The notes below the pieces were generated by a model, which saw only the letters and a program-made list of their open reading frames with translations, did no database searches and was not told the DNA's origin. Below, piece by piece: positions 1 through 64,000 of a DNA stretch of 64,000 nucleotides. The translations under genes and the position numbers were made by a program. The stretch is from an uncultured Eubacteriales bacterium (GTDB lineage: Bacteria > Bacillota > Clostridia > Peptostreptococcales > Anaerovoracaceae): assembly GCA_902763505.1 (NCBI GenBank), contig CACWSO010000017.1, forward strand, positions 23,563-87,562. Reading direction: 5' to 3'. Position 1 is the first letter of the stretch; every line of letters begins with the position of its first letter.

Positions 1-969
1 TTTCGGTGACAGGTGATCGTCAGCGATCACGAAGAATGCACGGGAGCCTGATGCAATGTAAGCATTGAAAATAGCCATCTGAGAAAGAATTGCAACGACC
101 AGGAAACCAACGCCCCATCCATAGCCGAGGCACTGTCCAAGAACATCGCCGTAGCCGATGCCATCTGTTGCCCATTCATCCCAAGGACCGACGGAAACGA
201 TTCCGGCAAGAGTCGGAAGAATATAGCTGAGTGCGATGACTGGCATAACAAGGCGGAATCCCTTCGGAATTACTTCCGGGTTTTCGATTTCACCACCCAT
301 ATTGGAGATGCTCTCGTAACCGCAGTACATCCAGATGACGATGCAGATGCTGCCTCCTAAGCTGTCGACCCAGGACTGTCCTTCCGGTGTGAACGGAACC
401 ATTGGATTGTAAGTCCAATGGGTCAGCCCTACGATTGTAACTAGTGCAAAGGCAAGAAGAATCAGGATCGAGAAAACAGTGTTGACCCAGGATACATCTG
501 ATAAGCCTTTGAGGTTCAATGCGACGAAGATCGCAACGATCAGGAACTGCACGATAAATCTCGTGACAGGATCCTGCAGGGCAGGAACGAATTTAGAAGC
601 GTAGTCCGTGATCAGGACGATGTATACGGAAAGACCCAGATAGCAGTTCATGATGCCCCACCAACTGGTGCAGAATCCCCAGAATTCACCGAGAGCTTCC
701 TTGACCCAGATATAGATACCGCCCTCTGACGGCATGATGGCACTGAGTTCCGAAACGATCTGCGAAATAGGGTACGCCCAAATGACTGCGAAGATAACCA
801 GCATGACTAGTGTGAAGCCAGGACCGCTGAGGGGGATCATATCTTCGATGCCAAAAGCACCCGCTGCGGTCAGGCAGAAGAGCATACCAGCCATTCTGAT
901 TGGTGTCATTTTAACTTTTTTCAGGTTGTCGACCTGCTTGACAGGTCCTTGTTGATTGATGTTTTCCAT
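1..969 (-). CDS. APC-family amino acid/polyamine permease, 5' part (runs off left edge)
   Basis: Integral membrane transporter that would move amino acids or polyamines in symport or antiport. Reading the minus strand from ATG at 969 gives 323 codons with no stop; the gene leaves the window, so the C-terminal part is missing. The start follows a good GAGGAAA site at about 975-981. Visible hallmarks are the N-terminal segment AAGAFGIEDMIPLSGPG (TM1 of the APC superfamily, with the helix-breaking Gly motif), a following EGGIYIWV segment, many hydrophobic helices, and SRAFFVIADDHLSP near the cut end, which is the usual cytoplasmic loop after TM8. The substrate cannot be named from sequence alone. 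The family assignment is firm; calling it amino acid rather than polyamine is not. Confidence 0.85.
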   Translation of the reverse strand, partial: MENINQQGPVKQVDNLKKVKMTPIRMAGMLFCLTAAGAFGIEDMIPLSGPGFTLVMLVIFAVIWAYPISQIVSELSAIMPSEGGIYIWVKEALGEFWGFCTSWWGIMNCYLGLSVYIVLITDYASKFVPALQDPVTRFIVQFLIVAIFVALNLKGLSDVSWVNTVFSILILLAFALVTIVGLTHWTYNPMVPFTPEGQSWVDSLGGSICIVIWMYCGYESISNMGGEIENPEVIPKGFRLVMPVIALSYILPTLAGIVSVGPWDEWATDGIGYGDVLGQCLGYGWGVGFLVVAILSQMAIFNAYIASGSRAFFVIADDHLSPK

Positions 970-1061
970 AATGTTTCCTCGCTGTTTGATAACTGTATGA
1001 TGACATCAATCATTATACTACTTTAAGCTAAAAAAGTGGATGTAAATAAAAAGGCAAGCAG

Positions 1062-1111
1062 AAAAAAACAAATAGCGCTGGAAGTTGACCATTGACGGGT
1101 TCGCTTCCAGC
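1062..1111 (-). terminator. possible terminator downstream of the minus-strand GNAT gene
   Basis: Inverted repeat GCTGGAAG (1077-1084) / CTTCCAGC (1104-1111). On the minus strand it is followed, after a few bases, by a T-rich run (the A-run at 1062-1068). The loop is long, so this is a weak call. Confidence 0.4.
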
Positions 1112-1144
1112 ACCTTTTGCATCGGTTGGTTTCAAATAATCCTT

Positions 1145-1699
1145 TTACAATTGTTTGCTCAGGATATGTCGCACAGCGCCTTCATAGAGAGGCTTCGTTT
1201 CAATGATTGTATATCCTGAATTGATGAAGTTTGCCAGGCTGTAGTCGTTGCCCGGCGCAATGGTGACCAGTGCCTCAGCTGCACCTGCGCGCAATGCTTC
1301 CTCCTCACGGAGGGTGACAAACTGCTTCTGCAGTCCATAGCCACGGAACTCGTCATCCACTAGGGATATCTCCATGGAGACACATTTAGCCTGCCGTTCT
1401 TCCGGGAAACCGACATATGTGCCATAGTTACGGTATGAAATGCGGTTTGCGATCATCATCGTGAACGCGATAAGTCTGTCGTTGACGTATGTTCCGAAAC
1501 AATAATCTTCAAGAATGGACTCATGGATGTTTTCTTCCGGTACGATTGCATAAAGATCCGGATTGCCAATGTCCTCATATACCTTTTGCTGCAATTCCAT
1601 AATGTCAGAGAGGTCAGCTTCCGTGCATCTGCGGATCAGAAAGTCCTGTTTCTGACCCGATTTCCGCGACAAAGTTATTGTCTTAGGATATTCACACAT
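1145..1699 (-). CDS. GNAT-family N-acetyltransferase
   Basis: A 184-residue cytoplasmic protein expected to transfer an acetyl group from acetyl-CoA to an amine; the substrate is unknown. It has the GNAT fold pattern: an N-terminal beta strand with FLIRRCTEADLSDIMELQ, then the acetyl-CoA binding motif near VSMEISLVDDEFRGYGLQKQFV (motif A type R/Q-x-x-G-x-G/L), and a C-terminal NFINSGYTIIETKPLYEG segment. The start at 1699 follows AAAAGGAGAA. It is divergent from, and clearly similar in layout to, the acetyltransferase at 1832-2395 (shared RGYGLQ/RGHGLQ, N-F-I/L, and Y-G-G/E-G near the end), so the two look like paralogues read from a shared 132-bp spacer. Confidence 0.85.
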   Translation of the reverse strand: MCEYPKTITLSRKSGQKQDFLIRRCTEADLSDIMELQQKVYEDIGNPDLYAIVPEENIHESILEDYCFGTYVNDRLIAFTMMIANRISYRNYGTYVGFPEERQAKCVSMEISLVDDEFRGYGLQKQFVTLREEEALRAGAAEALVTIAPGNDYSLANFINSGYTIIETKPLYEGAVRHILSKQL

Positions 1700-1731
1700 A
1701 GCGTTCTCCTTTTACGTTTTAATTTTATAAA

Positions 1732-1737
1732 ATTATA
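1732..1737 (-). promoter_or_regulatory. candidate -10 box for the minus-strand GNAT gene
   Basis: Perfect TATAAT on the minus strand, about 33 bases before the start codon. No clear -35 is seen at the right distance, so the call rests on position and the -10 match only. Confidence 0.3.
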
Positions 1738-1778
1738 ACGCATTAAAGTAAAAAATGAAAGAAAATTATTAATTTTCA

Positions 1779-1787
1779 TGCTATAAT
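1779..1787 (+). promoter_or_regulatory. extended -10 promoter for the plus-strand GNAT gene
   Basis: TGC-TATAAT, an extended -10 of the TGnTATAAT kind, 45 bases upstream of the 1832 start. No good -35 is needed for such a promoter and none is seen. Confidence 0.5.
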
Positions 1788-1831
1788 ACTTTCGTGCATG
1801 AAAAACACAAAAAAGAAATGGAGGAAGCATT

Positions 1832-2395
1832 ATGATTCAGATGCCTTATGATATTGAACTGATGAATGGCCGAGGAGAACCGCAGAAATTCCACATCAGA
1901 GAGGCTGACATCAATGATTATGATCTGTTCATGGAACTTCAGGACATCATCATGGACGCGTTGCCGGACAAGGATATCTATGCACCGTTTACAGATGAGG
2001 AGACGATTGACCAGTTGGAAAACGATTGCTGCTGGCTTGCCTTTGCAGAGAATGGTGATGTGGCGGGAGTATCAGTTTTGAAACCAAGCAACAGAGAAGA
2101 TCAGAGTTACAACTACGGCCATTACTTCGATTATGATGAAGAGCATCTCAGCCGCACGGCGTCCTTCGACATGACGATGGTTGTGCCGAAGTATCGGGGA
2201 CATGGACTGCAGAGGCTTTTCAACAAGATTCGCATCGCAAAGGCAATCGAGCTCGGAGCGACAGAAGGAATCACATCGATTTCGCCGGAGAATCCGTACA
2301 GTTACAATAACTTTTTGATACTCAACTGGGAGATCGTCGACCGCAGAAAGCTCTATGGCGGCAAAGACAGATATCTGCTGAGAAAAGAATTCTGA
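1832..2395 (+). CDS. GNAT-family N-acetyltransferase (paralogue of 1145-1699)
   Basis: A 187-residue acetyl-CoA-dependent acyltransferase of unknown substrate. GNAT features are KFHIREADINDYDLFMELQ at the N-terminus, VPKYRGHGLQRLFNKIR as the acetyl-CoA binding loop (about residues 112-128) and NPYSYNNFLILNWEIVDRRK in the last strand-helix unit. The start is set by GGAGGAAGC 8 bases upstream. A strong terminator lies just after the stop, so it is probably monocistronic. It shares architecture and several motifs with the divergent neighbour, suggesting an old local duplication. Confidence 0.85.
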   Translation: MIQMPYDIELMNGRGEPQKFHIREADINDYDLFMELQDIIMDALPDKDIYAPFTDEETIDQLENDCCWLAFAENGDVAGVSVLKPSNREDQSYNYGHYFDYDEEHLSRTASFDMTMVVPKYRGHGLQRLFNKIRIAKAIELGATEGITSISPENPYSYNNFLILNWEIVDRRKLYGGKDRYLLRKEF

Positions 2396-2407
2396 TGGAA
2401 TTGAGAG

Positions 2408-2430
2408 CGGCGCCTTGCGGCGCCGTTTTT
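2408..2430 (+). terminator. Rho-independent terminator of the plus-strand GNAT gene
   Basis: Stem CGGCGCC (2408-2414), loop TTGC, stem GGCGCCG (2419-2425), then five T. It overlaps the last codons of the convergent exonuclease gene (ends 2429) by two bases. Confidence 0.9.
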
Positions 2431-3181
2431 AGTCGATTTCCAATGTGACAGGGCAGTGGTCGCTGCCGAAGACATCTGTCATGATACCGGCTCCTCGGAG
2501 CCGGTCTTTTAGTGCATCTGAGACGAGGAAGTAGTCGATACGCCATCCGGCGTTGTTGTCTCTGGCTCTGAAACGGTAGCTCCACCAGGAGTACACACCT
2601 TCCAGTTCAGGATAGAAGTAACGCCAGGTATCGATGAATCCGGCGCCGAGCAGCTCCGTCATTTTACCGCGCTCTTCATCGGAGAAACCGGCGTTTCCGC
2701 GGTTGGTCTTAGGATTCTTCAGATCGATTTCTTCGTGGGCGACATTGAAATCACCGCAGGTGATGACAGGCTTTGTCTTTTCAAGGGATTTGAGATAGGC
2801 GCGGAAGTCATCTTCCCATTTCATGCGGTAATCCAAACGCTTCAGTTCATTCTGCGCGTTGGGAACGTATACATTCACAAGATAGAAATCGTCATATTCG
2901 CAGGTGATGACACGGCCCTCATGATCATGTTCGTCGATGCCGATCCCGCGGGTGACAGAAATCGGTTCCGCCTTGGTGAATACAGCCGTTCCGGAATATC
3001 CTTTCTTATCGGCGGAGCACCAGTACTGATGGTATCCTTCCAAAGGCACCTCGGCCTGGCCTTCCTGCATCTTCGTCTCCTGCAGACACAGAATATCCGG
3101 ATCCGCTTCTGCTGCAAAATCCAGAAAGCCTTTTTTCATGGCAGCCCTGATTCCGTTGACGTTCCAAGATATGAGTTTCAT
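2429..3181 (-). CDS. exoA: exodeoxyribonuclease III (AP endonuclease)
   Basis: A 250-residue base-excision repair enzyme: it cuts DNA 5' to abasic sites and has 3'-5' exonuclease and 3'-phosphodiesterase activity, Mg-dependent. The EEP-fold motifs are complete: SWNVNGIRA at residues 5-13, LQETK with catalytic Glu35, GDFNVAH in the middle, WRIDYFLVS, and the terminal SDHCPV (about 241-246) with the catalytic Asp-His. The length is normal for the ExoA/Xth family. The start at 3181 follows an AGGGAGGTAA site. It is convergent with the GNAT gene; the stretch upstream (3182-3580) carries the tRNA-Arg and its partial copy on the same strand. Confidence 0.95.
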
Positions 3182-3249
3182 AAACCGTTACCTCCCTATG
3201 CAGGTATTATATACAGACAATAGAAAAAACAGCAAGTATTTCGAGCTCT

Positions 3250-3322
3250 TGGATTAGATGCACACAAAAAAATAGACAGGCCCTTCGGACCTGTCTATTT
3301 TATTGGCGCGCCATGAGGGACT
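3250..3322 (-). repeat. truncated copy of the tRNA-Arg 3' end plus downstream hairpin (tandem unit 1)
   Basis: Read on the minus strand this unit begins with the last 19 bases of the tRNA-Arg, CCA included (3322-3304, identical to 3521-3503), then a hairpin, then the 16-mer at 3265-3250 that recurs at 3460-3445. The rest of the tRNA is missing from this copy. The two units sit 195-199 bases apart. Confidence 0.8.
3266..3301 (-). terminator. terminator-like hairpin after the truncated tRNA copy
   Basis: Stem AAATAGACAGG (3270-3280) / CCTGTCTATTT (3290-3300) with a 9-base loop. On the minus strand it ends in a run of T (A-run 3266-3272), so it should stop transcription coming from the tRNA side. 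The plus strand also has a short T-run, so it may work both ways. Confidence 0.75.
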
Positions 3323-3354
3323 TTTGCGTATTGTTTCACAATCCGCCGTCCTGC

Positions 3355-3410
3355 GCCGCCTCGCACAGGCGGCTTGGACCCGTCGCTGTTCGACAGTCCA
3401 CTGGACTGTC
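3355..3410. other. structured non-coding stretch between the two tRNA-derived units
   Basis: Two perfect hairpins: GCCGCCT/AGGCGGC (3355-3361, 3367-3373) and GACAGTCC/GGACTGTC (3392-3399, 3403-3410). Just beyond, GCGGGTTCGAGTCCC (3430-3444, plus strand) looks like a tRNA T-arm, but no complete cloverleaf can be folded from it. It may be a remnant of another tRNA or a structured RNA. Confidence 0.45.
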
Positions 3411-3444
3411 TCACGACGCTCCGGCCCTTGCGGGTTCGAGTCCC

Positions 3445-3521
3445 TGGATTAGATGCACACCATACAGAAAGCGGGAGACCATTTGGTCTCCCGCTTTCTG
3501 TATGGCGCGCCATGAGGGACT
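3445..3521 (-). repeat. tandem unit 2: tRNA-Arg 3' end, hairpin and shared 16-mer
   Basis: This is the intact counterpart of the unit at 3250-3322. The 19 bases at 3503-3521 and the 16 bases at 3445-3460 match unit 1 exactly, while the hairpin between them has a completely different sequence. Confidence 0.8.
3461..3504 (-). terminator. 20-bp perfect hairpin directly after tRNA-Arg
   Basis: Arms 3461-3480 and 3485-3504 are fully complementary (20 bp) around a 4-base ATTT loop. The hairpin begins inside the tRNA's CCA end and has no T-run behind it on the minus strand, so it is either an atypical terminator or a processing/protection structure. Its position matches the terminator hairpin of the truncated copy. 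Confidence 0.5.
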
Positions 3522-3579
3522 CGAACCCCCAACCTTCGCATTCGTAGTGCGCGACTCTATCCAATTGAGCTAATGGCGC
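3503..3579 (-). tRNA. tRNA-Arg (anticodon ACG)
   Basis: Folded by eye: acceptor GCGCCAT/ATGGCGC, D-arm GCTC...GAG, anticodon loop CTACGAA giving anticodon ACG (read as ICG, decoding CGN), T-arm GGGGG-TTCGAGT-CCCTC, discriminator G and an encoded CCA. One G-A mismatch sits at the base of the anticodon stem (27-43). Length is 77 nt with CCA. Confidence 0.92.
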
Positions 3580-3727
3580 ATGGTTTTCTTGAAACCCGCT
3601 AGACTATTATACACATTACCTCGGGGCATTTCAACAAGAATATTTGAGAAAGTTTATCAAGCTGCGTCATAGAGAAAAGTTCCTCTGGAGGGGAGATTGA
3701 AATCATATGTCGCGGAATGCCTATTGA

Positions 3728-3736
3728 TGATATAAT
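3728..3736 (+). promoter_or_regulatory. extended -10 promoter of dsdA
   Basis: TGA-TATAAT, 35 bases before the dsdA start codon; no convincing -35 is seen. Confidence 0.5.
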
Positions 3737-3770
3737 CATTGCAGCTGAGAAAGTGTAAGGAGGACAGATC

Positions 3771-5069
3771 ATGGCTGATTATATGGATAAATTGAGAAAT
3801 TGCGACGAGTTTTTCTGGATCAATCCGGGGTTCGTACCGCCGGCAGCAGATGCTGCGGAAGAGAAGAGCGAACAGATTGTGGATATCGATGACGCGGAAG
3901 CGAGGCTGCTGAGATTCGCGCCGTTCATCGAGCGCATGTTCCCGGAAGTTGATGGTGGTATCATCGAATCGCCGCTGGCAGAGATAACGGATGCAGCAGA
4001 GGTGGCAAAGCTTGCTGGTCTGGCAGACGCTTCCGGGCAGGGCAGGATCTTCGTCAAGCAGGACTCACACCTTCCGATCTCCGGATCCATCAAAGCCAGA
4101 GGCGGTATCTATGAAGTGCTGAAACTGGCGGAAACATTGGCTGTGGAGGCAGGATTGCTCCACTGGGATCCGCAGACCGGAGAGCATGATGATTATGCGA
4201 AGCTGGGTGATCCGGAGATGAAGGAATTCTTCTCCAAATACAAAGTCGCCGTTGGCTCTACAGGAAATCTGGGGCTGAGCATCGGAATCATCAGCGCTGC
4301 GATTGGCTTTGAAGTAACCGTGCACATGTCGGCAGATGCGCGGCAGTGGAAGAAGGATATGCTTCGCTCCAAGGGTGTTACAGTCGTTGAGTATCCTGAC
4401 GATTACGAAGCGGCCGTTGCTCAGGGGAGAAGAGAGGCGCAGGCGGATCCGACATGCCACTTCGTAGACGATGAGAATTCTCTGGATCTCTTTGCCGGAT
4501 ATTCCGTCGCTGGAAGAAGACTTAAGAGACAGCTGGATGAGTTGGGCGTGAAGGTCGACAAAGACCACAGAATGTACGTATATCTTCCTTGCGGCGTAGG
4601 CGGTGCGCCGGGCGGCGTGACGTACGGAATCAGGGATGAGTTTGGAGAAGGCGCATACTGTTTCTTCGCAGAACCGACTCATGCGCCATGCATGGCTTTG
4701 GGACTGATCTCCGGCAAGTTGAATGAAATCGCGGTAGGGGATATCGGTATTGATGGCAAAACAGAAGCAGACGGCCTTGCAGTAGGACGCCCTTCAGGAT
4801 TGGTTGCAAAGGCAATGCAGACCATGCTCACAGGATGCTTTACTGTGGAAGACGAGAAGCTCTATCCATATCTGGCAGCGCTGAAAGACAGCACTGGCAT
4901 ATTTATTGAGCCATCAGCCTGTGCTGCCTTTGAGGGATTGAAATACATCTGCGGCGGAGAGTATGTGCCGGCGCCGGATGAGAATTCCATCCATGTGATC
5001 TGGGCGACCGGAGGAAACATGGTGCCTGAGGATGAGAAAACCGCATACTATGAGAGAGGAAAGAAGTAA
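3771..5069 (+). CDS. dsdA: D-serine ammonia-lyase (D-serine dehydratase)
   Basis: A 432-residue PLP enzyme converting D-serine to pyruvate and ammonia; it may also act on D-threonine. The PLP lysine is Lys108 in SGSIKARGGIYEVL, the exact DsdA-type motif, and the phosphate-binding glycine loop is GSTGNLG at residues 162-168. The C-terminal IWATGGNMVPE is also typical. The length matches known DsdA proteins (about 440). The start follows AAGGAGGACAG. It forms an operon with the thioesterase 17 bases downstream. No DsdC/DsdX partner is present, so the enzyme probably serves catabolism or detoxification of D-amino acids in a fermentative cell. Confidence 0.92.
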   Translation: MADYMDKLRNCDEFFWINPGFVPPAADAAEEKSEQIVDIDDAEARLLRFAPFIERMFPEVDGGIIESPLAEITDAAEVAKLAGLADASGQGRIFVKQDSHLPISGSIKARGGIYEVLKLAETLAVEAGLLHWDPQTGEHDDYAKLGDPEMKEFFSKYKVAVGSTGNLGLSIGIISAAIGFEVTVHMSADARQWKKDMLRSKGVTVVEYPDDYEAAVAQGRREAQADPTCHFVDDENSLDLFAGYSVAGRRLKRQLDELGVKVDKDHRMYVYLPCGVGGAPGGVTYGIRDEFGEGAYCFFAEPTHAPCMALGLISGKLNEIAVGDIGIDGKTEADGLAVGRPSGLVAKAMQTMLTGCFTVEDEKLYPYLAALKDSTGIFIEPSACAAFEGLKYICGGEYVPAPDENSIHVIWATGGNMVPEDEKTAYYERGKK

Positions 5070-5086
5070 GCGAAGAGGTAACCGAA

Positions 5087-5635
5087 ATGTGTGCTGAAGA
5101 GAAGAAAACAAATATAACAGGACAGGAAGCCCTTGAAGAACATGTCCGTAAGACCTTACACAGCAACAATGTGGTCCAGAAGGATACGATGAACGGCATG
5201 ATGAAAGGGGAGTGGGGCGGATGCTCCTATGAAGACAAAACTCTGACATTCGAATTTCCTGTTCAGCAGTGGCAGGCAAACAGGATTGGCAATATGCATG
5301 GCGGAGCTATTTGCACTGCGTTTGATCTTACGATTGCAGCGCTGGCGAGATTTTATGCCAAAGAGAACTTCGCCCCAACGATCAATCTCGATGTGAACTA
5401 CATCAGACCTGTTCCAATGGGTGAGGTACTCGTCGTTACTGCAAAGGCAACCTCGACGGGGCGCAGGATCACGCAGCTTACCGGTGAAGCGCGGATCAAG
5501 TCGACGGGAAAGCTGGCTGCTACAGCAACGTCCATCTATATGAATGTCGATACAGATAAGGAAAAACAGGCAAAGAAAAAATCCGGCAGTACCGGATATA
5601 TAAGCAGCCTTATGAATTACAGTGACCGCCTATAA
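5087..5635 (+). CDS. PaaI-like hotdog-fold acyl-CoA thioesterase
   Basis: A 182-residue cytoplasmic hotdog protein. The core lies at about residues 40-150, with the signature NRIGNMHGGAICTAFDLTIAAL in which the HGG loop and the following helix form the CoA-ester site, and INLDVNYIRPVPMGEVLVV as the central strands. Family members hydrolyse short or aromatic acyl-CoA; the substrate here is unknown. The N-terminal 40 and the C-terminal 30 Lys-rich residues are extensions. It is probably translated from the dsdA transcript (17-base gap, weak AGAGGT site). Its stop codon lies in the loop of the terminator hairpin. Confidence 0.82.
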   Translation: MCAEEKKTNITGQEALEEHVRKTLHSNNVVQKDTMNGMMKGEWGGCSYEDKTLTFEFPVQQWQANRIGNMHGGAICTAFDLTIAALARFYAKENFAPTINLDVNYIRPVPMGEVLVVTAKATSTGRRITQLTGEARIKSTGKLAATATSIYMNVDTDKEKQAKKKSGSTGYISSLMNYSDRL

Positions 5636-5649
5636 AGGCGGTCTTTTTT
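5624..5649 (+). terminator. terminator of the dsdA-thioesterase operon
   Basis: Stem GACCGCC (5624-5630) / GGCGGTC (5637-5643) followed by six T. The stop codon of the upstream gene lies in the loop. Confidence 0.9.
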
Positions 5650-5853
5650 CTAAATGATTATTGTCTTAATGATGATGACCAGGAAGATCAGGATATAAAT
5701 CACAACTTCAACAAGCAGTATCAGTTTGATGATCGCACGAATCTTTTGTGAACCCTGGCCCTGGAGCTGCGCTCTGAAGTCGCCCTTCATGTTCTTCAGA
5801 AGAATCAGCAGGACGACAACACCAAATATCAATGCTATGAATAAAATAAGCAT
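5650..5853 (-). CDS. small two-helix membrane protein, unknown function
   Basis: A 67-residue protein with two long hydrophobic segments (about residues 1-20 and 42-66) separated by a short polar loop with NMKGDFRAQLQGQ. No family is recognised. It is supported as a real gene by an AGAGAGG site 7 bases before the ATG at 5853 and by a good minus-strand promoter (5887-5915). It is convergent with the thioesterase gene. Confidence 0.65.
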   Translation of the reverse strand: MLILFIALIFGVVVLLILLKNMKGDFRAQLQGQGSQKIRAIIKLILLVEVVIYILIFLVIIIKTIII

Positions 5854-5886
5854 ATAACGAAACCTCTCTATGTTTTTGCCTAGTTA

Positions 5887-5915
5887 ATAGTAACAGAATA
5901 TGGCATTACATTCAA
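5887..5915 (-). promoter_or_regulatory. sigma-A-type promoter of the small membrane protein
   Basis: On the minus strand TTGAAT (5915-5910), 17-base spacer, TACTAT (5892-5887), 34 bases before the start codon at 5853. Confidence 0.6.
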
Positions 5916-5958
5916 GAGAAAAAACGGCTCAGGTGCTTGGAATAATGGGTTTCAGTCT

Positions 5959-5987
5959 TTGACACTGCTATAGAATTCAAGTACAAT
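5959..5987 (+). promoter_or_regulatory. sigma-A promoter of the 6046 gene
   Basis: TTGACA (5959-5964), exactly 17 bases, TACAAT (5982-5987). This is a near-consensus promoter and the best in the backbone part of the window. It probably drives 6046 and possibly the genes after it. Confidence 0.85.
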
Positions 5988-6045
5988 ATAAATAGGTATG
6001 GGCTTTTTGAGGAAACAATTCTATTAAAGGACAAAAACAGACAAT

Positions 6046-6483
6046 ATGACAGAAAATAATACAGAAAAGAAAACTGTTGTTACAGATGGTCAGGACCTTG
6101 CAGAACAGGTCGAAGACCTTAAGAAAAACGGCGTCACAGACGTTACAGTTGTTGTCAATACATTCAACTATACTAAGTACAAGAAATCTAATGGAGGCAA
6201 AGAACTGCAGCCGGTGATCAATGGAATCAACAAGGCGGAAGACGCGGGAATGCATATCACGCTGCATGTTGGACTCGAAGAGGGATTCAATGATGATGAA
6301 GTGCTGGATTTTCTTCAGCTTACACTGATGTATAAGTACGATATCATTTTCCTGCCGACCATGGATTACGATAAGATCAAAGCCAAGATGCCTGGTCTGC
6401 ATAAGATCGAGGGGGATTTTGGTGAAGTCGAAATGTATAAATACGCTGTTGCTAAAGGGCGCATTGGTTTTATGAAGAACTGA
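6046..6483 (+). CDS. conserved-looking hypothetical protein, 145 aa
   Basis: Acidic cytoplasmic protein with no signal peptide or membrane helix. The pattern suggests an alpha/beta fold: strands VTDVTVVVNTF, HITLHVGL and YDIIFLPTMDYD alternate with helices. No family is recognised. It is preceded by a near-consensus promoter; the ribosome site is only a weak AAAGGA about 14 bases upstream of the ATG. It lies 29 bases before the Fic-like gene, so the two are probably co-transcribed. Confidence 0.65.
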   Translation: MTENNTEKKTVVTDGQDLAEQVEDLKKNGVTDVTVVVNTFNYTKYKKSNGGKELQPVINGINKAEDAGMHITLHVGLEEGFNDDEVLDFLQLTLMYKYDIIFLPTMDYDKIKAKMPGLHKIEGDFGEVEMYKYAVAKGRIGFMKN

Positions 6484-6512
6484 AAGGGTAACTGAAGGGT
6501 AAGAGATTGCAT

Positions 6513-7235
6513 ATGCAAGAACAATTAATGGAAATGAAAAAAGAACTCGCCCAAATGCTGGCGAGCAACAAAGCGCTGAAGCAGGCTTTGCGTGAGGTCA
6601 ATAAGCTTGACATGATCAAGGCTTCGCTTATTGTGCGCACGCCGAAACACCAGAGCCTGAAGATCGACAGGATTCTGGAAGGGGAACTTCCTACCGATGT
6701 GGCGGTAGGAGATTTCGTTTTCATCGAGAACTACTGCGAGCTGGTGAAAGCCGCATACAATAATCTCAATATGGGGAATTCCATGAGTGCTGGGCTGCTC
6801 AAGAGCGCTTACCGGATACTGGAGGAAGATCCGGACGCCGACTTCAGAAAGGACAGTCCGGTCGTATTCGCCTTCAGTCATGTTCCGCCTGACTGGGAGG
6901 ACATTGATGACCGGCTGACCAATTCTTTCCGCAGATTGTACGCGGGGCGCATCGAGAACGACATTGCGGCCAGGGCCATGTATGTGCACAATTGTGTCAT
7001 CGATATCTGGCCCTTCGAGGAGTACAACGGCGAGTTGGCAGTGTTTGCCATGAACTACTACCTGATGGAACAGGGGTTCATGCCGATCGATATGCCGATG
7101 GAGAGAAAAGATTACATTGAACTCGTGACAGCCTGTCTCAAAGGCGTCAGAGTCGATGAAGAATATGAATTTTTCAGGGATGCTATTGTGGAGAAGATGA
7201 AAGGCACGATTCACGCCTGCAGAGGTTACGTATGA
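6513..7235 (+). CDS. Fic-fold protein with a degenerate active site
   Basis: A 240-residue protein. The C-terminal half aligns by eye with Fic domains: NSFRRLYAGRIENDIAARAMYVHNCVIDI leads into WPFEEYNGELA and then FAMNYYLMEQGFMPIDMP, the helix that follows the active site in Fic proteins. Where an active enzyme has H-x-F-x-D/E-G-N-G-R, this has W-P-F-E-E-Y-N-G-E: the catalytic His, a Gly and the phosphate-binding Arg are all replaced. AMPylation activity is therefore not expected. The N-terminus starts with a helical Lys/Met-rich segment. ATG at 6513 is chosen over an upstream TTG (6507) because AAGGGTAAGAG fits it better. It overlaps the next gene by ATGA. Confidence 0.6.
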   Translation: MQEQLMEMKKELAQMLASNKALKQALREVNKLDMIKASLIVRTPKHQSLKIDRILEGELPTDVAVGDFVFIENYCELVKAAYNNLNMGNSMSAGLLKSAYRILEEDPDADFRKDSPVVFAFSHVPPDWEDIDDRLTNSFRRLYAGRIENDIAARAMYVHNCVIDIWPFEEYNGELAVFAMNYYLMEQGFMPIDMPMERKDYIELVTACLKGVRVDEEYEFFRDAIVEKMKGTIHACRGYV

Positions 7236-8623
7236 GAATAAAACTTGAGAAAAAACACTATCAATGGGGACTGACGGCATTTCTTGTCATCGTATGCTGT
7301 TTCATAGTGTTCTTCCTGATTTACCGATCAGATTCAGTGGGACATGTACTGGGCCTCATAGGAAAGGCCATCGCACCGCTCGTATACGGTATGATCATGG
7401 CTTACCTGCTGTGCCCGATTTATAATTTCGTCGTATCCAGATCGTATGGCATATTCAATAAAGGCAAATACAAGTTCAAACACGATCTCACCATAGCCAA
7501 AGTCATCGGAACCATCATTTCGCTGGCGATACTGCTGATTGGAATCGCCGGCGTGCTGTGGATGATTATACCGGGACTGTTCGACAGCATCATGAAAGTC
7601 ATTGACATCATTCCGGGCGCGATGAAGAGCTTTACGAACTGGGTCGATGTCAAGTTTGCGAACCTGCCTGTCGCGAAAGATTATCTGGATCAGATCAGTA
7701 ACAATATCACCGAATATGCAATCGATTTCGCAACCAATACGATCCTGCCGAATTCAGGAAACATGGCAGCAGCCATTTCCGGTACAGTGTTCGGAGCGAT
7801 CGGTTTCTTCATGAACTTCGTGATCGGCATCATCGTCTGCGTATACTTCCTGAACATCAAGGACACTTTGGCAGCGCAGGCCAAGAAGATCATCGTAGCA
7901 CACTTCAAGGAAAACACAGCCAGCGAGATCCTCGAAGGAGCAGAATACACCAACAAGACATTCGGCGGATTCATCAGCGGCAAGATCATCGACTCCATCA
8001 TCATCGGAATCCTTTGCTTCATCATCATGAGCATCTTCGGATGGGAGTACAGTCTGCTGATCAGCTGCATCATAGGTATCACGAACATCATCCCGTTCTT
8101 CGGACCGTTCATCGGAGCTATCCCGTCGGCGTTGCTTTTGCTCATGGTCAATCCGATGCACTGCCTGTATTTCGTCATTTTGGTCATCATACTGCAGCAA
8201 TTTGATGGAAACATTCTGGGACCTAAGATCCTGGGCGACAGCACAGGCCTCGACAGCTTCTGGGTACTGTTCGCAGTTTTGGTCGGCGGAGGACTCTTCG
8301 GATTCCCTGGAATGGTACTGAGCATTCCTGTCTTTGCAGTCATTTATGCTTACTGTGGAAGGGCGTTGAACAGACGTCTCGCCAAGAGGGGATTCTCAAC
8401 AAATACTCTGGATTATAAAGTCGACAAATACCGCACACACAAACCGCGCGGGAAGAGAAAGAAACCTGTATTAGAGGACAATGAACCTATCGACGCCTAT
8501 GTTGAGGACGAGGTCAAGGAGATGACCGAGGAAGAAGTAAAGCAGGCGCAGGATGATGGACATACGATCATGGAAGCGACGCTCGTGGAATACCATGATG
8601 ACGATCAGAAAACGTATGACTAG
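7232..8623 (+). CDS. AI-2E-family transporter (PerM/YtvI-like)
   Basis: A 463-residue polytopic membrane protein with about eight hydrophobic segments in the AI-2E family order: two near the N-terminus, a soluble stretch, then the conserved GGFISGKIIDSIIIGILCF, GITNIIPFFGPFIGAIPSALL and GNILGPKILGDSTGLDSFWVL blocks that define the family. Members export small molecules or act as ion antiporters, so autoinducer transport is not a safe claim. The C-terminal 80 residues are charged and cytoplasmic (EEEVKQAQDDGHTIMEATLVEY). It is translationally coupled to the Fic-fold gene through ATGA. Confidence 0.88.
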   Translation: MRIKLEKKHYQWGLTAFLVIVCCFIVFFLIYRSDSVGHVLGLIGKAIAPLVYGMIMAYLLCPIYNFVVSRSYGIFNKGKYKFKHDLTIAKVIGTIISLAILLIGIAGVLWMIIPGLFDSIMKVIDIIPGAMKSFTNWVDVKFANLPVAKDYLDQISNNITEYAIDFATNTILPNSGNMAAAISGTVFGAIGFFMNFVIGIIVCVYFLNIKDTLAAQAKKIIVAHFKENTASEILEGAEYTNKTFGGFISGKIIDSIIIGILCFIIMSIFGWEYSLLISCIIGITNIIPFFGPFIGAIPSALLLLMVNPMHCLYFVILVIILQQFDGNILGPKILGDSTGLDSFWVLFAVLVGGGLFGFPGMVLSIPVFAVIYAYCGRALNRRLAKRGFSTNTLDYKVDKYRTHKPRGKRKKPVLEDNEPIDAYVEDEVKEMTEEEVKQAQDDGHTIMEATLVEYHDDDQKTYD

Positions 8624-8661
8624 ACAACAAAGGCAATATAGGCAAAAACAATAGAAACCAT

Positions 8662-10359
8662 ATGGAAACAATCATAGAAAAACTTAAAGAAATATTGGAG
8701 CCGGATCAGATCATTGAGAACGCTGATATGGCTCAGCATACATCATTCAAAGCCGGTGGATGCGCAGATGTTCTTGTCTGTCCATCCGATGCAGAACAGC
8801 TTCAACAGGTGTTGGCAGTTCTTTCGGATGTGCCGCACATGGTGCTCGGCAACGGGTCCAATGTGCTGGTGCGCGACGGCGGCTACAGAGGGGTAATCGT
8901 TAAAATCGGGGAGCACTTCAATTATATACGCAGAGAAGGAAACAAGCTCATCTGCGGGGCAGGCACGCTCATGTCAGCAGTTGCGAAGAAAGCTGCGTCA
9001 GAAGGCTTGTCCGGATTTGAGTTTGCCTCAGGAATCCCCGGGAGCATCGGCGGAGCCGTATTCATGAACGCCGGAGCATACGGCGGCGAAACGAAGGATA
9101 TCCTCGAAGAAGCCCATGTCATCTCTGCGGATGGAAGTAGTCAGACCGTGATGACAGCGGACGATCTTCAGATGGGATACCGACACACTGTGCTGCATGA
9201 AACAGGCGATGTAGTGACAAAAGTCGTCCTCAAACTGGAAGAAGGAGACGAAGCGGAGATCAGAGAACACATGTCTGATCTCATGAAGAAGCGTAACTCC
9301 AAGCAACCCGTTCAGTATCCGAGCGCAGGAAGCTTTTTTAAGAGACCGGAAGGGTATTTCGCAGGGAAGCTTGTCCAGGACGCCAGCTGCAAAGGACTGT
9401 CTGTCGGCGGAGCAGAAGTTTCGACCCTTCACAGCGGATTTATCATCAACAAAGGCGGCGCGACAGCGACGGATATCACGCAGCTCAAAGAACTGGTGCA
9501 GGCTCGCGTTTTTGATCAGTTCGGCGTCATGCTGGAACCGGAAGTGCGCATCATCGGCGAGGAACCGGATGGTGCAGCGGACGCAGTATCCGGTGAGCCG
9601 GTAGGAACCGTTGATGATTATGTCATGACCTATGACCTGCATACACATACGACCTACTCCCACGGAACAGGTTCCGTAGAGGATAATGTGAAAGTCGCGA
9701 TGGAAAAAGGTCTTGAGTTTATCGCCATCAGCGACCACGGTCCGGGACATATGTTCTACGGCATCAAGCGGAATGAGATTCCAAGCTTCAAGAAAGATGT
9801 GGAACAGATGGCGGAGAAATATCCGCAGATCAGCGTGCGTGCAAGTGTGGAGGCCAATATACTCCATGCGCAGCCCGGTACAGATCACGCCAATGGGCTG
9901 GATATTAAGCCTGAGGAGTTTGAGAAATTTGACTTCATCATCGCTGGATTCCACTTCGGATGCAGAAACTGCAGTTCCATCAAGAACTGGCTCTGGTCCC
10001 ACGGTATCAAAGCAGGGGAGGAGAGCCTCAGAAAATCCAATACGAAAATGATAACAGACGCGCTGCGTCTTAACGATATTGCAATCATCACCCACCCTGG
10101 CGACAAGGGACCGTTCGATATCCTTGAGATTGCGAAAGTCTGTGCAGAAACAGACACACTGATAGAAATCAATGGAAGACACGGCCACCTGACGGTTGAT
10201 GAGATCAAAGAGGCGATGCAGGTGGAAGGACTGAATTTTATCATCAGCAGCGACGCTCACAGCCCTGATGCAGTAGGAACGTACAAAGAAGCGCTGCAGA
10301 GAGCGTTGGACGCAGGGCTTGATATATCACGTATTGTGAACATCAGGAGAGATTATTAA
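8662..10359 (+). CDS. murB: MurB (UDP-N-acetylenolpyruvoylglucosamine reductase) fused to a PHP-domain phosphoesterase
   Basis: A 565-residue fusion. Residues 1 to about 300 are type II MurB, the FAD/NADPH enzyme making UDP-MurNAc for peptidoglycan: the FAD loop LGNGSNVLVRDGGYRG, GIPGSIGGAVFMNAGAYGGE, and PSAGSFFKRP with the catalytic Ser. After an acidic, Gly-rich linker (about 300-320), residues 322-565 are a PHP domain with the metal-binding motifs YDLHTHTTYSHG, AISDHGPGH, IITHP and ISSDAHSPD, close to YcdX/histidinol-phosphatase-like proteins. The two parts are separate proteins in most species. There is a poor ribosome site upstream. It overlaps rapZ by one base (TAATG), so the two are coupled. 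Confidence 0.92.
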   Translation: METIIEKLKEILEPDQIIENADMAQHTSFKAGGCADVLVCPSDAEQLQQVLAVLSDVPHMVLGNGSNVLVRDGGYRGVIVKIGEHFNYIRREGNKLICGAGTLMSAVAKKAASEGLSGFEFASGIPGSIGGAVFMNAGAYGGETKDILEEAHVISADGSSQTVMTADDLQMGYRHTVLHETGDVVTKVVLKLEEGDEAEIREHMSDLMKKRNSKQPVQYPSAGSFFKRPEGYFAGKLVQDASCKGLSVGGAEVSTLHSGFIINKGGATATDITQLKELVQARVFDQFGVMLEPEVRIIGEEPDGAADAVSGEPVGTVDDYVMTYDLHTHTTYSHGTGSVEDNVKVAMEKGLEFIAISDHGPGHMFYGIKRNEIPSFKKDVEQMAEKYPQISVRASVEANILHAQPGTDHANGLDIKPEEFEKFDFIIAGFHFGCRNCSSIKNWLWSHGIKAGEESLRKSNTKMITDALRLNDIAIITHPGDKGPFDILEIAKVCAETDTLIEINGRHGHLTVDEIKEAMQVEGLNFIISSDAHSPDAVGTYKEALQRALDAGLDISRIVNIRRDY

Positions 10360-11204
10360 TGAAAATCATCATCGTGACAGGACTTTCGGGTTCCGGAAAA
10401 ACACAGGCAATGGATGTTCTGGAAGACATGGGGTACTATTGCATCGATAATATGCCACCCCTTTTGATCAAGAACTTCCTGGACATGGCAGCAAAGAACA
10501 AGGAAATGGAAAAAGCAGCTTTTGGAATAGACGTCAGAGGCGGCAGTCTTTTTGATGATTTGAAAGACACTATGGAAGCGATGAAGAAAGAGGATGTGGA
10601 TTTCAAGATTCTCTTTCTGGAGGCATCCGATAAAGTGCTGGCAAGAAGATATAACGAGACGCGCAGAGAGCACCCACTCGCTCATGGGGAATCTGTTGCA
10701 AATGGAATCAAGCGCGAGAAGGAACGTCTGGAAGCCATCCGCAAGGAGGCAGATGCCATCATAGATACATCCTACTTCAACAACGCCCAGCTGGCAGCGG
10801 AAATCAGAAACATCGTCAGCGAGGGGAAAGACAACAGGACATTTACAGTAAATATCATGTCTTTTGGCTACAAGAATGGGATGCCGGTATCCGCGGATAT
10901 GGTGTTTGACGCCAGATTCCTGCCGAACCCGTTTTACGTTGAAGAGCTCAAACATCTGACGGGAAATGACAAAGCGGTCAGGGATTACGTCATGAGCCAC
11001 GATATTGCGAAGCTCTTTGCAGACGAAGTGAGAGGAATGATAGAAGTCCTGATTCCGTTCTACAAGAAGGAGGGCAAATTCTCTCTCAGCGTTTGTTTCG
11101 GTTGCACAGGCGGTCACCACAGATCGGTGACACTGGCCAATGACCTGAACGACAGGCTTACGGCGAAAGGCATAAGAACGACCCTTGAACACAGAGATTT
11201 ATAG
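10359..11204 (+). CDS. rapZ: RapZ/YvcJ nucleotide-binding RNase adapter
   Basis: A 281-residue GTP/ATP-binding protein of the RapZ (YvcJ) family. The Walker A GLSGSGKT is at residues 8-15, followed by the family signature DVLEDMGYYCIDNMPP. The C-terminal domain carries SFGYKNGMP, DARFLPNPFY and the diagnostic SVCFGCTGGHHRSVTLA. In E. coli RapZ directs RNase E to the GlmZ small RNA; in Gram-positives the role is less clear. Order murB-rapZ-...-whiA is the conserved Clostridia cluster. Length is normal. Confidence 0.95.
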   Translation: MKIIIVTGLSGSGKTQAMDVLEDMGYYCIDNMPPLLIKNFLDMAAKNKEMEKAAFGIDVRGGSLFDDLKDTMEAMKKEDVDFKILFLEASDKVLARRYNETRREHPLAHGESVANGIKREKERLEAIRKEADAIIDTSYFNNAQLAAEIRNIVSEGKDNRTFTVNIMSFGYKNGMPVSADMVFDARFLPNPFYVEELKHLTGNDKAVRDYVMSHDIAKLFADEVRGMIEVLIPFYKKEGKFSLSVCFGCTGGHHRSVTLANDLNDRLTAKGIRTTLEHRDL

Positions 11205-11272
11205 TGTTAGAATAGGCAAGGTATAAAAATGATTGAAAGATCATATATGATTTTAGAGGAGGATTTATCGAC

Positions 11273-12106
11273 ATGGAAAAATTGATCATTGCAGCTTGCA
11301 TCTGCGGCGCAGAAGTTACGAAAGAACACAATCCTGCAGTACCATACACTGTAGAGGAAATCGTAAGAGAAGCTAAGTCAGCATATGATGCGGGCGCATC
11401 AGTTATCCATCTTCACGTAAGAGAAGATGACGGCACACCGACACAGTCTCATGAGAGATTCCAGGAATGCATGGATGCCATTTACGAGGTATGCCCTGAC
11501 GTTATCATTCAGCCTTCCACAGGCGGAGCAGTTGGAATGACAGATGAAGAGAGACTGGATTCCACCAACGTTACTCCGACACCGGAATTCGTAACACTCG
11601 ACTGCGGAACTTGCAACTTCGGCGGAGACGAGATTTTCGTAAACACTGACAACACAATCATCAACTTTGCGAAGACAATGCAGGAAAAGGGTATGAAGCC
11701 GGAACTGGAATGCTTCGACAAGGGTATGCTGGACATCGTTCTGAAGACAGCAGGCAGAAAGGGATATCTCGATATGCCGATGCACTTCGACTTCGTTCTC
11801 GGTGTACAGATGACTGCTACTATCAGAGATCTGTCATTCTGCGTTGATTCCGTTCCTCCAGGATGCACTTGGACAGGATGCGCTATCGGAAGAGATGCGT
11901 TCAAGATCGCTGCGGCATCCATCATTATGGGTGGACACTGCAGAATTGGTTTCGAAGATAACCTCTACATGGAAAAGGGAGTTCTTGCAAAGAGCAATGG
12001 CGAAATGGTCGCCAAAGTCGTTGAGATGGCGAAGCTCTTCGGACGTGAAGTCGCAACTCCTGACGAAGCGAGAGAAATCCTGAGCATCCCGCCAAGAAAG
12101 AAATAA
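11273..12106 (+). CDS. kce: 3-keto-5-aminohexanoate cleavage enzyme (BKACE family)
   Basis: A 277-residue Zn-dependent beta-keto acid cleavage enzyme. Kce condenses acetyl-CoA with 3-keto-5-aminohexanoate in lysine fermentation, giving acetoacetate and 3-aminobutyryl-CoA; related BKACE enzymes use other beta-keto acids. The metal ligands His46 and His48 are in ASVIHLHVRE, and the TIM-barrel landmarks QPSTGG, GTCNFGG, GVQMTAT and GGHCRIGFEDN are all present. The start follows AGAGGAGGA. No other lysine-fermentation gene (kdd, kal, kamA) is seen in the window, so the exact substrate is unproven. It occupies the place between rapZ and whiA usually held by yvcK, and is followed by its own terminator. 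Confidence 0.85.
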   Translation: MEKLIIAACICGAEVTKEHNPAVPYTVEEIVREAKSAYDAGASVIHLHVREDDGTPTQSHERFQECMDAIYEVCPDVIIQPSTGGAVGMTDEERLDSTNVTPTPEFVTLDCGTCNFGGDEIFVNTDNTIINFAKTMQEKGMKPELECFDKGMLDIVLKTAGRKGYLDMPMHFDFVLGVQMTATIRDLSFCVDSVPPGCTWTGCAIGRDAFKIAAASIIMGGHCRIGFEDNLYMEKGVLAKSNGEMVAKVVEMAKLFGREVATPDEAREILSIPPRKK

Positions 12107-12136
12107 GCAAGAGGGAAAAGACTAAAAGAGAGTAGT

Positions 12137-12169
12137 ATGCCGGGGAGAGCTCCTTCCCGGCATCATTTT
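12137..12169 (+). terminator. terminator after the kce gene
   Basis: Stem ATGCCGGG (12137-12144) / CCCGGCAT (12156-12163), then CATTTTA. The T-run is short and offset. Confidence 0.7.
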
Positions 12170-12182
12170 AACCTTATTAAGG

Positions 12183-12201
12183 GCACACGAAGGGAGTGTG
12201 C
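12183..12201 (+). promoter_or_regulatory. small hairpin in the whiA leader
   Basis: Perfect 6-bp inverted repeat GCACAC / GTGTGC with a 7-base loop, ten bases before the whiA ribosome site GAGGAGAT. It could affect translation or mRNA stability, or bind a protein; nothing more can be said. Confidence 0.3.
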
Positions 12202-12227
12202 AACTGCTTGTTTGAGGAGATCCCCAC

Positions 12228-13187
12228 ATGTCATATGCATCAGAAACAAAAAATGAACTGGCCAGGATAGAACCTGAGAAGAAATGCTGTATGCTGGCGG
12301 AAATCGCCGGCTTCATGCGCTTCGCGGGAAGCGTTGGATTCGCTGGCAGCGGAAAGTTCCGCATGGTCATGACGACACCGAATCTGGCTGTTGTGCGACA
12401 CTACAAAAAACTCATCCGAAACTATTTTGATGTGGATACGGACATTGAAGTGGGCGCCGGCAGCAGCAATGTACGGGGTCTGAAAGGCGCAAAGGCAAAA
12501 GAGTACATCATCCGCATAGGTCCGGAAAACAATTCTGAAATGATTTTGCGTGAAATGGGCATCCTGATTGTCCGCGAGGGATTGAACACCTTGAGCGACG
12601 GCATCTATGACGGGCTCATCCGCACAAAGTGCTGCCGCAAATCCTATCTGCGCGGAGCCTTTCTCGGAGCGGGTACAGTAAACAATCCAGACAGCAGTCA
12701 CCACTTCGAGATCAGCACTTCTTCGGAAATCTGTGCAAAAGATCTCAGAAGGCTGATGAATACCTTTGTTGATATCAATGCCCGGATCGTAGAACGGAAA
12801 ACCGGATACGGTGTGTATTTGAAAGCGCGCGATCAGATTGCGGATACGCTGGCTATTATGGGCGCCAGCAAAACCTATTTCGACTATCAGGATAAGATTA
12901 TCAGGAAAGATACGATTTCGGCTGCCAGGAAAATTGAACAGCTGGATCTGGTCAACATGGATAAATCTATACACGCAGCGGAGCGTCAAATCACAGATAT
13001 CAAACGCATTGCAGAGAAACGAGGACTGAAGAGTCTTTCACCGAAGCTCAGTGAAATCGCGGTCCTGCGACTCGAGAATCCGGATCTCAGCATTGAAGAA
13101 CTGGGGCAGCTTGTGTCTCCGCCGCTGAGCAAATCCGGCGTGAACAACAGACTGCGGCGCATCAGTGAGATTGCGAAAGGATTATGA
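12228..13187 (+). CDS. whiA: DNA-binding protein WhiA
   Basis: A 319-residue WhiA with the N-terminal LAGLIDADG-like domain, seen as SYASETKNELARIEPEKKCCMLAEIAGFMRFAGS at the very start and RGAFLGAGTVNNPDSSHHFE near residue 140, and the C-terminal helix-turn-helix LSEIAVLRLENPDLSIEELGQLV...SKSGVNNRLRRI. It controls cell division and sporulation genes in actinobacteria and affects division in Firmicutes. The length is typical. The stop overlaps the rlmD start (ATGA), so the two are coupled. Confidence 0.95.
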   Translation: MSYASETKNELARIEPEKKCCMLAEIAGFMRFAGSVGFAGSGKFRMVMTTPNLAVVRHYKKLIRNYFDVDTDIEVGAGSSNVRGLKGAKAKEYIIRIGPENNSEMILREMGILIVREGLNTLSDGIYDGLIRTKCCRKSYLRGAFLGAGTVNNPDSSHHFEISTSSEICAKDLRRLMNTFVDINARIVERKTGYGVYLKARDQIADTLAIMGASKTYFDYQDKIIRKDTISAARKIEQLDLVNMDKSIHAAERQITDIKRIAEKRGLKSLSPKLSEIAVLRLENPDLSIEELGQLVSPPLSKSGVNNRLRRISEIAKGL

Positions 13188-14692
13188 TGGAAAAAGGACA
13201 AATCGTGGAACTGACAATTGAAGATATCAGCACGGAAGGCCAGGGAATCGGCAGGACTGAAGATGGAATGGTTGTCTTCGTGCAGGGAGCATTTCCAGGC
13301 GACCTGGCCAGTGTCGAACTGACCAAAGTGAAGAAAAATTATGCCATCGGAAGAGCCGTGGAGTTTTTGCATGTGTCAGAATTCCGCCGCGATGAGGAAT
13401 GGTGCCCGTATCAGAATCAGTGCGGCGGCTGCCCGTATGGCAGATTGGAATACAGCAAGCAGCTCGAGGTCAAAGAAAACCAGGTCAGAAACCGTCTTGC
13501 ACGCATCTCAGGAATTGAGCCAAAGATGCAGCCAATCGTCGGCATGGATGGTATGTATGATGCAATCGCGGAACGATACAGAAATAAAGCCGTAATGAAA
13601 ATCTCAACCGGCGGGCTGATGACGAAAAAAGGAGGCATACAGGTTCCTGTTCACGAGCCACGCATCGGGTTTTTACCGCCGAAATCCCACGAAGTGACGG
13701 ACTGCCGGGACTGCCGTTTGCAGATCGGTACAGCCATGGCGGCTGCAGAAGCGACGCGCCGGTTTATGGAGGAGGACCACATTTGTTCCTACGACGATCG
13801 CTGGGATAAGGGCCTCATGAAGCAGATGACCGTACGTACTGCATTTGGGACAGGCGAGGTTATGGTCATTTACGACATCAGCGGCAAGGGCATTCCGAAT
13901 GCGGCGAAACTCGTGGAATATCTGGATGATGCAGTATACGAAGCCGGCGGCTCACTGGAAAGTGTTGTCATCAGAAATGGTAAAAAGACAGAAACCATCG
14001 CAGGCAAAAATACCATCACTGATATTGTGGTGATTGATGATTCGTCGGATGGCGGGGCATCTACTGACGAGATGCCCGTCCGCGAGTTGACATTTGAGAT
14101 ATCAGCAAATTCTTTCTACCAAGTAAACCACGATCAGATGGAAAAACTATACGGTATCGTGCGCCGATATTGCGTTTCAGTCTGCAGCATGCGTGAGAGT
14201 GACACTGCATGCGAGAACGGCAGGGAATCTGGTCCGAACGTGTTGGATCTGTACTGCGGCACGGGAACCATAGGCTTATGTATCGCAGATTTGGCGAACC
14301 ACGTTCACGGCATCGAAATCGTGAAAGACGCCGTGCTTGACGCCAATCGGAATGCGACAATTAACGGCATCGTAAATGCGACCTTCACATGCGGCAAGGC
14401 GGAAGAATTGATCCCGCAGTGGGCTGCGGAAGGAAGAGAAGAAGCACAGGCGGATATCGCTATACTGGATCCGCCGCGCGCCGGCTGTAAACCGGAGTTG
14501 CTGCACACGATTGCAGAGGCATCGATACCGGCTGTGATATATGTGTCCTGCGATCCGGCGACACTGGCGCGGGATGTGAAGCTTTTGCATGAAGCAGGGT
14601 ATGAGCTTGTGGAAGCGACGCCTGTGGACATGTTCCCGAACAGCAGTCACGTCGAGACCGTGGCATTAATACAAAAAAGAAAAAGCAATTAA
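13184..14692 (+). CDS. rlmD: 23S rRNA (uracil-5)-methyltransferase, RlmD/RumA type
   Basis: A 502-residue SAM-dependent enzyme making 5-methyluridine in 23S rRNA (U1939 in E. coli; also U747 for some Gram-positive RlmCD). It has an N-terminal TRAM domain (about residues 3-60), Fe-S cysteines C74, C80 and C83 in CPYQNQCGGCPYG plus a later Cys, the SAM motif VLDLYCGTGTIGL, ILDPPRAGC, and the catalytic Cys456 in VSCDPATLARDV. A polar insertion of about 25 residues precedes the SAM motif. ATG at 13187 is an alternative start. The 3' end, coding SSHVETVALI, is where streptococcal ICEs commonly insert in this gene; here mobile-element genes begin right after the stop. Confidence 0.95.
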   Translation: MMEKGQIVELTIEDISTEGQGIGRTEDGMVVFVQGAFPGDLASVELTKVKKNYAIGRAVEFLHVSEFRRDEEWCPYQNQCGGCPYGRLEYSKQLEVKENQVRNRLARISGIEPKMQPIVGMDGMYDAIAERYRNKAVMKISTGGLMTKKGGIQVPVHEPRIGFLPPKSHEVTDCRDCRLQIGTAMAAAEATRRFMEEDHICSYDDRWDKGLMKQMTVRTAFGTGEVMVIYDISGKGIPNAAKLVEYLDDAVYEAGGSLESVVIRNGKKTETIAGKNTITDIVVIDDSSDGGASTDEMPVRELTFEISANSFYQVNHDQMEKLYGIVRRYCVSVCSMRESDTACENGRESGPNVLDLYCGTGTIGLCIADLANHVHGIEIVKDAVLDANRNATINGIVNATFTCGKAEELIPQWAAEGREEAQADIAILDPPRAGCKPELLHTIAEASIPAVIYVSCDPATLARDVKLLHEAGYELVEATPVDMFPNSSHVETVALIQKRKSN

Positions 14693-14693
14693 T

Positions 14694-14709
14694 CGTTGAA
14701 ATTTCAACG
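14694..14709. repeat. 16-bp perfect palindrome directly after rlmD
   Basis: CGTTGAAA / TTTCAACG with no loop, starting one base after the rlmD stop codon, at the likely junction of chromosome and mobile element. It could be a protein-binding site at the element end or part of a weak terminator. Confidence 0.5.
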
Positions 14710-14847
14710 AATTTCGAGAATTGTATAAGATGAGGAAAAGCGACAAAATACTGACCTATGAGGACTTTTTTAAGGTAGGCGAGTTCGGTGAATACAACAC
14801 CTCGTATCCGGTGAATACAACGTTTTTATGTGTTTTTGAAATGATAG

Positions 14848-14878
14848 CGCGGTTCGCATAATTGTGGATCGCGTTTTT
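14848..14878 (+). terminator. Rho-independent terminator at the left end of the element
   Basis: Stem CGCGGTTC (14848-14855) / GGATCGCG (14866-14873, two wobble pairs), then five T. It may insulate the element from rlmD transcription. A candidate -10 TATACT (14885-14890) follows for the next gene. Confidence 0.65.
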
Positions 14879-14923
14879 GTTATGTATACTGCAGAAAAGG
14901 GATTGGATAAAGGAGGTGCAGTT

Positions 14924-15064
14924 ATGTCAAAGACGAAATACCGATTCACATATGACGAGGTTAGGGTCATCGTACTGGCTCTGGTAGAACTGAAGAACCA
15001 GCTGATCCAGGAAGGAAGATATACCGATCCTATTGATGAGCTTTTAGTGAAGTTTGTCGATTAA
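14924..15064 (+). CDS. small mobile-element protein (46 aa), paralogue of 32804-33001
   Basis: Short basic/acidic protein starting at the ATG behind AAAGGAGGTGCA; an upstream in-frame ATG (14864) lacks a site. Residues ALVELKNQLIQEGRYTDP and the following IDEL match ALNDLRTQLIREERPTDP and VDEL in the 65-residue protein at 32804. The function is unknown. As the first gene of the element and one of a duplicated pair, it is probably a conserved ICE accessory protein. Confidence 0.7.
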   Translation: MSKTKYRFTYDEVRVIVLALVELKNQLIQEGRYTDPIDELLVKFVD

Positions 15065-15094
15065 AATCCTTTTCCCTGGATGCCGAAATACATT

Positions 15095-15120
15095 GCTCTG
15101 CATGCAAATGCGGAGCTTTT
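15095..15120 (+). terminator. terminator after the 46-aa gene
   Basis: Nine-pair stem GCTCTGCAT (15095-15103) / ATGCGGAGC (15108-15116, one T-G pair) with a GCAA tetraloop and four T. Confidence 0.75.
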
Positions 15121-15158
15121 GTTATTTCGGAACACCTAATAAGGAGAAAGGAAGTGTT

Positions 15159-15740
15159 ATGGCAACTACAAAAGAAACAATGAAAGTTATTGCAGGAGGA
15201 GTCAACAAGAAGGAAGAATCGGAAGTGATAATGGACGGTAGGGTTATTGCTGTTGAAATGTCAGATGAGTTGGCAGAAGTCTTTGAAGGGCTGGTTGAGG
15301 CACTAATATCAAAATGTGAAGATGAAAATGCGGAGAGGTCTGAGAACGATCGGAATAACATGGACCGAGAAGACGATGGCTATTTCATGAAGGTGGAAGA
15401 GCTGGCTGCATTAGTAGGCGTCTGGCAGGCAATTCGTGCAGCAGAAAACATGGTTATTATTCTTGAGAATGTGAATAAAGAATCAGCGTTATCTATTGTA
15501 AAGCGTTTTGATGAGGCAGATCCAAAAGCTCTTATTTCCATGTTAAAAGTGTTGTTTCTCAGCCACGGAATGAATGCGGCAGCGGATGAATTAACATTCC
15601 TGAATATTATTATTGAGCATTGGGGAGACACGATGTTTTATTTTCGGGATGCTTTTTTTGAAACAGATCAAATAGGTTGGTATTCTATGGAGAACCTGCT
15701 CAAGGAAAATACCAAGGAGCAGAATAACCGGCTAAATTAG
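15159..15740 (+). CDS. hypothetical protein, 193 aa
   Basis: Soluble, acidic, mostly helical protein; no family is recognised. ATG at 15159 is chosen because AAGGAGAAAGGAAG lies directly upstream. Residues EMSDELAEVFEGLVEALISK and the later LAALVGVWQAIRAAENMVIIL suggest an all-helical fold. Base composition is somewhat more AT-rich than the surrounding conjugation genes. It ends 9 bases before parA, so it may be part of the par transcript. Confidence 0.6.
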   Translation: MATTKETMKVIAGGVNKKEESEVIMDGRVIAVEMSDELAEVFEGLVEALISKCEDENAERSENDRNNMDREDDGYFMKVEELAALVGVWQAIRAAENMVIILENVNKESALSIVKRFDEADPKALISMLKVLFLSHGMNAAADELTFLNIIIEHWGDTMFYFRDAFFETDQIGWYSMENLLKENTKEQNNRLN

Positions 15741-15749
15741 GAGGACTGT

Positions 15750-16530
15750 ATGAGTGAATGTAAGACAATCGCAATATGTAATCAGAAAGGTGGGGTCGGA
15801 AAGACCACCACCGCTGTGAACCTGGGCGCTGGGCTGGTTAGAGCAGGCAGACGTGTTTTGCTTGTAGACTGCGATCCGCAGGGAGATCTGACGCAGTCGC
15901 TTGGATATCAGGCAGACGAACTGGATCGGTCTCTTGGTAGCCTGATGTATCTTGCAACACAGGACAGTATGCCCAGTGTAAAAGACACCATCCTGCATCA
16001 TGAGGAAGGCATGGATGTACTGCCTTCCAATCTGGATCTGTCATCCATGGAGAGCCAGCTGGTGAACGCCATGAGCAGGGAGAAACTGCTTTCAGGATTG
16101 TTCTCCGTCTCTTGGTATGATCACGATCAATGCACTGACGGCAGCAGACAACGTGATCATTCCGGTACAGACCCAGTATCTGCCGGCAAAGGGCATGACG
16201 CAGCTTCTGCGCAGTATCAATATGGTCAGGACGCATACGAATGAGCATCTGAAGATCGGCGGTATCGTTATGACACTGGTGGACGGCAGGACGAATCTGG
16301 CCAAGGAAGTCATCAGTACCATCCGCACCAACTACGGGATGTCGATCAGGATCTTCGATGCTCAGATCCCGGTCGCTGTGAAGGCGGCGGAAGCGGCAAA
16401 GGAAGGCAAAAGTATCTTTTCCTATGACGCAAACTCCCGTCCGGCGCTGGCATATGAGAAACTGACGAAGGAGGTGATGAAGGATGCCGAGAGAGAAAGA
16501 AAGCACAATAAAGCTACCGTCACTCGATGA
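15750..16530 (+). pseudogene. parA: ParA/Soj-type partition ATPase, broken by an internal deletion and frameshift
   Basis: Codons from 15750 give a good ParA N-terminus: deviant Walker [16 protein letters not shown] (residues about 10-24), [13 protein letters not shown] (Walker A' region), then [22 protein letters not shown]. The frame then changes: [25 protein letters not shown] and the rest of ParA (to 16530) lie in the +1 frame. Between REKLL and DCSPSLGM the 15-20 residues leading into Walker B are missing, so a deletion of about 50 bases near 16093-16098 fits better than a single miscalled base. The ParA pieces overlap parB by 47 bases. Unless another ParA exists, partition by this locus should not work. 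Confidence 0.8.
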
Positions 16531-17428
16531 TCTGTTTTCCTCACAGGAAGAGCGGGACGATGCGAGACTGAAACGGATCCATGAGATCCCATTGGACCAG
16601 ATTGACCCGTTCCCGGATCATCCATATAAGGTCCGAGATGACGAGGAGATGATGGCGCTTGTAGAATCTGTGAAAGAAAACGGAGTTATTACACCGGCGA
16701 CCGTCCGGAAGAAGGAAGATGGTCGGTATGAGCTTCTGTCAGGACACCGCAGGATGCGTGCGTGCATGATAAACGGGATCAACACCCTGCGCTGTGAAGT
16801 CGTGGATATGGACCGCGATGAGGCGACCATTTTCATGGTGGAGTCCAATATCCACAGAAACACTGTGCTCCCAAGTGAGAAGGCCTTTGCGTATAAAATG
16901 AGATTGGAGGCAATGAAACGGATACCAGGGAGACCAAGAAAAAATGAGTCGCCACTGGCGACGAATTTCGGAAGGTCAGATGTTGAGTTAGGTGCAGAGG
17001 TGGGAGAGAGTAAAGATCAAGTACGTAGATATATCCGTCTCACAGAACTGATTCCGGAACTCTTGACGCTGGTCGATGAGAAGAAGATCGCCATGCGGCC
17101 TGCTGTTGAGATATCCTATCTTCCGAAAGAACTGCAGGAGATCCTCGCGGACTGCATCGAAATGGAACAGTGTACGCCATCACACGCCCAGACCATCCGA
17201 ATGAGAAAACTGCTGGATAAGGGTAAACTTACGTCAGACGCCATCGAAACGATCATGCTGGAAGAAAAACCGAACCAGAAGGAGCGGATCGTGCTTAGGG
17301 GAGAGCGATTCAAAGAGCTGTTCCCACCGGAACTGCCGCCTGCAAAACGTGAGGACTATGTGGCAGCAGCCATGGAATACTATAGCAGGCACAGAGCAAA
17401 GCAGAAGAACAGGGATGATGCAAGGTAG
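16484..17428 (+). CDS. parB: ParB/Spo0J-family partition protein
   Basis: A 314-residue DNA-binding CTPase-family protein that would load at parS and work with ParA to stabilise the circular form of the element. The N-terminal ParB/Srx domain carries IPLDQIDPFPDHPYKVRDDE, LLSGHRRMRACM (CTP-binding Arg motif) and MVESNIHRNTVLPSEKAFAY. A helix-turn-helix follows (VELGAEVGESKDQVRRYIRL). It is complete, in contrast to its broken ParA partner. The start at 16484 lies inside the parA 3' part. No parS-like palindrome was recognised. Confidence 0.9.
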   Translation: MPREKESTIKLPSLDDLFSSQEERDDARLKRIHEIPLDQIDPFPDHPYKVRDDEEMMALVESVKENGVITPATVRKKEDGRYELLSGHRRMRACMINGINTLRCEVVDMDRDEATIFMVESNIHRNTVLPSEKAFAYKMRLEAMKRIPGRPRKNESPLATNFGRSDVELGAEVGESKDQVRRYIRLTELIPELLTLVDEKKIAMRPAVEISYLPKELQEILADCIEMEQCTPSHAQTIRMRKLLDKGKLTSDAIETIMLEEKPNQKERIVLRGERFKELFPPELPPAKREDYVAAAMEYYSRHRAKQKNRDDAR

Positions 17429-17544
17429 GCGAATCACAGTGGGAGCACGGATTCCTGATCCTTCCCTATAACCCAACCTGCTTAAACAACCAGTACTTAC
17501 TGAAAAAGAGAATATAACTAAGACAATTCAACAAAGGCAATACG

Positions 17545-17570
17545 AACGTCGGAGAGATCCGGCGTTTTTT
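17545..17570 (+). terminator. terminator between parB and the adhesin genes
   Basis: Stem AACGTCGG (17545-17552) / CCGGCGTT (17559-17566, one wobble pair), T-run 17565-17570. The 116 bases between the parB stop and this hairpin contain no gene. Confidence 0.75.
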
Positions 17571-17590
17571 GTTTGCCGGAAAGGGGAAGC

Positions 17591-17752
17591 ATGAAAGAGA
17601 AAAGAGAAAACGAAGAAAACATCATCTGCAGATGCGACGACGGCATCTATGTAGCGCTGTCAGAGGAAGCGGCGTCCCGGATCGCCTGGGTCCTGACCGG
17701 AGCCATCGGCGTCCTGACCCTGCCGTTCATCATTCTGGCAGTCATGATCTGA
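17591..17752 (+). CDS. small single-span membrane protein (53 aa)
   Basis: ATG behind GAAAGGGGAAGC, 54 codons ending at 17752, in a different frame from the adhesin. The N-terminal half is polar (KEKRENEENIICRCDDGIYV); the C-terminal half is one membrane helix (AWVLTGAIGVLTLPFIILAVMI). It lies 14 bases before the adhesin start, so the two are co-transcribed. The function is unknown; a role with the surface protein or its sorting is possible but only inferred from position. Confidence 0.65.
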   Translation: MKEKRENEENIICRCDDGIYVALSEEAASRIAWVLTGAIGVLTLPFIILAVMI

Positions 17753-17766
17753 GAGAGGAGGAACCA

Positions 17767-20700
17767 ATGACAGATTACGTAAGAAACAACAAAACGAAAC
17801 GGATCCTGACCATGGGAATCGCCGTCCTCATGGTCTTCAGCCTGCTTGTGCCGCTGATTACGGATCCATCCTACGCTGCCTTCACAGGTAAGAAGGGCAG
17901 CAAGTACACTGTATGGGACGGCGGACAGATCACATACGGTTCCGGAAACGGCGGGTACAGCAACTCCAGAAAGTGCGATCTGGACGATGACCTGGGCACC
18001 CGTTATTCCTACTGCGTGCAGCCGTCCAAGGCGTCACCGGGGACAGGCACTGTGACCGTAGATAAGGTCATCACAGACGACAACGACACAGGCAAATGGA
18101 ACGCCCTGAGAAACGTCGTCTATTACTCACCGTCCTATCCCGGCTACGAAAACAACGTGAAGAACGTCAAGGAGACCTATTACACCGGTAACTTCAGCAA
18201 GGACTGGGGCATCGCGCACCTGGCTCTGTCATATATCTACGCCGGAAGACCGTCTGATATGGCGACATGGGGCGGAACCCACGCATCCGATCTCGGAGAG
18301 GTCTGGACAAAGGCGAAGAGACTGGGCGATGCTCTCTGGACGCCTGATTCCGCAAAGGATGATGCTGTCCCCGACAGCTTCAAGGTGTTCATCTGCTATA
18401 TGTCCGGCGTACAGGACATGATCGTCGGATATCTGGAAGCACCGGGCCATATCAACATGAAAAAGGCAAGCAACCGCACCAGCATCACAAACGGAAACGC
18501 CTGCTACAGCATCAAAGGTGCAGTCTATACCGTCTATGACTCTGACGGAAAGTCCGTTGGGACGCTGACTGTCAAGGAAGACGGAACCAGCAACACCATC
18601 GATGTACCGGAAGGAACCTACACGGTCAAGGAAACGACAGCGCCTCCGGGATACGCCAAGGACACGTCGACTTATACCGTGAACGTGGAATCTGATGAGA
18701 CCACGACCTTCACAGCTAAGGAAGAACCGATCACAGACCTTGTGAACCTGCTTCTGACCAAGAATCCTGCAGGTTATCCCCATGACCATGGTGAAGGTGA
18801 CGCAACGCTTGCGGGAGCTATATTCAAGTTCAGTTATTATGACGGGCAGTACAGCACTGCATCAGCTGCGGAAGGCTCTGGCAGCGCGACTGCCACATGG
18901 CATCTTGTAACAGACGCAAAAGGAAAGATCAATGGTCAGTCTCCGGTTACAGCAGAGGGCAAGACCAATTCCGCCTTCTACAAGGATAAAGACGGCAAGA
19001 TCTGCTATCCGCTGGGGACTTATGTCATCCAGGAAGTAACACCGTCAACAGGCTATCTTCTCAATAGCGAAAAGCTCGTCGTCCACATTACAGAGGATGG
19101 CACAGACAATCTCCATGTGAAGACCTACAATGAGTCCGTCAAAGGAGATGAAACGATCATCCGCGGCGGCGTGAAGCTGTCCAAGATCGACAATGACCTG
19201 GATGAAGCCTATGCGCAAGGCGACGCCACGCTGGAAGGTGCAGAGTTCACCATCTACAACAAATCAAAGGAATCCATCATGGTGAACGGCAAGGAGATCG
19301 CGGTTGACGGCGCTGCCCTTGTGATCACAACGAACGCAGAGGGCATTGCGACATCCGCGCAGAAAGTCCTGCCATATGGATCCTATCTGGTGAAAGAGAC
19401 CAAGCCGAGCAAGGGATATCTCCTCAATGAGAAGTGGTCCAGAGCGTTCCGTATCCGCACTGATGGTGAAATGGTCGATCTGACTGCGGATAAGGTCAGA
19501 GAAGCCGTGGAAAGAGGCGGCGTGCAGATCATCAAGCGCGATAAGGAGCTGAAGAAGTCCGAAGCACTTGGCGGGGCAACTCTGAACGGCATCGTCATGA
19601 CTATCAAGAATGTCTCCGGACATGATGTAGTCGTCAGAAAGGATCTGGACAATAAGACTGACAAAATTAACTGGAAGGAGCTGAAGTCCAGGAAAGAACT
19701 CTTCGAGGCAGGAACCATCAAAAGAGTGAAGTCTGGAGAGGACGTAGGAAAGATCACGGTCCACTGGAATGCAGACAAGAAAGCCTACACGGCTGAGACT
19801 CTCAGTGATGATCTCCCATACGGTACGTACACCATCCGTGAATCCAAGACCAACGATACCTATCAGAGAACCGATAAGACAGAGCACATGTTTGAAGTCA
19901 GAGAGGATGGCACCATCTATTCCTATGACGATGGAAGCAATGAAGCACCGCTGACATTTGATAACTATGTGTACCGCTCTGACGTGCAGGGCACCAAGAT
20001 CGGCGACGGCGATTCCAGGCGATTCAGCTTCGTACCGTTCAAGATCATCAGCGTGACTAACAATGAGACCCATGTGGTCGTGACGGACAAGAACGGCTTC
20101 TTCTCCACAAAAGACAGAAGGACTGCAGGAGATCTGGATGAGGATGAGGATGCGGATACTGCGAGAGTCCAGAATCCGTTCGATGACCTGCTTAAGGCAA
20201 AGGAAATCAAAGCCGCTGACCTTCAGAAGAGGGCGCAGCAGATCCTGCAGGGCGTATGGTTCGGTACCGGCGAGTTCGGTAGCACTGCTGAGATGAACAA
20301 CAAGTTTGGAGCACTCCCGTACGATTCCTATATCCTGGAGGAGATGCCCTGCGAAACGAACGAAGGATATATTCTGCAGAAGTTCTATTTCACTGTAGAT
20401 CAGAAGTCCCAGAACGGATTCGTGGACCTGGAGACCATCACGGACGATGTGCCGGAGATCGGAACGACCGCCGCTGTAAACGGCGAAAACGCCAATATCA
20501 CGCCGGATAAGCAGATTACACTCATTGACACCATCGAGTACAAAAACCTCGTCAGAGGGCAGAAATATGTCGCTAAGGGCCGTCTTGTAGATAAGAAGAC
20601 GGGAGAAATCATCAAGGATGCAGCCGGCAAGGAGATCACCTCCGAAAAAGAATTCACAGCCCACTTCTCAAATGGCAAGGTAAAGGTCGAATTCAGCTTT

Positions 20701-21933
20701 GACGGAAGCCTGATGTACGGCAAAGACACCGTTGTCTTTGAAGCTGTCTATGACATGGAAGGTCATATTACAGCGAAGCACGAAGACCTGGAAGATGAGG
20801 GTCAGACAGTCACCTGGGAGAAGCTGAATCCTGCGTACGAGATGTACAAGATCAGAACGACCAAGGCTCCGTCCAAGGGCGATAAGTACGGTTTCTTCGC
20901 GCAGGACGAGGTCGAATATGAGGTCCACATCGAGAATACCGGAAACATCGCGCTGACCATGGATGTGACTGACAACTTCATGGAAGGCGTCGATTACTTC
21001 ACGGTTCCGGAGCTGAAGAGCGCTGTATTCACAGGAAAGGGGACCTGGAACAACCAGGGCAAGGACAAGTTCGTTGCAAACATCACCCTGAATCCAAAAG
21101 AAAAGGCTACAGTCACTTACACAGCTAAGGTTAAGGATGAAGCGAAGGAATACCTGGCCGCTGCCGCGAAGGACTCCGACTCACTGGATGAGAAGGGACA
21201 TGACACCAATATCGTCTATCAGAAGAACAAAACGGATGATCATGACGGTTACTGGAACACAGCGAGATGCGAGAACGTGACCTATCCGAATCCGGAGAAG
21301 CCGGACGAACCGGGGACACTGGAACCGAAGGAAGACTATGCGCAGACACCTGTTCAGAAGCCTGAAATCGGAACGACTCTGACTGCGAAGAACGGTGATA
21401 AAGCCGTCGTTGAAGGAGAGAAAACGATCCTGGTCGATACCATCGCCTACAAGGCTCTGGATACGTCCAAGTGGTATGTCTTCACAGGCGAGCTGATGGT
21501 AAAAGACACCGGAGACCCACTGGTCGAGCATGGCAAACCTATAACGGTCACCAGTAAACCGTTCAAGCCTTTACTTAAAAACGGCAAGGTGAAGGTCACC
21601 TTTGAGGTCAACACCAAGGGCCTTGCAGGAAAGGAACTTGTTGCCTTTGAAACAGCCTACAGACTGGATGGCTATAAGAAGGGCGATGACGTAACAAAGG
21701 CTCCGAAGACCATCGTTGCAGATCATAAAGACCTGAAGGACAAGGGCCAGACGATCAAGGTCGTTACGCCGGGAACGCCGATCGAGCATTCTCCGAAGAC
21801 CGGTGACAACGCTCATATCCTGCTGGCGGTTGCTCTGATGCTGCTGGCAGCAGAGGTCATCTATGTTCTATTCAGACGCAGAAAAGCCCTTAAGACAGAC
21901 GATGATGACGATAGTGAAGAAATAGTGGAATAG
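17767..21933 (+). CDS. giant sortase-anchored adhesin with thioester, Cna-B/SpaA and VaFE (ester-bond) domains
   Basis: A 1388-residue secreted wall protein. Signal peptide residues 1 to about 38 (KRILTMGIAVLMVFSLLVPL, then DPSYA-A). The N-terminal domain has YSYCVQP with Cys83, typical of thioester adhesin domains. Several Cna-B/SpaA repeats follow, seen from IKGAVYTVYDSDGK...YTVKETTAPPGY and repeated as GTYVIQEVTPSTGYLL, GSYLVKETKPSKGYLL and GTYTIRESKTNDTY. Two VaFE domains each start PEIGTT and contain VVFEAVYD or VAFETAYR (intramolecular Thr-Gln ester bonds). The C-terminus has the sorting signal SPKTGD at 1342-1347, a hydrophobic helix and a positive tail. ATG 17767 follows GAGAGGAGGAA; the longer frame upstream belongs to another gene. 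It probably mediates cell-cell or host contact during transfer. Confidence 0.9.
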   Translation: MTDYVRNNKTKRILTMGIAVLMVFSLLVPLITDPSYAAFTGKKGSKYTVWDGGQITYGSGNGGYSNSRKCDLDDDLGTRYSYCVQPSKASPGTGTVTVDKVITDDNDTGKWNALRNVVYYSPSYPGYENNVKNVKETYYTGNFSKDWGIAHLALSYIYAGRPSDMATWGGTHASDLGEVWTKAKRLGDALWTPDSAKDDAVPDSFKVFICYMSGVQDMIVGYLEAPGHINMKKASNRTSITNGNACYSIKGAVYTVYDSDGKSVGTLTVKEDGTSNTIDVPEGTYTVKETTAPPGYAKDTSTYTVNVESDETTTFTAKEEPITDLVNLLLTKNPAGYPHDHGEGDATLAGAIFKFSYYDGQYSTASAAEGSGSATATWHLVTDAKGKINGQSPVTAEGKTNSAFYKDKDGKICYPLGTYVIQEVTPSTGYLLNSEKLVVHITEDGTDNLHVKTYNESVKGDETIIRGGVKLSKIDNDLDEAYAQGDATLEGAEFTIYNKSKESIMVNGKEIAVDGAALVITTNAEGIATSAQKVLPYGSYLVKETKPSKGYLLNEKWSRAFRIRTDGEMVDLTADKVREAVERGGVQIIKRDKELKKSEALGGATLNGIVMTIKNVSGHDVVVRKDLDNKTDKINWKELKSRKELFEAGTIKRVKSGEDVGKITVHWNADKKAYTAETLSDDLPYGTYTIRESKTNDTYQRTDKTEHMFEVREDGTIYSYDDGSNEAPLTFDNYVYRSDVQGTKIGDGDSRRFSFVPFKIISVTNNETHVVVTDKNGFFSTKDRRTAGDLDEDEDADTARVQNPFDDLLKAKEIKAADLQKRAQQILQGVWFGTGEFGSTAEMNNKFGALPYDSYILEEMPCETNEGYILQKFYFTVDQKSQNGFVDLETITDDVPEIGTTAAVNGENANITPDKQITLIDTIEYKNLVRGQKYVAKGRLVDKKTGEIIKDAAGKEITSEKEFTAHFSNGKVKVEFSFDGSLMYGKDTVVFEAVYDMEGHITAKHEDLEDEGQTVTWEKLNPAYEMYKIRTTKAPSKGDKYGFFAQDEVEYEVHIENTGNIALTMDVTDNFMEGVDYFTVPELKSAVFTGKGTWNNQGKDKFVANITLNPKEKATVTYTAKVKDEAKEYLAAAAKDSDSLDEKGHDTNIVYQKNKTDDHDGYWNTARCENVTYPNPEKPDEPGTLEPKEDYAQTPVQKPEIGTTLTAKNGDKAVVEGEKTILVDTIAYKALDTSKWYVFTGELMVKDTGDPLVEHGKPITVTSKPFKPLLKNGKVKVTFEVNTKGLAGKELVAFETAYRLDGYKKGDDVTKAPKTIVADHKDLKDKGQTIKVVTPGTPIEHSPKTGDNAHILLAVALMLLAAEVIYVLFRRRKALKTDDDDDSEEIVE

Positions 21934-21988
21934 CAGTGTAACAGGGAGGCGGATGACCGTCTCCCTTCATCATATGGAGGAAAAGAAA

Positions 21989-22318
21989 ATGGTAAATACA
22001 ATCGATTTTAATAAGGATATCGCCAGAGATTACGGCCTGAGAGAGTCCGTGATCGCCACTTATTTATGGGAGCTTCTGGACAGAGATCTGGAATCCATAG
22101 AACGCAACGGAAGAGTATGGACACGCATCTCACAGAGAATGATCACTGTCGCGCTGCCGTTCATGTCGGTGGATATGGCCCGCAGATCACTGAAGAAGCT
22201 CGCAGAGGAAGGCATCATCATGAGAGCTGTATTCAATGATGATAAGTTCGACCACACCCACTGGTACGCATTCACGGACTACGGCTTTGAGATGATGGAA
22301 CCGGGCACGTTTTCATGA
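21989..22318 (+). CDS. winged-helix-like mobile-element protein (109 aa)
   Basis: Starts at the ATG following GGAGGAAAAGAAA. The sequence LRESVIATYLWELLDRD, then WTRISQRMITVALPFMSVDMARRSLKKLAEEGIIMRAV, has the look of a replication-initiator or phage-type winged helix (DnaD/RepA N-terminal kind): the second helix pair contacts DNA and EEGII is the turn into the wing. It may regulate or initiate replication of the excised element. It overlaps the next start by ATGA. Confidence 0.65.
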   Translation: MVNTIDFNKDIARDYGLRESVIATYLWELLDRDLESIERNGRVWTRISQRMITVALPFMSVDMARRSLKKLAEEGIIMRAVFNDDKFDHTHWYAFTDYGFEMMEPGTFS

Positions 22319-22512
22319 GCAAAGGCAGGACAAAAGCAATGAGATTATGCCCGGAAAACTGTATCTACAGAAACCACGAGGCCAGGTTCTGCGGATACTG
22401 CCTGATCGAAATAATCGACGACATAAAGAAGAAGGAGGATTCAAATGGCAATAAACAAGGCAAAACTGAAGACGCTGACAAGGCTCTGCGACAAGGGGTT
22501 CGATACGCATAA
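22315..22512 (+). CDS. small Cys-rich mobile-element protein (65 aa)
   Basis: Coupled to the preceding gene through ATGA. The N-terminal half has C-x3-C and C-x2-C in LCPENCIYRN and RFCGYCLIEI, which may bind zinc. The C-terminal third overlaps the next gene by 68 bases and is low-complexity, so the native stop is uncertain only in the sense that the tail may not matter. The function is unknown. Confidence 0.5.
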   Translation: MSKGRTKAMRLCPENCIYRNHEARFCGYCLIEIIDDIKKKEDSNGNKQGKTEDADKALRQGVRYA

Positions 22513-22669
22513 GAAGATTCTTGCAATTGATATGAGAGCCGCCCGTGACAACGGTCTGGATGATGATATCAGCGGGATCCTGGATCTGCAGGATGCCATC
22601 AGAGCCCATAGAGAGATTGCGTATCTTTGCGACGGAAGCGATGAAAAGCCCGGAAAGGAGGGCGTGTAA
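22445..22669 (+). CDS. hypothetical mobile-element protein (74 aa)
   Basis: Strong AAGGAGGATTC site. It is helical, with KLKTLTRLCDKGFDTHKKIL and ISGILDLQDAIRAHREIAYL. No family is recognised. It lies in a run of small genes (21989-22805) leading to the RadC-like gene, all in one transcript. Confidence 0.6.
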   Translation: MAINKAKLKTLTRLCDKGFDTHKKILAIDMRAARDNGLDDDISGILDLQDAIRAHREIAYLCDGSDEKPGKEGV

Positions 22670-22670
22670 A

Positions 22671-22805
22671 ATGTGTGAGACGATTGAGGTTAACAGTCCG
22701 GAAGAGCTGAAGAAACTGATTGATGAGATTCCGGAAGGTACAGTCTATTCGTTGCAGATGGAGGTGGTACTGACCAATGAGCAGGGTGATGGGAAATCCG
22801 AATGA
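22671..22805 (+). CDS. very small protein (44 aa)
   Basis: ATG at 22671, one base after the previous stop, with AAAGGAGGGCG upstream. It is acidic, with EVNSPEELKKLIDEIPEGT resembling short helical modules of element-encoded accessory proteins. It overlaps the radC start by 29 bases. The function is unknown. Confidence 0.55.
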   Translation: MCETIEVNSPEELKKLIDEIPEGTVYSLQMEVVLTNEQGDGKSE

Positions 22806-23280
22806 GATACGGGTCGTGAACATCAGGATGGTCAGAGAACCGTCCCTGTACAGCGAAACGCCTGTCAGCACGCCGCAGGATGTGATGGAGGTAATCGCTA
22901 AGGAATTTGCGACCTATGACCGCGAAGTGTTCGGCGTCCTGAACCTGAAAAGCAACGGTCAGATCATCAACATGAACATCTGCAGCATAGGGACGCTGAA
23001 CGCTTCCATGGTCAATGGACGGGAAGTTTTCAAATCAGCGATACTGTCAAATGCCGGGTCATTCATCTGCTTCCATGTGCATCCGAGCGGCTGTCCGGAG
23101 CCCAGTGAAGAGGATAAAACCGTGACGCAGAAGCTCGCCACGGCAGGGAAATACCTGGACATACCGCTACTGGATCACTGCATCATAGCTGGTGGAACAG
23201 GCGAGATGTACAGCTTCAAGGCCAATGGACTGATGGATGAGATCAGGCAGAATATGCGCACAGACATCTGTGAGCGATAA
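22777..23280 (+). CDS. radC: RadC-family (JAB/MPN) protein
   Basis: A 167-residue stand-alone RadC-type JAMM domain without the usual N-terminal helix-hairpin-helix. The metal site motif is FHVHPSGCPEPSEED with His100, His102, Ser104 and the Asp at about 113, plus an upstream Glu near residue 50. Such short RadC proteins are common on ICEs and plasmids; their activity (putative metallopeptidase or nuclease accessory) is unresolved. The start at 22777 is backed by GGAGGTGG 9 bases upstream. Confidence 0.85.
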   Translation: MSRVMGNPNEIRVVNIRMVREPSLYSETPVSTPQDVMEVIAKEFATYDREVFGVLNLKSNGQIINMNICSIGTLNASMVNGREVFKSAILSNAGSFICFHVHPSGCPEPSEEDKTVTQKLATAGKYLDIPLLDHCIIAGGTGEMYSFKANGLMDEIRQNMRTDICER

Positions 23281-23282
23281 GT

Positions 23283-23310
23283 AAAAAGGGATCCTGTTTG
23301 AGAGGATCCC
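23283..23310 (-). terminator. terminator of the minus-strand HTH gene
   Basis: GGGATCC (23288-23294) / GGATCCC (23304-23310); on the minus strand the stem is followed by a five-T run (A 23283-23287). It sits five bases past the gene's stop. Confidence 0.8.
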
Positions 23311-23315
23311 ATACA

Positions 23316-23597
23316 TCAGCGACGGGGAACCCTGTTGTGCACATAGCTGGGCTGCCAGTAACGTTCCCGCTCTTTATTGTGAGGCACGGAGAAGAACTGG
23401 ATCAGTGCATGTACTTCCACGACTTTTGTTTTGCCATAGTCAGCGGACGGAAACTTGGGGTCATTAAACAGCTTTTGAACAGTACCTTCGCTCCAGCCTG
23501 TCATCTCCATGACATCCTTAATTGAGTAAAATCGGGCCTCACTGGAAATGTAGACCTGAGTGAAGAAACTGTCTTTTGTTCCGATTGTGTTGATCAT
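23316..23597 (-). CDS. helix-turn-helix (excisionase/MerR-like) DNA-binding protein
   Basis: A 93-residue protein. FYSIKDVMEMTGWSEGTVQKLFNDPKFPSADYGKTKVVEVHALIQFF is a typical HTH_17/excisionase-type winged helix with a K-x-x-V-E wing strand. ATG at 23597 is used because GGAGGTG precedes it; an upstream in-frame ATG has no site. It is the only minus-strand gene in this part of the element and sits at the junction with the AT-rich toxin block, so it may control that cargo or excision. It has its own promoter and terminator. Confidence 0.75.
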   Translation of the reverse strand: MINTIGTKDSFFTQVYISSEARFYSIKDVMEMTGWSEGTVQKLFNDPKFPSADYGKTKVVEVHALIQFFSVPHNKERERYWQPSYVHNRVPRR

Positions 23598-23627
23598 AAT
23601 ATGCACCTCCGTTTCAATGGTAGAGGT

Positions 23628-23671
23628 ATTGTATTTCAAGCATTATAAACAGACAAATGTGTAACAGTTAC
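23628..23671 (-). promoter_or_regulatory. promoter and palindromic operator of the HTH gene
   Basis: On the minus strand TTGTCT (23656-23651), 17 bases, TACAAT (23633-23628). Just upstream is the perfect 11-base palindrome GTAACAGTTAC (23661-23671), a candidate operator. The region 23672-23848 holds the toxin gene's upstream DNA; it is AT-rich with no further gene. Confidence 0.6.
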
Positions 23672-23848
23672 TAATTACATTTCTTCATATTTTGTATTTT
23701 TTGCGGCAAAAACAGTAGTTACAATGCAAATTCAGCGATGTTGTAATGTATTCAGAAGAATTATCATATGCTAAAGATTTCTTTGCGTGTAAATGTCTTG
23801 GATTTATTGATTGCGGGCAGTACAATATCAATAAGGAAGGTGTTTGTA

Positions 23849-25732
23849 ATGGGTGATAATAAGAGACATAGTAGAAAAAAACCGGTAATCATTACAGTAA
23901 TAACGATCGCTGTAATATGTCTTGCTGCTTTGGTGGCACTTCGAATTAGTCCATCACAAAGCTTATTGAGTAACTTTAGTGAACAGGATCTAGTCCAAAG
24001 CATTGAAAACAACGATTATAGTAAGGCAGTAAAAGTTTATAACGCAGTCATTTTTGGAGATGAAGAAAAAGAAGCCCAATATGATCCTGCAGTTGAACAG
24101 GCAATTGATGATGTCGTTGCATCATGGTCATCAGATGATATTGATGATGAAACTGCAGTAAAGGAGCTAAGTCAATTACAAAATATAGAGAGTGAAAGTT
24201 TATCTGCAAATGCAAAAAAAGAACTACGATTCATTAATATTGAAGTGAATGGAAACAGTTCATGCGCAGAGTCAGAAAAGCAGTTTGAAAACGGTGATTT
24301 TTATCAGGCATTAGTTGCTCTGTCTGAAATAGATCCTTCATACTCTCAATACTATTATGTTGAAGATTTCAAGAAGGAGTGTGAAACGATATTATTAGCG
24401 CTCATATCATCCCCGACGACGAGAGATGAATATGCAGATTATGAAAAGAAGATTGATTTATATTTGTCAGTTGACGATGCGGATTGTTTTAAGGCTAGAA
24501 AGTCAGAACTTGAGGCACAACATGATGACTTCTACAATGCAGCACCAGCTCTTGAAAAGGCAGCTTCTGAATTTGAAAAAGAAAAATATGAAGCAGCTTT
24601 TCAAACGTTGGAGACTGCCGAAAAAAAGAATCCAAACAATATATTTTTAATAGATACACTTAATGAATACCATAATGTGTATGTTGTAGAAACAGCCCAG
24701 ATAGTAAATGATGCTGTTCAACAGGAGCAATATAAGGAAGCATTAAATGTAGTGGATAAGGCAATCGAGATATATGATTGCGATGAGTTTAATGATCTTC
24801 GGATATACATTAAGGAATGTAAGAATCCTCTTTATAAGGCGAAGAATAATGTTGCAGAAAAGATTATTGAAATAAAAGGAAAGTTCTCTTCGGGAGAGGT
24901 TGATGTTGAAAAGGCCAAGAAAGAAGCTGGAGAATATGTTACAAAAAGCGGAAAAAAGTTTGTTCTTGGCGATTACTATGATGAGGATGTTACACTGCTA
25001 TCAGTAAGCGGCGAAGTAGCAACGTCACTGATAGGTGTTGACATTGCATCGGATGTAAGAGATTTGTCTTACGATATAACTCATTGGGGCGAAGAAGATT
25101 ATTTTGCATTATGTTTGGCTGCAGATACAGTTGCGTTGATTCCTGTTGTCGGAACAGTAAAGTATTTGAAGTATTCAAAAGAAGCCGGGAAAGGCGCGAA
25201 GAAAGGTGCAAAGGCAGCCAAGGACTTGCTGGGCGGAACAACTGTTGCTGCGAAACAAGTAAATAGCATTATTGATAACAGTATTGCACTTACAAAAAAT
25301 GCTGATCAGTCAGTAATTGTTGCAAAAGTATCACTTACACATCTTGAAAAAGCCAAGCTATTCAAGAAGGCACTTAAAATAAGAAAAAATTTGGAGTACA
25401 CAAGCCTTGATGATGTTGCAATATATGCGAGAAAGTATAAATCACTTCCTCCAAATTATATGAAATTAGATGAAGCGAAGGCCTTAAAACGGGATTCTGG
25501 AATCCAATCGTTTGGTAACAACCCATCACAGGTAATTCCAGGGAAGCAAGTTGGAGGAGATACTTTTCATAATTGGAATAAGAAATTACCTACAGATAAA
25601 AGGTATATAGAATGTGACGTAGATTGTCCAAACGCAGTAGAACGGGGTGAAAAGCGCATTGTATTTGCTGACGATTATAGCGCGGCATATTATACGGATG
25701 ATCACTATACAACCTTTAAGCAGATATATTAG
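23849..25732 (+). CDS. membrane-anchored polymorphic toxin with C-terminal barnase-type ribonuclease domain
   Basis: A 627-residue protein. ATG 23849 follows AAGGAAGGTG. Residues about 12-31 form a signal-anchor helix (PVIITVITIAVICLAALVAL). A long helical, TPR-like region follows (about 40-370; e.g. FENGDFYQALVALSEIDPSY, KEKYEAAFQTLETAEKKNPN). A hydrophobic pretoxin-like segment (LCLAADTVALIPVVGTVKYL) precedes the last about 75 residues: GGDTFHNWNKKLPTDKRYIE, RGEKRIVFADDYSAAYYTDD and HYTTFKQIY, the ribonuclease N1/barnase pattern with the catalytic Glu, Arg and His. The next gene encodes barstar, which supports the call. AT-rich, unlike its neighbours, so likely acquired. Acts as an RNase toxin, perhaps delivered to neighbours. 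Confidence 0.85.
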   Translation: MGDNKRHSRKKPVIITVITIAVICLAALVALRISPSQSLLSNFSEQDLVQSIENNDYSKAVKVYNAVIFGDEEKEAQYDPAVEQAIDDVVASWSSDDIDDETAVKELSQLQNIESESLSANAKKELRFINIEVNGNSSCAESEKQFENGDFYQALVALSEIDPSYSQYYYVEDFKKECETILLALISSPTTRDEYADYEKKIDLYLSVDDADCFKARKSELEAQHDDFYNAAPALEKAASEFEKEKYEAAFQTLETAEKKNPNNIFLIDTLNEYHNVYVVETAQIVNDAVQQEQYKEALNVVDKAIEIYDCDEFNDLRIYIKECKNPLYKAKNNVAEKIIEIKGKFSSGEVDVEKAKKEAGEYVTKSGKKFVLGDYYDEDVTLLSVSGEVATSLIGVDIASDVRDLSYDITHWGEEDYFALCLAADTVALIPVVGTVKYLKYSKEAGKGAKKGAKAAKDLLGGTTVAAKQVNSIIDNSIALTKNADQSVIVAKVSLTHLEKAKLFKKALKIRKNLEYTSLDDVAIYARKYKSLPPNYMKLDEAKALKRDSGIQSFGNNPSQVIPGKQVGGDTFHNWNKKLPTDKRYIECDVDCPNAVERGEKRIVFADDYSAAYYTDDHYTTFKQIY

Positions 25733-25745
25733 GAGGGCGGCCACA

Positions 25746-26582
25746 ATGTTGAAAGATATAAAAAAAGAAATAGTAATAGATGAACGTGAGAATAAAACAG
25801 AAAACGAAATATTGAAATATATTGCGGACCAGCTGCAATTCCCTGGGTATTTTGGGATGAATTTTGACGCATTGAACGATTGCTTGGGTGATGTTAATGA
25901 ACCAATAACAATTACAATTATTCAAAATGGGATGAACCCCGAATCAGAACATGTAAGGATTATTGGGGAAATTGCAGAGACTGTTTCAAAGTGGAATTCG
26001 AACATTACCGTGAAGCATTTGAACAGCGATGACATTATTAAAAGAGAATCAAACACCAATACAATCTTACAAGCGATGAAAGAGCGAAGGAGTATTCGTA
26101 AATTCAAGCCTGATATGCCATCAAAGGAAGATTTGGAGCAAATCATTGAGGCGGGACTGTACGCTGCTAGTGGCAGAAATGAACAGGCTGTAATCACAAT
26201 TGCTGTAACAAATCAGGAGTTGCGGAATAAGATCAGTAAAGATAATTGCAAGATTGGTGGATGGAGCGAAAGCACGGATCCATTCTATGGCGCACCGGTA
26301 ATACTGATTGTTCTCGGCCGAAAAAGTAGAATCACTTATGTTTATGATGGGAGTTTGGTGATTGGAAATATGATGCTTGCAGCACATTCTCTGGGATTAG
26401 GTAGCATCTGGATCCACAGAGCAAAAGAAGAGTTTGAGACTGAGGAATATCAATCCTTGCTTAAAGAACTTGGTATAGAAGGAGAATGGGAGGGAATTGG
26501 ACATTGTGCAGTTGGTTATATGGATTGCGAACTTCCTGATCCTCCAGCCAGAAAAGAGAATCGAGTATATTGGATCGAATAA
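25746..26582 (+). CDS. barstar-like immunity protein fused to a nitroreductase domain
   Basis: A 278-residue protein. Residues 1 to about 95 are barstar: FPGYFGMNFDALNDCLGDV is the barnase-inhibiting helix region. Residues about 100-278 are a nitroreductase-like flavoprotein: ILQAMKERRSIRKFKPDMP (FMN-binding start), AGLYAASGRNEQA, LVIGNMMLAAHSLGLGSIWI and GHCAVGYM. The frame is continuous through both parts with no internal stop. ATG 25746 is preceded by GGAGGGCGGCC, 13 bases after the toxin stop, so toxin and immunity are co-translated. The barstar part should neutralise the RNase next door; why it is joined to an NAD(P)H-dependent oxidoreductase is unknown. Confidence 0.85.
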   Translation: MLKDIKKEIVIDERENKTENEILKYIADQLQFPGYFGMNFDALNDCLGDVNEPITITIIQNGMNPESEHVRIIGEIAETVSKWNSNITVKHLNSDDIIKRESNTNTILQAMKERRSIRKFKPDMPSKEDLEQIIEAGLYAASGRNEQAVITIAVTNQELRNKISKDNCKIGGWSESTDPFYGAPVILIVLGRKSRITYVYDGSLVIGNMMLAAHSLGLGSIWIHRAKEEFETEEYQSLLKELGIEGEWEGIGHCAVGYMDCELPDPPARKENRVYWIE

Positions 26583-26599
26583 TGTGAAAGTTACATCAG

Positions 26600-26627
26600 C
26601 CGTGGGCAATGACGCTCACGGTTTTTT
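26600..26627 (+). terminator. terminator of the toxin-immunity operon
   Basis: Stem CCGTGGGC (26600-26607) / GCTCACGG (26614-26621, one wobble pair), then six T. It closes the AT-rich cargo block; the GC-richer ICE backbone resumes after it. Confidence 0.88.
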
Positions 26628-26649
26628 CATGGGATAAAGGAGGAACAAA

Positions 26650-26838
26650 GTGAGAAACAAGTTAAGTAAATACGCAAAGCAGGTGAGGAGAAATCCTCAC
26701 ATTTTTTGTTATAACACATGCCGCATGAGTGGATGCACCAAGCATAAAAGCAAGTGCCCGTATGACGGACAGTATCTGTTCGCCATGCTGAAGGATACGC
26801 CATTCTGTCCCTATGAGGACATAGCAACATATGAATGA
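26650..26838 (+). CDS. small Cys-rich mobile-element protein (62 aa, GTG start)
   Basis: GTG start after AAAGGAGGAAC. It contains six cysteines in C-x3-C-x4-C and later pairs (HIFCYNTCRMSGCTKHKSKC, then PFCPYEDI), probably a zinc-binding module. It overlaps the next gene by 8 bases. The function is unknown. Confidence 0.55.
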   Translation: MRNKLSKYAKQVRRNPHIFCYNTCRMSGCTKHKSKCPYDGQYLFAMLKDTPFCPYEDIATYE

Positions 26839-27778
26839 GAACAGAAGGGAGGAACCCAAATTGACAGATCAGAAGCATAACAGAAGTCCGGATAAGAAGT
26901 CGCAGAAGGAGCGGATCAAAGAGATCACGGAGAAGCTGGAGGAGGGTGTAAAGGCGGTCTTTGAAAGCAATCGGTACAAGAAATACCTTGCCTGCATGAG
27001 CAAGTTTCACAGCTATTCCCTGAACAACTGCCTGCTGATCGCAGCGCAGTATCCGACAGCAACAGCGGTTGCGGGATACAGGGCGTGGCAGCAGAACTTC
27101 GGCAGACAGGTCCGCAAGGGCGAGAAGGGAATCAAGATCCTGGCACCGTGCAAATACAAGGTCGAGACCGATGAAAAGGATGAGAACGGTGATCCGAAGA
27201 TGATGGAACTGACCGGCTTCAGAGTCGTATCGGTATTCGCCCTGGAACAGACGGAAGGCAAAGAACTGCCTTCTATTGGTGTCGACGAACTGACCGGAGA
27301 CGTCAAGGACTACCAGAGAATCTTCAACGCACTTGTCAGCATCAGTCCTGTCCCGGTCGGCTTTGAGGATATCGAGAACGGAGCAAAAGGTTACTATCAC
27401 GATGGAGAAAAACGCATTGCAATCAAATCCGGCATGAGTCAGGCGCAGACGATCAAAACATTGCTGCATGAGGTCAGTCACGCCACATATCACACCAGAG
27501 ATAAGGCAGATCCGGAACGTCCGATTGACCGCAGACACAAGGAAACCGAAGCCGAAAGCATCGCGTTCTGTGTAGGAAGCGCACTGTCAATCGTAGATTC
27601 CGGGGATTACACGTTCCCGTATCTGGCATCCTGGGCATCCGGAAAAGATACAAAGGAACTCAAGGATTCCCTGGAGCGGATCCGCTCTGCGTCTGATGAA
27701 ATGATCACTGCAATCGATCATTCCCTGCAAAAACAGGCGAACCGCGAGAAGCAGAAATCCCGCGATGAAGGCAGGTGA
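26831..27778 (+). CDS. ArdC-like antirestriction protein with zincin motif
   Basis: A 315-residue protein. The N-terminal ArdC/DUF1738-type ssDNA-binding domain shows HSYSLNNCLLIAAQYPTA, then VAGYRAWQQNFGRQVRKGEK and GIKILAP. The C-terminal part has the metallopeptidase motif HEVSH at 213-217 and a downstream Glu (RRHKETEAESIAFCVG). ArdC-type proteins protect incoming DNA from restriction in the recipient. The paralogue at 31981 lacks HExxH. Confidence 0.85.
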   Translation: MNENRREEPKLTDQKHNRSPDKKSQKERIKEITEKLEEGVKAVFESNRYKKYLACMSKFHSYSLNNCLLIAAQYPTATAVAGYRAWQQNFGRQVRKGEKGIKILAPCKYKVETDEKDENGDPKMMELTGFRVVSVFALEQTEGKELPSIGVDELTGDVKDYQRIFNALVSISPVPVGFEDIENGAKGYYHDGEKRIAIKSGMSQAQTIKTLLHEVSHATYHTRDKADPERPIDRRHKETEAESIAFCVGSALSIVDSGDYTFPYLASWASGKDTKELKDSLERIRSASDEMITAIDHSLQKQANREKQKSRDEGR

Positions 27779-27783
27779 GCAGT

Positions 27784-28764
27784 ATGCCGTATTACACAAA
27801 AGAGCAGATCGCGCAGGCCCGTGAGATGGACCTTCTGACCTATCTCAGGCTCCACGATCCGGGCGAACTGGTGCATGTATCCGGGAACGAATACTGCACG
27901 AGAGAGCATGACAGTCTGAAGATTTCCAACGGGAAATGGAACTGGTGGAGTAGAGGATTCGGAGGGCAGTCGGCTTTGGATTATCTGGTCAAAGTCAAGG
28001 GGATCCCGTTCATCGAAGCGATGGGAATGATTCTGGATACGGAGGGTAAGAGCCCTTCGTTTTTTGATGGGCAAAAGCAAAAGCGGCCGATAAAGACAGC
28101 TGAAAAACGTCTGCTTTTGCCTCAAAAATCGAGCAGCAATGATCAGATCATTCGCTATCTGACCGACAGAGGCATTGACCGCGAGGTCATCGACAGTTGC
28201 ATCCGTGAGGGTTTTCTCTATGAATCACTGCCGTATCACAGCTGCATTTTCGTCGGATATGACCATAAACACGTGCCGAGATACGCCTGTTTCAGAGCGA
28301 CCGGACCGGAAAAAATCATGGGCGACGCTGCAGGATCGGACAAGCGATACGCCTTTCGGATAGAGCGTGCCGGCAGCACGATACACATCTTTGAGAGTGC
28401 TATCGATCTGCTGTCTTTTGCAACGATCATGAAACAGAGAACCGGACAGTGGAGAGCGGAACCGATGGTTTCACTGGGCGGAGTCTATGCTTCAAAAGGC
28501 GGAACACACCAGATGAAACTGCCCGTTGCTTTGACGAAAGCGCTCGATTTTCATGAGGATGTTGATACCATCGCTCTTCATCTGGATGCGGATTTTGCGG
28601 GAAGAAACGCTGCCGCATCCATCGCGGATCAGCTGCAGCCATACTACAGGATCCGCAATGAACCGCCGCCAATCGGCAAGGACTGCAACGATTATCTGCA
28701 GCATTTAAGACACAGAGGAGAAAGAATCATGGGAGGAAAAGTATATGACAGAACACCAGGATGA
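27784..28764 (+). CDS. DUF3991/Toprim (primase-like) mobile-element protein
   Basis: A 326-residue protein. The N-terminal domain is the CHC2-like DUF3991 (YYTKEQIAQAREMDLLTYLR, HDSLKISNGKWNWWSRGFGG). The C-terminal Toprim region has HIFESAIDLLSFATIM with the conserved Glu and DTIALHLDADFAGRNAA with Asp-x-Asp. It probably primes complementary-strand synthesis after transfer, as proposed for such proteins on ICEs. ATG 27784 fits GGCAGGTG better than the GTG at 27775. Confidence 0.85.
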   Translation: MPYYTKEQIAQAREMDLLTYLRLHDPGELVHVSGNEYCTREHDSLKISNGKWNWWSRGFGGQSALDYLVKVKGIPFIEAMGMILDTEGKSPSFFDGQKQKRPIKTAEKRLLLPQKSSSNDQIIRYLTDRGIDREVIDSCIREGFLYESLPYHSCIFVGYDHKHVPRYACFRATGPEKIMGDAAGSDKRYAFRIERAGSTIHIFESAIDLLSFATIMKQRTGQWRAEPMVSLGGVYASKGGTHQMKLPVALTKALDFHEDVDTIALHLDADFAGRNAAASIADQLQPYYRIRNEPPPIGKDCNDYLQHLRHRGERIMGGKVYDRTPG

Positions 28765-29209
28765 AGTAAGAGAGCAGGAGCAGATCAGGGTCATCGTATG
28801 CCGCCCGATGGAGAAAGCTGAGGTCATCGAAATCGGTGATGATCTCAGATCCATGCAGGAAACTGTCGGCGGAATGATCGAAGAATATATGCCGTTTTAC
28901 GATGAAAATGACCCCCGCGTTGAGGACATTGCCATCATCTGCGATGACGAAGGAAAAATGAAAAGAAGGCAGATGAACCGCGCGATCCAGGACGAAAACG
29001 GGAAGATCCTGGACATCATCGCAGGTCCATTTTTTATCTGTTATGCACCGATCGAGAGCGAGAAATTCTTGTCACTCCCGAAGGATCTGGAGGAGAAATT
29101 CAGGAAAAGGTTTGAGCTTCCGGAGATGTTTTTTCAGGGAAAAGATGGTATTTTCGCGGAGAAATATGAGCCTGGGCCAGCTTCAAAAGGGAGAGGCAAG
29201 GAACGGTGA
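28745..29209 (+). CDS. DUF3846-like mobile-element protein
   Basis: A 154-residue protein overlapping the Toprim gene by 20 bases. IRVIVCRPMEKAEVIEIGDDLRSMQETVGGMIEEY is the usual start of DUF3846 proteins found on plasmids and ICEs; GPFFICYAP in the middle and LPKDLEEKFRKRFELPEMFF near the end also fit. The function is unknown. It closes the 26650-29209 transcript. Confidence 0.75.
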   Translation: MTEHQDEVREQEQIRVIVCRPMEKAEVIEIGDDLRSMQETVGGMIEEYMPFYDENDPRVEDIAIICDDEGKMKRRQMNRAIQDENGKILDIIAGPFFICYAPIESEKFLSLPKDLEEKFRKRFELPEMFFQGKDGIFAEKYEPGPASKGRGKER

Positions 29210-29292
29210 GCGCACACGCAGAGACAGGGGCAGGGAAGGCTGTTTTGATTTAACAAGCACTGCCTCCGAGAGCTCAGCTCTCTCTGGCAACC

Positions 29293-29309
29293 TTAGGGCA
29301 AGGCCCTAA
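29293..29309. repeat. oriT-like inverted repeat
   Basis: Perfect TTAGGGC / GCCCTAA around a 3-base loop, followed by AAACCCCTGGTGTGCTG, a likely nic-region neighbourhood. The assignment as the relaxase-recognised hairpin is inferred from its position 270 bases before mobC. Confidence 0.5.
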
Positions 29310-29324
29310 AACCCCTGGTGTGCT

Positions 29325-29384
29325 GAGAGCACACGTGAGAGCACACGCGGGAGCACAGGTGAGAGCACACATGGGAGCACACGA
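29325..29384. repeat. five tandem 12-bp iterons
   Basis: Units at 29325, 29337, 29349, 29361 and 29373, consensus GRGAGCACACNN with few changes. The phase of 12 (close to one helical turn) and the place between the inverted repeat and mobC suggest binding sites for a MobC/Rep-type protein. Confidence 0.8.
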
Positions 29385-29426
29385 CAGTCATCTTAATTGC
29401 GAGGTGGCATTTTTGAATCAGTAAAA

Positions 29427-29537
29427 AAGGGAGCCGACCGTCTCCCCAGTGGAAAGCAGGAAGCTCCCTTATAGGTAAGGGTGTAGGCACGGGTTTGATG
29501 TTCTCTATAACATCGATGGTTGAGCATGCACACCCTT
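29427..29537. repeat. two long-range inverted repeats before mobC
   Basis: AAGGGAGC (29427-29434) pairs with GCTCCCTT (29463-29470), and AAGGGTGT (29477-29484) pairs with ACACCCTT (29530-29537). Both can form stems in the DNA strand or in the mobC leader RNA, so they may serve in oriT folding or mobC regulation. Confidence 0.5.
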
Positions 29538-29579
29538 GCTGAAGGTAGTCTATCACAAGTCAGGAGGGAATAACAGGAC

Positions 29580-29903
29580 ATGAGAAAAAGACAACGCAGG
29601 ATACAGATCTGGCTGTCTGATGAGGAGAAGATGGATCTTGAGCAGAAGGTCTTTGACGCATGCCTGGACGAATCGTCTTTCATCCGCATGCTGATCAAGG
29701 GCTACACGCCGCGGCCGGCACCGGATGAACAGTTCTATAAAACCATGGAACTAATCAAGACAATGGGCGACAGGCTGGAGCTGATGGAGAGCAGGATCAC
29801 GGATCCGCAGGTGCAGAAGCTCTTGCGGGAAGAAGCGAACAAGTGGTACGCATTCCAGCACGCTATCGAGAAGCGGTATCTGCTTCCGGAAAGGAGTGAG
29901 TAG
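29580..29903 (+). CDS. mobC: MobC-like relaxosome accessory protein
   Basis: A 107-residue basic protein. RRIQIWLSDEEKMDLEQKVFDACLDESSFIRMLIKGYTP is the ribbon-helix-helix start of MobC proteins, with an N-terminal strand contacting DNA. It should bind oriT and help the relaxase nick. Its stop is 2 bases before the relaxase start, and the ribosome site is CAGGAGGGAA. Confidence 0.85.
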   Translation: MRKRQRRIQIWLSDEEKMDLEQKVFDACLDESSFIRMLIKGYTPRPAPDEQFYKTMELIKTMGDRLELMESRITDPQVQKLLREEANKWYAFQHAIEKRYLLPERSE

Positions 29904-29905
29904 CC

Positions 29906-31264
29906 ATGGCAGTAACGAAGATATGGGATGTCCGGGGAAGCCTGGACGCTCCAATCAAGTACGTCAGCAACGAAGAGAAGACAGAGAACCCCGATCTGAA
30001 TGATCATACCGAGGCGGAGCTGCAGACGCTGGATGATGTCATTGAATACGCGGCGAATGAGGACAAGACTGAAATGAAGTACTTCGTCTCCACACTCAAC
30101 TGCAATAAAAACTTTGCAAGGGATGAGTTCCAGATAGTAAAGAAGCGGTTCGATAAGGAGGGCGGCATCATTGCCTACCATGGGTACCAGAGCTTCAAAC
30201 CTGGCGAGGTCACGCCGCCGCAGGCCCACGAGATTGGACTGCAGATGGCGAAGGAGCTCTGGGGCGACCGCTTTCAGGTCGTCATTGCAACACATGTGAA
30301 TACGAGGTGTACTCACAACCATTTTGTCATCAACTCGGTATCCTTCAAGGACGGCGGCCGGTACCATGACTGCACGGCCACATACCGGCTGATGCGTGAG
30401 GTAAGCGACCGGATCTGTTTGGAGCACGGTCTGTCGATCATTGAGGAACCGAAGGGTAAAGGCGTCAGTCAGTATCTATACAAGATGGAGAAAGCCGGCA
30501 TGATGACCAGGTATAACGTGGCACGGCAGGCAATCGATGAAGCTGTTGCGCTTTCCGTTACCATGGAGGAGTTTCAGACGGAGATGAGGAACCGGGGCTA
30601 TCTGCTGAAGTTCGATTCCAAACTAAAGTACTGGTCGATCGTACCACCGGGATGGAAGAAGCCGATCCGTATCCACAAGCTGGGCGAGGACTACACCAGA
30701 GAGCGGATCCAGGAGCGGATTTCAGACAATGACATCAGTGTCAGGGCTGTGCGTCTGCGGCAGCATTACCACATCCCGAACAACTACAGCCTGAAGAGGA
30801 GGGTCGATCGCATCATGGGCAGGTCTGGACTTGAGAAACTGTATCTCAGGTACTGCTATGAACTTGGTTATCTTCCGAAGTACCGGCAGAATCCGACCAG
30901 ACTCCACATCGTCCTGAAAGAGGATCTTCTGAAGTGCGATCAGTACAGCGAGCAGGCGAAGCTGCTCAGCAGGTACCACATCAGCACTGATGAGGATCTT
31001 TCTTCACATCAGGAGAAGGTGGAAGAGAAGATGGCGGATATCACAGCCAGAAGGGATGAACTCAGGAAGAAAGCCAGACGCACGCTTCCGGAGACAGAGG
31101 CCACGAAGACAAAGGACGAGATCAAACAGCTCACGACTGAACTCAGACAGCTGAGAAGAGAAGTGAAGGTATGCGAGCAGATCAGGGAGCGTTCCGGCCA
31201 TGTGAAAGAGAATCTCGAGATCGTGGACCGTGACAGGCAGAAAGAGAAAGAAAAGAGCAGATAA
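29906..31264 (+). CDS. MOBP-type relaxase/mobilisation nuclease
   Basis: A 452-residue nickase that would cut oriT, stay covalently bound to the 5' end and pilot the strand into the recipient. Motifs: motif II-like IAYHGYQSF around His92, and the three-histidine metal site ATHVNTRCTHNHFVINSVSF with His130, His137 and His139; the N-terminal Tyr of KYVSN (Tyr19) may be the catalytic residue. The C-terminal 130 residues are coiled coil (LRKKARRTLPETEATKTKDE). Confidence 0.9.
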   Translation: MAVTKIWDVRGSLDAPIKYVSNEEKTENPDLNDHTEAELQTLDDVIEYAANEDKTEMKYFVSTLNCNKNFARDEFQIVKKRFDKEGGIIAYHGYQSFKPGEVTPPQAHEIGLQMAKELWGDRFQVVIATHVNTRCTHNHFVINSVSFKDGGRYHDCTATYRLMREVSDRICLEHGLSIIEEPKGKGVSQYLYKMEKAGMMTRYNVARQAIDEAVALSVTMEEFQTEMRNRGYLLKFDSKLKYWSIVPPGWKKPIRIHKLGEDYTRERIQERISDNDISVRAVRLRQHYHIPNNYSLKRRVDRIMGRSGLEKLYLRYCYELGYLPKYRQNPTRLHIVLKEDLLKCDQYSEQAKLLSRYHISTDEDLSSHQEKVEEKMADITARRDELRKKARRTLPETEATKTKDEIKQLTTELRQLRREVKVCEQIRERSGHVKENLEIVDRDRQKEKEKSR

Positions 31265-31284
31265 GGAAGGGAGTGAGGCAAAAC

Positions 31285-31977
31285 ATGAATCCAGGAGGAG
31301 ACGCAGCGGAACAGATCGTCAGATTATCTTTGGAAGGAGTGGAAGTCGCTGCAAAGATCTCAGGTAACGGTGCAAAAAACATCGGATTGCTGTTATACGC
31401 AACGTTAAAGCAGGAACAGCGTACAAAAGGCAAGGCCAGACTGACCAGTATGTTGAAGTCCGGCAAGGAACTGAAGGTGTTCACCATCCGCCAGGAGGAC
31501 CTGAAGAAGTTCTCGCAGGAGGCAAAGCGGTACGGCGTGCTGTACTGCGTGCTGAAGGACAAGAACAATCCGGATCCAAAGGCAGCGGTAGACGTGATCG
31601 CCAGAGCGGATGATGCGTCAAAGATCCAGCGCATCACAGAGAGGTTCCGCCTTGCAACAGTGGATCAGGGAACAGTGGTCACGGATATCCAGAAGGAGAA
31701 GGACAGAATGTTCCCAAACCCCAATTCGGCAAGGACAGACCGCGGCCCTCTGTCCGAGCCAGACTCGAAGCAGGAAGGCCGATCAAATGGAAAGACTGGG
31801 GAGCCGAGTAGACCGTCGGTAAGAGAAAAGCTGAATGGCTACAGAGCAGAAGCCGCCCGCCAGAAGAAGGAAAGAGAACGTGCAAGAGCGCAGACTCTGG
31901 ATCCGAAGGCGAGCGAAGCAGTCAGAAATGCAGTGAAATCGGTGCCGGGAAAGAAGGCACCGGGAAAGGACAGGTAA
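31285..31977 (+). CDS. PcfB/DUF3801-family conjugation protein
   Basis: A 230-residue protein. The N-terminal 120 residues, with VEVAAKISGNGAKNIGLLLYATL and RQEDLKKFSQEAKRYGVLYC, are the PcfB/DUF3801 domain. In pCF10 PcfB helps dock the relaxosome to the coupling protein. The C-terminus is a disordered, basic tail (EKLNGYRAEAARQKKERERA). ATG 31285 is preferred, but GTG 31273 in the same frame is possible. Confidence 0.8.
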   Translation: MNPGGDAAEQIVRLSLEGVEVAAKISGNGAKNIGLLLYATLKQEQRTKGKARLTSMLKSGKELKVFTIRQEDLKKFSQEAKRYGVLYCVLKDKNNPDPKAAVDVIARADDASKIQRITERFRLATVDQGTVVTDIQKEKDRMFPNPNSARTDRGPLSEPDSKQEGRSNGKTGEPSRPSVREKLNGYRAEAARQKKERERARAQTLDPKASEAVRNAVKSVPGKKAPGKDR

Positions 31978-31980
31978 CAT

Positions 31981-32802
31981 ATGACGGAAAGAATGAGTAA
32001 TGAAGAGTACAGAGCACTCAAGCAGAAGGAGAAGGAAGATGTGTTCGAAATGCTTTCGGACGCGACACAGAGTCTGCTTTCCGCGGACAAGCTGAGAGAG
32101 TATGCCGATCTGCAGGCGAAGCTGTTCGGCCACTCCGCATCGAACGTGCTGCTCATTATGGAGCAGAAGCCGGAGGCAACGTGGGTCAGGAACTTCGATG
32201 ACTGGAAGAGTGATAACGTATCGCTGAAGAAGGGCGAGAAGGGCATCCTGACTCTGGTGGCGGACTACTATGAGAAGCCGGACGGAACCATGGGCATGAC
32301 CTCAAAGGTCGAGAAGCTCTTTGATATTTCCCAGACAGCGGCGGCAGACCGCAATGTGACCAGACCGGTCTACAGAAGCGCGGCAGAGCTTCTGATGGAA
32401 TGCAGTCCGCAGACCATCGAGAAGCCGGAGCTTCCTGATGAAGCATATGCTCTTTATGATCCTCAGACGAATGAAATCCACGTGAAGGAAGGACTGGATC
32501 CTGACACGAAGTTCTTCGTGATCGCAAGGGAACAGGCCGTCGCCATGCTGACCCGGGACGAGGTGCTCGGAAGAGACGATGTGATCCCGCAGGCGGAGTT
32601 CAGCGCCTATCTCGTCACAGAAAGATACGGACTGAATGCCCCGGACATCGACTTCGGCAGAATGTCGGAGCGTTTCCATGGCATGGAGGAGAAGAAGGTT
32701 CGTGAGGAACTCGGCGGCATGCGCTTCACAGCAGACCGCATCCATCACAAGGTGCAGGAGCAGGTGGAGCTCAGCAGAGGACACAGAGAGGCGGAGAGAT
32801 GA
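31981..32802 (+). CDS. ArdC-N-like mobile-element protein lacking the zincin site
   Basis: A 273-residue protein. LREYADLQAKLFGHSASNVLLIMEQ, then WVRNFDDWK and VSLKKGEKGILTLV, match the N-terminal ssDNA-binding domain of the ArdC-like protein at 26831. The C-terminal half has no HExxH; at the corresponding place it reads FFVIAREQAVAMLTRDEVLG. It probably binds DNA without peptidase activity. It starts 3 bases after the PcfB-like gene. Confidence 0.7.
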   Translation: MTERMSNEEYRALKQKEKEDVFEMLSDATQSLLSADKLREYADLQAKLFGHSASNVLLIMEQKPEATWVRNFDDWKSDNVSLKKGEKGILTLVADYYEKPDGTMGMTSKVEKLFDISQTAAADRNVTRPVYRSAAELLMECSPQTIEKPELPDEAYALYDPQTNEIHVKEGLDPDTKFFVIAREQAVAMLTRDEVLGRDDVIPQAEFSAYLVTERYGLNAPDIDFGRMSERFHGMEEKKVREELGGMRFTADRIHHKVQEQVELSRGHREAER

Positions 32803-32803
32803 A

Positions 32804-33001
32804 ATGGAGAAGAAACTGATTCTGGCGCTTGACGGATACGAGCAGCGTATCCTCATCCGCGCACTGAATGATCTCCGCACGCAGCTCATCAGAGAGGAAC
32901 GCCCCACAGATCCGGTGGATGAGCTGATAATGAAGATCTACAAGACCAGACCCAAACACTTTCTGGTAGCGGAGGGGAGTGTCGCTCACGAATACCGATA
33001 G
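32804..33001 (+). CDS. small mobile-element protein (65 aa), paralogue of 14924-15064
   Basis: ATG 32804 directly follows the previous stop. YEQRILIRALNDLRTQLIRE, then RPTDPVDELIMK, matches the 46-residue protein at the left end of the element. It overlaps the VirD4 reading frame by 23 bases. The function is unknown. Confidence 0.7.
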   Translation: MEKKLILALDGYEQRILIRALNDLRTQLIREERPTDPVDELIMKIYKTRPKHFLVAEGSVAHEYR

Positions 33002-34814
33002 GAGGGACATCCTGATCTATTCTCTCGCCGGAGTGATTCCTGTGGTGTGGATCGCGTTTTTGGTCGCACCGTACTGGAATGGAAATCTATTTGAAGTTTT
33101 TGAGAACATCGATGAAATCTTAAAAAAGCCTTTGCATATCCAGTGGACAGAAGTCAGCCTCCGGGCTGTTTTTTTCTGTCTGCTGGCATATGCCATGGGT
33201 ATCTTCATCTGGCTTTCCTCAAGGAAGAATTACCGGCGGGGAGAAGAACATGGCTCAGCGAAGTGGGGCGACGCGGCGGCCGTAAACAGGAAGTACAGGC
33301 AAAAACCTGACAACATGAATAAGATCCTGACGCAGCATGTCATGATCGGCTTTGACGGGAAGAAACACAGAAGGAATCTGAACGTGCTGGTCATCGGAGG
33401 TTCCGGAGCTGGCAAGACCCGCTTCTTCGTGAAACCGAATGTGATGCAGGCATCTGAAAGCAGCATGGTCATCCTGGATCCGAAAGGAGAGATCCTTCGT
33501 GATACAGGACAGATGCTGCTGGATAAGGGATATTCTCTGAAAGTCCTGGATCTGATCTCCATGGAGAAGAGCCATTGCTTCAATCCCTTCGTCTATCTGA
33601 GGGATGACAACGATGTGCAAAGGCTGGCGACGAACCTGTTCAAGTCAACAACGCCGAAGGGTGCGCAGACAAACGATCCTTTCTGGGATACGTCAGCGCA
33701 GATGCTGCTTCTGGCGCTCATGTTCTATCTGAAGTATGAAGCTCCGCCGGACGAGCAGAACTTCGCCATGGTCATGGAGATGCTCAGGGCAGGGGAAGTG
33801 GATGAAGAGGACAACGCACCAAGCGCGCTGGACTCACTTTTCAGTGATCTTCGTAAGACAGATCCAGAACATATCGCGCTGAAATACTATGACGCGTATC
33901 ATTCAGGCGCCGCGAAGACTCTGAAGTCTATCCAGATCACGCTGGCCGCAAGGCTGGAGAAATTCAATCTGGAGAGTGTGGCGAAGCTCACCATAACGGA
34001 TGAGCTGGAACTGAATACCATCGGAGAGCAGAAGACCGCGCTCTTCGCCATCATCCCGGATAATGATACGTCGTTCAACTTTCTGGTCAGCATTCTCTAT
34101 ACGCAGCTGTTCCAGCAGCTTTTTGAGCTGGCGGACAAGAAGTATGGCGGAAGCCTTCCTGTCCATGTGCAGTTCCTTTGTGACGAGTTTCCCAATATCG
34201 CCATGCCGGAGGATTTTCAGAAGATCCTTTCGACCATGCGCTCCCGCGGCGTGTCGGTCAGCATTATCCTGCAGAACCTGACGCAGCTGAAGGCTTTGTA
34301 TGAGAAGGACTGGGAAAGCGTCGTTGGTAATTGCGATGAGTTTGTTTACCTGGGCGGCAATGAACAGGCGACCCATAAGTATGTCAGTGAGCTGCTGGGC
34401 AAGGAGACCATCGACACCAATACCTATGGCAGGAGCTTCGGCAGAAACGGAAACTACTCGAAGAATGATCAGAACACCGGACGTGAGCTCATGACTCCGG
34501 ATGAAGTGCGTATGCTGGATAACCAGTACGCGCTTCTTTTTATCCGTGGAGAGCGGCCGGTGAAGGATCTGAAGTATGAGATCCTGAAGCATCCGAACGT
34601 AGCGCTGACGGCAGATGGCAAAGCAAAGCCTTTTGCGCACGGCGATGCTAGCAGAGCTGTGAACACGATCACGCTGACGTTCGACGCAAAGCTGCCTGAG
34701 GATATGCCGGAGATCCCGGATATGGGATATGAGCTGCTGTCAGAGGAAGACGTGGAAAGACAAATAGCATCAAAGGAGAAGGAGGAGAAACGCATCTATG
34801 GAAAACAAGAATAG
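32979..34814 (+). CDS. virD4: VirD4/TraG-type coupling ATPase
   Basis: A 611-residue inner-membrane ATPase linking the relaxosome to the transfer channel. Two N-terminal membrane helices (about 12-31 and 61-80), EEHGSAKWGD (the usual conserved segment), Walker A GGSGAGKT at 140-147, MVILDPKGE, Walker B QFLCDEFPN and the late QNLTQLKALY/GGNEQ motifs. The start is uncertain: GTG 32979 lies almost on its own GGAGGGGA, while TAGGAGGG at about 33000 is followed only by non-ATG codons. Confidence 0.92.
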   Translation: MSLTNTDRRDILIYSLAGVIPVVWIAFLVAPYWNGNLFEVFENIDEILKKPLHIQWTEVSLRAVFFCLLAYAMGIFIWLSSRKNYRRGEEHGSAKWGDAAAVNRKYRQKPDNMNKILTQHVMIGFDGKKHRRNLNVLVIGGSGAGKTRFFVKPNVMQASESSMVILDPKGEILRDTGQMLLDKGYSLKVLDLISMEKSHCFNPFVYLRDDNDVQRLATNLFKSTTPKGAQTNDPFWDTSAQMLLLALMFYLKYEAPPDEQNFAMVMEMLRAGEVDEEDNAPSALDSLFSDLRKTDPEHIALKYYDAYHSGAAKTLKSIQITLAARLEKFNLESVAKLTITDELELNTIGEQKTALFAIIPDNDTSFNFLVSILYTQLFQQLFELADKKYGGSLPVHVQFLCDEFPNIAMPEDFQKILSTMRSRGVSVSIILQNLTQLKALYEKDWESVVGNCDEFVYLGGNEQATHKYVSELLGKETIDTNTYGRSFGRNGNYSKNDQNTGRELMTPDEVRMLDNQYALLFIRGERPVKDLKYEILKHPNVALTADGKAKPFAHGDASRAVNTITLTFDAKLPEDMPEIPDMGYELLSEEDVERQIASKEKEEKRIYGKQE

Positions 34815-35133
34815 AATCATCAATCTGAACGGGAGCACCAGCACCATGAGGCTGGGCCTGGTGATGTATGTGGCAGCCGTGCTGTGCTTCACAGTCTGCG
34901 CGGGCATCTGCTATGCGGCAGGGGATCCAATCCAGACTGTCAACAACCTGTCCAACTTCATCTTCAGCCTGATCAGAGCCATCGGCCTGATTTTGCTGGG
35001 ACTTGGAATCATGCAGGTCGGCCTGTCGTTGAAGTCGCATGACCCGAGCCAGAGAGCAAACGGGTTTCTGACCTTGGCAGGCGGGATTATCATCACATTC
35101 ACCAAAGAAATCCTGAATATGATCGTAGGATAG
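34798..35133 (+). CDS. Maff2-family small membrane protein (VirB2-like)
   Basis: A 111-residue protein with three hydrophobic segments (LGLVMYVAAVLCFTVCAGIC; FIFSLIRAIGLILLGLGIMQ; FLTLAGGIIITFTKEILNMI). It is of the Maff2 family found beside VirD4 in Firmicutes ICEs, probably a pilin-like or channel component. It overlaps virD4 by 17 bases and has GGAGAAGGAGG upstream. Confidence 0.8.
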   Translation: MENKNRIINLNGSTSTMRLGLVMYVAAVLCFTVCAGICYAAGDPIQTVNNLSNFIFSLIRAIGLILLGLGIMQVGLSLKSHDPSQRANGFLTLAGGIIITFTKEILNMIVG

Positions 35134-35165
35134 TAAAGGCAATCAGTGTCGGAAAGGAAAGAACA

Positions 35166-35399
35166 ATGTGTCAAACAAAAGAGCCAGAATTTGTTCAGTG
35201 CTATGAACTGCATATGAATAACGGAGAAATACTGAGAATTATTGAGGATTATGATCTTCCATACGAAGATGGTGTTATCGGAGACCTCAAGAGAGGGGAA
35301 AAACAATTCGTTGAGTTTAGTGACATCCTTGGTAGTTATACAGTCCCGTTTGATCAGATTTCTTTCATTGTCATGACTGACGTGATAAAGAATGAGTGA
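35166..35399 (+). CDS. hypothetical protein (77 aa)
   Basis: GGAAAGGAAAG precedes the ATG. It is acidic, with alternating strands (VQCYELHMNNGEILRIIEDY, EFSDILGSYTVPFDQISFIV), suggesting a small beta-rich fold. No family is recognised. It is AT-richer than the conjugation genes around it and lies at the start of the inserted block that also holds the GTPase. Confidence 0.5.
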   Translation: MCQTKEPEFVQCYELHMNNGEILRIIEDYDLPYEDGVIGDLKRGEKQFVEFSDILGSYTVPFDQISFIVMTDVIKNE

Positions 35400-35520
35400 T
35401 CATGGCAGCAGCAATGCTGCCAATACATATATGAGTTTTTACCTCGTAATTTCTACAACTCCTATAATAGGAAGTATTGATGTAGTATAATATGATAAAC
35501 AAAAGAAACGGGGTGATGTA

Positions 35521-36678
35521 ATGAGCAAAGAGAAAGGCAATGTTCTAGTACTCGGCAACTCTGGTGTAGGCAAATCAACATTGATTAATTCCGTATTTGG
35601 AGAAGAAGTGGCCAAAACTGGATGGGGTACGACAGGAACAACACCAACAATAACAGTATACGAATCAAAAAAAGTAAACTTCCGACTGATTGACACAATG
35701 GGATTTGAGCCAACAATCCGCAGAAAATATAAAGCAGTACGTGAAGTGCAGAAATGGTGTAAGGCAAGAGCAAAAGACGACCTTCCAGACAACGATATTA
35801 ATGCGATATGGTTCTGTGTAGATGGAACGGCAAGAAAGCTGTTTGTTGACACAATAGACATGCTCTTAAAAGCAACGTCAATGTGGAAAAAGACACCAAT
35901 CATTGTAGTGATCACGAAATCATATTCCAATACTGATCGTCAGGCAAATATTATGATGGTCAAAGAAGCCTTTTCCAAAAGCAAGAGGTCAGAGTGCGTT
36001 AAGGCTATTATCCCAGTTGTCGCGCAAACATATGAGATAAACGATAGTACGTATGTTGCACCCGAAGGAATCTCCGAATTAATCGATAAGACAAATGAAG
36101 TATTACCAGAGGGAATCAGGGAAGCTGAGAAGATTATACAGGATTTTAAGCTGAGCAGAAAAAGGGCTTTGGCTCACAGTGTTGTAGGAACTGCAACAGC
36201 AGCAGGTGTTACAGTAGGTGCCGTACCAAATATTCCAATTGCGGATGGAGTAATTTTAACTGCGGTTGAGTCTACGCTAATTAAATCGATTGCATCCATA
36301 TACGGTGTGAAAAGCGATGACAAATCGAAAGAGATGTTTGATACTTTAATAGCGGCAGGAACTGCAGGAGCTGCTGCAAAAGCAATAATAAGCGCATTCA
36401 AATTGATTCCGGGAATTAATGTTGCAGCTTCGGTCCTAAATGCAGTAGTTGCTGGTAGTATCGTGGCAGCGTTAGGAGAAGGATGTCTTTATATATTCGA
36501 ACAAATATCTTTAGGAAAGAAATCCGTTTCAGACATAGAGTGGATTAAAAAGGTAATTGAAGAAAAAATATCGCCTGAACTTATTAAGAAACTAGAAAAT
36601 GCGCTTAAAAATATTTCTGATACAAGTAGCAAGGGTGAAATAGTAGGACAAATAATGAAGGCAGTCTTTGGAAAGTAA
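35521..36678 (+). CDS. dynamin-like/YcjF-type GTPase inserted in the conjugation operon
   Basis: A 385-residue protein. The G domain has G1 GNSGVGKS (residues 12-19), G3 IDTMGFEP and G4-like VITKSYSNTD. The C-terminal half is a hydrophobic DUF697-like helical domain (GTATAAGVTVGAVPNIPIAD, GTAGAAAKAIISAFKLIPGI) that may bind or insert into membrane. The role is unknown; related single GTPases occur in defence islands. Two TATAAT boxes (35463, 35486) precede it and a terminator follows, so it is an independent unit. AT-rich composition and its place between T4SS genes mark it as cargo. Confidence 0.8.
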   Translation: MSKEKGNVLVLGNSGVGKSTLINSVFGEEVAKTGWGTTGTTPTITVYESKKVNFRLIDTMGFEPTIRRKYKAVREVQKWCKARAKDDLPDNDINAIWFCVDGTARKLFVDTIDMLLKATSMWKKTPIIVVITKSYSNTDRQANIMMVKEAFSKSKRSECVKAIIPVVAQTYEINDSTYVAPEGISELIDKTNEVLPEGIREAEKIIQDFKLSRKRALAHSVVGTATAAGVTVGAVPNIPIADGVILTAVESTLIKSIASIYGVKSDDKSKEMFDTLIAAGTAGAAAKAIISAFKLIPGINVAASVLNAVVAGSIVAALGEGCLYIFEQISLGKKSVSDIEWIKKVIEEKISPELIKKLENALKNISDTSSKGEIVGQIMKAVFGK

Positions 36679-36702
36679 ATAATGATAAACATAAGATACA
36701 TG

Positions 36703-36730
36703 ACCAGTGGTCTGATGATCACTGGTTTTT
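36703..36730 (+). terminator. terminator of the GTPase gene
   Basis: Stem ACCAGTG (36703-36709) / CACTGGT (36720-36726), then T run to 36730. Confidence 0.85.
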
Positions 36731-36805
36731 GTTTTGTCAAAAGTCAAGAGGAATGGAGGTGAGAAAAACCGTGATCACAAGACAAAAGAAGGGAGGTCTG
36801 CTGAC

Positions 36806-37645
36806 ATGTCGGATTCGTGGGTCGTGCAGAATCTTAACAACGCGCTGAATACGTGGAATGAAAAACTGGCGGAAGTGTGGGAACTTCTGCTGATGTCGCC
36901 CCAGAGCTTTAAGGGCGGCGGTATATGGAAGGTCATCCTGCAGATTAACGGAGCAGTACAGGCAATTGGGCTTGCACTGCTCGTTTTGTTTTTTCTGGTA
37001 GGTGTTGTGAAGACGACAGCGAGTCTGACGGAGATCAAGCGTCCGGAGCATGCACTGAAGCTCTTTCTGCGCTTCTGCATCGCAAAGGGAGTAGTGACCT
37101 ACGGATTGGAGCTGATGCTGGCATTGTTCACCATCGCCCAGGGAGTGATGAGCACAATGATGAAGGCATCGGGAGTAGCAAAGATAGGCAAGGCGACGCT
37201 GCCGGACAAGATGGTGAAGGCCATTGAGGACTGCGGGTTCTTTGAGAGCATCCCGCTGTGGGCGGTCACGCTGATTGGCAGCCTGTTCATCACCGTGCTG
37301 TCCTTCATCATCATCCTGACCGTGTACGGCCGCTTCTTCAAACTGTATATGTACACCGCGCTCTCGCCGATCCCGCTGGCATCCTTTGCGGGACAACCGT
37401 CCCAGAGCATCGGTATTGGCTTCCTCAAAAGCTATGCTGCGGTCTGCATGGAAGGTGCGGTCATCATCCTGGCGTGCATCATCTTCACGAAATTCGCAGG
37501 TAGCCCGCCTGCGGTGGACGGAGACGCTGCGCCGGCAGCCATGGTATGGAAGTACGTTGGAGAGCTGGTGTTCAACATGCTTGTGCTGGTAGGCGCGGTC
37601 AAGATGAGCGACAGGATATCAAGAGAGTTATTGGGGCTTGGATAA
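36806..37645 (+). CDS. VirB6/TrbL-like conjugation membrane protein
   Basis: A 279-residue polytopic protein of the type found between Maff2 and PrgI in these elements. Hydrophobic spans: IGLALLVLFFLVGVVKTTAS, LELMLALFTIAQGV, AVTLIGSLFITVLSFIIILT, CMEGAVIILACIIFTKF and ELVFNMLVLVGAVK. It should form part of the inner-membrane pore. ATG 36806 follows AAGGGAGGTCTG; the longer upstream frame has no better site. Confidence 0.82.
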   Translation: MSDSWVVQNLNNALNTWNEKLAEVWELLLMSPQSFKGGGIWKVILQINGAVQAIGLALLVLFFLVGVVKTTASLTEIKRPEHALKLFLRFCIAKGVVTYGLELMLALFTIAQGVMSTMMKASGVAKIGKATLPDKMVKAIEDCGFFESIPLWAVTLIGSLFITVLSFIIILTVYGRFFKLYMYTALSPIPLASFAGQPSQSIGIGFLKSYAAVCMEGAVIILACIIFTKFAGSPPAVDGDAAPAAMVWKYVGELVFNMLVLVGAVKMSDRISRELLGLG

Positions 37646-37659
37646 AGAAGGAGGAAAGA

Positions 37660-37773
37660 ATGACAGACAGAATCATTACCAAAAGCAGCCCGCATCGCCG
37701 TGATCAGATCCGGCGCATGGGAGCGTATATCACTTTGATGAAGAAAGAGAGGGAAAAGCATGACAAGAGATGA
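37660..37773 (+). CDS. very small basic protein (37 aa)
   Basis: Good AAGGAGGAAAG site, 14 bases after the VirB6-like gene. Arg/Lys-rich (KSSPHRRDQIRRMGAYITLM) with no known family. It overlaps the next start by 14 bases and may serve mainly for translational coupling. Confidence 0.5.
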   Translation: MTDRIITKSSPHRRDQIRRMGAYITLMKKEREKHDKR

Positions 37774-38722
37774 ATTTATCAGCCGTGTTAAAGAAGAACT
37801 GATGGAAATGATCCCGGAGGAACTCAGGGACGGCCTTGAAATCCAGGACACTATGGTCCTGAAGTCCAACGACCAGAAGCACCATGGTCTGACCTTTAAG
37901 AGAGAGGAGTCAGACGCAGCTCCGACGATCTATCTGGATGATGCATACGCCAGATTCACCAATGGAGAAGAGCTGCATACGCTCACGGCGGAGCTGAAGG
38001 ACGCGTACCTGCAGACCCTCAGCATGCCGGAGCCGCAGAAGATCGACTTTGATTATGACAAGATCAAGGACAAGCTGACGGTCAGACTGCTTGAGATCAA
38101 GCGGAACCGTGATTTCCTGTCAACTACGCCGTATATGACTGTCGGTCATGGTCTGGCCATGGTCTGCGACATCAAGATGAAGGACGGCGACGAAGGTTCC
38201 TGGAGAGCGACCGTGACCCAGAGCATGCTGGAAGGCCAGAACTACGACAAGAGAGAGCTTTTCATCGCAGCCATGGACAACGCCCAGCTGATCGATCCGC
38301 CGATCCTTGTGGATATGGGGCAGGCGCTCTTTACCCATGAGGGCGAGAATCTGCTGAAGAGAAGCGAACCACTGCCGCCGGAGGATGTGAGCAATATGTA
38401 CGTCCTGAGCAATACAGGCGGGATGCTCGGCTCTGCAGTGCTGTTCTACCCGGATACGCGGGAGCATGTTGCGGAAGTTCTTGGCGAAGGCTACTGCGTG
38501 CTCCCATCTTCCCAGCATGAGGTGCTGATCATCCCGGATTCCGCCGGAGTCGACAGAGGCGAGCTGGCGGAGATGGTCAGGCAGGCAAATCAGTCTGTGG
38601 TCGAGCCGAAGGACGTGCTCACGGACACCGTCTTCCACTACGACAGGGATGAGAAGAAGTTTGAGCTTGCGATTCCGCAGGCAGAGAAAGGAACCATGGT
38701 CGCTGAATCCGGGAGGTGCTAG
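37760..38722 (+). CDS. DUF5688-like mobile-element protein
   Basis: A 320-residue soluble protein with the pattern of element-encoded DUF5688 proteins: DEFISRVKEELMEMIPEEL at the start, APTIYLDDAYARFTNGEEL, VTQSMLEGQNYDKRELFIAA, EVLIIPDSAGVDRGELAEMV and VLTDTVFHYDRDEKKFELA. Such genes are commonly found in Firmicutes ICEs; the activity is unknown. It overlaps the PrgI gene region. Confidence 0.75.
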   Translation: MTRDEFISRVKEELMEMIPEELRDGLEIQDTMVLKSNDQKHHGLTFKREESDAAPTIYLDDAYARFTNGEELHTLTAELKDAYLQTLSMPEPQKIDFDYDKIKDKLTVRLLEIKRNRDFLSTTPYMTVGHGLAMVCDIKMKDGDEGSWRATVTQSMLEGQNYDKRELFIAAMDNAQLIDPPILVDMGQALFTHEGENLLKRSEPLPPEDVSNMYVLSNTGGMLGSAVLFYPDTREHVAEVLGEGYCVLPSSQHEVLIIPDSAGVDRGELAEMVRQANQSVVEPKDVLTDTVFHYDRDEKKFELAIPQAEKGTMVAESGRC

Positions 38723-38724
38723 CG

Positions 38725-39132
38725 ATGGAAGTGAAGATCAATAAGGAGATCCGTGATTACACGGAATCGATGTTCTTCGGACTGTCACTGAGACAGTTCG
38801 TTTTTTCTGTGCTGGCATGTCTGATCGCAGTCGGCGTGTATTTTGGTCTCAGGCCCCTCTTGGGTCTTGAGATCACCAGCTGGCTCTGCATCCTGGCGGC
38901 CTTCCCGTTTGCCGTGATCGGATTCCTCAAATACAACGGCATGACGGCAGAGAGATTCCTTCTGGCATGGTTTCGCTCCACCTTCCTGATTCCGAAGGTC
39001 CTGACCTTCGGCAATACCAACGTGTATTACAGGCTTTTGCAGGAGCCGAAGCAAAAGCAGAAGACGCCGTTTCACAGACGGGGAAGTAGGAAGAAGGGGG
39101 TGAAAAGAAAGCATGATCAAAACGCTAAGTAA
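38725..39132 (+). CDS. PrgI-family (VirB3-like) conjugation protein
   Basis: A 135-residue protein with two adjacent membrane helices (FVFSVLACLIAVGVYFGL; SWLCILAAFPFAVIGFL) and the family start MEVKINKEIRDYTESMFFGLSLRQ. It is a T4SS inner-membrane component. ATG 38725 is used because GGAGGTG lies 6 bases upstream. It overlaps the VirB4 gene by 20 bases. Confidence 0.85.
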   Translation: MEVKINKEIRDYTESMFFGLSLRQFVFSVLACLIAVGVYFGLRPLLGLEITSWLCILAAFPFAVIGFLKYNGMTAERFLLAWFRSTFLIPKVLTFGNTNVYYRLLQEPKQKQKTPFHRRGSRKKGVKRKHDQNAK

Positions 39133-41581
39133 CATCCTGAAGCAGGACAGGGAGGCCTTCATCATTCCGAAGAAGGTACAGGATATGATCCCGATCCAGA
39201 CCATCTGGCCTGACGGGATCTTTTTGAACGGCAAAAACAAGTTCAGTAAAATGTACCGTTTTACGGATATCAACTATGCGGTGGCGTCCCGGGATGACAA
39301 GGAGGGAATGTTCCTGGAGTATTCGGAGCTTCTGAACTCGCTGGATTCCGGCAGCACTACGAAGATCACCATCAACAACCGCAGGCTGAACCGCCTGGAC
39401 TTCGAGGAGCAGATCCTGATCCGGATGCAGGAGGATGGGCTGAATGAATACCGTGAAGAGTACAACCAGATGCTGCTGGACAAAGCCACCGGTAGCAACG
39501 CCATCATCCAGGACAAGTATGTGACGATCTCCGTGGTACGTAAGAATATCGAGGATGCCCGCATCTACTTTGCGAGAGTAGGCGCGGATATGGTGGCACA
39601 CTTTGCCAGGCTGGGATCCGTATGCACAGAGATCACTGCAGTGGAGCGACTGCGGATCATCCATGACTTCATGCGGACCGGGGAAGAGACCAGCTTCTAC
39701 TTCGACTTGAAGGATCACATGAAGAAAGGACATGACTTCCGGGACTATATCTGTCCGGACATCTATGAGAACCACGGCGACTATTTCAAAATCGGGAATC
39801 GGTTTGGCCGCGTCCTGCTTTTGCGCGATTACGCTGCGTATATCAGGGACGACATGATCGCGGAGATCACGGACATCAACCGGAATCTGATGCTTTCCGT
39901 GGATGTGATCCCGATTCCCACCGATGAGGCGGTGAAGTTCGTGGAACAAAGGCTTCTTGGTGTCGAAACGAACGCCGCTAACTGGCAGAGACGGCAGAAC
40001 ATGAATAACAACTTTTCCGCAGTTCTCCCGTACGATATTGAGCAGCAGCGTAAGGAAACCAGAGACTTTCTGGAGGATCTGACCACGAGAGACCAACGCA
40101 TGATGTTTGCCGTCATGACGCTGGTACACACGGCAGATACCAAAGAGCAGCTGGATAACGATACCGAGGAGATCATGACTATCGTCAGGAAGAAGCTGTG
40201 CCAGATGAGCATTTTGAAACAGCAGCAGCTGGACGGGCTTAAGACCACGCTGCCGTATGGCACTCGAAAGATCGACGCCTTCCGCACACTGACCACGGAG
40301 TCGCTGGCAGTCCTCATGCCGTTCAGAGTACAGGAGGTCTATGACCGCCACGGCATCTATTACGGGCAGAACGTCATCAGCAAAAACATGATGATCGCAG
40401 ACAGAAGGAGGCTGCTCAACGGAAATTCCTTCATCCTGGGAGTGTCCGGGTCCGGCAAGTCGTTCACAGCAAAGAATGAGATCACAAATCTGATCCTGGG
40501 AACGGATGCGGATATCATCATCGTTGACCCTGAACGCGAATACGCGCCGCTGATCAGAGCGCTGGGAGGCTCGGTCATCGAGATTTCAGCGACCTCATCC
40601 AACCATATCAATGCCATGGATATGAACAGGGAATACGGCGAAACAGACCCGATCATCGAGAAGTCGCAGTTCCTGCAGAGCCTTTGCGAGCAGATCATTG
40701 CCGGTCACAAGTTCGCAAAGGGCCAGCAGTCCATCATCGACCGCTGTACAGAAAACGTCTACCGGTTCTATCAGCAGGGCAACTATCAGGGAACGCCGCC
40801 GACGCTGCAGGACTTCCGTGAAGAACTGCTGAAGCAGCCGGAGCCGGAGGCAAAGTCTCTGGCGCTGGAACTGGAACTCTTCACAAGAGGATCTCTGAAC
40901 ACCTTCGCCAAGCAGACTAACGTGGATACCAACAACCGCCTGATCTGCTATGACATCCTGGAACTGGGCGAACAGCTCAGGGCAATTGGTATGCTGGTCA
41001 TTCTGGATTCCATCCTGAACAGGATCACGCAGAACAGGCAGAAGGGCAAGCAGACCTTCGTATTCATCGACGAGATCTACCTGCTGTTCATGCATGAGTA
41101 TTCGGCGCAGTTCCTGTTCAAACTCTGGAAGAGGGTCAGAAAATACGGAGCGTTCTGTACGGGCATCACGCAGAACGTGCTGGATCTGCTGCAGTCTCAT
41201 ACTGCCAGGACCATGCTCTCAAACTCTGAGTTCATCGTCATGCTGAATCAGGCAGCGACGGACAGGATCGAACTTGCCAAGCTCCTGAATATCTCAGACA
41301 GGCAGCTTTCGTATATTACCAACGTGGACGCAGGGCATGGTCTGATCAAGGTTGGATCGTCTCTGGTGCCTTTCGAGAACAACTTCCCGAAGGATACGAA
41401 ACTGTACCAACTCATGACGTCCAAGCCCGGTGAAGGCTTCTTTCAGCAGAACCTGAAGCCGGAGTCAAGGCCTGTGATGACAAAGAAAGAGCAAGCGATT
41501 CTGGAGAAGATCCGCGAGATCGCCAGGACACCGGAAGAGTATGAGAAACTGGTGGACAAGTATCTGAAACCGGCAGACTAA
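39113..41581 (+). CDS. virB4: VirB4/TraE-type conjugation ATPase
   Basis: An 822-residue T4SS motor. The C-terminal ATPase domain has Walker A GVSGSGKS at about 443-450, DADIIIVDPEREYAPL and Walker B TFVFIDEIYLLF, then GITQNVLDLLQS. The N-terminal half carries the usual CagE/TrbE-type sequence (YAVASRDDKEGMFLEYSELL). It energises transfer and pilus assembly. The length is normal. Confidence 0.93.
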   Translation: MIKTLSNILKQDREAFIIPKKVQDMIPIQTIWPDGIFLNGKNKFSKMYRFTDINYAVASRDDKEGMFLEYSELLNSLDSGSTTKITINNRRLNRLDFEEQILIRMQEDGLNEYREEYNQMLLDKATGSNAIIQDKYVTISVVRKNIEDARIYFARVGADMVAHFARLGSVCTEITAVERLRIIHDFMRTGEETSFYFDLKDHMKKGHDFRDYICPDIYENHGDYFKIGNRFGRVLLLRDYAAYIRDDMIAEITDINRNLMLSVDVIPIPTDEAVKFVEQRLLGVETNAANWQRRQNMNNNFSAVLPYDIEQQRKETRDFLEDLTTRDQRMMFAVMTLVHTADTKEQLDNDTEEIMTIVRKKLCQMSILKQQQLDGLKTTLPYGTRKIDAFRTLTTESLAVLMPFRVQEVYDRHGIYYGQNVISKNMMIADRRRLLNGNSFILGVSGSGKSFTAKNEITNLILGTDADIIIVDPEREYAPLIRALGGSVIEISATSSNHINAMDMNREYGETDPIIEKSQFLQSLCEQIIAGHKFAKGQQSIIDRCTENVYRFYQQGNYQGTPPTLQDFREELLKQPEPEAKSLALELELFTRGSLNTFAKQTNVDTNNRLICYDILELGEQLRAIGMLVILDSILNRITQNRQKGKQTFVFIDEIYLLFMHEYSAQFLFKLWKRVRKYGAFCTGITQNVLDLLQSHTARTMLSNSEFIVMLNQAATDRIELAKLLNISDRQLSYITNVDAGHGLIKVGSSLVPFENNFPKDTKLYQLMTSKPGEGFFQQNLKPESRPVMTKKEQAILEKIREIARTPEEYEKLVDKYLKPAD

Positions 41582-41623
41582 ACAGACATTGGAGGCAGGA
41601 CCGCTGCCTCCGGATACATGGAT

Positions 41624-41968
41624 TTAATATGTCGAGGGCAGAGAATCTGCCCACTTAGACAGCGTATCCATTACTTCTTCTATCTCCCGGCTTAATTCAT
41701 CAGGAGAACATGATTCATACTGATACAGCATATGGCCGTCTTCTTCCCAGATCCATCCGGAGGGCAGTTCTTCCGGTGTGATTCCCGCGAATTCGAATTG
41801 AATATATGCGCTGTCGAAACCTTCTCTCACATGCCCGCTGCAGCACCAGGCAGTTCTGTAACCTTTCAGGTTCAAGATCTGTATCGTTGGAGCAATAAGA
41901 TCATCGATCTGCACTCCATGCTCCATAGGTTCAGCTGAAAGTTCAAAGGTCTTTTCATCCATGTACAT
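41624..41968 (-). CDS. hypothetical protein read against the conjugation operon (114 aa)
   Basis: Acidic protein with a good GGAGGTGTGG site 7 bases before ATG 41968, which supports it as a real minus-strand gene in the VirB4-hydrolase spacer. Sequence features are YRTAWCCSGHVREGFDSAYI and a Glu-rich helical C-terminus (EIEEVMDTLSKWADSLP). No family is recognised; the CCSGH motif may hold metal. Confidence 0.55.
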   Translation of the reverse strand: MYMDEKTFELSAEPMEHGVQIDDLIAPTIQILNLKGYRTAWCCSGHVREGFDSAYIQFEFAGITPEELPSGWIWEEDGHMLYQYESCSPDELSREIEEVMDTLSKWADSLPSTY

Positions 41969-42062
41969 AACCACACCTCCTACCAAATACAGAATACATA
42001 GACAGAGGCTTAAAAGCAACTGTTGTTGAAGGTTAAAAGTAACAGGAAAGGAGGGTGCTGAA

Positions 42063-43661
42063 ATGGCAGATATAAAGACAAGGCAGAGCAATAAAGGTAC
42101 GATCAGAACCATTGACCGGGCCTCAGCGATGACATCGCATGTCAAGGATGTGCACGCCAAGACGAAAGAAGAGATGCTGCACTCCAGAGAACAGAGCAGG
42201 GAGCAGGCATCCTCTCAGGCGTCTGATCAGATGGGACGAGGCGTGGAGCGAAGTGCGAGAAAAGCCGCCGCTTACAGTACAGATGCTGCAAAGGCAGGAT
42301 ACCGTGCGATCAGATCCAAGGAGAGCATCCTGCAAAGAAAGGCAGAACAGAAAATGGCCGGGGAAGAAGTGGCGCGTGAAACCTCGGCGATCCGTACAAG
42401 AGAGGTCGTTCTGCGGTCCCAGCGCATCAGAAGCAAAGGCCGTCCTGCTTTTGCATCAAGAAGGCAGCGGCTTTCCAGACCGGCGAGGACAACGAGAATG
42501 CCGGCGAATGCAGGTCTCAAAATGGCTAAGAAGCAGTTCCAGATGCAGAGACAGACCCGGATAGCGGCAAGGATCTCCAGAAAAGCAGCAGTGAGGGCTT
42601 TACGGAGCATCAAGGCGCTTCTGGAGAGCGCGAAGCTGTTGATAACGGCTCTGACCGCCGGAGGAAGCGTTGCCGTCGCCATCATCCTGATATTCGTGCT
42701 CTTTGGAGCGGCGTTCTATACCTTCGGGGATGACAGCTCCGATAACTATATCGAAGTCAGCCCAGAGGTGGAGGCCTATACGCCGCTGATCAGCAGATAC
42801 GCACAGCAGTACGGTATCGGTGAGTACGTGGAACTGATCAAAGCTGTCATGATGCAGGAGTCCGGTGGCAGAGGCACCGATCCAATGCAGTGCTCTGAAA
42901 GCCCATACAATAAGAAATACTCCCATGCTCCAAACAGCATCAAGGATCCGGAGTACTCCATCAACTGCGGCGTGCATTATCTCGCGGACTGCCTGAAACA
43001 GGCCCAGTGCAAAAGCCCGATAGATATGAATCACATCCGTCTGGCACTGCAGGGCTATAACTACGGAAATGGTTATATCTCCTGGGCCATCAAGAGAGAC
43101 GGTGGTTATACCGTTGCCAACGCCATTGCCTTTTCTGACATGCAGGCGAAGAAACATGGCTGGGACAGCTATGGGGATAAGCAGTATCCTGCGCATGTGC
43201 TCCGCTATTATCCATACGGCAGTTACAACATCGGCGTAGGGAACACAGCTATCGTACAGGTTGCTACCAAGGAACTCGGAAACCACGGCGGAAAGAAGTT
43301 TTGGAGCTGGTACGGATATAACAACAGGGTCAGTTGGTGCGGATGCTTCGTCAGTTGGTGTGCAAATCAGTGTGGATATATCAAATCAGGAACAATTCCG
43401 AAATTCTCCTGGGTGCCGGATATCGTCGACTGGGCAAAGAACCATCATCAATGGCAGAGCAGAAATTATAAGCCGTCTCCTGGGGATATTATCATCATTG
43501 ACTGGTATGCAGATGGAACCAGAGACCATGTAGGTCTTGTTGAACGATGTGATGGTAGAACGGTTTATACCATTGAAGGCAATCGAAGTGATGCAGTAAG
43601 TCGCGGATCCTATAGAGTTGGGAGTGGAACTATATATGGGTATTGCGTACCGAGATACTGA
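42063..43661 (+). CDS. conjugation-associated peptidoglycan hydrolase (lysozyme-like plus CHAP)
   Basis: A 532-residue bifunctional cell-wall enzyme opening a path for the T4SS. The N-terminal 190 residues are Arg/Lys-rich and probably cytoplasmic; a membrane helix spans about 196-220 (ALTAGGSVAVAIILIFVLFG). Outside, a lysozyme/SLT-like domain (about 235-385) has catalytic Glu266 in IKAVMMQESGG. The final CHAP/NlpC-P60 domain has SWCGCFVSWC (catalytic Cys426), DHVGLVE and GNRSDAVSRGSYRVG. It is the last conjugation gene before the defence island. Confidence 0.88.
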   Translation: MADIKTRQSNKGTIRTIDRASAMTSHVKDVHAKTKEEMLHSREQSREQASSQASDQMGRGVERSARKAAAYSTDAAKAGYRAIRSKESILQRKAEQKMAGEEVARETSAIRTREVVLRSQRIRSKGRPAFASRRQRLSRPARTTRMPANAGLKMAKKQFQMQRQTRIAARISRKAAVRALRSIKALLESAKLLITALTAGGSVAVAIILIFVLFGAAFYTFGDDSSDNYIEVSPEVEAYTPLISRYAQQYGIGEYVELIKAVMMQESGGRGTDPMQCSESPYNKKYSHAPNSIKDPEYSINCGVHYLADCLKQAQCKSPIDMNHIRLALQGYNYGNGYISWAIKRDGGYTVANAIAFSDMQAKKHGWDSYGDKQYPAHVLRYYPYGSYNIGVGNTAIVQVATKELGNHGGKKFWSWYGYNNRVSWCGCFVSWCANQCGYIKSGTIPKFSWVPDIVDWAKNHHQWQSRNYKPSPGDIIIIDWYADGTRDHVGLVERCDGRTVYTIEGNRSDAVSRGSYRVGSGTIYGYCVPRY

Positions 43662-43694
43662 TTATCGACTAATATTGGGAAATTGTATGAGAAT

Positions 43695-43725
43695 AATAGT
43701 GACAAATAGTGGCAAAATAGTGGTA
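43695..43725. repeat. three tandem direct repeats upstream of the defence operon
   Basis: AATAGTGACA, AATAGTGGCA and AAATAGTGGTA in direct succession, 35 bases after the hydrolase gene and 80 bases before the defence promoter. A short iteron-like array, possibly a regulator-binding site. Confidence 0.5.
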
Positions 43726-43802
43726 GAAGGGACCATCGCTTTATATATACAAAAAAAACCGTGAATAATCGGTAAATATGTACCTGCTCTCAAACAAGGT
43801 AA

Positions 43803-43859
43803 TTGTCAGCAATTAATTAAAATGGTATACTATATACTGGTTTGTTATACGTATTATAA
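43803..43859 (+). promoter_or_regulatory. promoter and operator-like repeats of the BREX-like operon
   Basis: TTGTCA (43803-43808), exactly 17 bases, TATACT (43826-43831). Two inverted repeats overlap or follow the -10: GTATA-CTA-TATAC (43825-43837) and TTATA-CGTAT-TATAA (43845-43859). A repressor binding there would block initiation. The WYL regulators downstream are the obvious candidates, but nothing ties them to the site directly. Confidence 0.75.
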
Positions 43860-43910
43860 GATTTAATTATCGATGAAGATTGAAGTAGTTCAAGTAATTA
43901 CGAGGAATAA

Positions 43911-46900
43911 TTGGATAAGCATGAATCAATACTAACAATAGAATATGAGGATAAAATTACACTCACACCAGAGCAAATTATCGCAAAGGTTTTCGATGAG
44001 TATCGAGATAATCCTATATCCACATTAAGGGCGTTTTATAAACAGAACCCTTATATTTCCCAATCTAGATTTGCGCGTTATATAAGGAACAAGTTTAACA
44101 TGTCTGTTAGTGATTATCTTTGTGATTTAGGAGTGTTAGCACCTTATCAGGATAGTAATAATTCAATGGATTTATCTGCAGAGGATGAACTTCATTTAAT
44201 CGAAGAATTGTTATTGCTTAGGTATAAAAACAATCCTGCCAAGTCACTGATGCAGATTAAGGATGAGAATACTGACATTTCTTTCGGAAAAATCAATCCT
44301 TTAACACGGACCGTTTACAACAAAACAGCAAAAGAGCGATTGGTTGATATAGGAGTCATTATTCCAGAAGAAGAACTACCAAAGAAAGATAATCGAACTT
44401 TAGAGGAGAAACTTGATGAGGTAAAAAAAGCACTAATAGAAAAGTATGCTGGCAAGGAGAAACCAACAACCTTAAAGGAACTGTTTTTTGACAATCCGGA
44501 TCTTAATCTGAATAGCGTTAACGCATGGACACGTGAGCTATATGATATTTCTGCTAAAGAGTATTATCTTCAGATTGGTGTGATGAGCGACGATCCTACT
44601 TTAATTCGTAGCGCAGAAGTTACTACTATCATTCAAGATATAGCAAAAGATAGTAATATGAACGAAGATGAACCCAATAAAGAAACAATAGGTTTTAGTA
44701 AAACGGATAAGTACAAAGAAATAGAGCCAACCTCTCTTTGGTTGATGGGAAGAACTATAAAGTGTTCCGATTGGACACAATTATATGTATCCTTTGTAAA
44801 TTTGCTTTTGAATCAATATCCAGGCTTAATACAAAATTTAAGCTCTGGATCATTTATTGAAAACTCTGATGACATAGATCTTTGCAAAGAAACTAGGGTA
44901 CATAGAATGAGAAAACCAGTAGAGATAGACAAGTTGTTTTTCGTTGAAACTGATTATCCAATTTCTGGTCTAATACAAAGGATGAAGGCATTACTTGAGT
45001 ATTGCGGCCTTGATTACAAGCAATGTAAAATCCGGTATAGTATGAAGACAGATGAAGTATTAGATAATGCTCTAGAATATGGCCATGCGACTAATAAAAG
45101 CAGTAAAGCAGTAGGAAACAATCAGGTTTCTGATTCTTCGAAGTATGATGAACCAAAGAATAATGAAAAGAAAAAGCCTGTTCGTATTATTTGGAACCAA
45201 AATGAAACGGCGCTGCTTATTGACACATACTTAAAAATTTCTTCGGGAGAGGTGACAAAAGGAGAAGCCATTCATTCCTTGTCTACAGTGTTGCGAAGCA
45301 GGGCTGCATCTAAAGGTATTGATATTGATAGCGATTTTCGAAACGAGAACGGTATCACAATGCAATTAGAAAACATTAGCCTTTTAATAGAAGGAGAATC
45401 TGCGGGGCATAGACATAATTCAAGCACATTTATTAGAACAGTTGATTTGTGGAAGAACTCTCCAACTGAGTTTGGTTTGATATTGAAGGATGCATTGGAA
45501 GAACTATCATCAATAGGTATTTTCTATTATCCCTCTGAAAAGAGCAAAAATGATTTAGATGAAATTAAACCATTAGTAGTTGATGATGAACCTCTTGAGG
45601 AGCCTAAAATTGTTACTTGTCATATAACTGCACATTCAAATAATCAAAATGAAACAAAGGGTGGTGTTGTTGAAAAAGAAAGGTTAGAAAAGACTCTTCT
45701 TTGTAGATATCGTAGCGGGATGCAGTTCGATTCAATAGACTTTGAAAATTTCCGTGAGATGTATAGCACTCTATACGATGAAAAACTCGATATTGATGAT
45801 GCTGAACTTGAAAAGAGGCTTCGTTTATGTGGAATCGTCTATAAAGATAGGCTTTTCCCTGCAGAGGGTATTATTGATAACGATACAAAAGAAAAGTTGT
45901 TTTACTATATTGAAAGCAGTTTTCAATCCGGAAAAAAAGTCTTGTACTACAAGGCTATTTTTGAGGATCTTTCAAATATTTTTGCCAACTGCTATTCGTT
46001 AACAGATGAAAATATGCTCAAATCATATATTGAATATGCAGCTGAGGACAATTGCTATTACTTTTTCCCCAATTACATGTCAAAAGAAGAGCAGGTGACT
46101 GTAGATCATAGCGCAGAAATTGAAGAATATCTACTTACTGCAGGAAAACCTATGGCTACAAACGATATATGCAGTGCACTTTCTCACATTCCTAGAGACC
46201 AAGTTGTTCGTATTATTACAACCGATCACCGGTTTTTGAGAAACGCAAAGGGCGAATATTTTCATATTAATATTTTTCAGATTACTACTGATGAGATTAA
46301 GCAGATTACTAGCATTATCAATGGGTTTATTGAAAAAGAAGAATATGCAATTTGGACGAATGTTTTTACGATAATCCAAGAAGAAATGCCCCTGTTTCTA
46401 GAAAACAATCTTTATCTTTCCGGCTTGGGTGTTCGTAATGCATTGGAGCAACACCTTGAAGGGACGTTTCACTTTGAAAGCGCGGTTATTAGTTTAGCTA
46501 AAGATCGATTTGCTATGAGGGATATTTTCCAACTTTATGCAAAACATCATATCAAGTTTTCTGCGGATGAAATATATGAATTAGCGAAGGAATTAGATTC
46601 AATTATATACTTTAATGCACTTTCCGAAGTATCTGTTCGTGTAAGCCACGATTTATTCATTTCAAAGGACCAGATATCTTTCGATGTAGCTGCAATAGAT
46701 AATGCGATCAATAGCTTTATGTCAAAAGATTACATAAGAATTCGTGAGATAGACTCGTTTCTTGTGTTTCCTAATGTGGAATATGAGTGGAATGAGTATT
46801 TATTAGAAAGCTTTGTAAATATGTATAGCGAAAAGTATAGCCTTCTTAACAACGGCTTTGCACTTAATAATGTAGCAGGAGTTATTGTGAAAAAGGAGGG

Positions 46901-47078
46901 CTCAATAAATGAATTTGTGGACGCTTGTGCTGCTGTGCTTGCGGATAGCCCTATTTCATTGAATAAGACCGAAGCTCTTAATTACCTTGCTGATGTCAAC
47001 ATGATAACGAGACGAAGATTTAAGGATTTAGAAGAAGCAATTAATAAAGCAAAGCAGATTCGAATGAGGAAAGGATAA
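43911..47078 (+). CDS. large DNA-binding-type protein with three N-terminal repeats, first gene of the defence operon
   Basis: A 1055-residue protein of unknown family. The TTG start is preceded by CGAGGAAT; no ATG near the 5' end fits. Three related units of about 58 residues occur at 21-78, 94-152 and 167-226, each ending in a similar motif (SDYLCDLGVLAP, KERLVDIGVIIP, KEYYLQIGVMSD). A central block (about 420-530) starting with IIWNQNETALLIDTYLKISS resembles domains next to HNH or restriction proteins. The C-terminal half looks like tandem winged helices (EIEEYLLTAGKPMATNDICS, SINEFVDACAAVLADSPISL). Six bases separate it from the PAPS-reductase gene, so it belongs to the system. It may recognise DNA sites or the invading DNA; this is inference. 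Confidence 0.6.
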   Translation: MDKHESILTIEYEDKITLTPEQIIAKVFDEYRDNPISTLRAFYKQNPYISQSRFARYIRNKFNMSVSDYLCDLGVLAPYQDSNNSMDLSAEDELHLIEELLLLRYKNNPAKSLMQIKDENTDISFGKINPLTRTVYNKTAKERLVDIGVIIPEEELPKKDNRTLEEKLDEVKKALIEKYAGKEKPTTLKELFFDNPDLNLNSVNAWTRELYDISAKEYYLQIGVMSDDPTLIRSAEVTTIIQDIAKDSNMNEDEPNKETIGFSKTDKYKEIEPTSLWLMGRTIKCSDWTQLYVSFVNLLLNQYPGLIQNLSSGSFIENSDDIDLCKETRVHRMRKPVEIDKLFFVETDYPISGLIQRMKALLEYCGLDYKQCKIRYSMKTDEVLDNALEYGHATNKSSKAVGNNQVSDSSKYDEPKNNEKKKPVRIIWNQNETALLIDTYLKISSGEVTKGEAIHSLSTVLRSRAASKGIDIDSDFRNENGITMQLENISLLIEGESAGHRHNSSTFIRTVDLWKNSPTEFGLILKDALEELSSIGIFYYPSEKSKNDLDEIKPLVVDDEPLEEPKIVTCHITAHSNNQNETKGGVVEKERLEKTLLCRYRSGMQFDSIDFENFREMYSTLYDEKLDIDDAELEKRLRLCGIVYKDRLFPAEGIIDNDTKEKLFYYIESSFQSGKKVLYYKAIFEDLSNIFANCYSLTDENMLKSYIEYAAEDNCYYFFPNYMSKEEQVTVDHSAEIEEYLLTAGKPMATNDICSALSHIPRDQVVRIITTDHRFLRNAKGEYFHINIFQITTDEIKQITSIINGFIEKEEYAIWTNVFTIIQEEMPLFLENNLYLSGLGVRNALEQHLEGTFHFESAVISLAKDRFAMRDIFQLYAKHHIKFSADEIYELAKELDSIIYFNALSEVSVRVSHDLFISKDQISFDVAAIDNAINSFMSKDYIRIREIDSFLVFPNVEYEWNEYLLESFVNMYSEKYSLLNNGFALNNVAGVIVKKEGSINEFVDACAAVLADSPISLNKTEALNYLADVNMITRRRFKDLEEAINKAKQIRMRKG

Positions 47079-47084
47079 CAGACT

Positions 47085-49427
47085 ATGTACGCATATGAAT
47101 GGGATAGTTCCACAGGCGGATACATATTAAAACCAATACCTTTGAAATTTTCAAAAGAACCTCGGCCAGTTTATTATAAGGAACTTGATATATTGGGCTT
47201 TGATAAGTATTGCACCTATGATAAAAATGATAGCTTTCCTTATATGTGGGCAGAAGCAAATAATTACTATTATCGTGGTAGGCTTGTGGCAAAGATAAAA
47301 GGAGGAACAATCTTCACCGCTCCTGAGATACAAATGATAGAGGAGCCTGAGCCAGAAGGATATGATTTAAGATTCGTTGATATTCCTGCAATGGTAGAGA
47401 AAAATAGCCCCATACTTAAGCAACTTGTTCAGGAGACTATTAAAAAAATATACAACACTTATATTGATTATCAAGGGAAAACGGATGTATTTTATGTTGC
47501 CTTTTCCGGCGGAAAAGATAGCGTTGTTGTACTCGATTTAGTCCAGCGTGCATTGCCTCACAACATGTTTAAGGTGCTTTTCGGCGACACAGATATGGAA
47601 TTCCCCACTACGATGGAGCTAGTTGAAAAAATAAAGACATACTGTGCCGAGCAGGAGATAGATTTTCATGTTGCAAAATCAAAGATGTCTGCGGAGGAAT
47701 CTTGGGACCTATTTGGACCTCCAGCAAGGAGAGTTCGATGGTGTTGCACTGTACATAAAACTGCGCCAGTAATAAACAAACTCAACGATCTGTACAATAA
47801 GGAATATATAAGGACCATGATGATAACTGGAGTGCGGGCAGATGAGAGTGCTAGTAGATCAGAGTATGATGAATTGAGTAAAGGAAAGAAAATTGCTGGC
47901 CAGTACAGTTACCATCCAATTCTTGAGTGGTCATCAGCAGAAATCTATTTATATATTTTTGCAAATGATTTACTCATGAATGAAGCATATAAATTCGGCT
48001 TTAATAGAGTGGGTTGTATAATGTGCCCGAATTCCTCTGAAAAGCATGAGTTCATGAAACGAAAAGTATTTGAAGATGAGGTTATAAAGTTTGCTAATAT
48101 AATTATTAGTAATAGTGCTAAAGATCTATCTGGAGATAACGCAAGGAGCTTTTTAGAAACTGGAGGGTGGAAAACTCGTCTAAGCGGACGCGAATTAAAG
48201 TTCAGCGAAGACGAGAGATTTTCTTACGAAGAAAAGAAGGGCCTATTTGAGTTCAAGGTCAGACAATTAAACATAGTCTGGAAAGAGTGGTACAAGACCA
48301 TTGGAGAGATAAATGAGGTCGATCCGGATACTTACCTACTAGAATATAATGGTATTATCAGAAGATGTACAATTTATCATAAAGACAAATATGACATTAT
48401 CAATATTGAAAACGAACACAGAACAAAAAATGCAATTGAATTTGTTTCGTTCTTTAGAAGTGTTTTAGCAAAATCTCAATACTGCGTTAACTGTGGAACA
48501 TGTGAGGCAGAATGCCCATATAGAAATATTAGTATGCAAGATGGACGAACTGTTATTTCAGGCGATTGTATTAGGTGCCATGAGTGTTTGAAAATGAAAT
48601 ATGGATGCATCTTATACAATTCAATTAAAGGGAGCAAAATTATGAAAAAACTAACAGGAATCAACAAGTATCTAAGTGTTGGCATTGACGCCAATTGGAT
48701 AGAGGCATATTCAAGAGACCACACGTTTGAACCCGGAAATAGAAAAACAGACGTAATGTTTGGTTTTATGTCTGATGCAGGTATTGTAAAAAAGAAAAAA
48801 CTAACACCTGTTGGTGATACGATTTTTGGATATGATTTAGACGCAGAGTTGCCTTGGGCATTAATGTTGTGCAATCTTGCGTATTCATCCCAATACGGAT
48901 GGTATATCAAAAACATTCCATTCTTCGAGTACGTTAATTTAGAATCTGTAACACTTCGTTTGCAGCAAGAAGACGTTACAGATAAAGCAATTAAAGAGTT
49001 TTGGAATGGATTTAAGGTCATTTTAGATACAACAAAACCACTTAACACTATCGGATTTGGAATACCAGAGATTGAAGAGAAAATCACAAAAACCGGTGAT
49101 ATAAAAAAGAAGATGATTTCAATTCAGCGCATTCCGTGGCCAAATCCAGATGAGAGAGTCATTCTTTATTCGCTATATAAGTTTGCAGAGGCGTGTGGTA
49201 ACTACAAACAATTTACACTTGATAGATTAATGGATTTATCTGTGGAAAGCAATGGAATAAGTCCAGTTCAAATCTTTGGGTTAGATAGAGATACAATGGA
49301 GAAAATACTTAACGGTTTAACGTTTGATTATCCGGATCTGATTGAAGCGAGATTTACTTTGGGTCTAGATAGCATTACATTAAAGAGTGAAAAAAGCGCA
49401 GAAGAAGTTTTGGCTGAGTTGTTCTAA
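47085..49427 (+). CDS. brxP: BrxP-like PAPS-reductase/DndC-type protein with ferredoxin and DUF4007-like parts
   Basis: A 780-residue protein. The PP-loop SGGKDS at 141-146 (ATP-binding, PAPS-reductase/DndC type) is followed by C220-C221 in VRWCCTVHK and C311-x2-C314 in GCIMCPNSSEKH, the 4Fe-4S pattern of DndC and APS reductases. A bacterial ferredoxin-like insert carries C467-x2-C470-x2-C473-x3-C477 and C495-x2-C498-x2-C501-x6-C508. The C-terminal 250 residues (LTPVGDTIFGYDLDAELPWAL) resemble DUF4007, found with phosphorothioation genes. In DndC this domain activates phosphate for sulfur insertion into the DNA backbone. It is the expected substitute for the PglX methylase in BREX type 4. Confidence 0.8.
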   Translation: MYAYEWDSSTGGYILKPIPLKFSKEPRPVYYKELDILGFDKYCTYDKNDSFPYMWAEANNYYYRGRLVAKIKGGTIFTAPEIQMIEEPEPEGYDLRFVDIPAMVEKNSPILKQLVQETIKKIYNTYIDYQGKTDVFYVAFSGGKDSVVVLDLVQRALPHNMFKVLFGDTDMEFPTTMELVEKIKTYCAEQEIDFHVAKSKMSAEESWDLFGPPARRVRWCCTVHKTAPVINKLNDLYNKEYIRTMMITGVRADESASRSEYDELSKGKKIAGQYSYHPILEWSSAEIYLYIFANDLLMNEAYKFGFNRVGCIMCPNSSEKHEFMKRKVFEDEVIKFANIIISNSAKDLSGDNARSFLETGGWKTRLSGRELKFSEDERFSYEEKKGLFEFKVRQLNIVWKEWYKTIGEINEVDPDTYLLEYNGIIRRCTIYHKDKYDIINIENEHRTKNAIEFVSFFRSVLAKSQYCVNCGTCEAECPYRNISMQDGRTVISGDCIRCHECLKMKYGCILYNSIKGSKIMKKLTGINKYLSVGIDANWIEAYSRDHTFEPGNRKTDVMFGFMSDAGIVKKKKLTPVGDTIFGYDLDAELPWALMLCNLAYSSQYGWYIKNIPFFEYVNLESVTLRLQQEDVTDKAIKEFWNGFKVILDTTKPLNTIGFGIPEIEEKITKTGDIKKKMISIQRIPWPNPDERVILYSLYKFAEACGNYKQFTLDRLMDLSVESNGISPVQIFGLDRDTMEKILNGLTFDYPDLIEARFTLGLDSITLKSEKSAEEVLAELF

Positions 49428-49438
49428 GGAGGAAAAAG

Positions 49439-52400
49439 ATGAGTTATAGAGAATATTTCGACATCGATCCAGAATACTTTCCGCAAGTGGACAAACAAAT
49501 AATTGACGAACAACCGGATCTTTGGAAGAAGTTTTATCCACATCCGTCATTTATCCAACTGCTTAAGGCGATGGTGGATGTGTTGGAGCGCAAACAAAAG
49601 CTTTCTGTTTGGGTTGATGGTGCTTACGGCACGGGCAAGTCTCATGCTGTTTTTACGCTTAAGAAGTTAATCGATGCAACAGAAGAAGATACAAAGGCAT
49701 ACTTTGATAGATATGAACTGGATGATTTCCTCTGTAAAAAACTGATTGCTCAAAAGAACGAAGGTAAGATCCTTGTTTGCCATCGTTATGGATCATCAGA
49801 CATTCAGAGTGATACAGATTTAATTATTGCGATACAGGAAGGCATAGAGAAAGCACTTGAAGAGGCTGGAATAGATAACACTGCGAATACATCCTTAAAA
49901 AATTCACTTATTAGATTCTTTGAAGATGAAGAGAACAGACAGAGCTTTGATGTTTATGCCAATGGAAAGTATAAGACTGTCCTTGGTGGAGATACAGCAG
50001 TTGATATTCTTAATAAGTTAAATGAATATGAAGAAGAAGCACTTCGCGCCCTTATCACAAAGATATTTAAGGTTCCAGTTGTAAAGGGTGGTTTTTCCAT
50101 GAACACAAGTGAATTATGTGACTGGATACGTGAAGTAATTGAGAAAAATAATCTCAAGGAATTGGTGTTCATTTGGGATGAGTTCTCAGAGTACTTTGAG
50201 AACAATATGCATCATTTAACTGGTTTTCAGCAAATTGCTGAATTAGCTGCAACAGCTCCGTTTTGCTTGATGATTGTGACACATAAAGCAGAGGGATATT
50301 TTTCAGACGGCGATCCCGATAAAAGAAAGATACTTGATAGATTTGTCTCCCCAATACATATTTCTCTGCCCGAAAATATCGCCTTTGAGCTTATGGCTCA
50401 GGCAATGAAGATAACTGATGACATTGACAAAGCAGCCAAATGGGAAAAACACAAAGCAAGTTTGGATCATCGTACAATGCAAAGTCGAACAGCTGTAAAA
50501 AATAAGATTAATTTGAGTGATAGGGATTTAAGCAGTGTTTTGCCGATTCATCCTTATGCGGCATTGATTCTGCAACACATTTCCATATATTACACATCCA
50601 CGGCTCGTAGCATGTTTAACTTTATCAAAAACGATGAAGGCGATGAGGTGAAAGCATTTCAATGGTTTATAGATAATTATGATTTCAGTTCTCAGAATCC
50701 ATTTGTAACTATTGATATGTTGTGGAATTTTTTCTATGAAACCGGAAGTCAGAAACTTGCAGATGGAATCAGGGAAGTATTGAGTTGCTATACACCAAAA
50801 CTCGACAAAGATCTTTTAACTGATGAAAAACGAGTAATGAAAGTTGTTCTGTTGCTTCAAGCCATTTCAGAAAGAATGACTGGCAATCGAGATATGTTCT
50901 TGCCAAATAATAAGAATTTGACTTTGGCTTTTGAAGGAACAGATCTTGAATTTACTGCACCGAAAATAGCAAACAAATTGTTAAATGACCATATATTAAC
51001 ACGGACACCATTAACAGGTGATGTTTTCTCTTATTGTTGTAAAAACTCAGGGCCTATTGTGGACATTACTCAATTCCTTCCACATGCAAAGGCCAAGTCT
51101 ACTAAAGACATGTCTTTCATGGCAGGCAGCGGCTTACGAAGCACAATAGAACTAGTAGGTGCCTTAAAGTTGCGTTATTCGCTTGCATATGCAACTGTTA
51201 CGGACTTCGATAGTGAAATAAAAAAGGCAAACAATCCTAGTACAAACAGCAACAAGTTATATGCTGTTTGTACCATTGGGAGGAATTCATCGGAAGGTGG
51301 TGCGATAAAGAAGAAAATTGAGAACTTCTTTGTCAACAATCCGGACTCTAATGCTATTGTAATTGACAGTTCATCATGCAACCTTAGCGATAATGAATAT
51401 GACAATTTTATTGAGAATTATGCGATGTCGTTGGCGATTGGAAGTAGCGATCTAGACCAACGAAAGACGTATGAGAGCTATGCCATTGAAGTGCTTTCTA
51501 ATTGGGCAAAACGAATAAAGGACGGCGCGTTTTATGTGCACTCCAGATATACGCCCAATGGGGAACGTGTAGCGAATATGCAAGACCTCTTTATTAAAAT
51601 GATGGAGATTAATAAGTATCATTATCCCCAGTGCCTTGAAGGGGCTTATCCAAACGTCTTAAATACGATGTATGATGCCAACTCTCTTGGAGCAGGGGCG
51701 ACATGTGGTATCAATGAGGAGACGAAAGGAACATACCGTTCTGCAAACGAAGCAACAAAGCTTGAAAACGCATTAAAAGGAGCCTGGAAGACTCCGGATT
51801 ATTGGAAGTCGGCGCATATTTATATCGCAACCTTAAAAAAGAATGTAGATGAGTTTATTGAAACAGCATTTTCTAAAGGCGACAGAGTATCCATCGGATC
51901 TATATATGAAATGTTAAAAGCAGAGCCTTATGGATTTATGCCTTGTAACCTTACCGCTTTTATCCTTGGATTCATCTTAAAAGAATATGCCAACAGTATC
52001 TATTCCTATAGTGACAATCTTACTACAGTTCCTTTAGATACTGACAAGCTTGCCGGTATGATTTCCGAAATCATTAAGCAAGACAATACTCCGGATAGGC
52101 GTTATAAGGACAAGTTCATTGTCACACTTACAGAAGAAGAAAGGGCATTCAATAAAGCAACTTCTGTAGCATTCGATATTCCGGAAATGTATTGCGTTTC
52201 AATTACCGAAACTCGGGCAAGAATACGAGAGCAAATGAAAGGTTTTTCTTTCCCAATTTGGGTAATTAAGTATGTACTTGATGACTATTCGTTTAAATCC
52301 AGCAAGGATGTTGTATCCAAGTTGATTGACAACTATTGCGGAATAGCTAATAACAAGAACCTTGACGGTGACAAATCAGACAGTGATATTGCACTTGCAA

Positions 52401-53623
52401 TAGGGAGATTATGCCTTGAGAATATCGATGCAGCAGAGGACTTAAAGTCCCTCATGACAAAGGATAATTGTAAGAGTGGGATGCTTGAATACCTTAAGGT
52501 TTATGAGGGAGGAAAGATGCCATCGATTGCAGCAAAAATCAACGATGGGGGTCAATATATCAACCAGCTGCAATACAAATTCAATTCAGACGCTGCAAAT
52601 TGGGTTTGGAATACCGATACCGTCAATGCCAAAATTGACGAACTGATTTGTGAATATGAAATAGTTGAAACCAGCAACAAAATCCTTGCAAAAAATACTA
52701 CCTATGTGGATACAATTCGTGCCTGGATAGACAAAATTGGACAGGTACGACTGGCATACTCTGTAATAAAAAATGATTTAGGAGATGATAAGCCTTTCTT
52801 TGAAATGCTCTACACTCTATATAAACAGAGGAGTTTACTTGATTCACAAAAGAGCGTATTTCTTAATTTGCTTCGAGATAGCATTGATAGCTTTAAGCGT
52901 TTTATGAGTAATCAGAGTGATCTCTTAATGAAGTCGTGCAGTTCTTATTTGGATGATCTTAATGAGGAAGATGTTAGATACATACTGGATGACGATACCT
53001 ATGGTTTTGTCAACTCGTATCTGACAGAATCTGATAAATATACGGAAAAAGTGCAAAAGGCCGTCGAGGCTTATAAAAACGCACAAAAATTTACTCAACT
53101 TAGAGCACATTGGACAGAACTGACCGGTACGGACTCTCCATATGGATGGTCTAATAAGTATAGCATGCCAATTCTTGCATTGGTCCCAAGTGATGAGATG
53201 ATTACAGCAAGAAAAGCGTTTGGAATTATTAATTCAAAAACAAAAGATGAGGATTCAATTGCAATGGCAGAAGACTACATCAGTAAAATGTCTTATGTAT
53301 CAAAATTAAACAATAAGGATGATCGGGATAAGGCGTTTAAGGACTCTTTCCTTGCCAACTACTCAGTGTTGTTTGAAGACGTTGATAAATTAAAGGCAAA
53401 ATTGAGGAGTAATATTTCCGAAAATCCATACTATTGGTTGGGAAGTAAAGAAGTAACTGCGTTGATTAAAGAGATGGCAGATGTTTGTTATAAAGAAAGC
53501 GGTTTTGAGGAAGTTAAAAAGGCAATCGATGAGATGACAGCAGATCAAGTTAAAGAGTATTTGATTGAGCTTATCAAAGATAACACCTTAGTAGGTGTAG
53601 AAATCATGAAGGGGAACAAATAG
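49439..53623 (+). CDS. brxC: BrxC/PglY-like large P-loop ATPase
   Basis: A 1394-residue protein. Walker A GAYGTGKS is at 61-68 and Walker B VFIWDEFSE at about 243-251, with the sensor-like ATAPFCLMIVTHKAEGYF after it. The remaining 1100 residues are a long helical region typical of BrxC/PglY proteins. BrxC is an ATPase of unknown mechanism needed for BREX defence and modification. It is in operon with the PAPS-reductase gene (11-base gap, GGAGGAAAAAG) and the PglZ gene. Confidence 0.82.
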   Translation: MSYREYFDIDPEYFPQVDKQIIDEQPDLWKKFYPHPSFIQLLKAMVDVLERKQKLSVWVDGAYGTGKSHAVFTLKKLIDATEEDTKAYFDRYELDDFLCKKLIAQKNEGKILVCHRYGSSDIQSDTDLIIAIQEGIEKALEEAGIDNTANTSLKNSLIRFFEDEENRQSFDVYANGKYKTVLGGDTAVDILNKLNEYEEEALRALITKIFKVPVVKGGFSMNTSELCDWIREVIEKNNLKELVFIWDEFSEYFENNMHHLTGFQQIAELAATAPFCLMIVTHKAEGYFSDGDPDKRKILDRFVSPIHISLPENIAFELMAQAMKITDDIDKAAKWEKHKASLDHRTMQSRTAVKNKINLSDRDLSSVLPIHPYAALILQHISIYYTSTARSMFNFIKNDEGDEVKAFQWFIDNYDFSSQNPFVTIDMLWNFFYETGSQKLADGIREVLSCYTPKLDKDLLTDEKRVMKVVLLLQAISERMTGNRDMFLPNNKNLTLAFEGTDLEFTAPKIANKLLNDHILTRTPLTGDVFSYCCKNSGPIVDITQFLPHAKAKSTKDMSFMAGSGLRSTIELVGALKLRYSLAYATVTDFDSEIKKANNPSTNSNKLYAVCTIGRNSSEGGAIKKKIENFFVNNPDSNAIVIDSSSCNLSDNEYDNFIENYAMSLAIGSSDLDQRKTYESYAIEVLSNWAKRIKDGAFYVHSRYTPNGERVANMQDLFIKMMEINKYHYPQCLEGAYPNVLNTMYDANSLGAGATCGINEETKGTYRSANEATKLENALKGAWKTPDYWKSAHIYIATLKKNVDEFIETAFSKGDRVSIGSIYEMLKAEPYGFMPCNLTAFILGFILKEYANSIYSYSDNLTTVPLDTDKLAGMISEIIKQDNTPDRRYKDKFIVTLTEEERAFNKATSVAFDIPEMYCVSITETRARIREQMKGFSFPIWVIKYVLDDYSFKSSKDVVSKLIDNYCGIANNKNLDGDKSDSDIALAIGRLCLENIDAAEDLKSLMTKDNCKSGMLEYLKVYEGGKMPSIAAKINDGGQYINQLQYKFNSDAANWVWNTDTVNAKIDELICEYEIVETSNKILAKNTTYVDTIRAWIDKIGQVRLAYSVIKNDLGDDKPFFEMLYTLYKQRSLLDSQKSVFLNLLRDSIDSFKRFMSNQSDLLMKSCSSYLDDLNEEDVRYILDDDTYGFVNSYLTESDKYTEKVQKAVEAYKNAQKFTQLRAHWTELTGTDSPYGWSNKYSMPILALVPSDEMITARKAFGIINSKTKDEDSIAMAEDYISKMSYVSKLNNKDDRDKAFKDSFLANYSVLFEDVDKLKAKLRSNISENPYYWLGSKEVTALIKEMADVCYKESGFEEVKKAIDEMTADQVKEYLIELIKDNTLVGVEIMKGNK

Positions 53624-53638
53624 TTCGGAGGTCATTAT

Positions 53639-55924
53639 ATGAATCTGAATGAGGCGAAGAATAGAGTACAAAGCTATTTGAAATCAACGAAAACCTGGCC
53701 ATTAATTGTAGATGTTCAAACAAAGACAGATTTACATGATATTATTGATTTCTTTAATATCGGAGACAATCAGTTTCCCATTACAGAAAAATTCTGTAGC
53801 CAAGATGGTCTTTTGAAAATGGACGAACTTTATGCCGCTATTTCAAACAACGTTGGTAACACTTTCATTTCAGGCATTACAGGTTTTATAAAACTGCTGG
53901 GTGAAATTGAAACAAAAAAGGCCTTAAAGACAATGGTTACAACTACCATTTCAGGGCATGTAGTAATCTGTACATATCAGTGTAAAAACTATCTTAAGTT
54001 TTCAGATCCAAGAATCACCGAAAGTGGAAGGGTTGTTATAGTTGATGGTTCTCCAGATAACATAACAGAAATCTGTCTTATTTCACCAGTGCTGTCAAAT
54101 GCTTTTCCAGGAGCATATCAAGGGATACAGAAGATTGGAGATGTGATAGAGAATTGTACAAATGATACTGCGTATATTGCAACTACAGTTGATACAAGTG
54201 TTTTCTCAGAATCTGTATATCATATTTCACAATTAAATAATGGCTATGATATTTTACGTGACAAAGATCCTAGAACAAGTATTGTCCCTCAAAGCTTCGG
54301 AAATGATTCTCAGTGGAACTATGTACTGCAACATATGGGAAGTAAAGGAGATTGGAACTCTGTAATTGTTGAACACTTTGGTTCAGAGAACAATCTTGCG
54401 CAAGCTATTGCTGCCTATCCTTTATTTGATAAGCGGAAACAATGGTTATACTATATTGCGCTCTCTATCTGTGGTGTAAGTGATAACGAGTATCTTCAAT
54501 TAGCCGTAAATAATGCAGCAAATTCTGATGAGTTTGTTAAATCACTCTATCGTACAATTCTTGCGGTTGACAAAACAGATGAAAAATTCTCTATGTTGTA
54601 CAAACAACGCAAAGAGATTGTTCGCCATTTTAATAGTTTTCTCCTGGAAGTGGTGGATTATTGTAAAGTCCTTTCGATTAAAGGAGAAGATTCAATTTAT
54701 TATTTGACTGATTTGACGCAGCCTGAAAAAGAGAAGGTGATAAAATGGCTTGACATTTATGGCGAACATTATTCGGCGGAAAAGATTGTTTCTATCCTTA
54801 GTACCGTTTACCCAGACTTGGCATGTTATCTCACAAGTTTTCGTTTCAAGAATGAACTGTTAGATCACTATTTTGAAACATATAAATATCAGAAAGTTAT
54901 TAATCGTATATTGCCTTCTTTTGAGGCAATTGTTGACGAACAATCTACAAGGATGGATTTCGTTTCTTTGTTGAAACCTAGAACATCAATTGTTGATAAG
55001 CTTGATGTCTTAAACGCCCGGGCATTTTTCTTTGATGCTCTTGGTGTGGAGTATCTTGGATATATTCAAGCAAAATGTAATGAGTACGGATTATCTGCAA
55101 ACATTTCATATGCAAGGTGTGAACTACCATCCATTACCTCATTTAACAAAGAGTTTGTTGAAACTCTGAACAAAAGGGGATGTATGGTTTCAGATATTAA
55201 GGACCTAGATGAAGTAAAGCATCACGGAGAAGATAACTTTGACTATGAGAAGGAAAAAACACCAATTTACCTAATCAGAGAACTAGAAATAATAGATGAA
55301 TTGCTAAATAAAATTAGAGCCAGTGTATTCGGTGGTCAGTATGATAAAGCAATTATTATTTCAGATCATGGCGCCAGTAGACTTGCAGTTCTTCATGGAA
55401 CCGAGAATATTTGGAGCATGGCTACCAGTGGCAAACACTCGGGAAGATGTTGCAAAGTTAGTGAGATTGACAGTAAACCAGATTTCGCAATTGAAGAGTC
55501 TGAGTATTGGATACTAGCGAATTATGATAGGTTCAAGGGCGGAAGAAAAGCCAATGTTGAAGTGCATGGAGGCGCTTCATTAGAGGAAGTAGCAGTACCG
55601 ATTATTGAAATAACACAAAAACAGACCAATATAGAAGCGTTCATAACTGATGACTCGAAGATTATAACACTTGGTGCAAAAGAGCATGCAGTTATTAGAA
55701 TATATGTTGGGATCAAGAGTAATAACATCTTGATCAGGATTAATAACCACTATTATGACGCAGATATGACAAACGATTCTTATGTCTATACTGTTGATCT
55801 ACCAGACTATTCGAAGAAGGGTATATATTCGTTCGATATTATTAACGGATGTGATGTAATCGCTGTTGGACAACAATTTGAAATAAAGAAAAAGGGTATA
55901 TCCGAAGTTGATTTGTTCGGATAA
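53639..55924 (+). CDS. pglZ: PglZ-domain protein (BREX)
   Basis: A 761-residue protein of the alkaline-phosphatase superfamily fold. The PglZ metal-binding motif is IISDHGASRLAVLHG with Asp576-His577; YDKAIIISDHG precedes it and ILANYDRFKGGRKANVEVHG and GASLEEVAVPIIEI, the usual end of PglZ domains, follow. The N-terminal 500 residues are family-typical but poorly conserved. PglZ is the hallmark of every BREX type. Confidence 0.88.
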   Translation: MNLNEAKNRVQSYLKSTKTWPLIVDVQTKTDLHDIIDFFNIGDNQFPITEKFCSQDGLLKMDELYAAISNNVGNTFISGITGFIKLLGEIETKKALKTMVTTTISGHVVICTYQCKNYLKFSDPRITESGRVVIVDGSPDNITEICLISPVLSNAFPGAYQGIQKIGDVIENCTNDTAYIATTVDTSVFSESVYHISQLNNGYDILRDKDPRTSIVPQSFGNDSQWNYVLQHMGSKGDWNSVIVEHFGSENNLAQAIAAYPLFDKRKQWLYYIALSICGVSDNEYLQLAVNNAANSDEFVKSLYRTILAVDKTDEKFSMLYKQRKEIVRHFNSFLLEVVDYCKVLSIKGEDSIYYLTDLTQPEKEKVIKWLDIYGEHYSAEKIVSILSTVYPDLACYLTSFRFKNELLDHYFETYKYQKVINRILPSFEAIVDEQSTRMDFVSLLKPRTSIVDKLDVLNARAFFFDALGVEYLGYIQAKCNEYGLSANISYARCELPSITSFNKEFVETLNKRGCMVSDIKDLDEVKHHGEDNFDYEKEKTPIYLIRELEIIDELLNKIRASVFGGQYDKAIIISDHGASRLAVLHGTENIWSMATSGKHSGRCCKVSEIDSKPDFAIEESEYWILANYDRFKGGRKANVEVHGGASLEEVAVPIIEITQKQTNIEAFITDDSKIITLGAKEHAVIRIYVGIKSNNILIRINNHYYDADMTNDSYVYTVDLPDYSKKGIYSFDIINGCDVIAVGQQFEIKKKGISEVDLFG

Positions 55925-55940
55925 AAGAGGAGGAAAGGAA

Positions 55941-57377
55941 ATGACCGAAAAACTAAGAGAATATTTTGATGAGATGGTTGTATATAAGGACCTGAAAAAC
56001 AATAACTATTTTTCATCCTTAGGTCTACCAGCTTTCCTAAGAGACTATCTCCTTAAGAGCTTTTGTGATGATTATGGGAATTTTGATATGGAAGAAGTAT
56101 CAGAATTCGTAAAGAAGTTCATCCCAAAGAAAGAAGATTGGATGAGCATTAAGAATAGAATCGTTTATGAGAATGAGAATGTTCAGATACTAACGAAGAT
56201 TTCTGTTGACATCAATATTAAAACAGGAGAAATTTCTTTTGCAATTCCAAATTTTGGAGTAACAGAGAAAGAAACCATGATTGAACCTGGAATTTGGGAA
56301 TTGTACAAAGATGAATTAACAAGTGGTGGTGAAACTTGGGGCATTATTAAGCTAGGATATCGTCCACCAGATGATTCTGTAAAGCCCAAAATTCCTGGTA
56401 AGATAAAGTTAAATGCGTTTAAGAATTTCTGCCCGTATGAAGTCGACCTTGATTATTATAAGGAGATGAGGTCCTACTTCACTATTGAGGAATGGATAGA
56501 CGTTTTGTTAGGTGCAATTGATTATAACGCAGCTGGTTACGAGACAAAGCTGCAGAAACTCTCGATGCTGACCAGGCTTCTACCATTTGTAGAAAAAAGA
56601 GTTAATATCATTGAGCTAGCACCTAAAGGAACTGGTAAAAGCTATGTCTTTGGGCATGTTAGTAAATATGGTCTTCTTACAGACGGTGGAAAAGTCACCC
56701 GTTCAAAAATGTTTTATGATGCAAACAGAAGAAAGCCAGGATATATCTGCGGGCCGGATTTTCTTGCAATAGATGAAGTAAAGCTTGTTGACTTTGGCGA
56801 TGAAAATGAAATGCGTTCAATTCTTCAAGGTTATTTAGAATACGGTACATTTAATGCCAATGGTTATAACGGAGAATCTGATGCAGGTGTTGTTTTCTTA
56901 GGCAATATCAAAGAAGAGAACATGAATGAATATGAATATATGCTTGGTGAATTGCCAACGCTATTTCAAGAGACAGCGCTTCTAGATCGAATTCATGGGT
57001 TTGTTAAGGGATGGGATATTCCAAGAATGAATGATAGCTTAAAGATTACAGGCTGGGCGTTGAATTCAGAGTATTTCTGTTCTATTCTTCATGAGTTGAG
57101 AAATGATTTGAGTTATCGTGCCATCATTGAAAAAATGGTTAAAGTTCCTGAACAAGCAGATACTCGCGACACGGAAGCAATTAAGAGAATCGCAACAGCC
57201 TATTTGAAACTATTGTTCCCTAATGTTAGGAATGAACATGATGTTGATGTAATACAATTTCGTGATTATTGTCTCTCGCCCGCAATGAAAATGCGAAGAA
57301 TCATTAAAATGCAACAAGGAATGGTTGATATTGAATATAAAGGGAAAGATATTCCACTATTAACAGTGGAGGGCTGA
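55941..57377 (+). CDS. brxL: BrxL-like AAA+ protein, short form
   Basis: A 478-residue protein. ATG 55941 follows GGAGGAAAGG. The N-terminal domain is of BrxL type (EYFDEMVVYKDLKNNNYFSSLGLPAFLRDYL). The AAA+ core has Walker A APKGTGKS (227-234), the conserved KVTRSKMFYDANRR, Walker B DFLAIDEV (273-280) and GVVFLGNI. It ends shortly after the AAA+ lid, so the Lon-protease-like C-terminal domain of the roughly 680-residue BrxL of type 1 systems is absent. BrxL forms DNA-encircling rings and takes part in phage restriction. Confidence 0.85.
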   Translation: MTEKLREYFDEMVVYKDLKNNNYFSSLGLPAFLRDYLLKSFCDDYGNFDMEEVSEFVKKFIPKKEDWMSIKNRIVYENENVQILTKISVDINIKTGEISFAIPNFGVTEKETMIEPGIWELYKDELTSGGETWGIIKLGYRPPDDSVKPKIPGKIKLNAFKNFCPYEVDLDYYKEMRSYFTIEEWIDVLLGAIDYNAAGYETKLQKLSMLTRLLPFVEKRVNIIELAPKGTGKSYVFGHVSKYGLLTDGGKVTRSKMFYDANRRKPGYICGPDFLAIDEVKLVDFGDENEMRSILQGYLEYGTFNANGYNGESDAGVVFLGNIKEENMNEYEYMLGELPTLFQETALLDRIHGFVKGWDIPRMNDSLKITGWALNSEYFCSILHELRNDLSYRAIIEKMVKVPEQADTRDTEAIKRIATAYLKLLFPNVRNEHDVDVIQFRDYCLSPAMKMRRIIKMQQGMVDIEYKGKDIPLLTVEG

Positions 57378-57378
57378 T

Positions 57379-57576
57379 ATGGAAAAAGAGTGTGTGGCCT
57401 GTGGGAAAAAACCATTAAGTAAAGATACAATAGGTATCAACAAAAAAATGCTTGGCAAAGGTATTGCTAATTTCTATTGCATGAATTGCTTAGCGGATTA
57501 CCTGGGATGTACTGTTGATGATTTGTTAGACAAAATAGAAGAGTTTAAGGCAGAAGGGTGTTCTCTCTTTCAGTGA
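57379..57576 (+). CDS. small Cys protein of the defence operon (65 aa)
   Basis: ATG one base after the brxL stop, with GGAGGG upstream. Two CxxC-type pairs, KECVACGKK near the start and YCMNCLADYLGC in the middle, suggest a zinc or Fe-S knuckle or a sulfur carrier, followed by a helix (VDDLLDKIEEFKAEG) and a last Cys in GCSLFQ. It lies between BrxL and the cysteine desulfurase, so it may relay sulfur between the desulfurase and the BrxP-like protein; this is inferred from position and cysteines only. Confidence 0.6.
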   Translation: MEKECVACGKKPLSKDTIGINKKMLGKGIANFYCMNCLADYLGCTVDDLLDKIEEFKAEGCSLFQ

Positions 57577-57586
57577 GGAAAGTATT

Positions 57587-58732
57587 ATGAAACAGTTTAT
57601 CTATGCAGATAATGCTGCGACAACAAAGCTGGACAAGACGGCATTTGATGCGATGATCCCGTGGTTAACTGAAGAATATGGTAACGCTTCACAACTATAT
57701 ACTTTTGCTAGACGTCCTAAAAAGGTTCTTGCGGAAGCTAGACAAATTATTGCTGACGCTATTAATGCGTCGCCTGAGGAAATATTCTTCACATCGGGAG
57801 GAACAGAGAGTGATAATTGGGCAATAAAAGGCGCTGCCTTTTCTGATCCTCTAAAACGGGTTACAATCACATCTTCTATCGAACATCATGCTATCCTAAA
57901 AGCGTGTGCTGCGATAGAAGAATTAGGATACCCCGTACTATATATTCCCCCTGATAAAAATGGCGTTATCACATCAAATAGGTTAAAAGAAATAATGACG
58001 GACAATACACACCTTGTGTCCATAATGCTCTCTAATAACGAAATTGGTACTATTGAACCTATTCAAGAGATGTCGTCAATTGTTCATGGAAAAGGTGCGA
58101 TATTTCATACAGACGCGGTTCAAGCAGTCGGACACATCCCTATTGATGTCAATAATCTTGGCGTTGATATGCTTTCTGCATCTGCACATAAATTCAATGG
58201 GCCAAAAGGGATAGGTTTTTTATTTATACGAAAAGGGACAGAGCTAAAACCCCTTAATGATGGTGGAGCTCAAGAACAAGGGCTTAGGGCAGGAACAGAA
58301 AATATTGCCGGCATTGTTGGTATGGCTACTGCATTAAAAAAGAACATTGAAAAGATAGAAGAGAATAAAAGATATGTTGAGTCGCTGGAACAAGAATTGT
58401 TGCAAGGTATCAGTTCATTGGATTATATCAAAAACGGTTCTGGAAATCGCATCCCAGGGTGTATAAGCCTATCATTTAAGAACGCAGATGGGGAAGCCAT
58501 TATGCATCAAATGGACTTGCAAGGCATTTGCATATCTACTGGTTCCGCTTGTGACAGTGTCGATATCAAATCTACTCATGTAATACAAGCTATAAGAGTT
58601 CCAGAAGCATATGCCACTGGAACAGTACGAATCACTCTAAATAAGGACAACACAATGGAAGAGGTTAAGAAAATCTCAACGACATTAGTTCAAATAATCA
58701 ACAGATTGAAAACAAACGATTCTATTGGATAA
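57587..58732 (+). CDS. cysteine desulfurase (IscS/DndA-like)
   Basis: A 381-residue class V aminotransferase-fold PLP enzyme releasing sulfur from L-cysteine as an enzyme persulfide. The PLP lysine is Lys202 in SASAHKFNGPKG, the persulfide Cys322 is in STGSACDS, and the substrate-binding GGAQEQGLRAGTEN is intact. The length fits DndA and NifS/IscS. Its position as last gene of the packed BREX-like operon, 10 bases after the Cys protein, argues for dedicated sulfur supply to the DndC-like BrxP rather than general Fe-S assembly. Confidence 0.9.
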   Translation: MKQFIYADNAATTKLDKTAFDAMIPWLTEEYGNASQLYTFARRPKKVLAEARQIIADAINASPEEIFFTSGGTESDNWAIKGAAFSDPLKRVTITSSIEHHAILKACAAIEELGYPVLYIPPDKNGVITSNRLKEIMTDNTHLVSIMLSNNEIGTIEPIQEMSSIVHGKGAIFHTDAVQAVGHIPIDVNNLGVDMLSASAHKFNGPKGIGFLFIRKGTELKPLNDGGAQEQGLRAGTENIAGIVGMATALKKNIEKIEENKRYVESLEQELLQGISSLDYIKNGSGNRIPGCISLSFKNADGEAIMHQMDLQGICISTGSACDSVDIKSTHVIQAIRVPEAYATGTVRITLNKDNTMEEVKKISTTLVQIINRLKTNDSIG

Positions 58733-58782
58733 TCATGTTCACAGCAGTATGAAATAATCCAGATTGTATTGAGAGGTGTAAT

Positions 58783-59775
58783 ATGCCAGCAGGAAAAGCA
58801 AAAGAGAAAAATATGATCAAAGCTCGCTTGTTGGTTCTTGTTCAGATGTTCTACGAACATACAGATCAGGAAAATCCAATGACTGGGCAGGATATATTGG
58901 ATTATCTGGCAGATCATAATGTACCCGCAAATGAAAAAACTGTACGCGGGGATATACAATTGTTACAGAATTTAGGCCTTGATATTGTTAAGATTGTCAG
59001 CCGACCAAATCTGTTTTATTGGGGTGAGCGACAGTTTGAATTGCCAGAGCTGAAGCTTTTAGTTGATGCAGTGGCATCATCACGTTTCATCACAAAGAAA
59101 AAGAGCAATGCTCTTGGCAAAAAACTTGCGCAACTGGCCAGTGAGAACCAGAGAAAAGATCTGAGAAGACATATTCAGGCCACTAATCGGGTGAAATCAG
59201 AGAATGAGTCGATCTACTATTCCGTCAATACAGTTAATGAGGCAATTAGCCGCAGGAAGAAAATTCGGTTTCAGTACACTGAATTCGGACCAGACCTAAA
59301 AGAGATTCTTCGAGGTGATGGAGAAGTATATGAGTTGAGTCCGTATGCGCTTTTGTGGAATGAGGATTATTACTATGTTGTTGGCTGGTCCGGTAAGCAT
59401 GACAATGTATCTGTATTCCGCGTGGATCGACTGTATCGTCCAGTAATTTTGGATGAAAAGGCTGTTAAGAGACCGGATGACTTCGATTTGGACGACTACT
59501 CAACCCCAATATTTGATATGTTCGAAGGGCCGGAACGTGTTACGGTTAAACTCGAAGTCAAGAACGAACTGGCGAAGTACATTGTAGACAGATTTGGGGC
59601 AAAGCTTGAGACAAGACAGACATCAGATGAAAGCTTTACGGTAAAGGTAAATGTATCTTTGAGCCCAACATTCTACGCTTGGGTGTTCCAGTTCGCAGGC
59701 GGAATAAGGATTATATCACCTAATAAGGCTATTGATGAATATATGATGATGTTGAAAAGTGTTATGGAACAGTGA
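58783..59775 (+). CDS. WYL-domain transcription regulator
   Basis: A 330-residue protein. The N-terminal HTH (LDYLADHNVPANEKTVRGDI, then QLLQNLGLDI) is DeoR-type. The WYL domain (about 150-240) has FQYTEFGPDLKEILRGDGEV, ELSPYALLWNEDYYYVVGWS and VSVFRVDRLYRPVI. The C-terminal WCX extension is present. WYL regulators commonly repress defence systems. It may bind the inverted repeats upstream of 43911. The gap to the desulfurase gene is 50 bases with its own GAGAGGTG site. Confidence 0.88.
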   Translation: MPAGKAKEKNMIKARLLVLVQMFYEHTDQENPMTGQDILDYLADHNVPANEKTVRGDIQLLQNLGLDIVKIVSRPNLFYWGERQFELPELKLLVDAVASSRFITKKKSNALGKKLAQLASENQRKDLRRHIQATNRVKSENESIYYSVNTVNEAISRRKKIRFQYTEFGPDLKEILRGDGEVYELSPYALLWNEDYYYVVGWSGKHDNVSVFRVDRLYRPVILDEKAVKRPDDFDLDDYSTPIFDMFEGPERVTVKLEVKNELAKYIVDRFGAKLETRQTSDESFTVKVNVSLSPTFYAWVFQFAGGIRIISPNKAIDEYMMMLKSVMEQ

Positions 59776-59851
59776 ATGATCTTTGAAGTTAAAGATAGTA
59801 TTACTGTGCTCAGAGGGACGATGAGTAGCCTGAGAAAAGGAAAGCATAATA

Positions 59852-61213
59852 ATGGGAAAGAAGAAAAAGAATAAAAACCCATTTATGGTGTTTCATAAAA
59901 AAATCAATAACGTGGATTCAGAAACGGTAGTTTCAAAGAATCCTGAGGATAAATCTGGGGATATAAATAATGTAAGTGACAATCAAACAATATCACTTGA
60001 GCTAATTCAGCAAAAGATCCCCCAGCATGTCGTTGCACCACTTGAGAATGCCAAACAACAAGACGGGAAACTACTCTGTTCTAAGTGTGACGAATCTCTG
60101 CACAAAGTAGAGAACATGATTATTATTACTGATGGCAAGAATGGGATATTTGGGTTAAATAGCTATTACTGTTCGAATTGCGATATGATCTACGTAAATG
60201 AGGAGGATGTTTTAGAAATAGATGAGTTCCTACCGAATAATAGTATTGAAAAAATAAAGATTGATGTTCTATCTAATTTCAAACACTATATTGAAAAAGC
60301 TGCTAATATTGAATCACTTCATAATGAAGCAATACTTCGTAATATGCTTGACAAGATAAACGAAGTAAAAGAAGATACGGCCTTTAAGATAGTTAAAGGG
60401 AAGACATTACCGAGTGTTTGTCCTATATGCGATAGAGTTTTTGCATTTCAGAAAGATCTGCTTTTACTATATAGAGACGATGATACTGAAGAATATTACC
60501 TAAAGGGTTGCTACTGTAAGAACTGTGGTCTTATTTACATAGAAGATAATCAGCTACTCGAATACATGGAGGCAGGTCTTTCGACAGTAAATTTATTGGA
60601 GGTATTTATTAATAGGGAACCAGATGAGGACGATGCAGCTGCATCATTGTTAGAAAAAGAATTAGCAAGCGGGAAAACATTATATATACATAGAGGAAAT
60701 ATCGTTTGTGAAAAGAAACACCATGATGTGATAAGTGTAACGGCAGAGGTTCCAGTAGGAAATTCCGATGAAATAGTTCAGATAAATATTAATTATTGCA
60801 AAGATTGCCATAAGTGTTTTATTAATGACACGGTATATGAGCAGTATCGCGACAAAGGAATACTCCCAGCAATAAGGCTTGCGCGTGTTAAGTCTGATGG
60901 AACATATCCAAGCGAATATGAAACGGAGCTGGCACCAGAAGGACCATTACATTTATTGGGCTATAATGTTACTCAAAAGGATGATTATTCAGATGCTTAT
61001 AGACAGAGGTTATTGGGGAATATTATGGATTATGGGGCATTGAGTAAGCATAAGGTTGAGAACTATTTGTCAACCTTCATAAAGAAAGGACTGGGACAGA
61101 AAAATAAGGCTATTGCTGTGAGCAAATGGAAAAAAGACCTGGAGTTTGTTGAACATTATAAGATAAACAGGCAAGCGAAAGTCAAAATTACTGCAGTAAA
61201 ACCATATAAATAA
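59852..61213 (+). CDS. protein with three zinc-ribbon-like units
   Basis: A 453-residue protein, no known family. Three repeat units each span about 35 residues between Cys pairs and end in a similar strand-turn: C76/C79 to C107/C110 (ending CDMIYVNEEDV), C190/C193 to C222/C225 (ending CGLIYIEDNQL) and C286 to C316/C319 (ending CHKCFINDTV). The N-terminus is Lys-rich (GKKKKNKNP). It probably binds zinc and nucleic acid or protein. Between two WYL-like regulators it looks like part of the same cargo. The RBS is GGAAAG. Confidence 0.6.
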   Translation: MGKKKKNKNPFMVFHKKINNVDSETVVSKNPEDKSGDINNVSDNQTISLELIQQKIPQHVVAPLENAKQQDGKLLCSKCDESLHKVENMIIITDGKNGIFGLNSYYCSNCDMIYVNEEDVLEIDEFLPNNSIEKIKIDVLSNFKHYIEKAANIESLHNEAILRNMLDKINEVKEDTAFKIVKGKTLPSVCPICDRVFAFQKDLLLLYRDDDTEEYYLKGCYCKNCGLIYIEDNQLLEYMEAGLSTVNLLEVFINREPDEDDAAASLLEKELASGKTLYIHRGNIVCEKKHHDVISVTAEVPVGNSDEIVQININYCKDCHKCFINDTVYEQYRDKGILPAIRLARVKSDGTYPSEYETELAPEGPLHLLGYNVTQKDDYSDAYRQRLLGNIMDYGALSKHKVENYLSTFIKKGLGQKNKAIAVSKWKKDLEFVEHYKINRQAKVKITAVKPYK

Positions 61214-61227
61214 GTGGGGTAATAGAG

Positions 61228-62100
61228 ATGAATTACGCAAAAGAATTCCAACAATTTTGGGATGAAAAAAGTCAATACCTTGGTTTGAACAATCTGGAAA
61301 GGACAAGGAAAGATATCTCTTACGCACTTGAATCATGTGAATCAGTATTTGACATTGATGAATATGTCTGCAGGGCTTCAAGCAGAAAAGAGACAAATCG
61401 CAAGATTATAGTCACTTTTTTTGATTATCTCGAAAAGAAGAGTGGAGAGAAAGTAAAAACAATACTGCGTGAAAAGAGATTCTACGACTATCCATTTGAA
61501 AGACAACTTGAGATTGCCAAATTCCTACATGAACCACACACACTTAATGAGATTGAAGAACGATTTGATATCAGTGAGGAAACAAGGAAGAAAGATATTC
61601 GGGCATTAGAAGAAGGCATCGAAGTCCTGGGCGCAACAATCCGCATAAAGAAAGAGAGAAAGAACAGGAAAGACTATTACAAAAGCACGATGCATCCGGT
61701 GTTCCTGCCTCTGAATCTGACAGAAGTTTATGCGCTTACGACATATTTGGATAAGGTGTTGGACTCAGAAGATCAAAACACTCAGATTATCCGAGACATA
61801 ACCGAGAGAATCAAGTCACAGCTTTCAGAATACGCTCTGAATAAATTATACCCTTATGAAAGGCATGATTATAAAAAAAACAGTTATGTAGATGATGAGA
61901 GTCTGGCCCGTCAGAGAAACGGCATTCGTATGTATCTGATGAAGAGCGGACAACCATGCAGATTCTTCTGGAATGGACAGGAATACTCCGGTAGGCTGAA
62001 ATATGACAGAAAAGCTTATATCGAACTGGAATCTGGTGAAAAACTTGATGCAGATCCAATGGAAGTGGATTTCATCATAGAAAGTCTTGAATACAAGTAA
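61228..62100 (+). CDS. HTH regulator, WYL-like
   Basis: A 290-residue protein. EIAKFLHEPHTLNEIEERFD, then ISEETRKKDIRALEEGIEVL, is a DeoR-like HTH, followed by TMHPVFLPLNLTEVYALTTYL as in WYL-family proteins. The C-terminus (RFFWNGQEYSGRLKYDRKAY) replaces the canonical WYL core. It starts 14 bases after the zinc-ribbon protein, so the two are co-transcribed. It probably regulates or senses within the defence block. Confidence 0.65.
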   Translation: MNYAKEFQQFWDEKSQYLGLNNLERTRKDISYALESCESVFDIDEYVCRASSRKETNRKIIVTFFDYLEKKSGEKVKTILREKRFYDYPFERQLEIAKFLHEPHTLNEIEERFDISEETRKKDIRALEEGIEVLGATIRIKKERKNRKDYYKSTMHPVFLPLNLTEVYALTTYLDKVLDSEDQNTQIIRDITERIKSQLSEYALNKLYPYERHDYKKNSYVDDESLARQRNGIRMYLMKSGQPCRFFWNGQEYSGRLKYDRKAYIELESGEKLDADPMEVDFIIESLEYK

Positions 62101-62194
62101 ATCGGTAAACCAGCTTGGCGATTAATTATCATTCTCGTGGGACAATATAGGCAGATCAAATAAAGCTTATGTTAATTAAAGGAGGATGATAATT

Positions 62195-63523
62195 ATGACA
62201 AAAATTAATCTAAACAGAATCAGCAGCAATGAACCGAATTTTGAAGAATTCAAGCGGATGCTGGAAGAAATGAAAGCATTCCTGACAGAGGAGCCGAAAC
62301 CAGACAATCAGGATTGGGAAGACAACCTTGAGGCTATTCTGGAATTCCAGGATGAAGACGGCAGCTTCCGTTTGGTGGATTCATACAAGATTCCAATGGA
62401 TGCCAGAGTGGACTTCTGTCATATTCCTACATACATTTGTACCGCCATCTTGATGAAGGCTTACATGAAAGAGGAAGTCATCTTTGATAACACCGCAGAA
62501 CAGATTTTGCGAAAAGCTCTGTATAGATGCAGCGAAATTCGGATTCGTGGTAACGGCATGGAGTTCTTCGAACAGGCAGATATCAGTGGCTTTCTGAAGC
62601 ACCATCACGATCTTTGCCATAGATTCAGCAGAATCATGGATAAACACTGCCGCAATGTGTTCGTATACGGGACTTTGATGAGAGGTGAAGCGAATCACGA
62701 TTATTATCTGAGCAACAGCTGGTGCAAAGGCAGGGCAACTGCTTCTGGGTTTGAGATGTATGATATCGGCGCGTTCCCAGGAATCGTACCAGGCGAAGGC
62801 ACTGTACCTGGGGAGCTCTACAAAGTTGATTATGAGACTTTGCAGAGACTTGATTGTCTCGAGGGCGAGGGCAGTCTTTATACCAGAAGAAACGTTCCTG
62901 TAACCATGTCGACTGGGGAGAGAGCTTTTGCATGGATATATGTATACAATGGCAGTATTGACGGACTGGAAAAGCTACCCGTATGGAAACGTCACGATTA
63001 TGTATGGTATGTGTCTTATGGCAGCAATATGCTTAAGAAAAGGTTCATGTGTTACATAAAAGGCGGCTCTTTCGAAGCAGGTGGAGCAGAACATGAGGCA
63101 TGTGAAAATCTGACTGAACCGCTGGATATCAGAGCCTGCGAAATTCCATACGATATGTATTACGGAAACAGCTCCGGTTCATGGGGAGGAAAAGGAGTTT
63201 CATTCCTTGACATTACAAAGACAGGAGCTGCTAAGGGAGTTGCTTATCTGATTACCCGAGAACAGTTCGATCATGTAGCATGTCAGGAAAACGGAGGATG
63301 CCGGCGTGAGTATAGCCACGGATGGTATAATACAGTTGTTTCACTGGGGACAATGGACGGATGTGACATAGTAACAATTACAAATGATGAACTCCGTGAG
63401 TACAATGAGCCAGCAGAAGCATATGTGGACACATTGAAGCGAGGCTTACGAGAGAATATTGCAGATATGTCAGATGAGATGATAGGTGAGTATCTGATGT
63501 CCTGTAATAGGGCAGGACATTGA
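62195..63523 (+). CDS. protein with two gamma-glutamylcyclotransferase-like domains
   Basis: A 442-residue protein. ATG 62195 is chosen over 62186, which would touch the AAAGGAGG site. After a 150-residue N-terminal part (FQDEDGSFRLVDSYKIPMDA; HIPTYICTAILMKAYMK) come two GGCT/AIG2-like units: NVFVYGTLMRGEANHDYYL (from 155, Glu in RLDCLEGEGSLY) and YVWYVSYGSNMLKKRFMCYI (from 269). These enzymes make 5-oxoproline from gamma-glutamyl compounds; the two-domain form suggests a regulatory or substrate-channelling variant. Base composition is closer to the ICE backbone than to the BREX block. Confidence 0.75.
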   Translation: MTKINLNRISSNEPNFEEFKRMLEEMKAFLTEEPKPDNQDWEDNLEAILEFQDEDGSFRLVDSYKIPMDARVDFCHIPTYICTAILMKAYMKEEVIFDNTAEQILRKALYRCSEIRIRGNGMEFFEQADISGFLKHHHDLCHRFSRIMDKHCRNVFVYGTLMRGEANHDYYLSNSWCKGRATASGFEMYDIGAFPGIVPGEGTVPGELYKVDYETLQRLDCLEGEGSLYTRRNVPVTMSTGERAFAWIYVYNGSIDGLEKLPVWKRHDYVWYVSYGSNMLKKRFMCYIKGGSFEAGGAEHEACENLTEPLDIRACEIPYDMYYGNSSGSWGGKGVSFLDITKTGAAKGVAYLITREQFDHVACQENGGCRREYSHGWYNTVVSLGTMDGCDIVTITNDELREYNEPAEAYVDTLKRGLRENIADMSDEMIGEYLMSCNRAGH

Positions 63524-63602
63524 TAAAAACGCCAACTCTTCCGATAAGGGTCGTTATCGGAATCGAAAAATGTAACATTAAGTGCATAGGGATGAATAGA
63601 AA

Positions 63603-63736
63603 ATGATTATCGATATAGACAAATTAAGAAAAGATATGCTGGACAATTGCTATGCGCTGTTCTTTTCAGCGGATATGAGGAACTGATTGAAATGGCACAG
63701 AAACAAGGAATCGATCTTCGGAAATATGAGATATAA
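63603..63736 (+). pseudogene. antitoxin-like small protein, frameshifted
   Basis: From ATG 63603: MIIDIDKLRKDMLDNCYALF, then a stop at 63684-63686. In the -1 frame the text continues as GYEELIEMAQKQGIDLRKYEI and stops at 63734-63736, 3 bases before the Fic gene. The two parts together have the length and pattern of the small partner encoded before Fic/Doc toxins in Clostridia. A one-base deletion near 63668-63674 is the simplest cause. If it is real, the toxin has lost its antitoxin. Confidence 0.6.
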
Positions 63737-63739
63737 GAA

Positions 63740-64000
63740 ATGGGAAAAGGATTAATAGGTGTCGGAGGAGACCTTCCTCAAGATGTGACAGGATCTCCGG
63801 TGACAGAAGAAAGCAGAAGAAACAGCAAAGACTTCTTCAAAGAAATGTTCAATAAAGATGGAGTATCAGATGATGAGGAATACTACAAGAAATATGGCAA
63901 ATATCCGACATTTGAAAGCAAACTTACGCATCTATTCTTTTGTGTGTGCAAGTTTCATTGTTTTGCAGACGGCAATAAACGCCTTGCAATTACCCTAAGT
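63740..64000 (+). CDS. Fic/Doc-family toxin, 5' part (runs off right edge)
   Basis: 87 codons seen, no stop. The Fic active site is intact at the end: KFHCFADGNKRLAI with the catalytic His, Phe, Asp, Gly, Asn and Lys-Arg, matching Doc/Fic H-x-F-x-D-G-N-K/G-R. It would phosphorylate or AMPylate a target such as EF-Tu or gyrase, depending on subfamily. The C-terminus is outside the window. Confidence 0.8.
   Translation, partial: MGKGLIGVGGDLPQDVTGSPVTEESRRNSKDFFKEMFNKDGVSDDEEYYKKYGKYPTFESKLTHLFFCVCKFHCFADGNKRLAITLS

Follow-up and report, generated by a model that had tools for sequence, protein, structure and literature searches.

PMC11931770 counts the brxPCZL genes of BREX type 4 among three known gene families that make phosphorothioates, and a cysteine desulfurase and a small zinc-finger gene are described as further type 4 parts (PMC12839542, section 34). 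Both sources are cited here from the parts of their text available. The use of sulfur in place of methyl in BREX type 4 is already known from these accounts and is not new. In the available published accounts of BREX type 4, no explanation was found of how the sulfur-marked sites are chosen, and no mention was found of an exchange of the BrxP core.

Comparison of the locus with known sulfur-marking systems

Within the window, i.e. the whole 64,000-nucleotide stretch of DNA that was analysed, the locus fills the cargo slot of an integrative conjugative element. The original prediction of seven closely spaced same-strand genes with gaps of 1–16 bases was confirmed, the gaps being 6, 11, 15, 16, 1 and 10 bases. 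The seven genes and the regulator gene that follows them are listed below.

43911..47078, + strand: gene 1, 1055 aa, TTG start
47085..49427, + strand: brxP, PP-loop sulfurtransferase with 4Fe-4S and an SspB-like (DUF4007) C-terminus
49439..53623, + strand: brxC, AAA+ ATPase, 1394 aa, 739 bits to PDLC02485
53639..55924, + strand: pglZ of type 4, 761 aa, 477 bits to NF033445
55941..57377, + strand: brxL, AAA+ protein, ATG start, profile matches
57379..57576, + strand: small Cys protein, zinc-finger-like, 65 aa, two CxxC pairs
57587..58732, + strand: cysteine desulfurase of the DndA/SspA/NifS superfamily, profile matches
58783..59775, + strand: WYL-domain regulator, profile matches

The ATG at 55941 was adopted as the start of brxL in place of the TTG at 55908 given in the open reading frame list, which overlaps pglZ. 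At columns at least 97% conserved among relatives, the window departs at 0 of 119 positions in BrxP, 1 of 118 in BrxC, 0 of 39 in PglZ, 2 of 136 in BrxL, 0 of 13 in the Cys protein and 2 of 79 in the desulfurase. Since nearly all of these residues are kept, the operon appears intact. The order brxP-brxC-pglZ-brxL also occurs in relatives with long enough contigs, apart from a few broken copies such as L057. Elsewhere in the same genome, a different element carries a 77% DNA-identical copy of the WYL regulator next to different cargo, so this gene may belong to the slot and not to BREX. Because 61 promoter-like sites were counted against 59.4 expected, no promoter is claimed.

Membership of BREX type 4, as had been proposed, was borne out by profile matches of PglZ, BrxP, BrxC and BrxL far above chance. 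With PADLOC models, BrxP scored 733 bits over residues 1–778 (PDLC02510), BrxC 739 bits (PDLC02485), PglZ 316 bits (PDLC02554), BrxL 670 bits (PDLC02505), and the desulfurase 429 and 427 bits against the SspA and DndA models. With NCBIfam, PglZ scored 477 bits against BREX_PglZ_4 (NF033445, cut-off 140) and BrxC only 35.8 bits against NF033441 (cut-off 400); BrxL scored 402 bits against TIGR02688 (cut-off 329). The predicted absence of a PglX-type methylase was upheld: the region between 43911 and 62100 has ten genes, nine of which (all but that of the small Cys protein) were scanned, with 0 PglX matches. Among these nine proteins, only BrxP matched a methylase model, one of type II, at 21 bits.

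The window shares with described BREX type 4 systems the gene order, the type 4 PglZ, the desulfurase and small Cys gene, and a BrxP with PAPS-reductase, Fe-S and DUF4007/SspB parts. Its small Cys protein adjoins the desulfurase, as does the zinc-finger protein in the available text of PMC12839542, and is a candidate for the same protein. The window differs in its additional gene 1, a component that section 34 of that source does not name. The Ssp system (SspABCD) resembles the window in that BrxP residues 520–780 have an SspB-like fold, the desulfurase matches SspA and BrxC weakly matches SspC. In the window, however, sulfurtransferase and SspB-like part form a single fused protein, and PglZ and BrxL occupy the place of SspE or SspFGH; models of separate SspB, SspE and SspFGH gave 0 matches among the nine scanned proteins. 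With Dnd (DndABCDE) the window shares a cysteine desulfurase and a PP-loop sulfurtransferase whose specificity loop can be aligned, but the equivalog cut-offs were missed. Accordingly, the predicted DndC-like protein is retained as a PP-loop sulfurtransferase and not as DndC (39.5 vs 290.4 bits, TIGR03183). The desulfurase likewise keeps its superfamily assignment while reaching none of the DndA (323.5 vs 480 bits, TIGR03235), NifS or IscS cut-offs. DndD and DndE had no match among the operon proteins scanned.

Occurrence, domains and role of gene 1

Searches of gene 1 against PADLOC, Pfam and NCBIfam (limits 0.001, 0.01 and 0.001, respectively) were all negative, and no description of it was found in print. 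It had been described as encoding a repeat protein, and the three repeats of ~60 aa are real, as shown by retrieval of all three with repeat 2 as a single query. Among 79 gene-1 proteins these repeats occur only in that of the window. The other parts recur as listed.

43944..44582, + strand: three repeats, residues about 12–75, 90–149 and 164–224
44727..45041, + strand: domain SEQ, residues 273–377, predicted fold possibly SeqA-like, 40 of 79 proteins
45186..45494, + strand: domain NGI, residues 426–528, helical, 55 of 79 proteins
45696..47063, + strand: block CT, residues 596–1051, tandem winged helices, 79 of 79 proteins

NGI mostly lies close to the N-terminus of the proteins that carry it, and the structure of CT was predicted with a pLDDT of at least 93 in every 10-residue block. 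The 73 full-length proteins display 24 architectures; six of the 78 relatives are cut by contig ends, and the alignments comprised 71 (A2) and 47 (A4) of the 79 proteins. Judged from sequence and predicted fold, gene 1 encodes a shuffled array of DNA-binding-like domains ahead of a conserved winged-helix block. Assignment of gene 1 to a known family was rejected for want of a match in these three databases. Pfam, run on 47 gene-1 proteins including that of the window with E up to 0.1, returned Phage_int_SAM_1 in eight, HARE-HTH in three and Myb_DNA-bind_4 in one, and PADLOC returned six families with one member each. Identity of NGI with the sulfur-binding domain of phosphorothioate-reading nucleases was also rejected. 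A PDB sequence search gave 0 matches, the best profile match was a designed coiled coil (3.2e-4) followed by SNARE proteins, and the scattered weak Pfam matches lent no support.

The main sample consisted of the best 80 of 363 loci and is biased to the clade of the window, in which all 78 of the 78 testable loci have gene 1 ahead of brxP. A wider sample covered 14 other places, 12 of which hold brxP with upstream DNA. Gene 1 was clear in six of these 12 Bacillota type 4 loci, weak in one (E 3.7e-6; SAM matched more strongly there) and missing in five, and a copy on a Methanosphaera plasmid yielded none. Gene 1 is therefore not universal to BREX type 4, a proposal that was rejected on these grounds. 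In one relative (L045), the gene following the three genes of the candidate defence system PDC-M33 also contains the C-terminal block of gene 1 (E 1.1e-51), but the 18-kb stretch examined there has 0 matches to brxP, brxC, pglZ or brxL.

Gene 1 could instead be a transcription regulator of the operon, standing outside the marking and restricting machine. Its folds are of DNA-binding types, it stands first in the operon, and in another candidate defence system a homologous block adjoins domains of the sigma-70 region 4 and RNA polymerase alpha-CTD types. Unlike a dedicated single-promoter repressor, however, the protein is large and its domains vary in number and order even among close systems. 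A relative of the WYL regulator, present in nine of the 80 loci, could regulate there, a minor point against such a role. We consider a regulator unlikely. Most likely, gene 1 encodes a clade-specific DNA-binding-like subunit assembled from shuffled modules, which would act as a scanning, sensing or loading factor.

Cassette exchange within BrxP

Systems that are otherwise near-identical can differ in the core of BrxP, which is swapped between them like a cassette. BrxP combines a PP-loop part of PAPS-reductase fold with a C-terminal part of SspB-like fold, and its features are placed as follows.

47505..47522, + strand: PP-loop SGGKDS, residues 141–146, invariant in BrxP alignments
47607..49139, + strand: exchangeable core cassette, approximately residues 175–685, left edge varying between pairs
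47724..47732, + strand: residues 214–216, opposite the DndC specificity triple in the alignment, class-specific at 215 and 216
48642..49424, + strand: SspB-like region, residues 520–780

Loci L049 and L066 are 95% identical in gene 1, 98% in BrxC, 95% in PglZ, 99% in BrxL and 99% in the desulfurase. Their BrxP ends are 99 and 96% identical and the core 36%, with sharp DNA breakpoints near nucleotides ~500 and ~2080 of brxP. Many loci, including L049, are metagenome assemblies; L066 carries no such label. The BrxP alignment (A3) held 73 relatives and the window after a length and completeness filter had dropped L083, L097, L120 and L123 from the 80 loci and two near-duplicates (L064, L112) and a contig-end fragment (L075) had been removed by hand. 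Over the 2415 of 2701 pairs with BrxC alignments of more than 900 residues, BrxC identity correlated with that of the BrxP ends at r 0.73 and 0.69 and with that of the core at 0.26. Where BrxC was more than 75% identical, the core was below 50% in 39 of 58 pairs and at least 65% in 17. Trees built from 39 hand-chosen rows of the 74, with groups named after the trees had been seen, conflict (p-AU 3.7e-11, 4.6e-6, 1.2e-53 and 0.037).

The 74 BrxPs fall into 20 core classes, the same few of which recur on different backbones, and eight of ten multi-member BrxC groups contain more than one class. Class-specific positions number 28 across the core, two of them in the stretch aligned with the reported DndC 'specificity loop' (p 0.0086 for residues 215–216 within the stretch aligned to the specificity triple). 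These two residues are mostly fixed within and different between large classes; several small classes have loop letters in common. The cassette includes catalytic and Fe-S parts and so exceeds a typical recognition domain.

Local switching from silent copies beside brxP was rejected as the source of the cassettes. More than one BrxP-like stretch was present in four of 95 sequences (the window, L046–L131 and eight others): L099 has a distant partial relative of BrxP, brxP of L127 is interrupted by two transposase-like genes, and L130 and L131 show another arrangement. As a silent cassette turned up in none of the stretches searched, exchange is more likely to occur between elements. The proposal that gene 1 dictates the BrxP cassette was also rejected: L049 and L066 differ in core with 95% identical gene 1, and gene 1 is rearranged between L066 and L068 with BrxP 95% identical.

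In type I restriction, the recognition domains of HsdS are exchanged. PglX of type I BREX is called the sole specificity factor in the available text of PMC11341690. As in these systems, recognition here would rest with one component, the others remaining constant. The part exchanged differs, being most of a sulfurtransferase and not a methylase recognition domain. The choice of the marked sequence probably lies with BrxP, which would be retargeted by recombination. Exchange of the core is no proof of such a role, since evasion of phage inhibitors would select for exchange too. Ocr, a phage protein that inhibits BREX, is reported to bind PglX (PMC11341690, available text), and neutral recombination would also be served by conserved ends that permit homologous exchange between them, with a left edge that differs between pairs. 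That the core is exchanged for either reason with the target unchanged nevertheless appears improbable to us, given the recurrence of the same few classes on different backbones and the class-wise fixation of residues 215–216.

Proposed mechanism and significance

The prediction that the host marks its DNA by phosphorothioation is well supported by the family, and the organism would be expected to do so. The desulfurase would take sulfur from cysteine, and BrxP, with its PP-loop ATPase, 4Fe-4S and SspB-like parts, would together with BrxC place it into the host DNA backbone. Unmarked phage DNA would be blocked by PglZ, BrxL and BrxC. The target sequence would be set by the exchangeable core of BrxP (residues ~175–685), while its conserved ends, about residues 1–170 and 690–780, may dock to the cognate BrxC complex.

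That the PP-loop protein and desulfurase instead serve sulfur metabolism or RNA thiolation is very improbable, as the resemblance to PAPS-reductase, TtuA and NcsA folds and a best NCBIfam match to the uncharacterised PRK13795 (183 bits, cut-off 745) stand against the full-length BrxP match, the SspB-like part, the PglZ, BrxC and BrxL neighbours in relatives, and scores far below the CysH cut-offs (69.9 vs 165.1 for TIGR00434, and 78.8 vs 154). The motif ECG[LIV]H, a marker of assimilatory enzymes, occurred in 0 of 74 aligned BrxPs. A grouping with assimilatory PAPS reductases, which would have spoken against the original prediction, was not borne out by these scores, the missing motif or the SspB-like fold of the C-terminal part. 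A complete BREX type 4 sulfur-marking island, in which the BrxP core sets the target and gene 1 is a DNA-binding-like subunit, is the reading we hold to be probable.

More tentatively, and with rather less than even confidence, the BrxP core and gene 1 might form two independently recombining layers in this clade, with the BrxP core alone setting the marked sequence and the gene 1 array reading the marking state or invader DNA and licensing restriction. The gene-1 modules concerned would be SeqA-like, integrase core-binding-like and winged helix. If such layers exist, the natural chimeras are retargeted systems.

Beyond what was found in the available published accounts, the analysis adds gene 1 as a conserved partner and the BrxP core as an exchangeable cassette. 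In one subclade, gene 1 gives an important defence family a conserved component that had gone unnamed. If the BrxP core does set the target, a single swap would be enough to redirect phosphorothioation to another sequence, and several different motifs are to be expected from the 20 core classes. Site choice can be tested directly on natural pairs whose main difference is the BrxP core.

Identity of the operon and of gene 1

The tight operon at 43911-58732 (+ strand) comprises seven genes, separated by gaps of 6, 11, 15, 16, 1 and 10 bases: gene 1 (43911-47078; 1055 aa, no family match), brxP, brxC, pglZ, brxL, a small Cys protein gene and a cysteine desulfurase gene. BrxP, BrxC, PglZ, BrxL and the desulfurase were recognised by profile matches, with type 4 PglZ and BrxL passing the NCBI cut-offs. 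BrxC did not reach the cut-off of the NCBIfam BrxC model (35.8 against 400) and matched the PADLOC BrxC model with 739 bits over residues 3-1391. The desulfurase scored below all three cut-offs (DndA, 323.5/480; NifS, 453.8/530.75; IscS, 319.9/643.2), so that only its superfamily is certain. Nearly every residue conserved by relatives is retained in the window's proteins, and there is thus no sign of operon decay. As judged from sequence, the operon is an ordinary and apparently intact BREX type 4 member, as far as this finding goes.

The accessible text of PMC11931770 lists three gene families known to make phosphorothioate, among them brxPCZL (BREX type 4), a type for which the paper cites Yuan et al. 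2024. In the accessible text of PMC12839542, 255 of 457 type 4 taxa carry a cysteine desulfurase, and a small zinc-finger protein is said to co-occur. The headline of the original prediction, a sulfur-marking BREX type 4 system, is therefore right, yet already published according to these portions of the two papers.

In the loci sampled, gene 1 is a marker of a BREX type 4 subclade. Among the best 80 of 363 loci from a BrxP-alignment scan of genome contigs, 78 have a gene-1 homologue as the closest upstream ORF of at least 100 aa to brxP; L055 and L121, the remaining two, have just 64 and 154 bases of contig upstream of brxP. The gap to brxP is mostly below 25 bases and is larger in L068, L076, L083, L103, L114 and L122; in L114 a second, shorter gene-1 homologue lies between the two genes. 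Independently, 398 genomes were drawn from the phylum; 14 of them, including the window's own, contained type 4 PglZ. The wider sample comprised 14 other places, 12 of which had brxP with upstream DNA; gene 1 was clear in six, weakly matched in one (L237) and absent from five. A 238-aa protein separates the clear gene 1 from brxP in L231. The six clear loci are those with the best BrxC scores against the window's clade, and a Methanosphaera plasmid copy of BREX type 4 lacks gene 1. The type 4 components named in the accessible text of PMC12839542 do not include gene 1, and no description of it was found in the passages covered of the literature on brxP, type 4 BREX and BREX with a PAPS reductase, mostly open-access journal papers.

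The C-terminal winged-helix block of gene 1 was also seen in a 985-aa protein following a PDC-M33ABC candidate defence system (L045:3548-10009), together with RNA polymerase alpha-CTD, sigma-70 region 4 and HHH domains. An 821-aa protein (L038:9675-12140) upstream of a distant brxP carries sigma-70 region 4 and alpha-CTD and matches the block only weakly.

Exchange of the BrxP core

BrxP was the component out of step in pairwise component comparison. Loci L049 and L066 are 95% identical in gene 1, 98% in BrxC, 95% in PglZ, 99% in BrxL, 99% in the desulfurase and 58% in BrxP, of which the first ~165 residues are 99%, the last ~85 residues 96% and the middle 36% identical. Their DNA is 89-100% identical upstream and as far as brxP nt ~460, 41-70% up to nt ~2080, and 80-100%, mainly above 90, past that point. 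The same profile, less sharp with diverging flanks, was observed in L053/L091, L048/L059, L046/L063 and L080/L083, the last being two records without a metagenome-assembly label; the drop starts earlier, at nt ~190, in L053/L091 and L048/L059. Desulfurase and gene 1 are also more variable than BrxC in some pairs, and show no core-like exchange pattern in the sharpest pair.

Across 2415 pairs, BrxC identity correlated with that of the two conserved BrxP ends at 0.73 and 0.69, and only slightly with that of the core (residues ~175-685), at 0.26. Where BrxC exceeded 75% (58 pairs), core identity was below 50% in 39, 50-65% in 2 and at least 65% in 17. Trees of core and ends (39 rows) are in conflict. 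The core rejected two clades of the ends, the window with nine others (p-AU 3.7e-11) and L049 with L066-L068 (p-AU 1.2e-53); the ends rejected the core's clade (p-AU 4.6e-6) and, weakly, the L049/L050/L054 group (p-AU 0.037). These p-values are optimistic, because the groups were chosen after inspection of the trees, which were quick and of a simple model. At ~55% identity, 74 BrxPs form 20 core classes, 10 of them single-member, and of 49 BrxC groups 10 are multi-member, eight of which contain more than one core class. The window's core is class 1; L056 and L057, its nearest relatives by the remaining operon components, are class 19.

Other loci with unusual brxP-like genes were also seen. 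In L127 (6614-12031) two near-identical 438-aa transposase-like genes, presumably ISL3-like, split brxP. L130 and L131 carry a row of BrxP-like proteins, possibly another sulfur-transfer system; the first matches the small Cys protein and only the first ~510-535 residues of BrxP.

The cargo slot of the element

The operon comes after a lysozyme/CHAP gene, with relaxase and coupling-protein genes upstream, a setting resembling that of integrative conjugative elements, and GC falls there from 0.48-0.54 to 0.35-0.39. The view of the element stops where the window meets the contig end, the far side lying outside the sequence. A second stretch of the same genome (L258) is 80% identical to window 40880-43643; the genes beyond it are different ones that look, by eye, methylase- and restriction-like. 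A WYL gene is common to both (77% DNA identity) beside different cargo. Methylase-like genes were seen by eye in relatives G237 and G731, and in relative G077, of the same family, this slot holds, by profile, a phosphorothioation system:

L260:1592-13339, minus strand: Ssp-Pbe-like system, comprising a BrxP-like protein (572 aa), SspB, SspC, SspA, PbeA and PbeC

The cargo of the slot after the lysozyme/CHAP gene (window 42063-62100; L258) is defence-like and differs between copies of this element family.

Downstream of the WYL gene, the window encodes two further proteins, neither reaching a family cut-off in profile searches: one of 453 aa, Cys-rich (59852-61213), whose MqsA-family match is weak (27 bits, cut-off 61.8), and one of 290 aa, HTH-like (61228-62100). 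Elsewhere in the window, where GC is low, a 654-aa protein of toxin-like build (23768-25732) carries a ribonuclease domain at its C-terminus (PF00545; 40.7 bits against a cut-off of 24).

Core exchange and its proposed role in sequence specificity

In L049/L066 the remaining compared components are near-constant (no small Cys protein was detected in either locus), and the core therefore changes without a partner. In the part of PMC12193691 available, DndC of Dnd systems is described with a 'specificity loop' of three positions tracking the modified motif. This triple, in three annotated DndCs, aligns to BrxP residues 214-216, and 215 and 216 are among 28 class-specific positions identified before the triple's positions were known. 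The chance of at least two of three triple positions being class-specific is 0.0086, a value computed afterwards and with the loop's existence already known from the literature before the class-specific positions were identified. The accessible text of PMC11341690 reports PglX as the sole specificity factor in type I BREX. We infer that the exchanged BrxP core sets sequence specificity. With its BrxP core exchange and modular gene 1, this is a variant worth testing.
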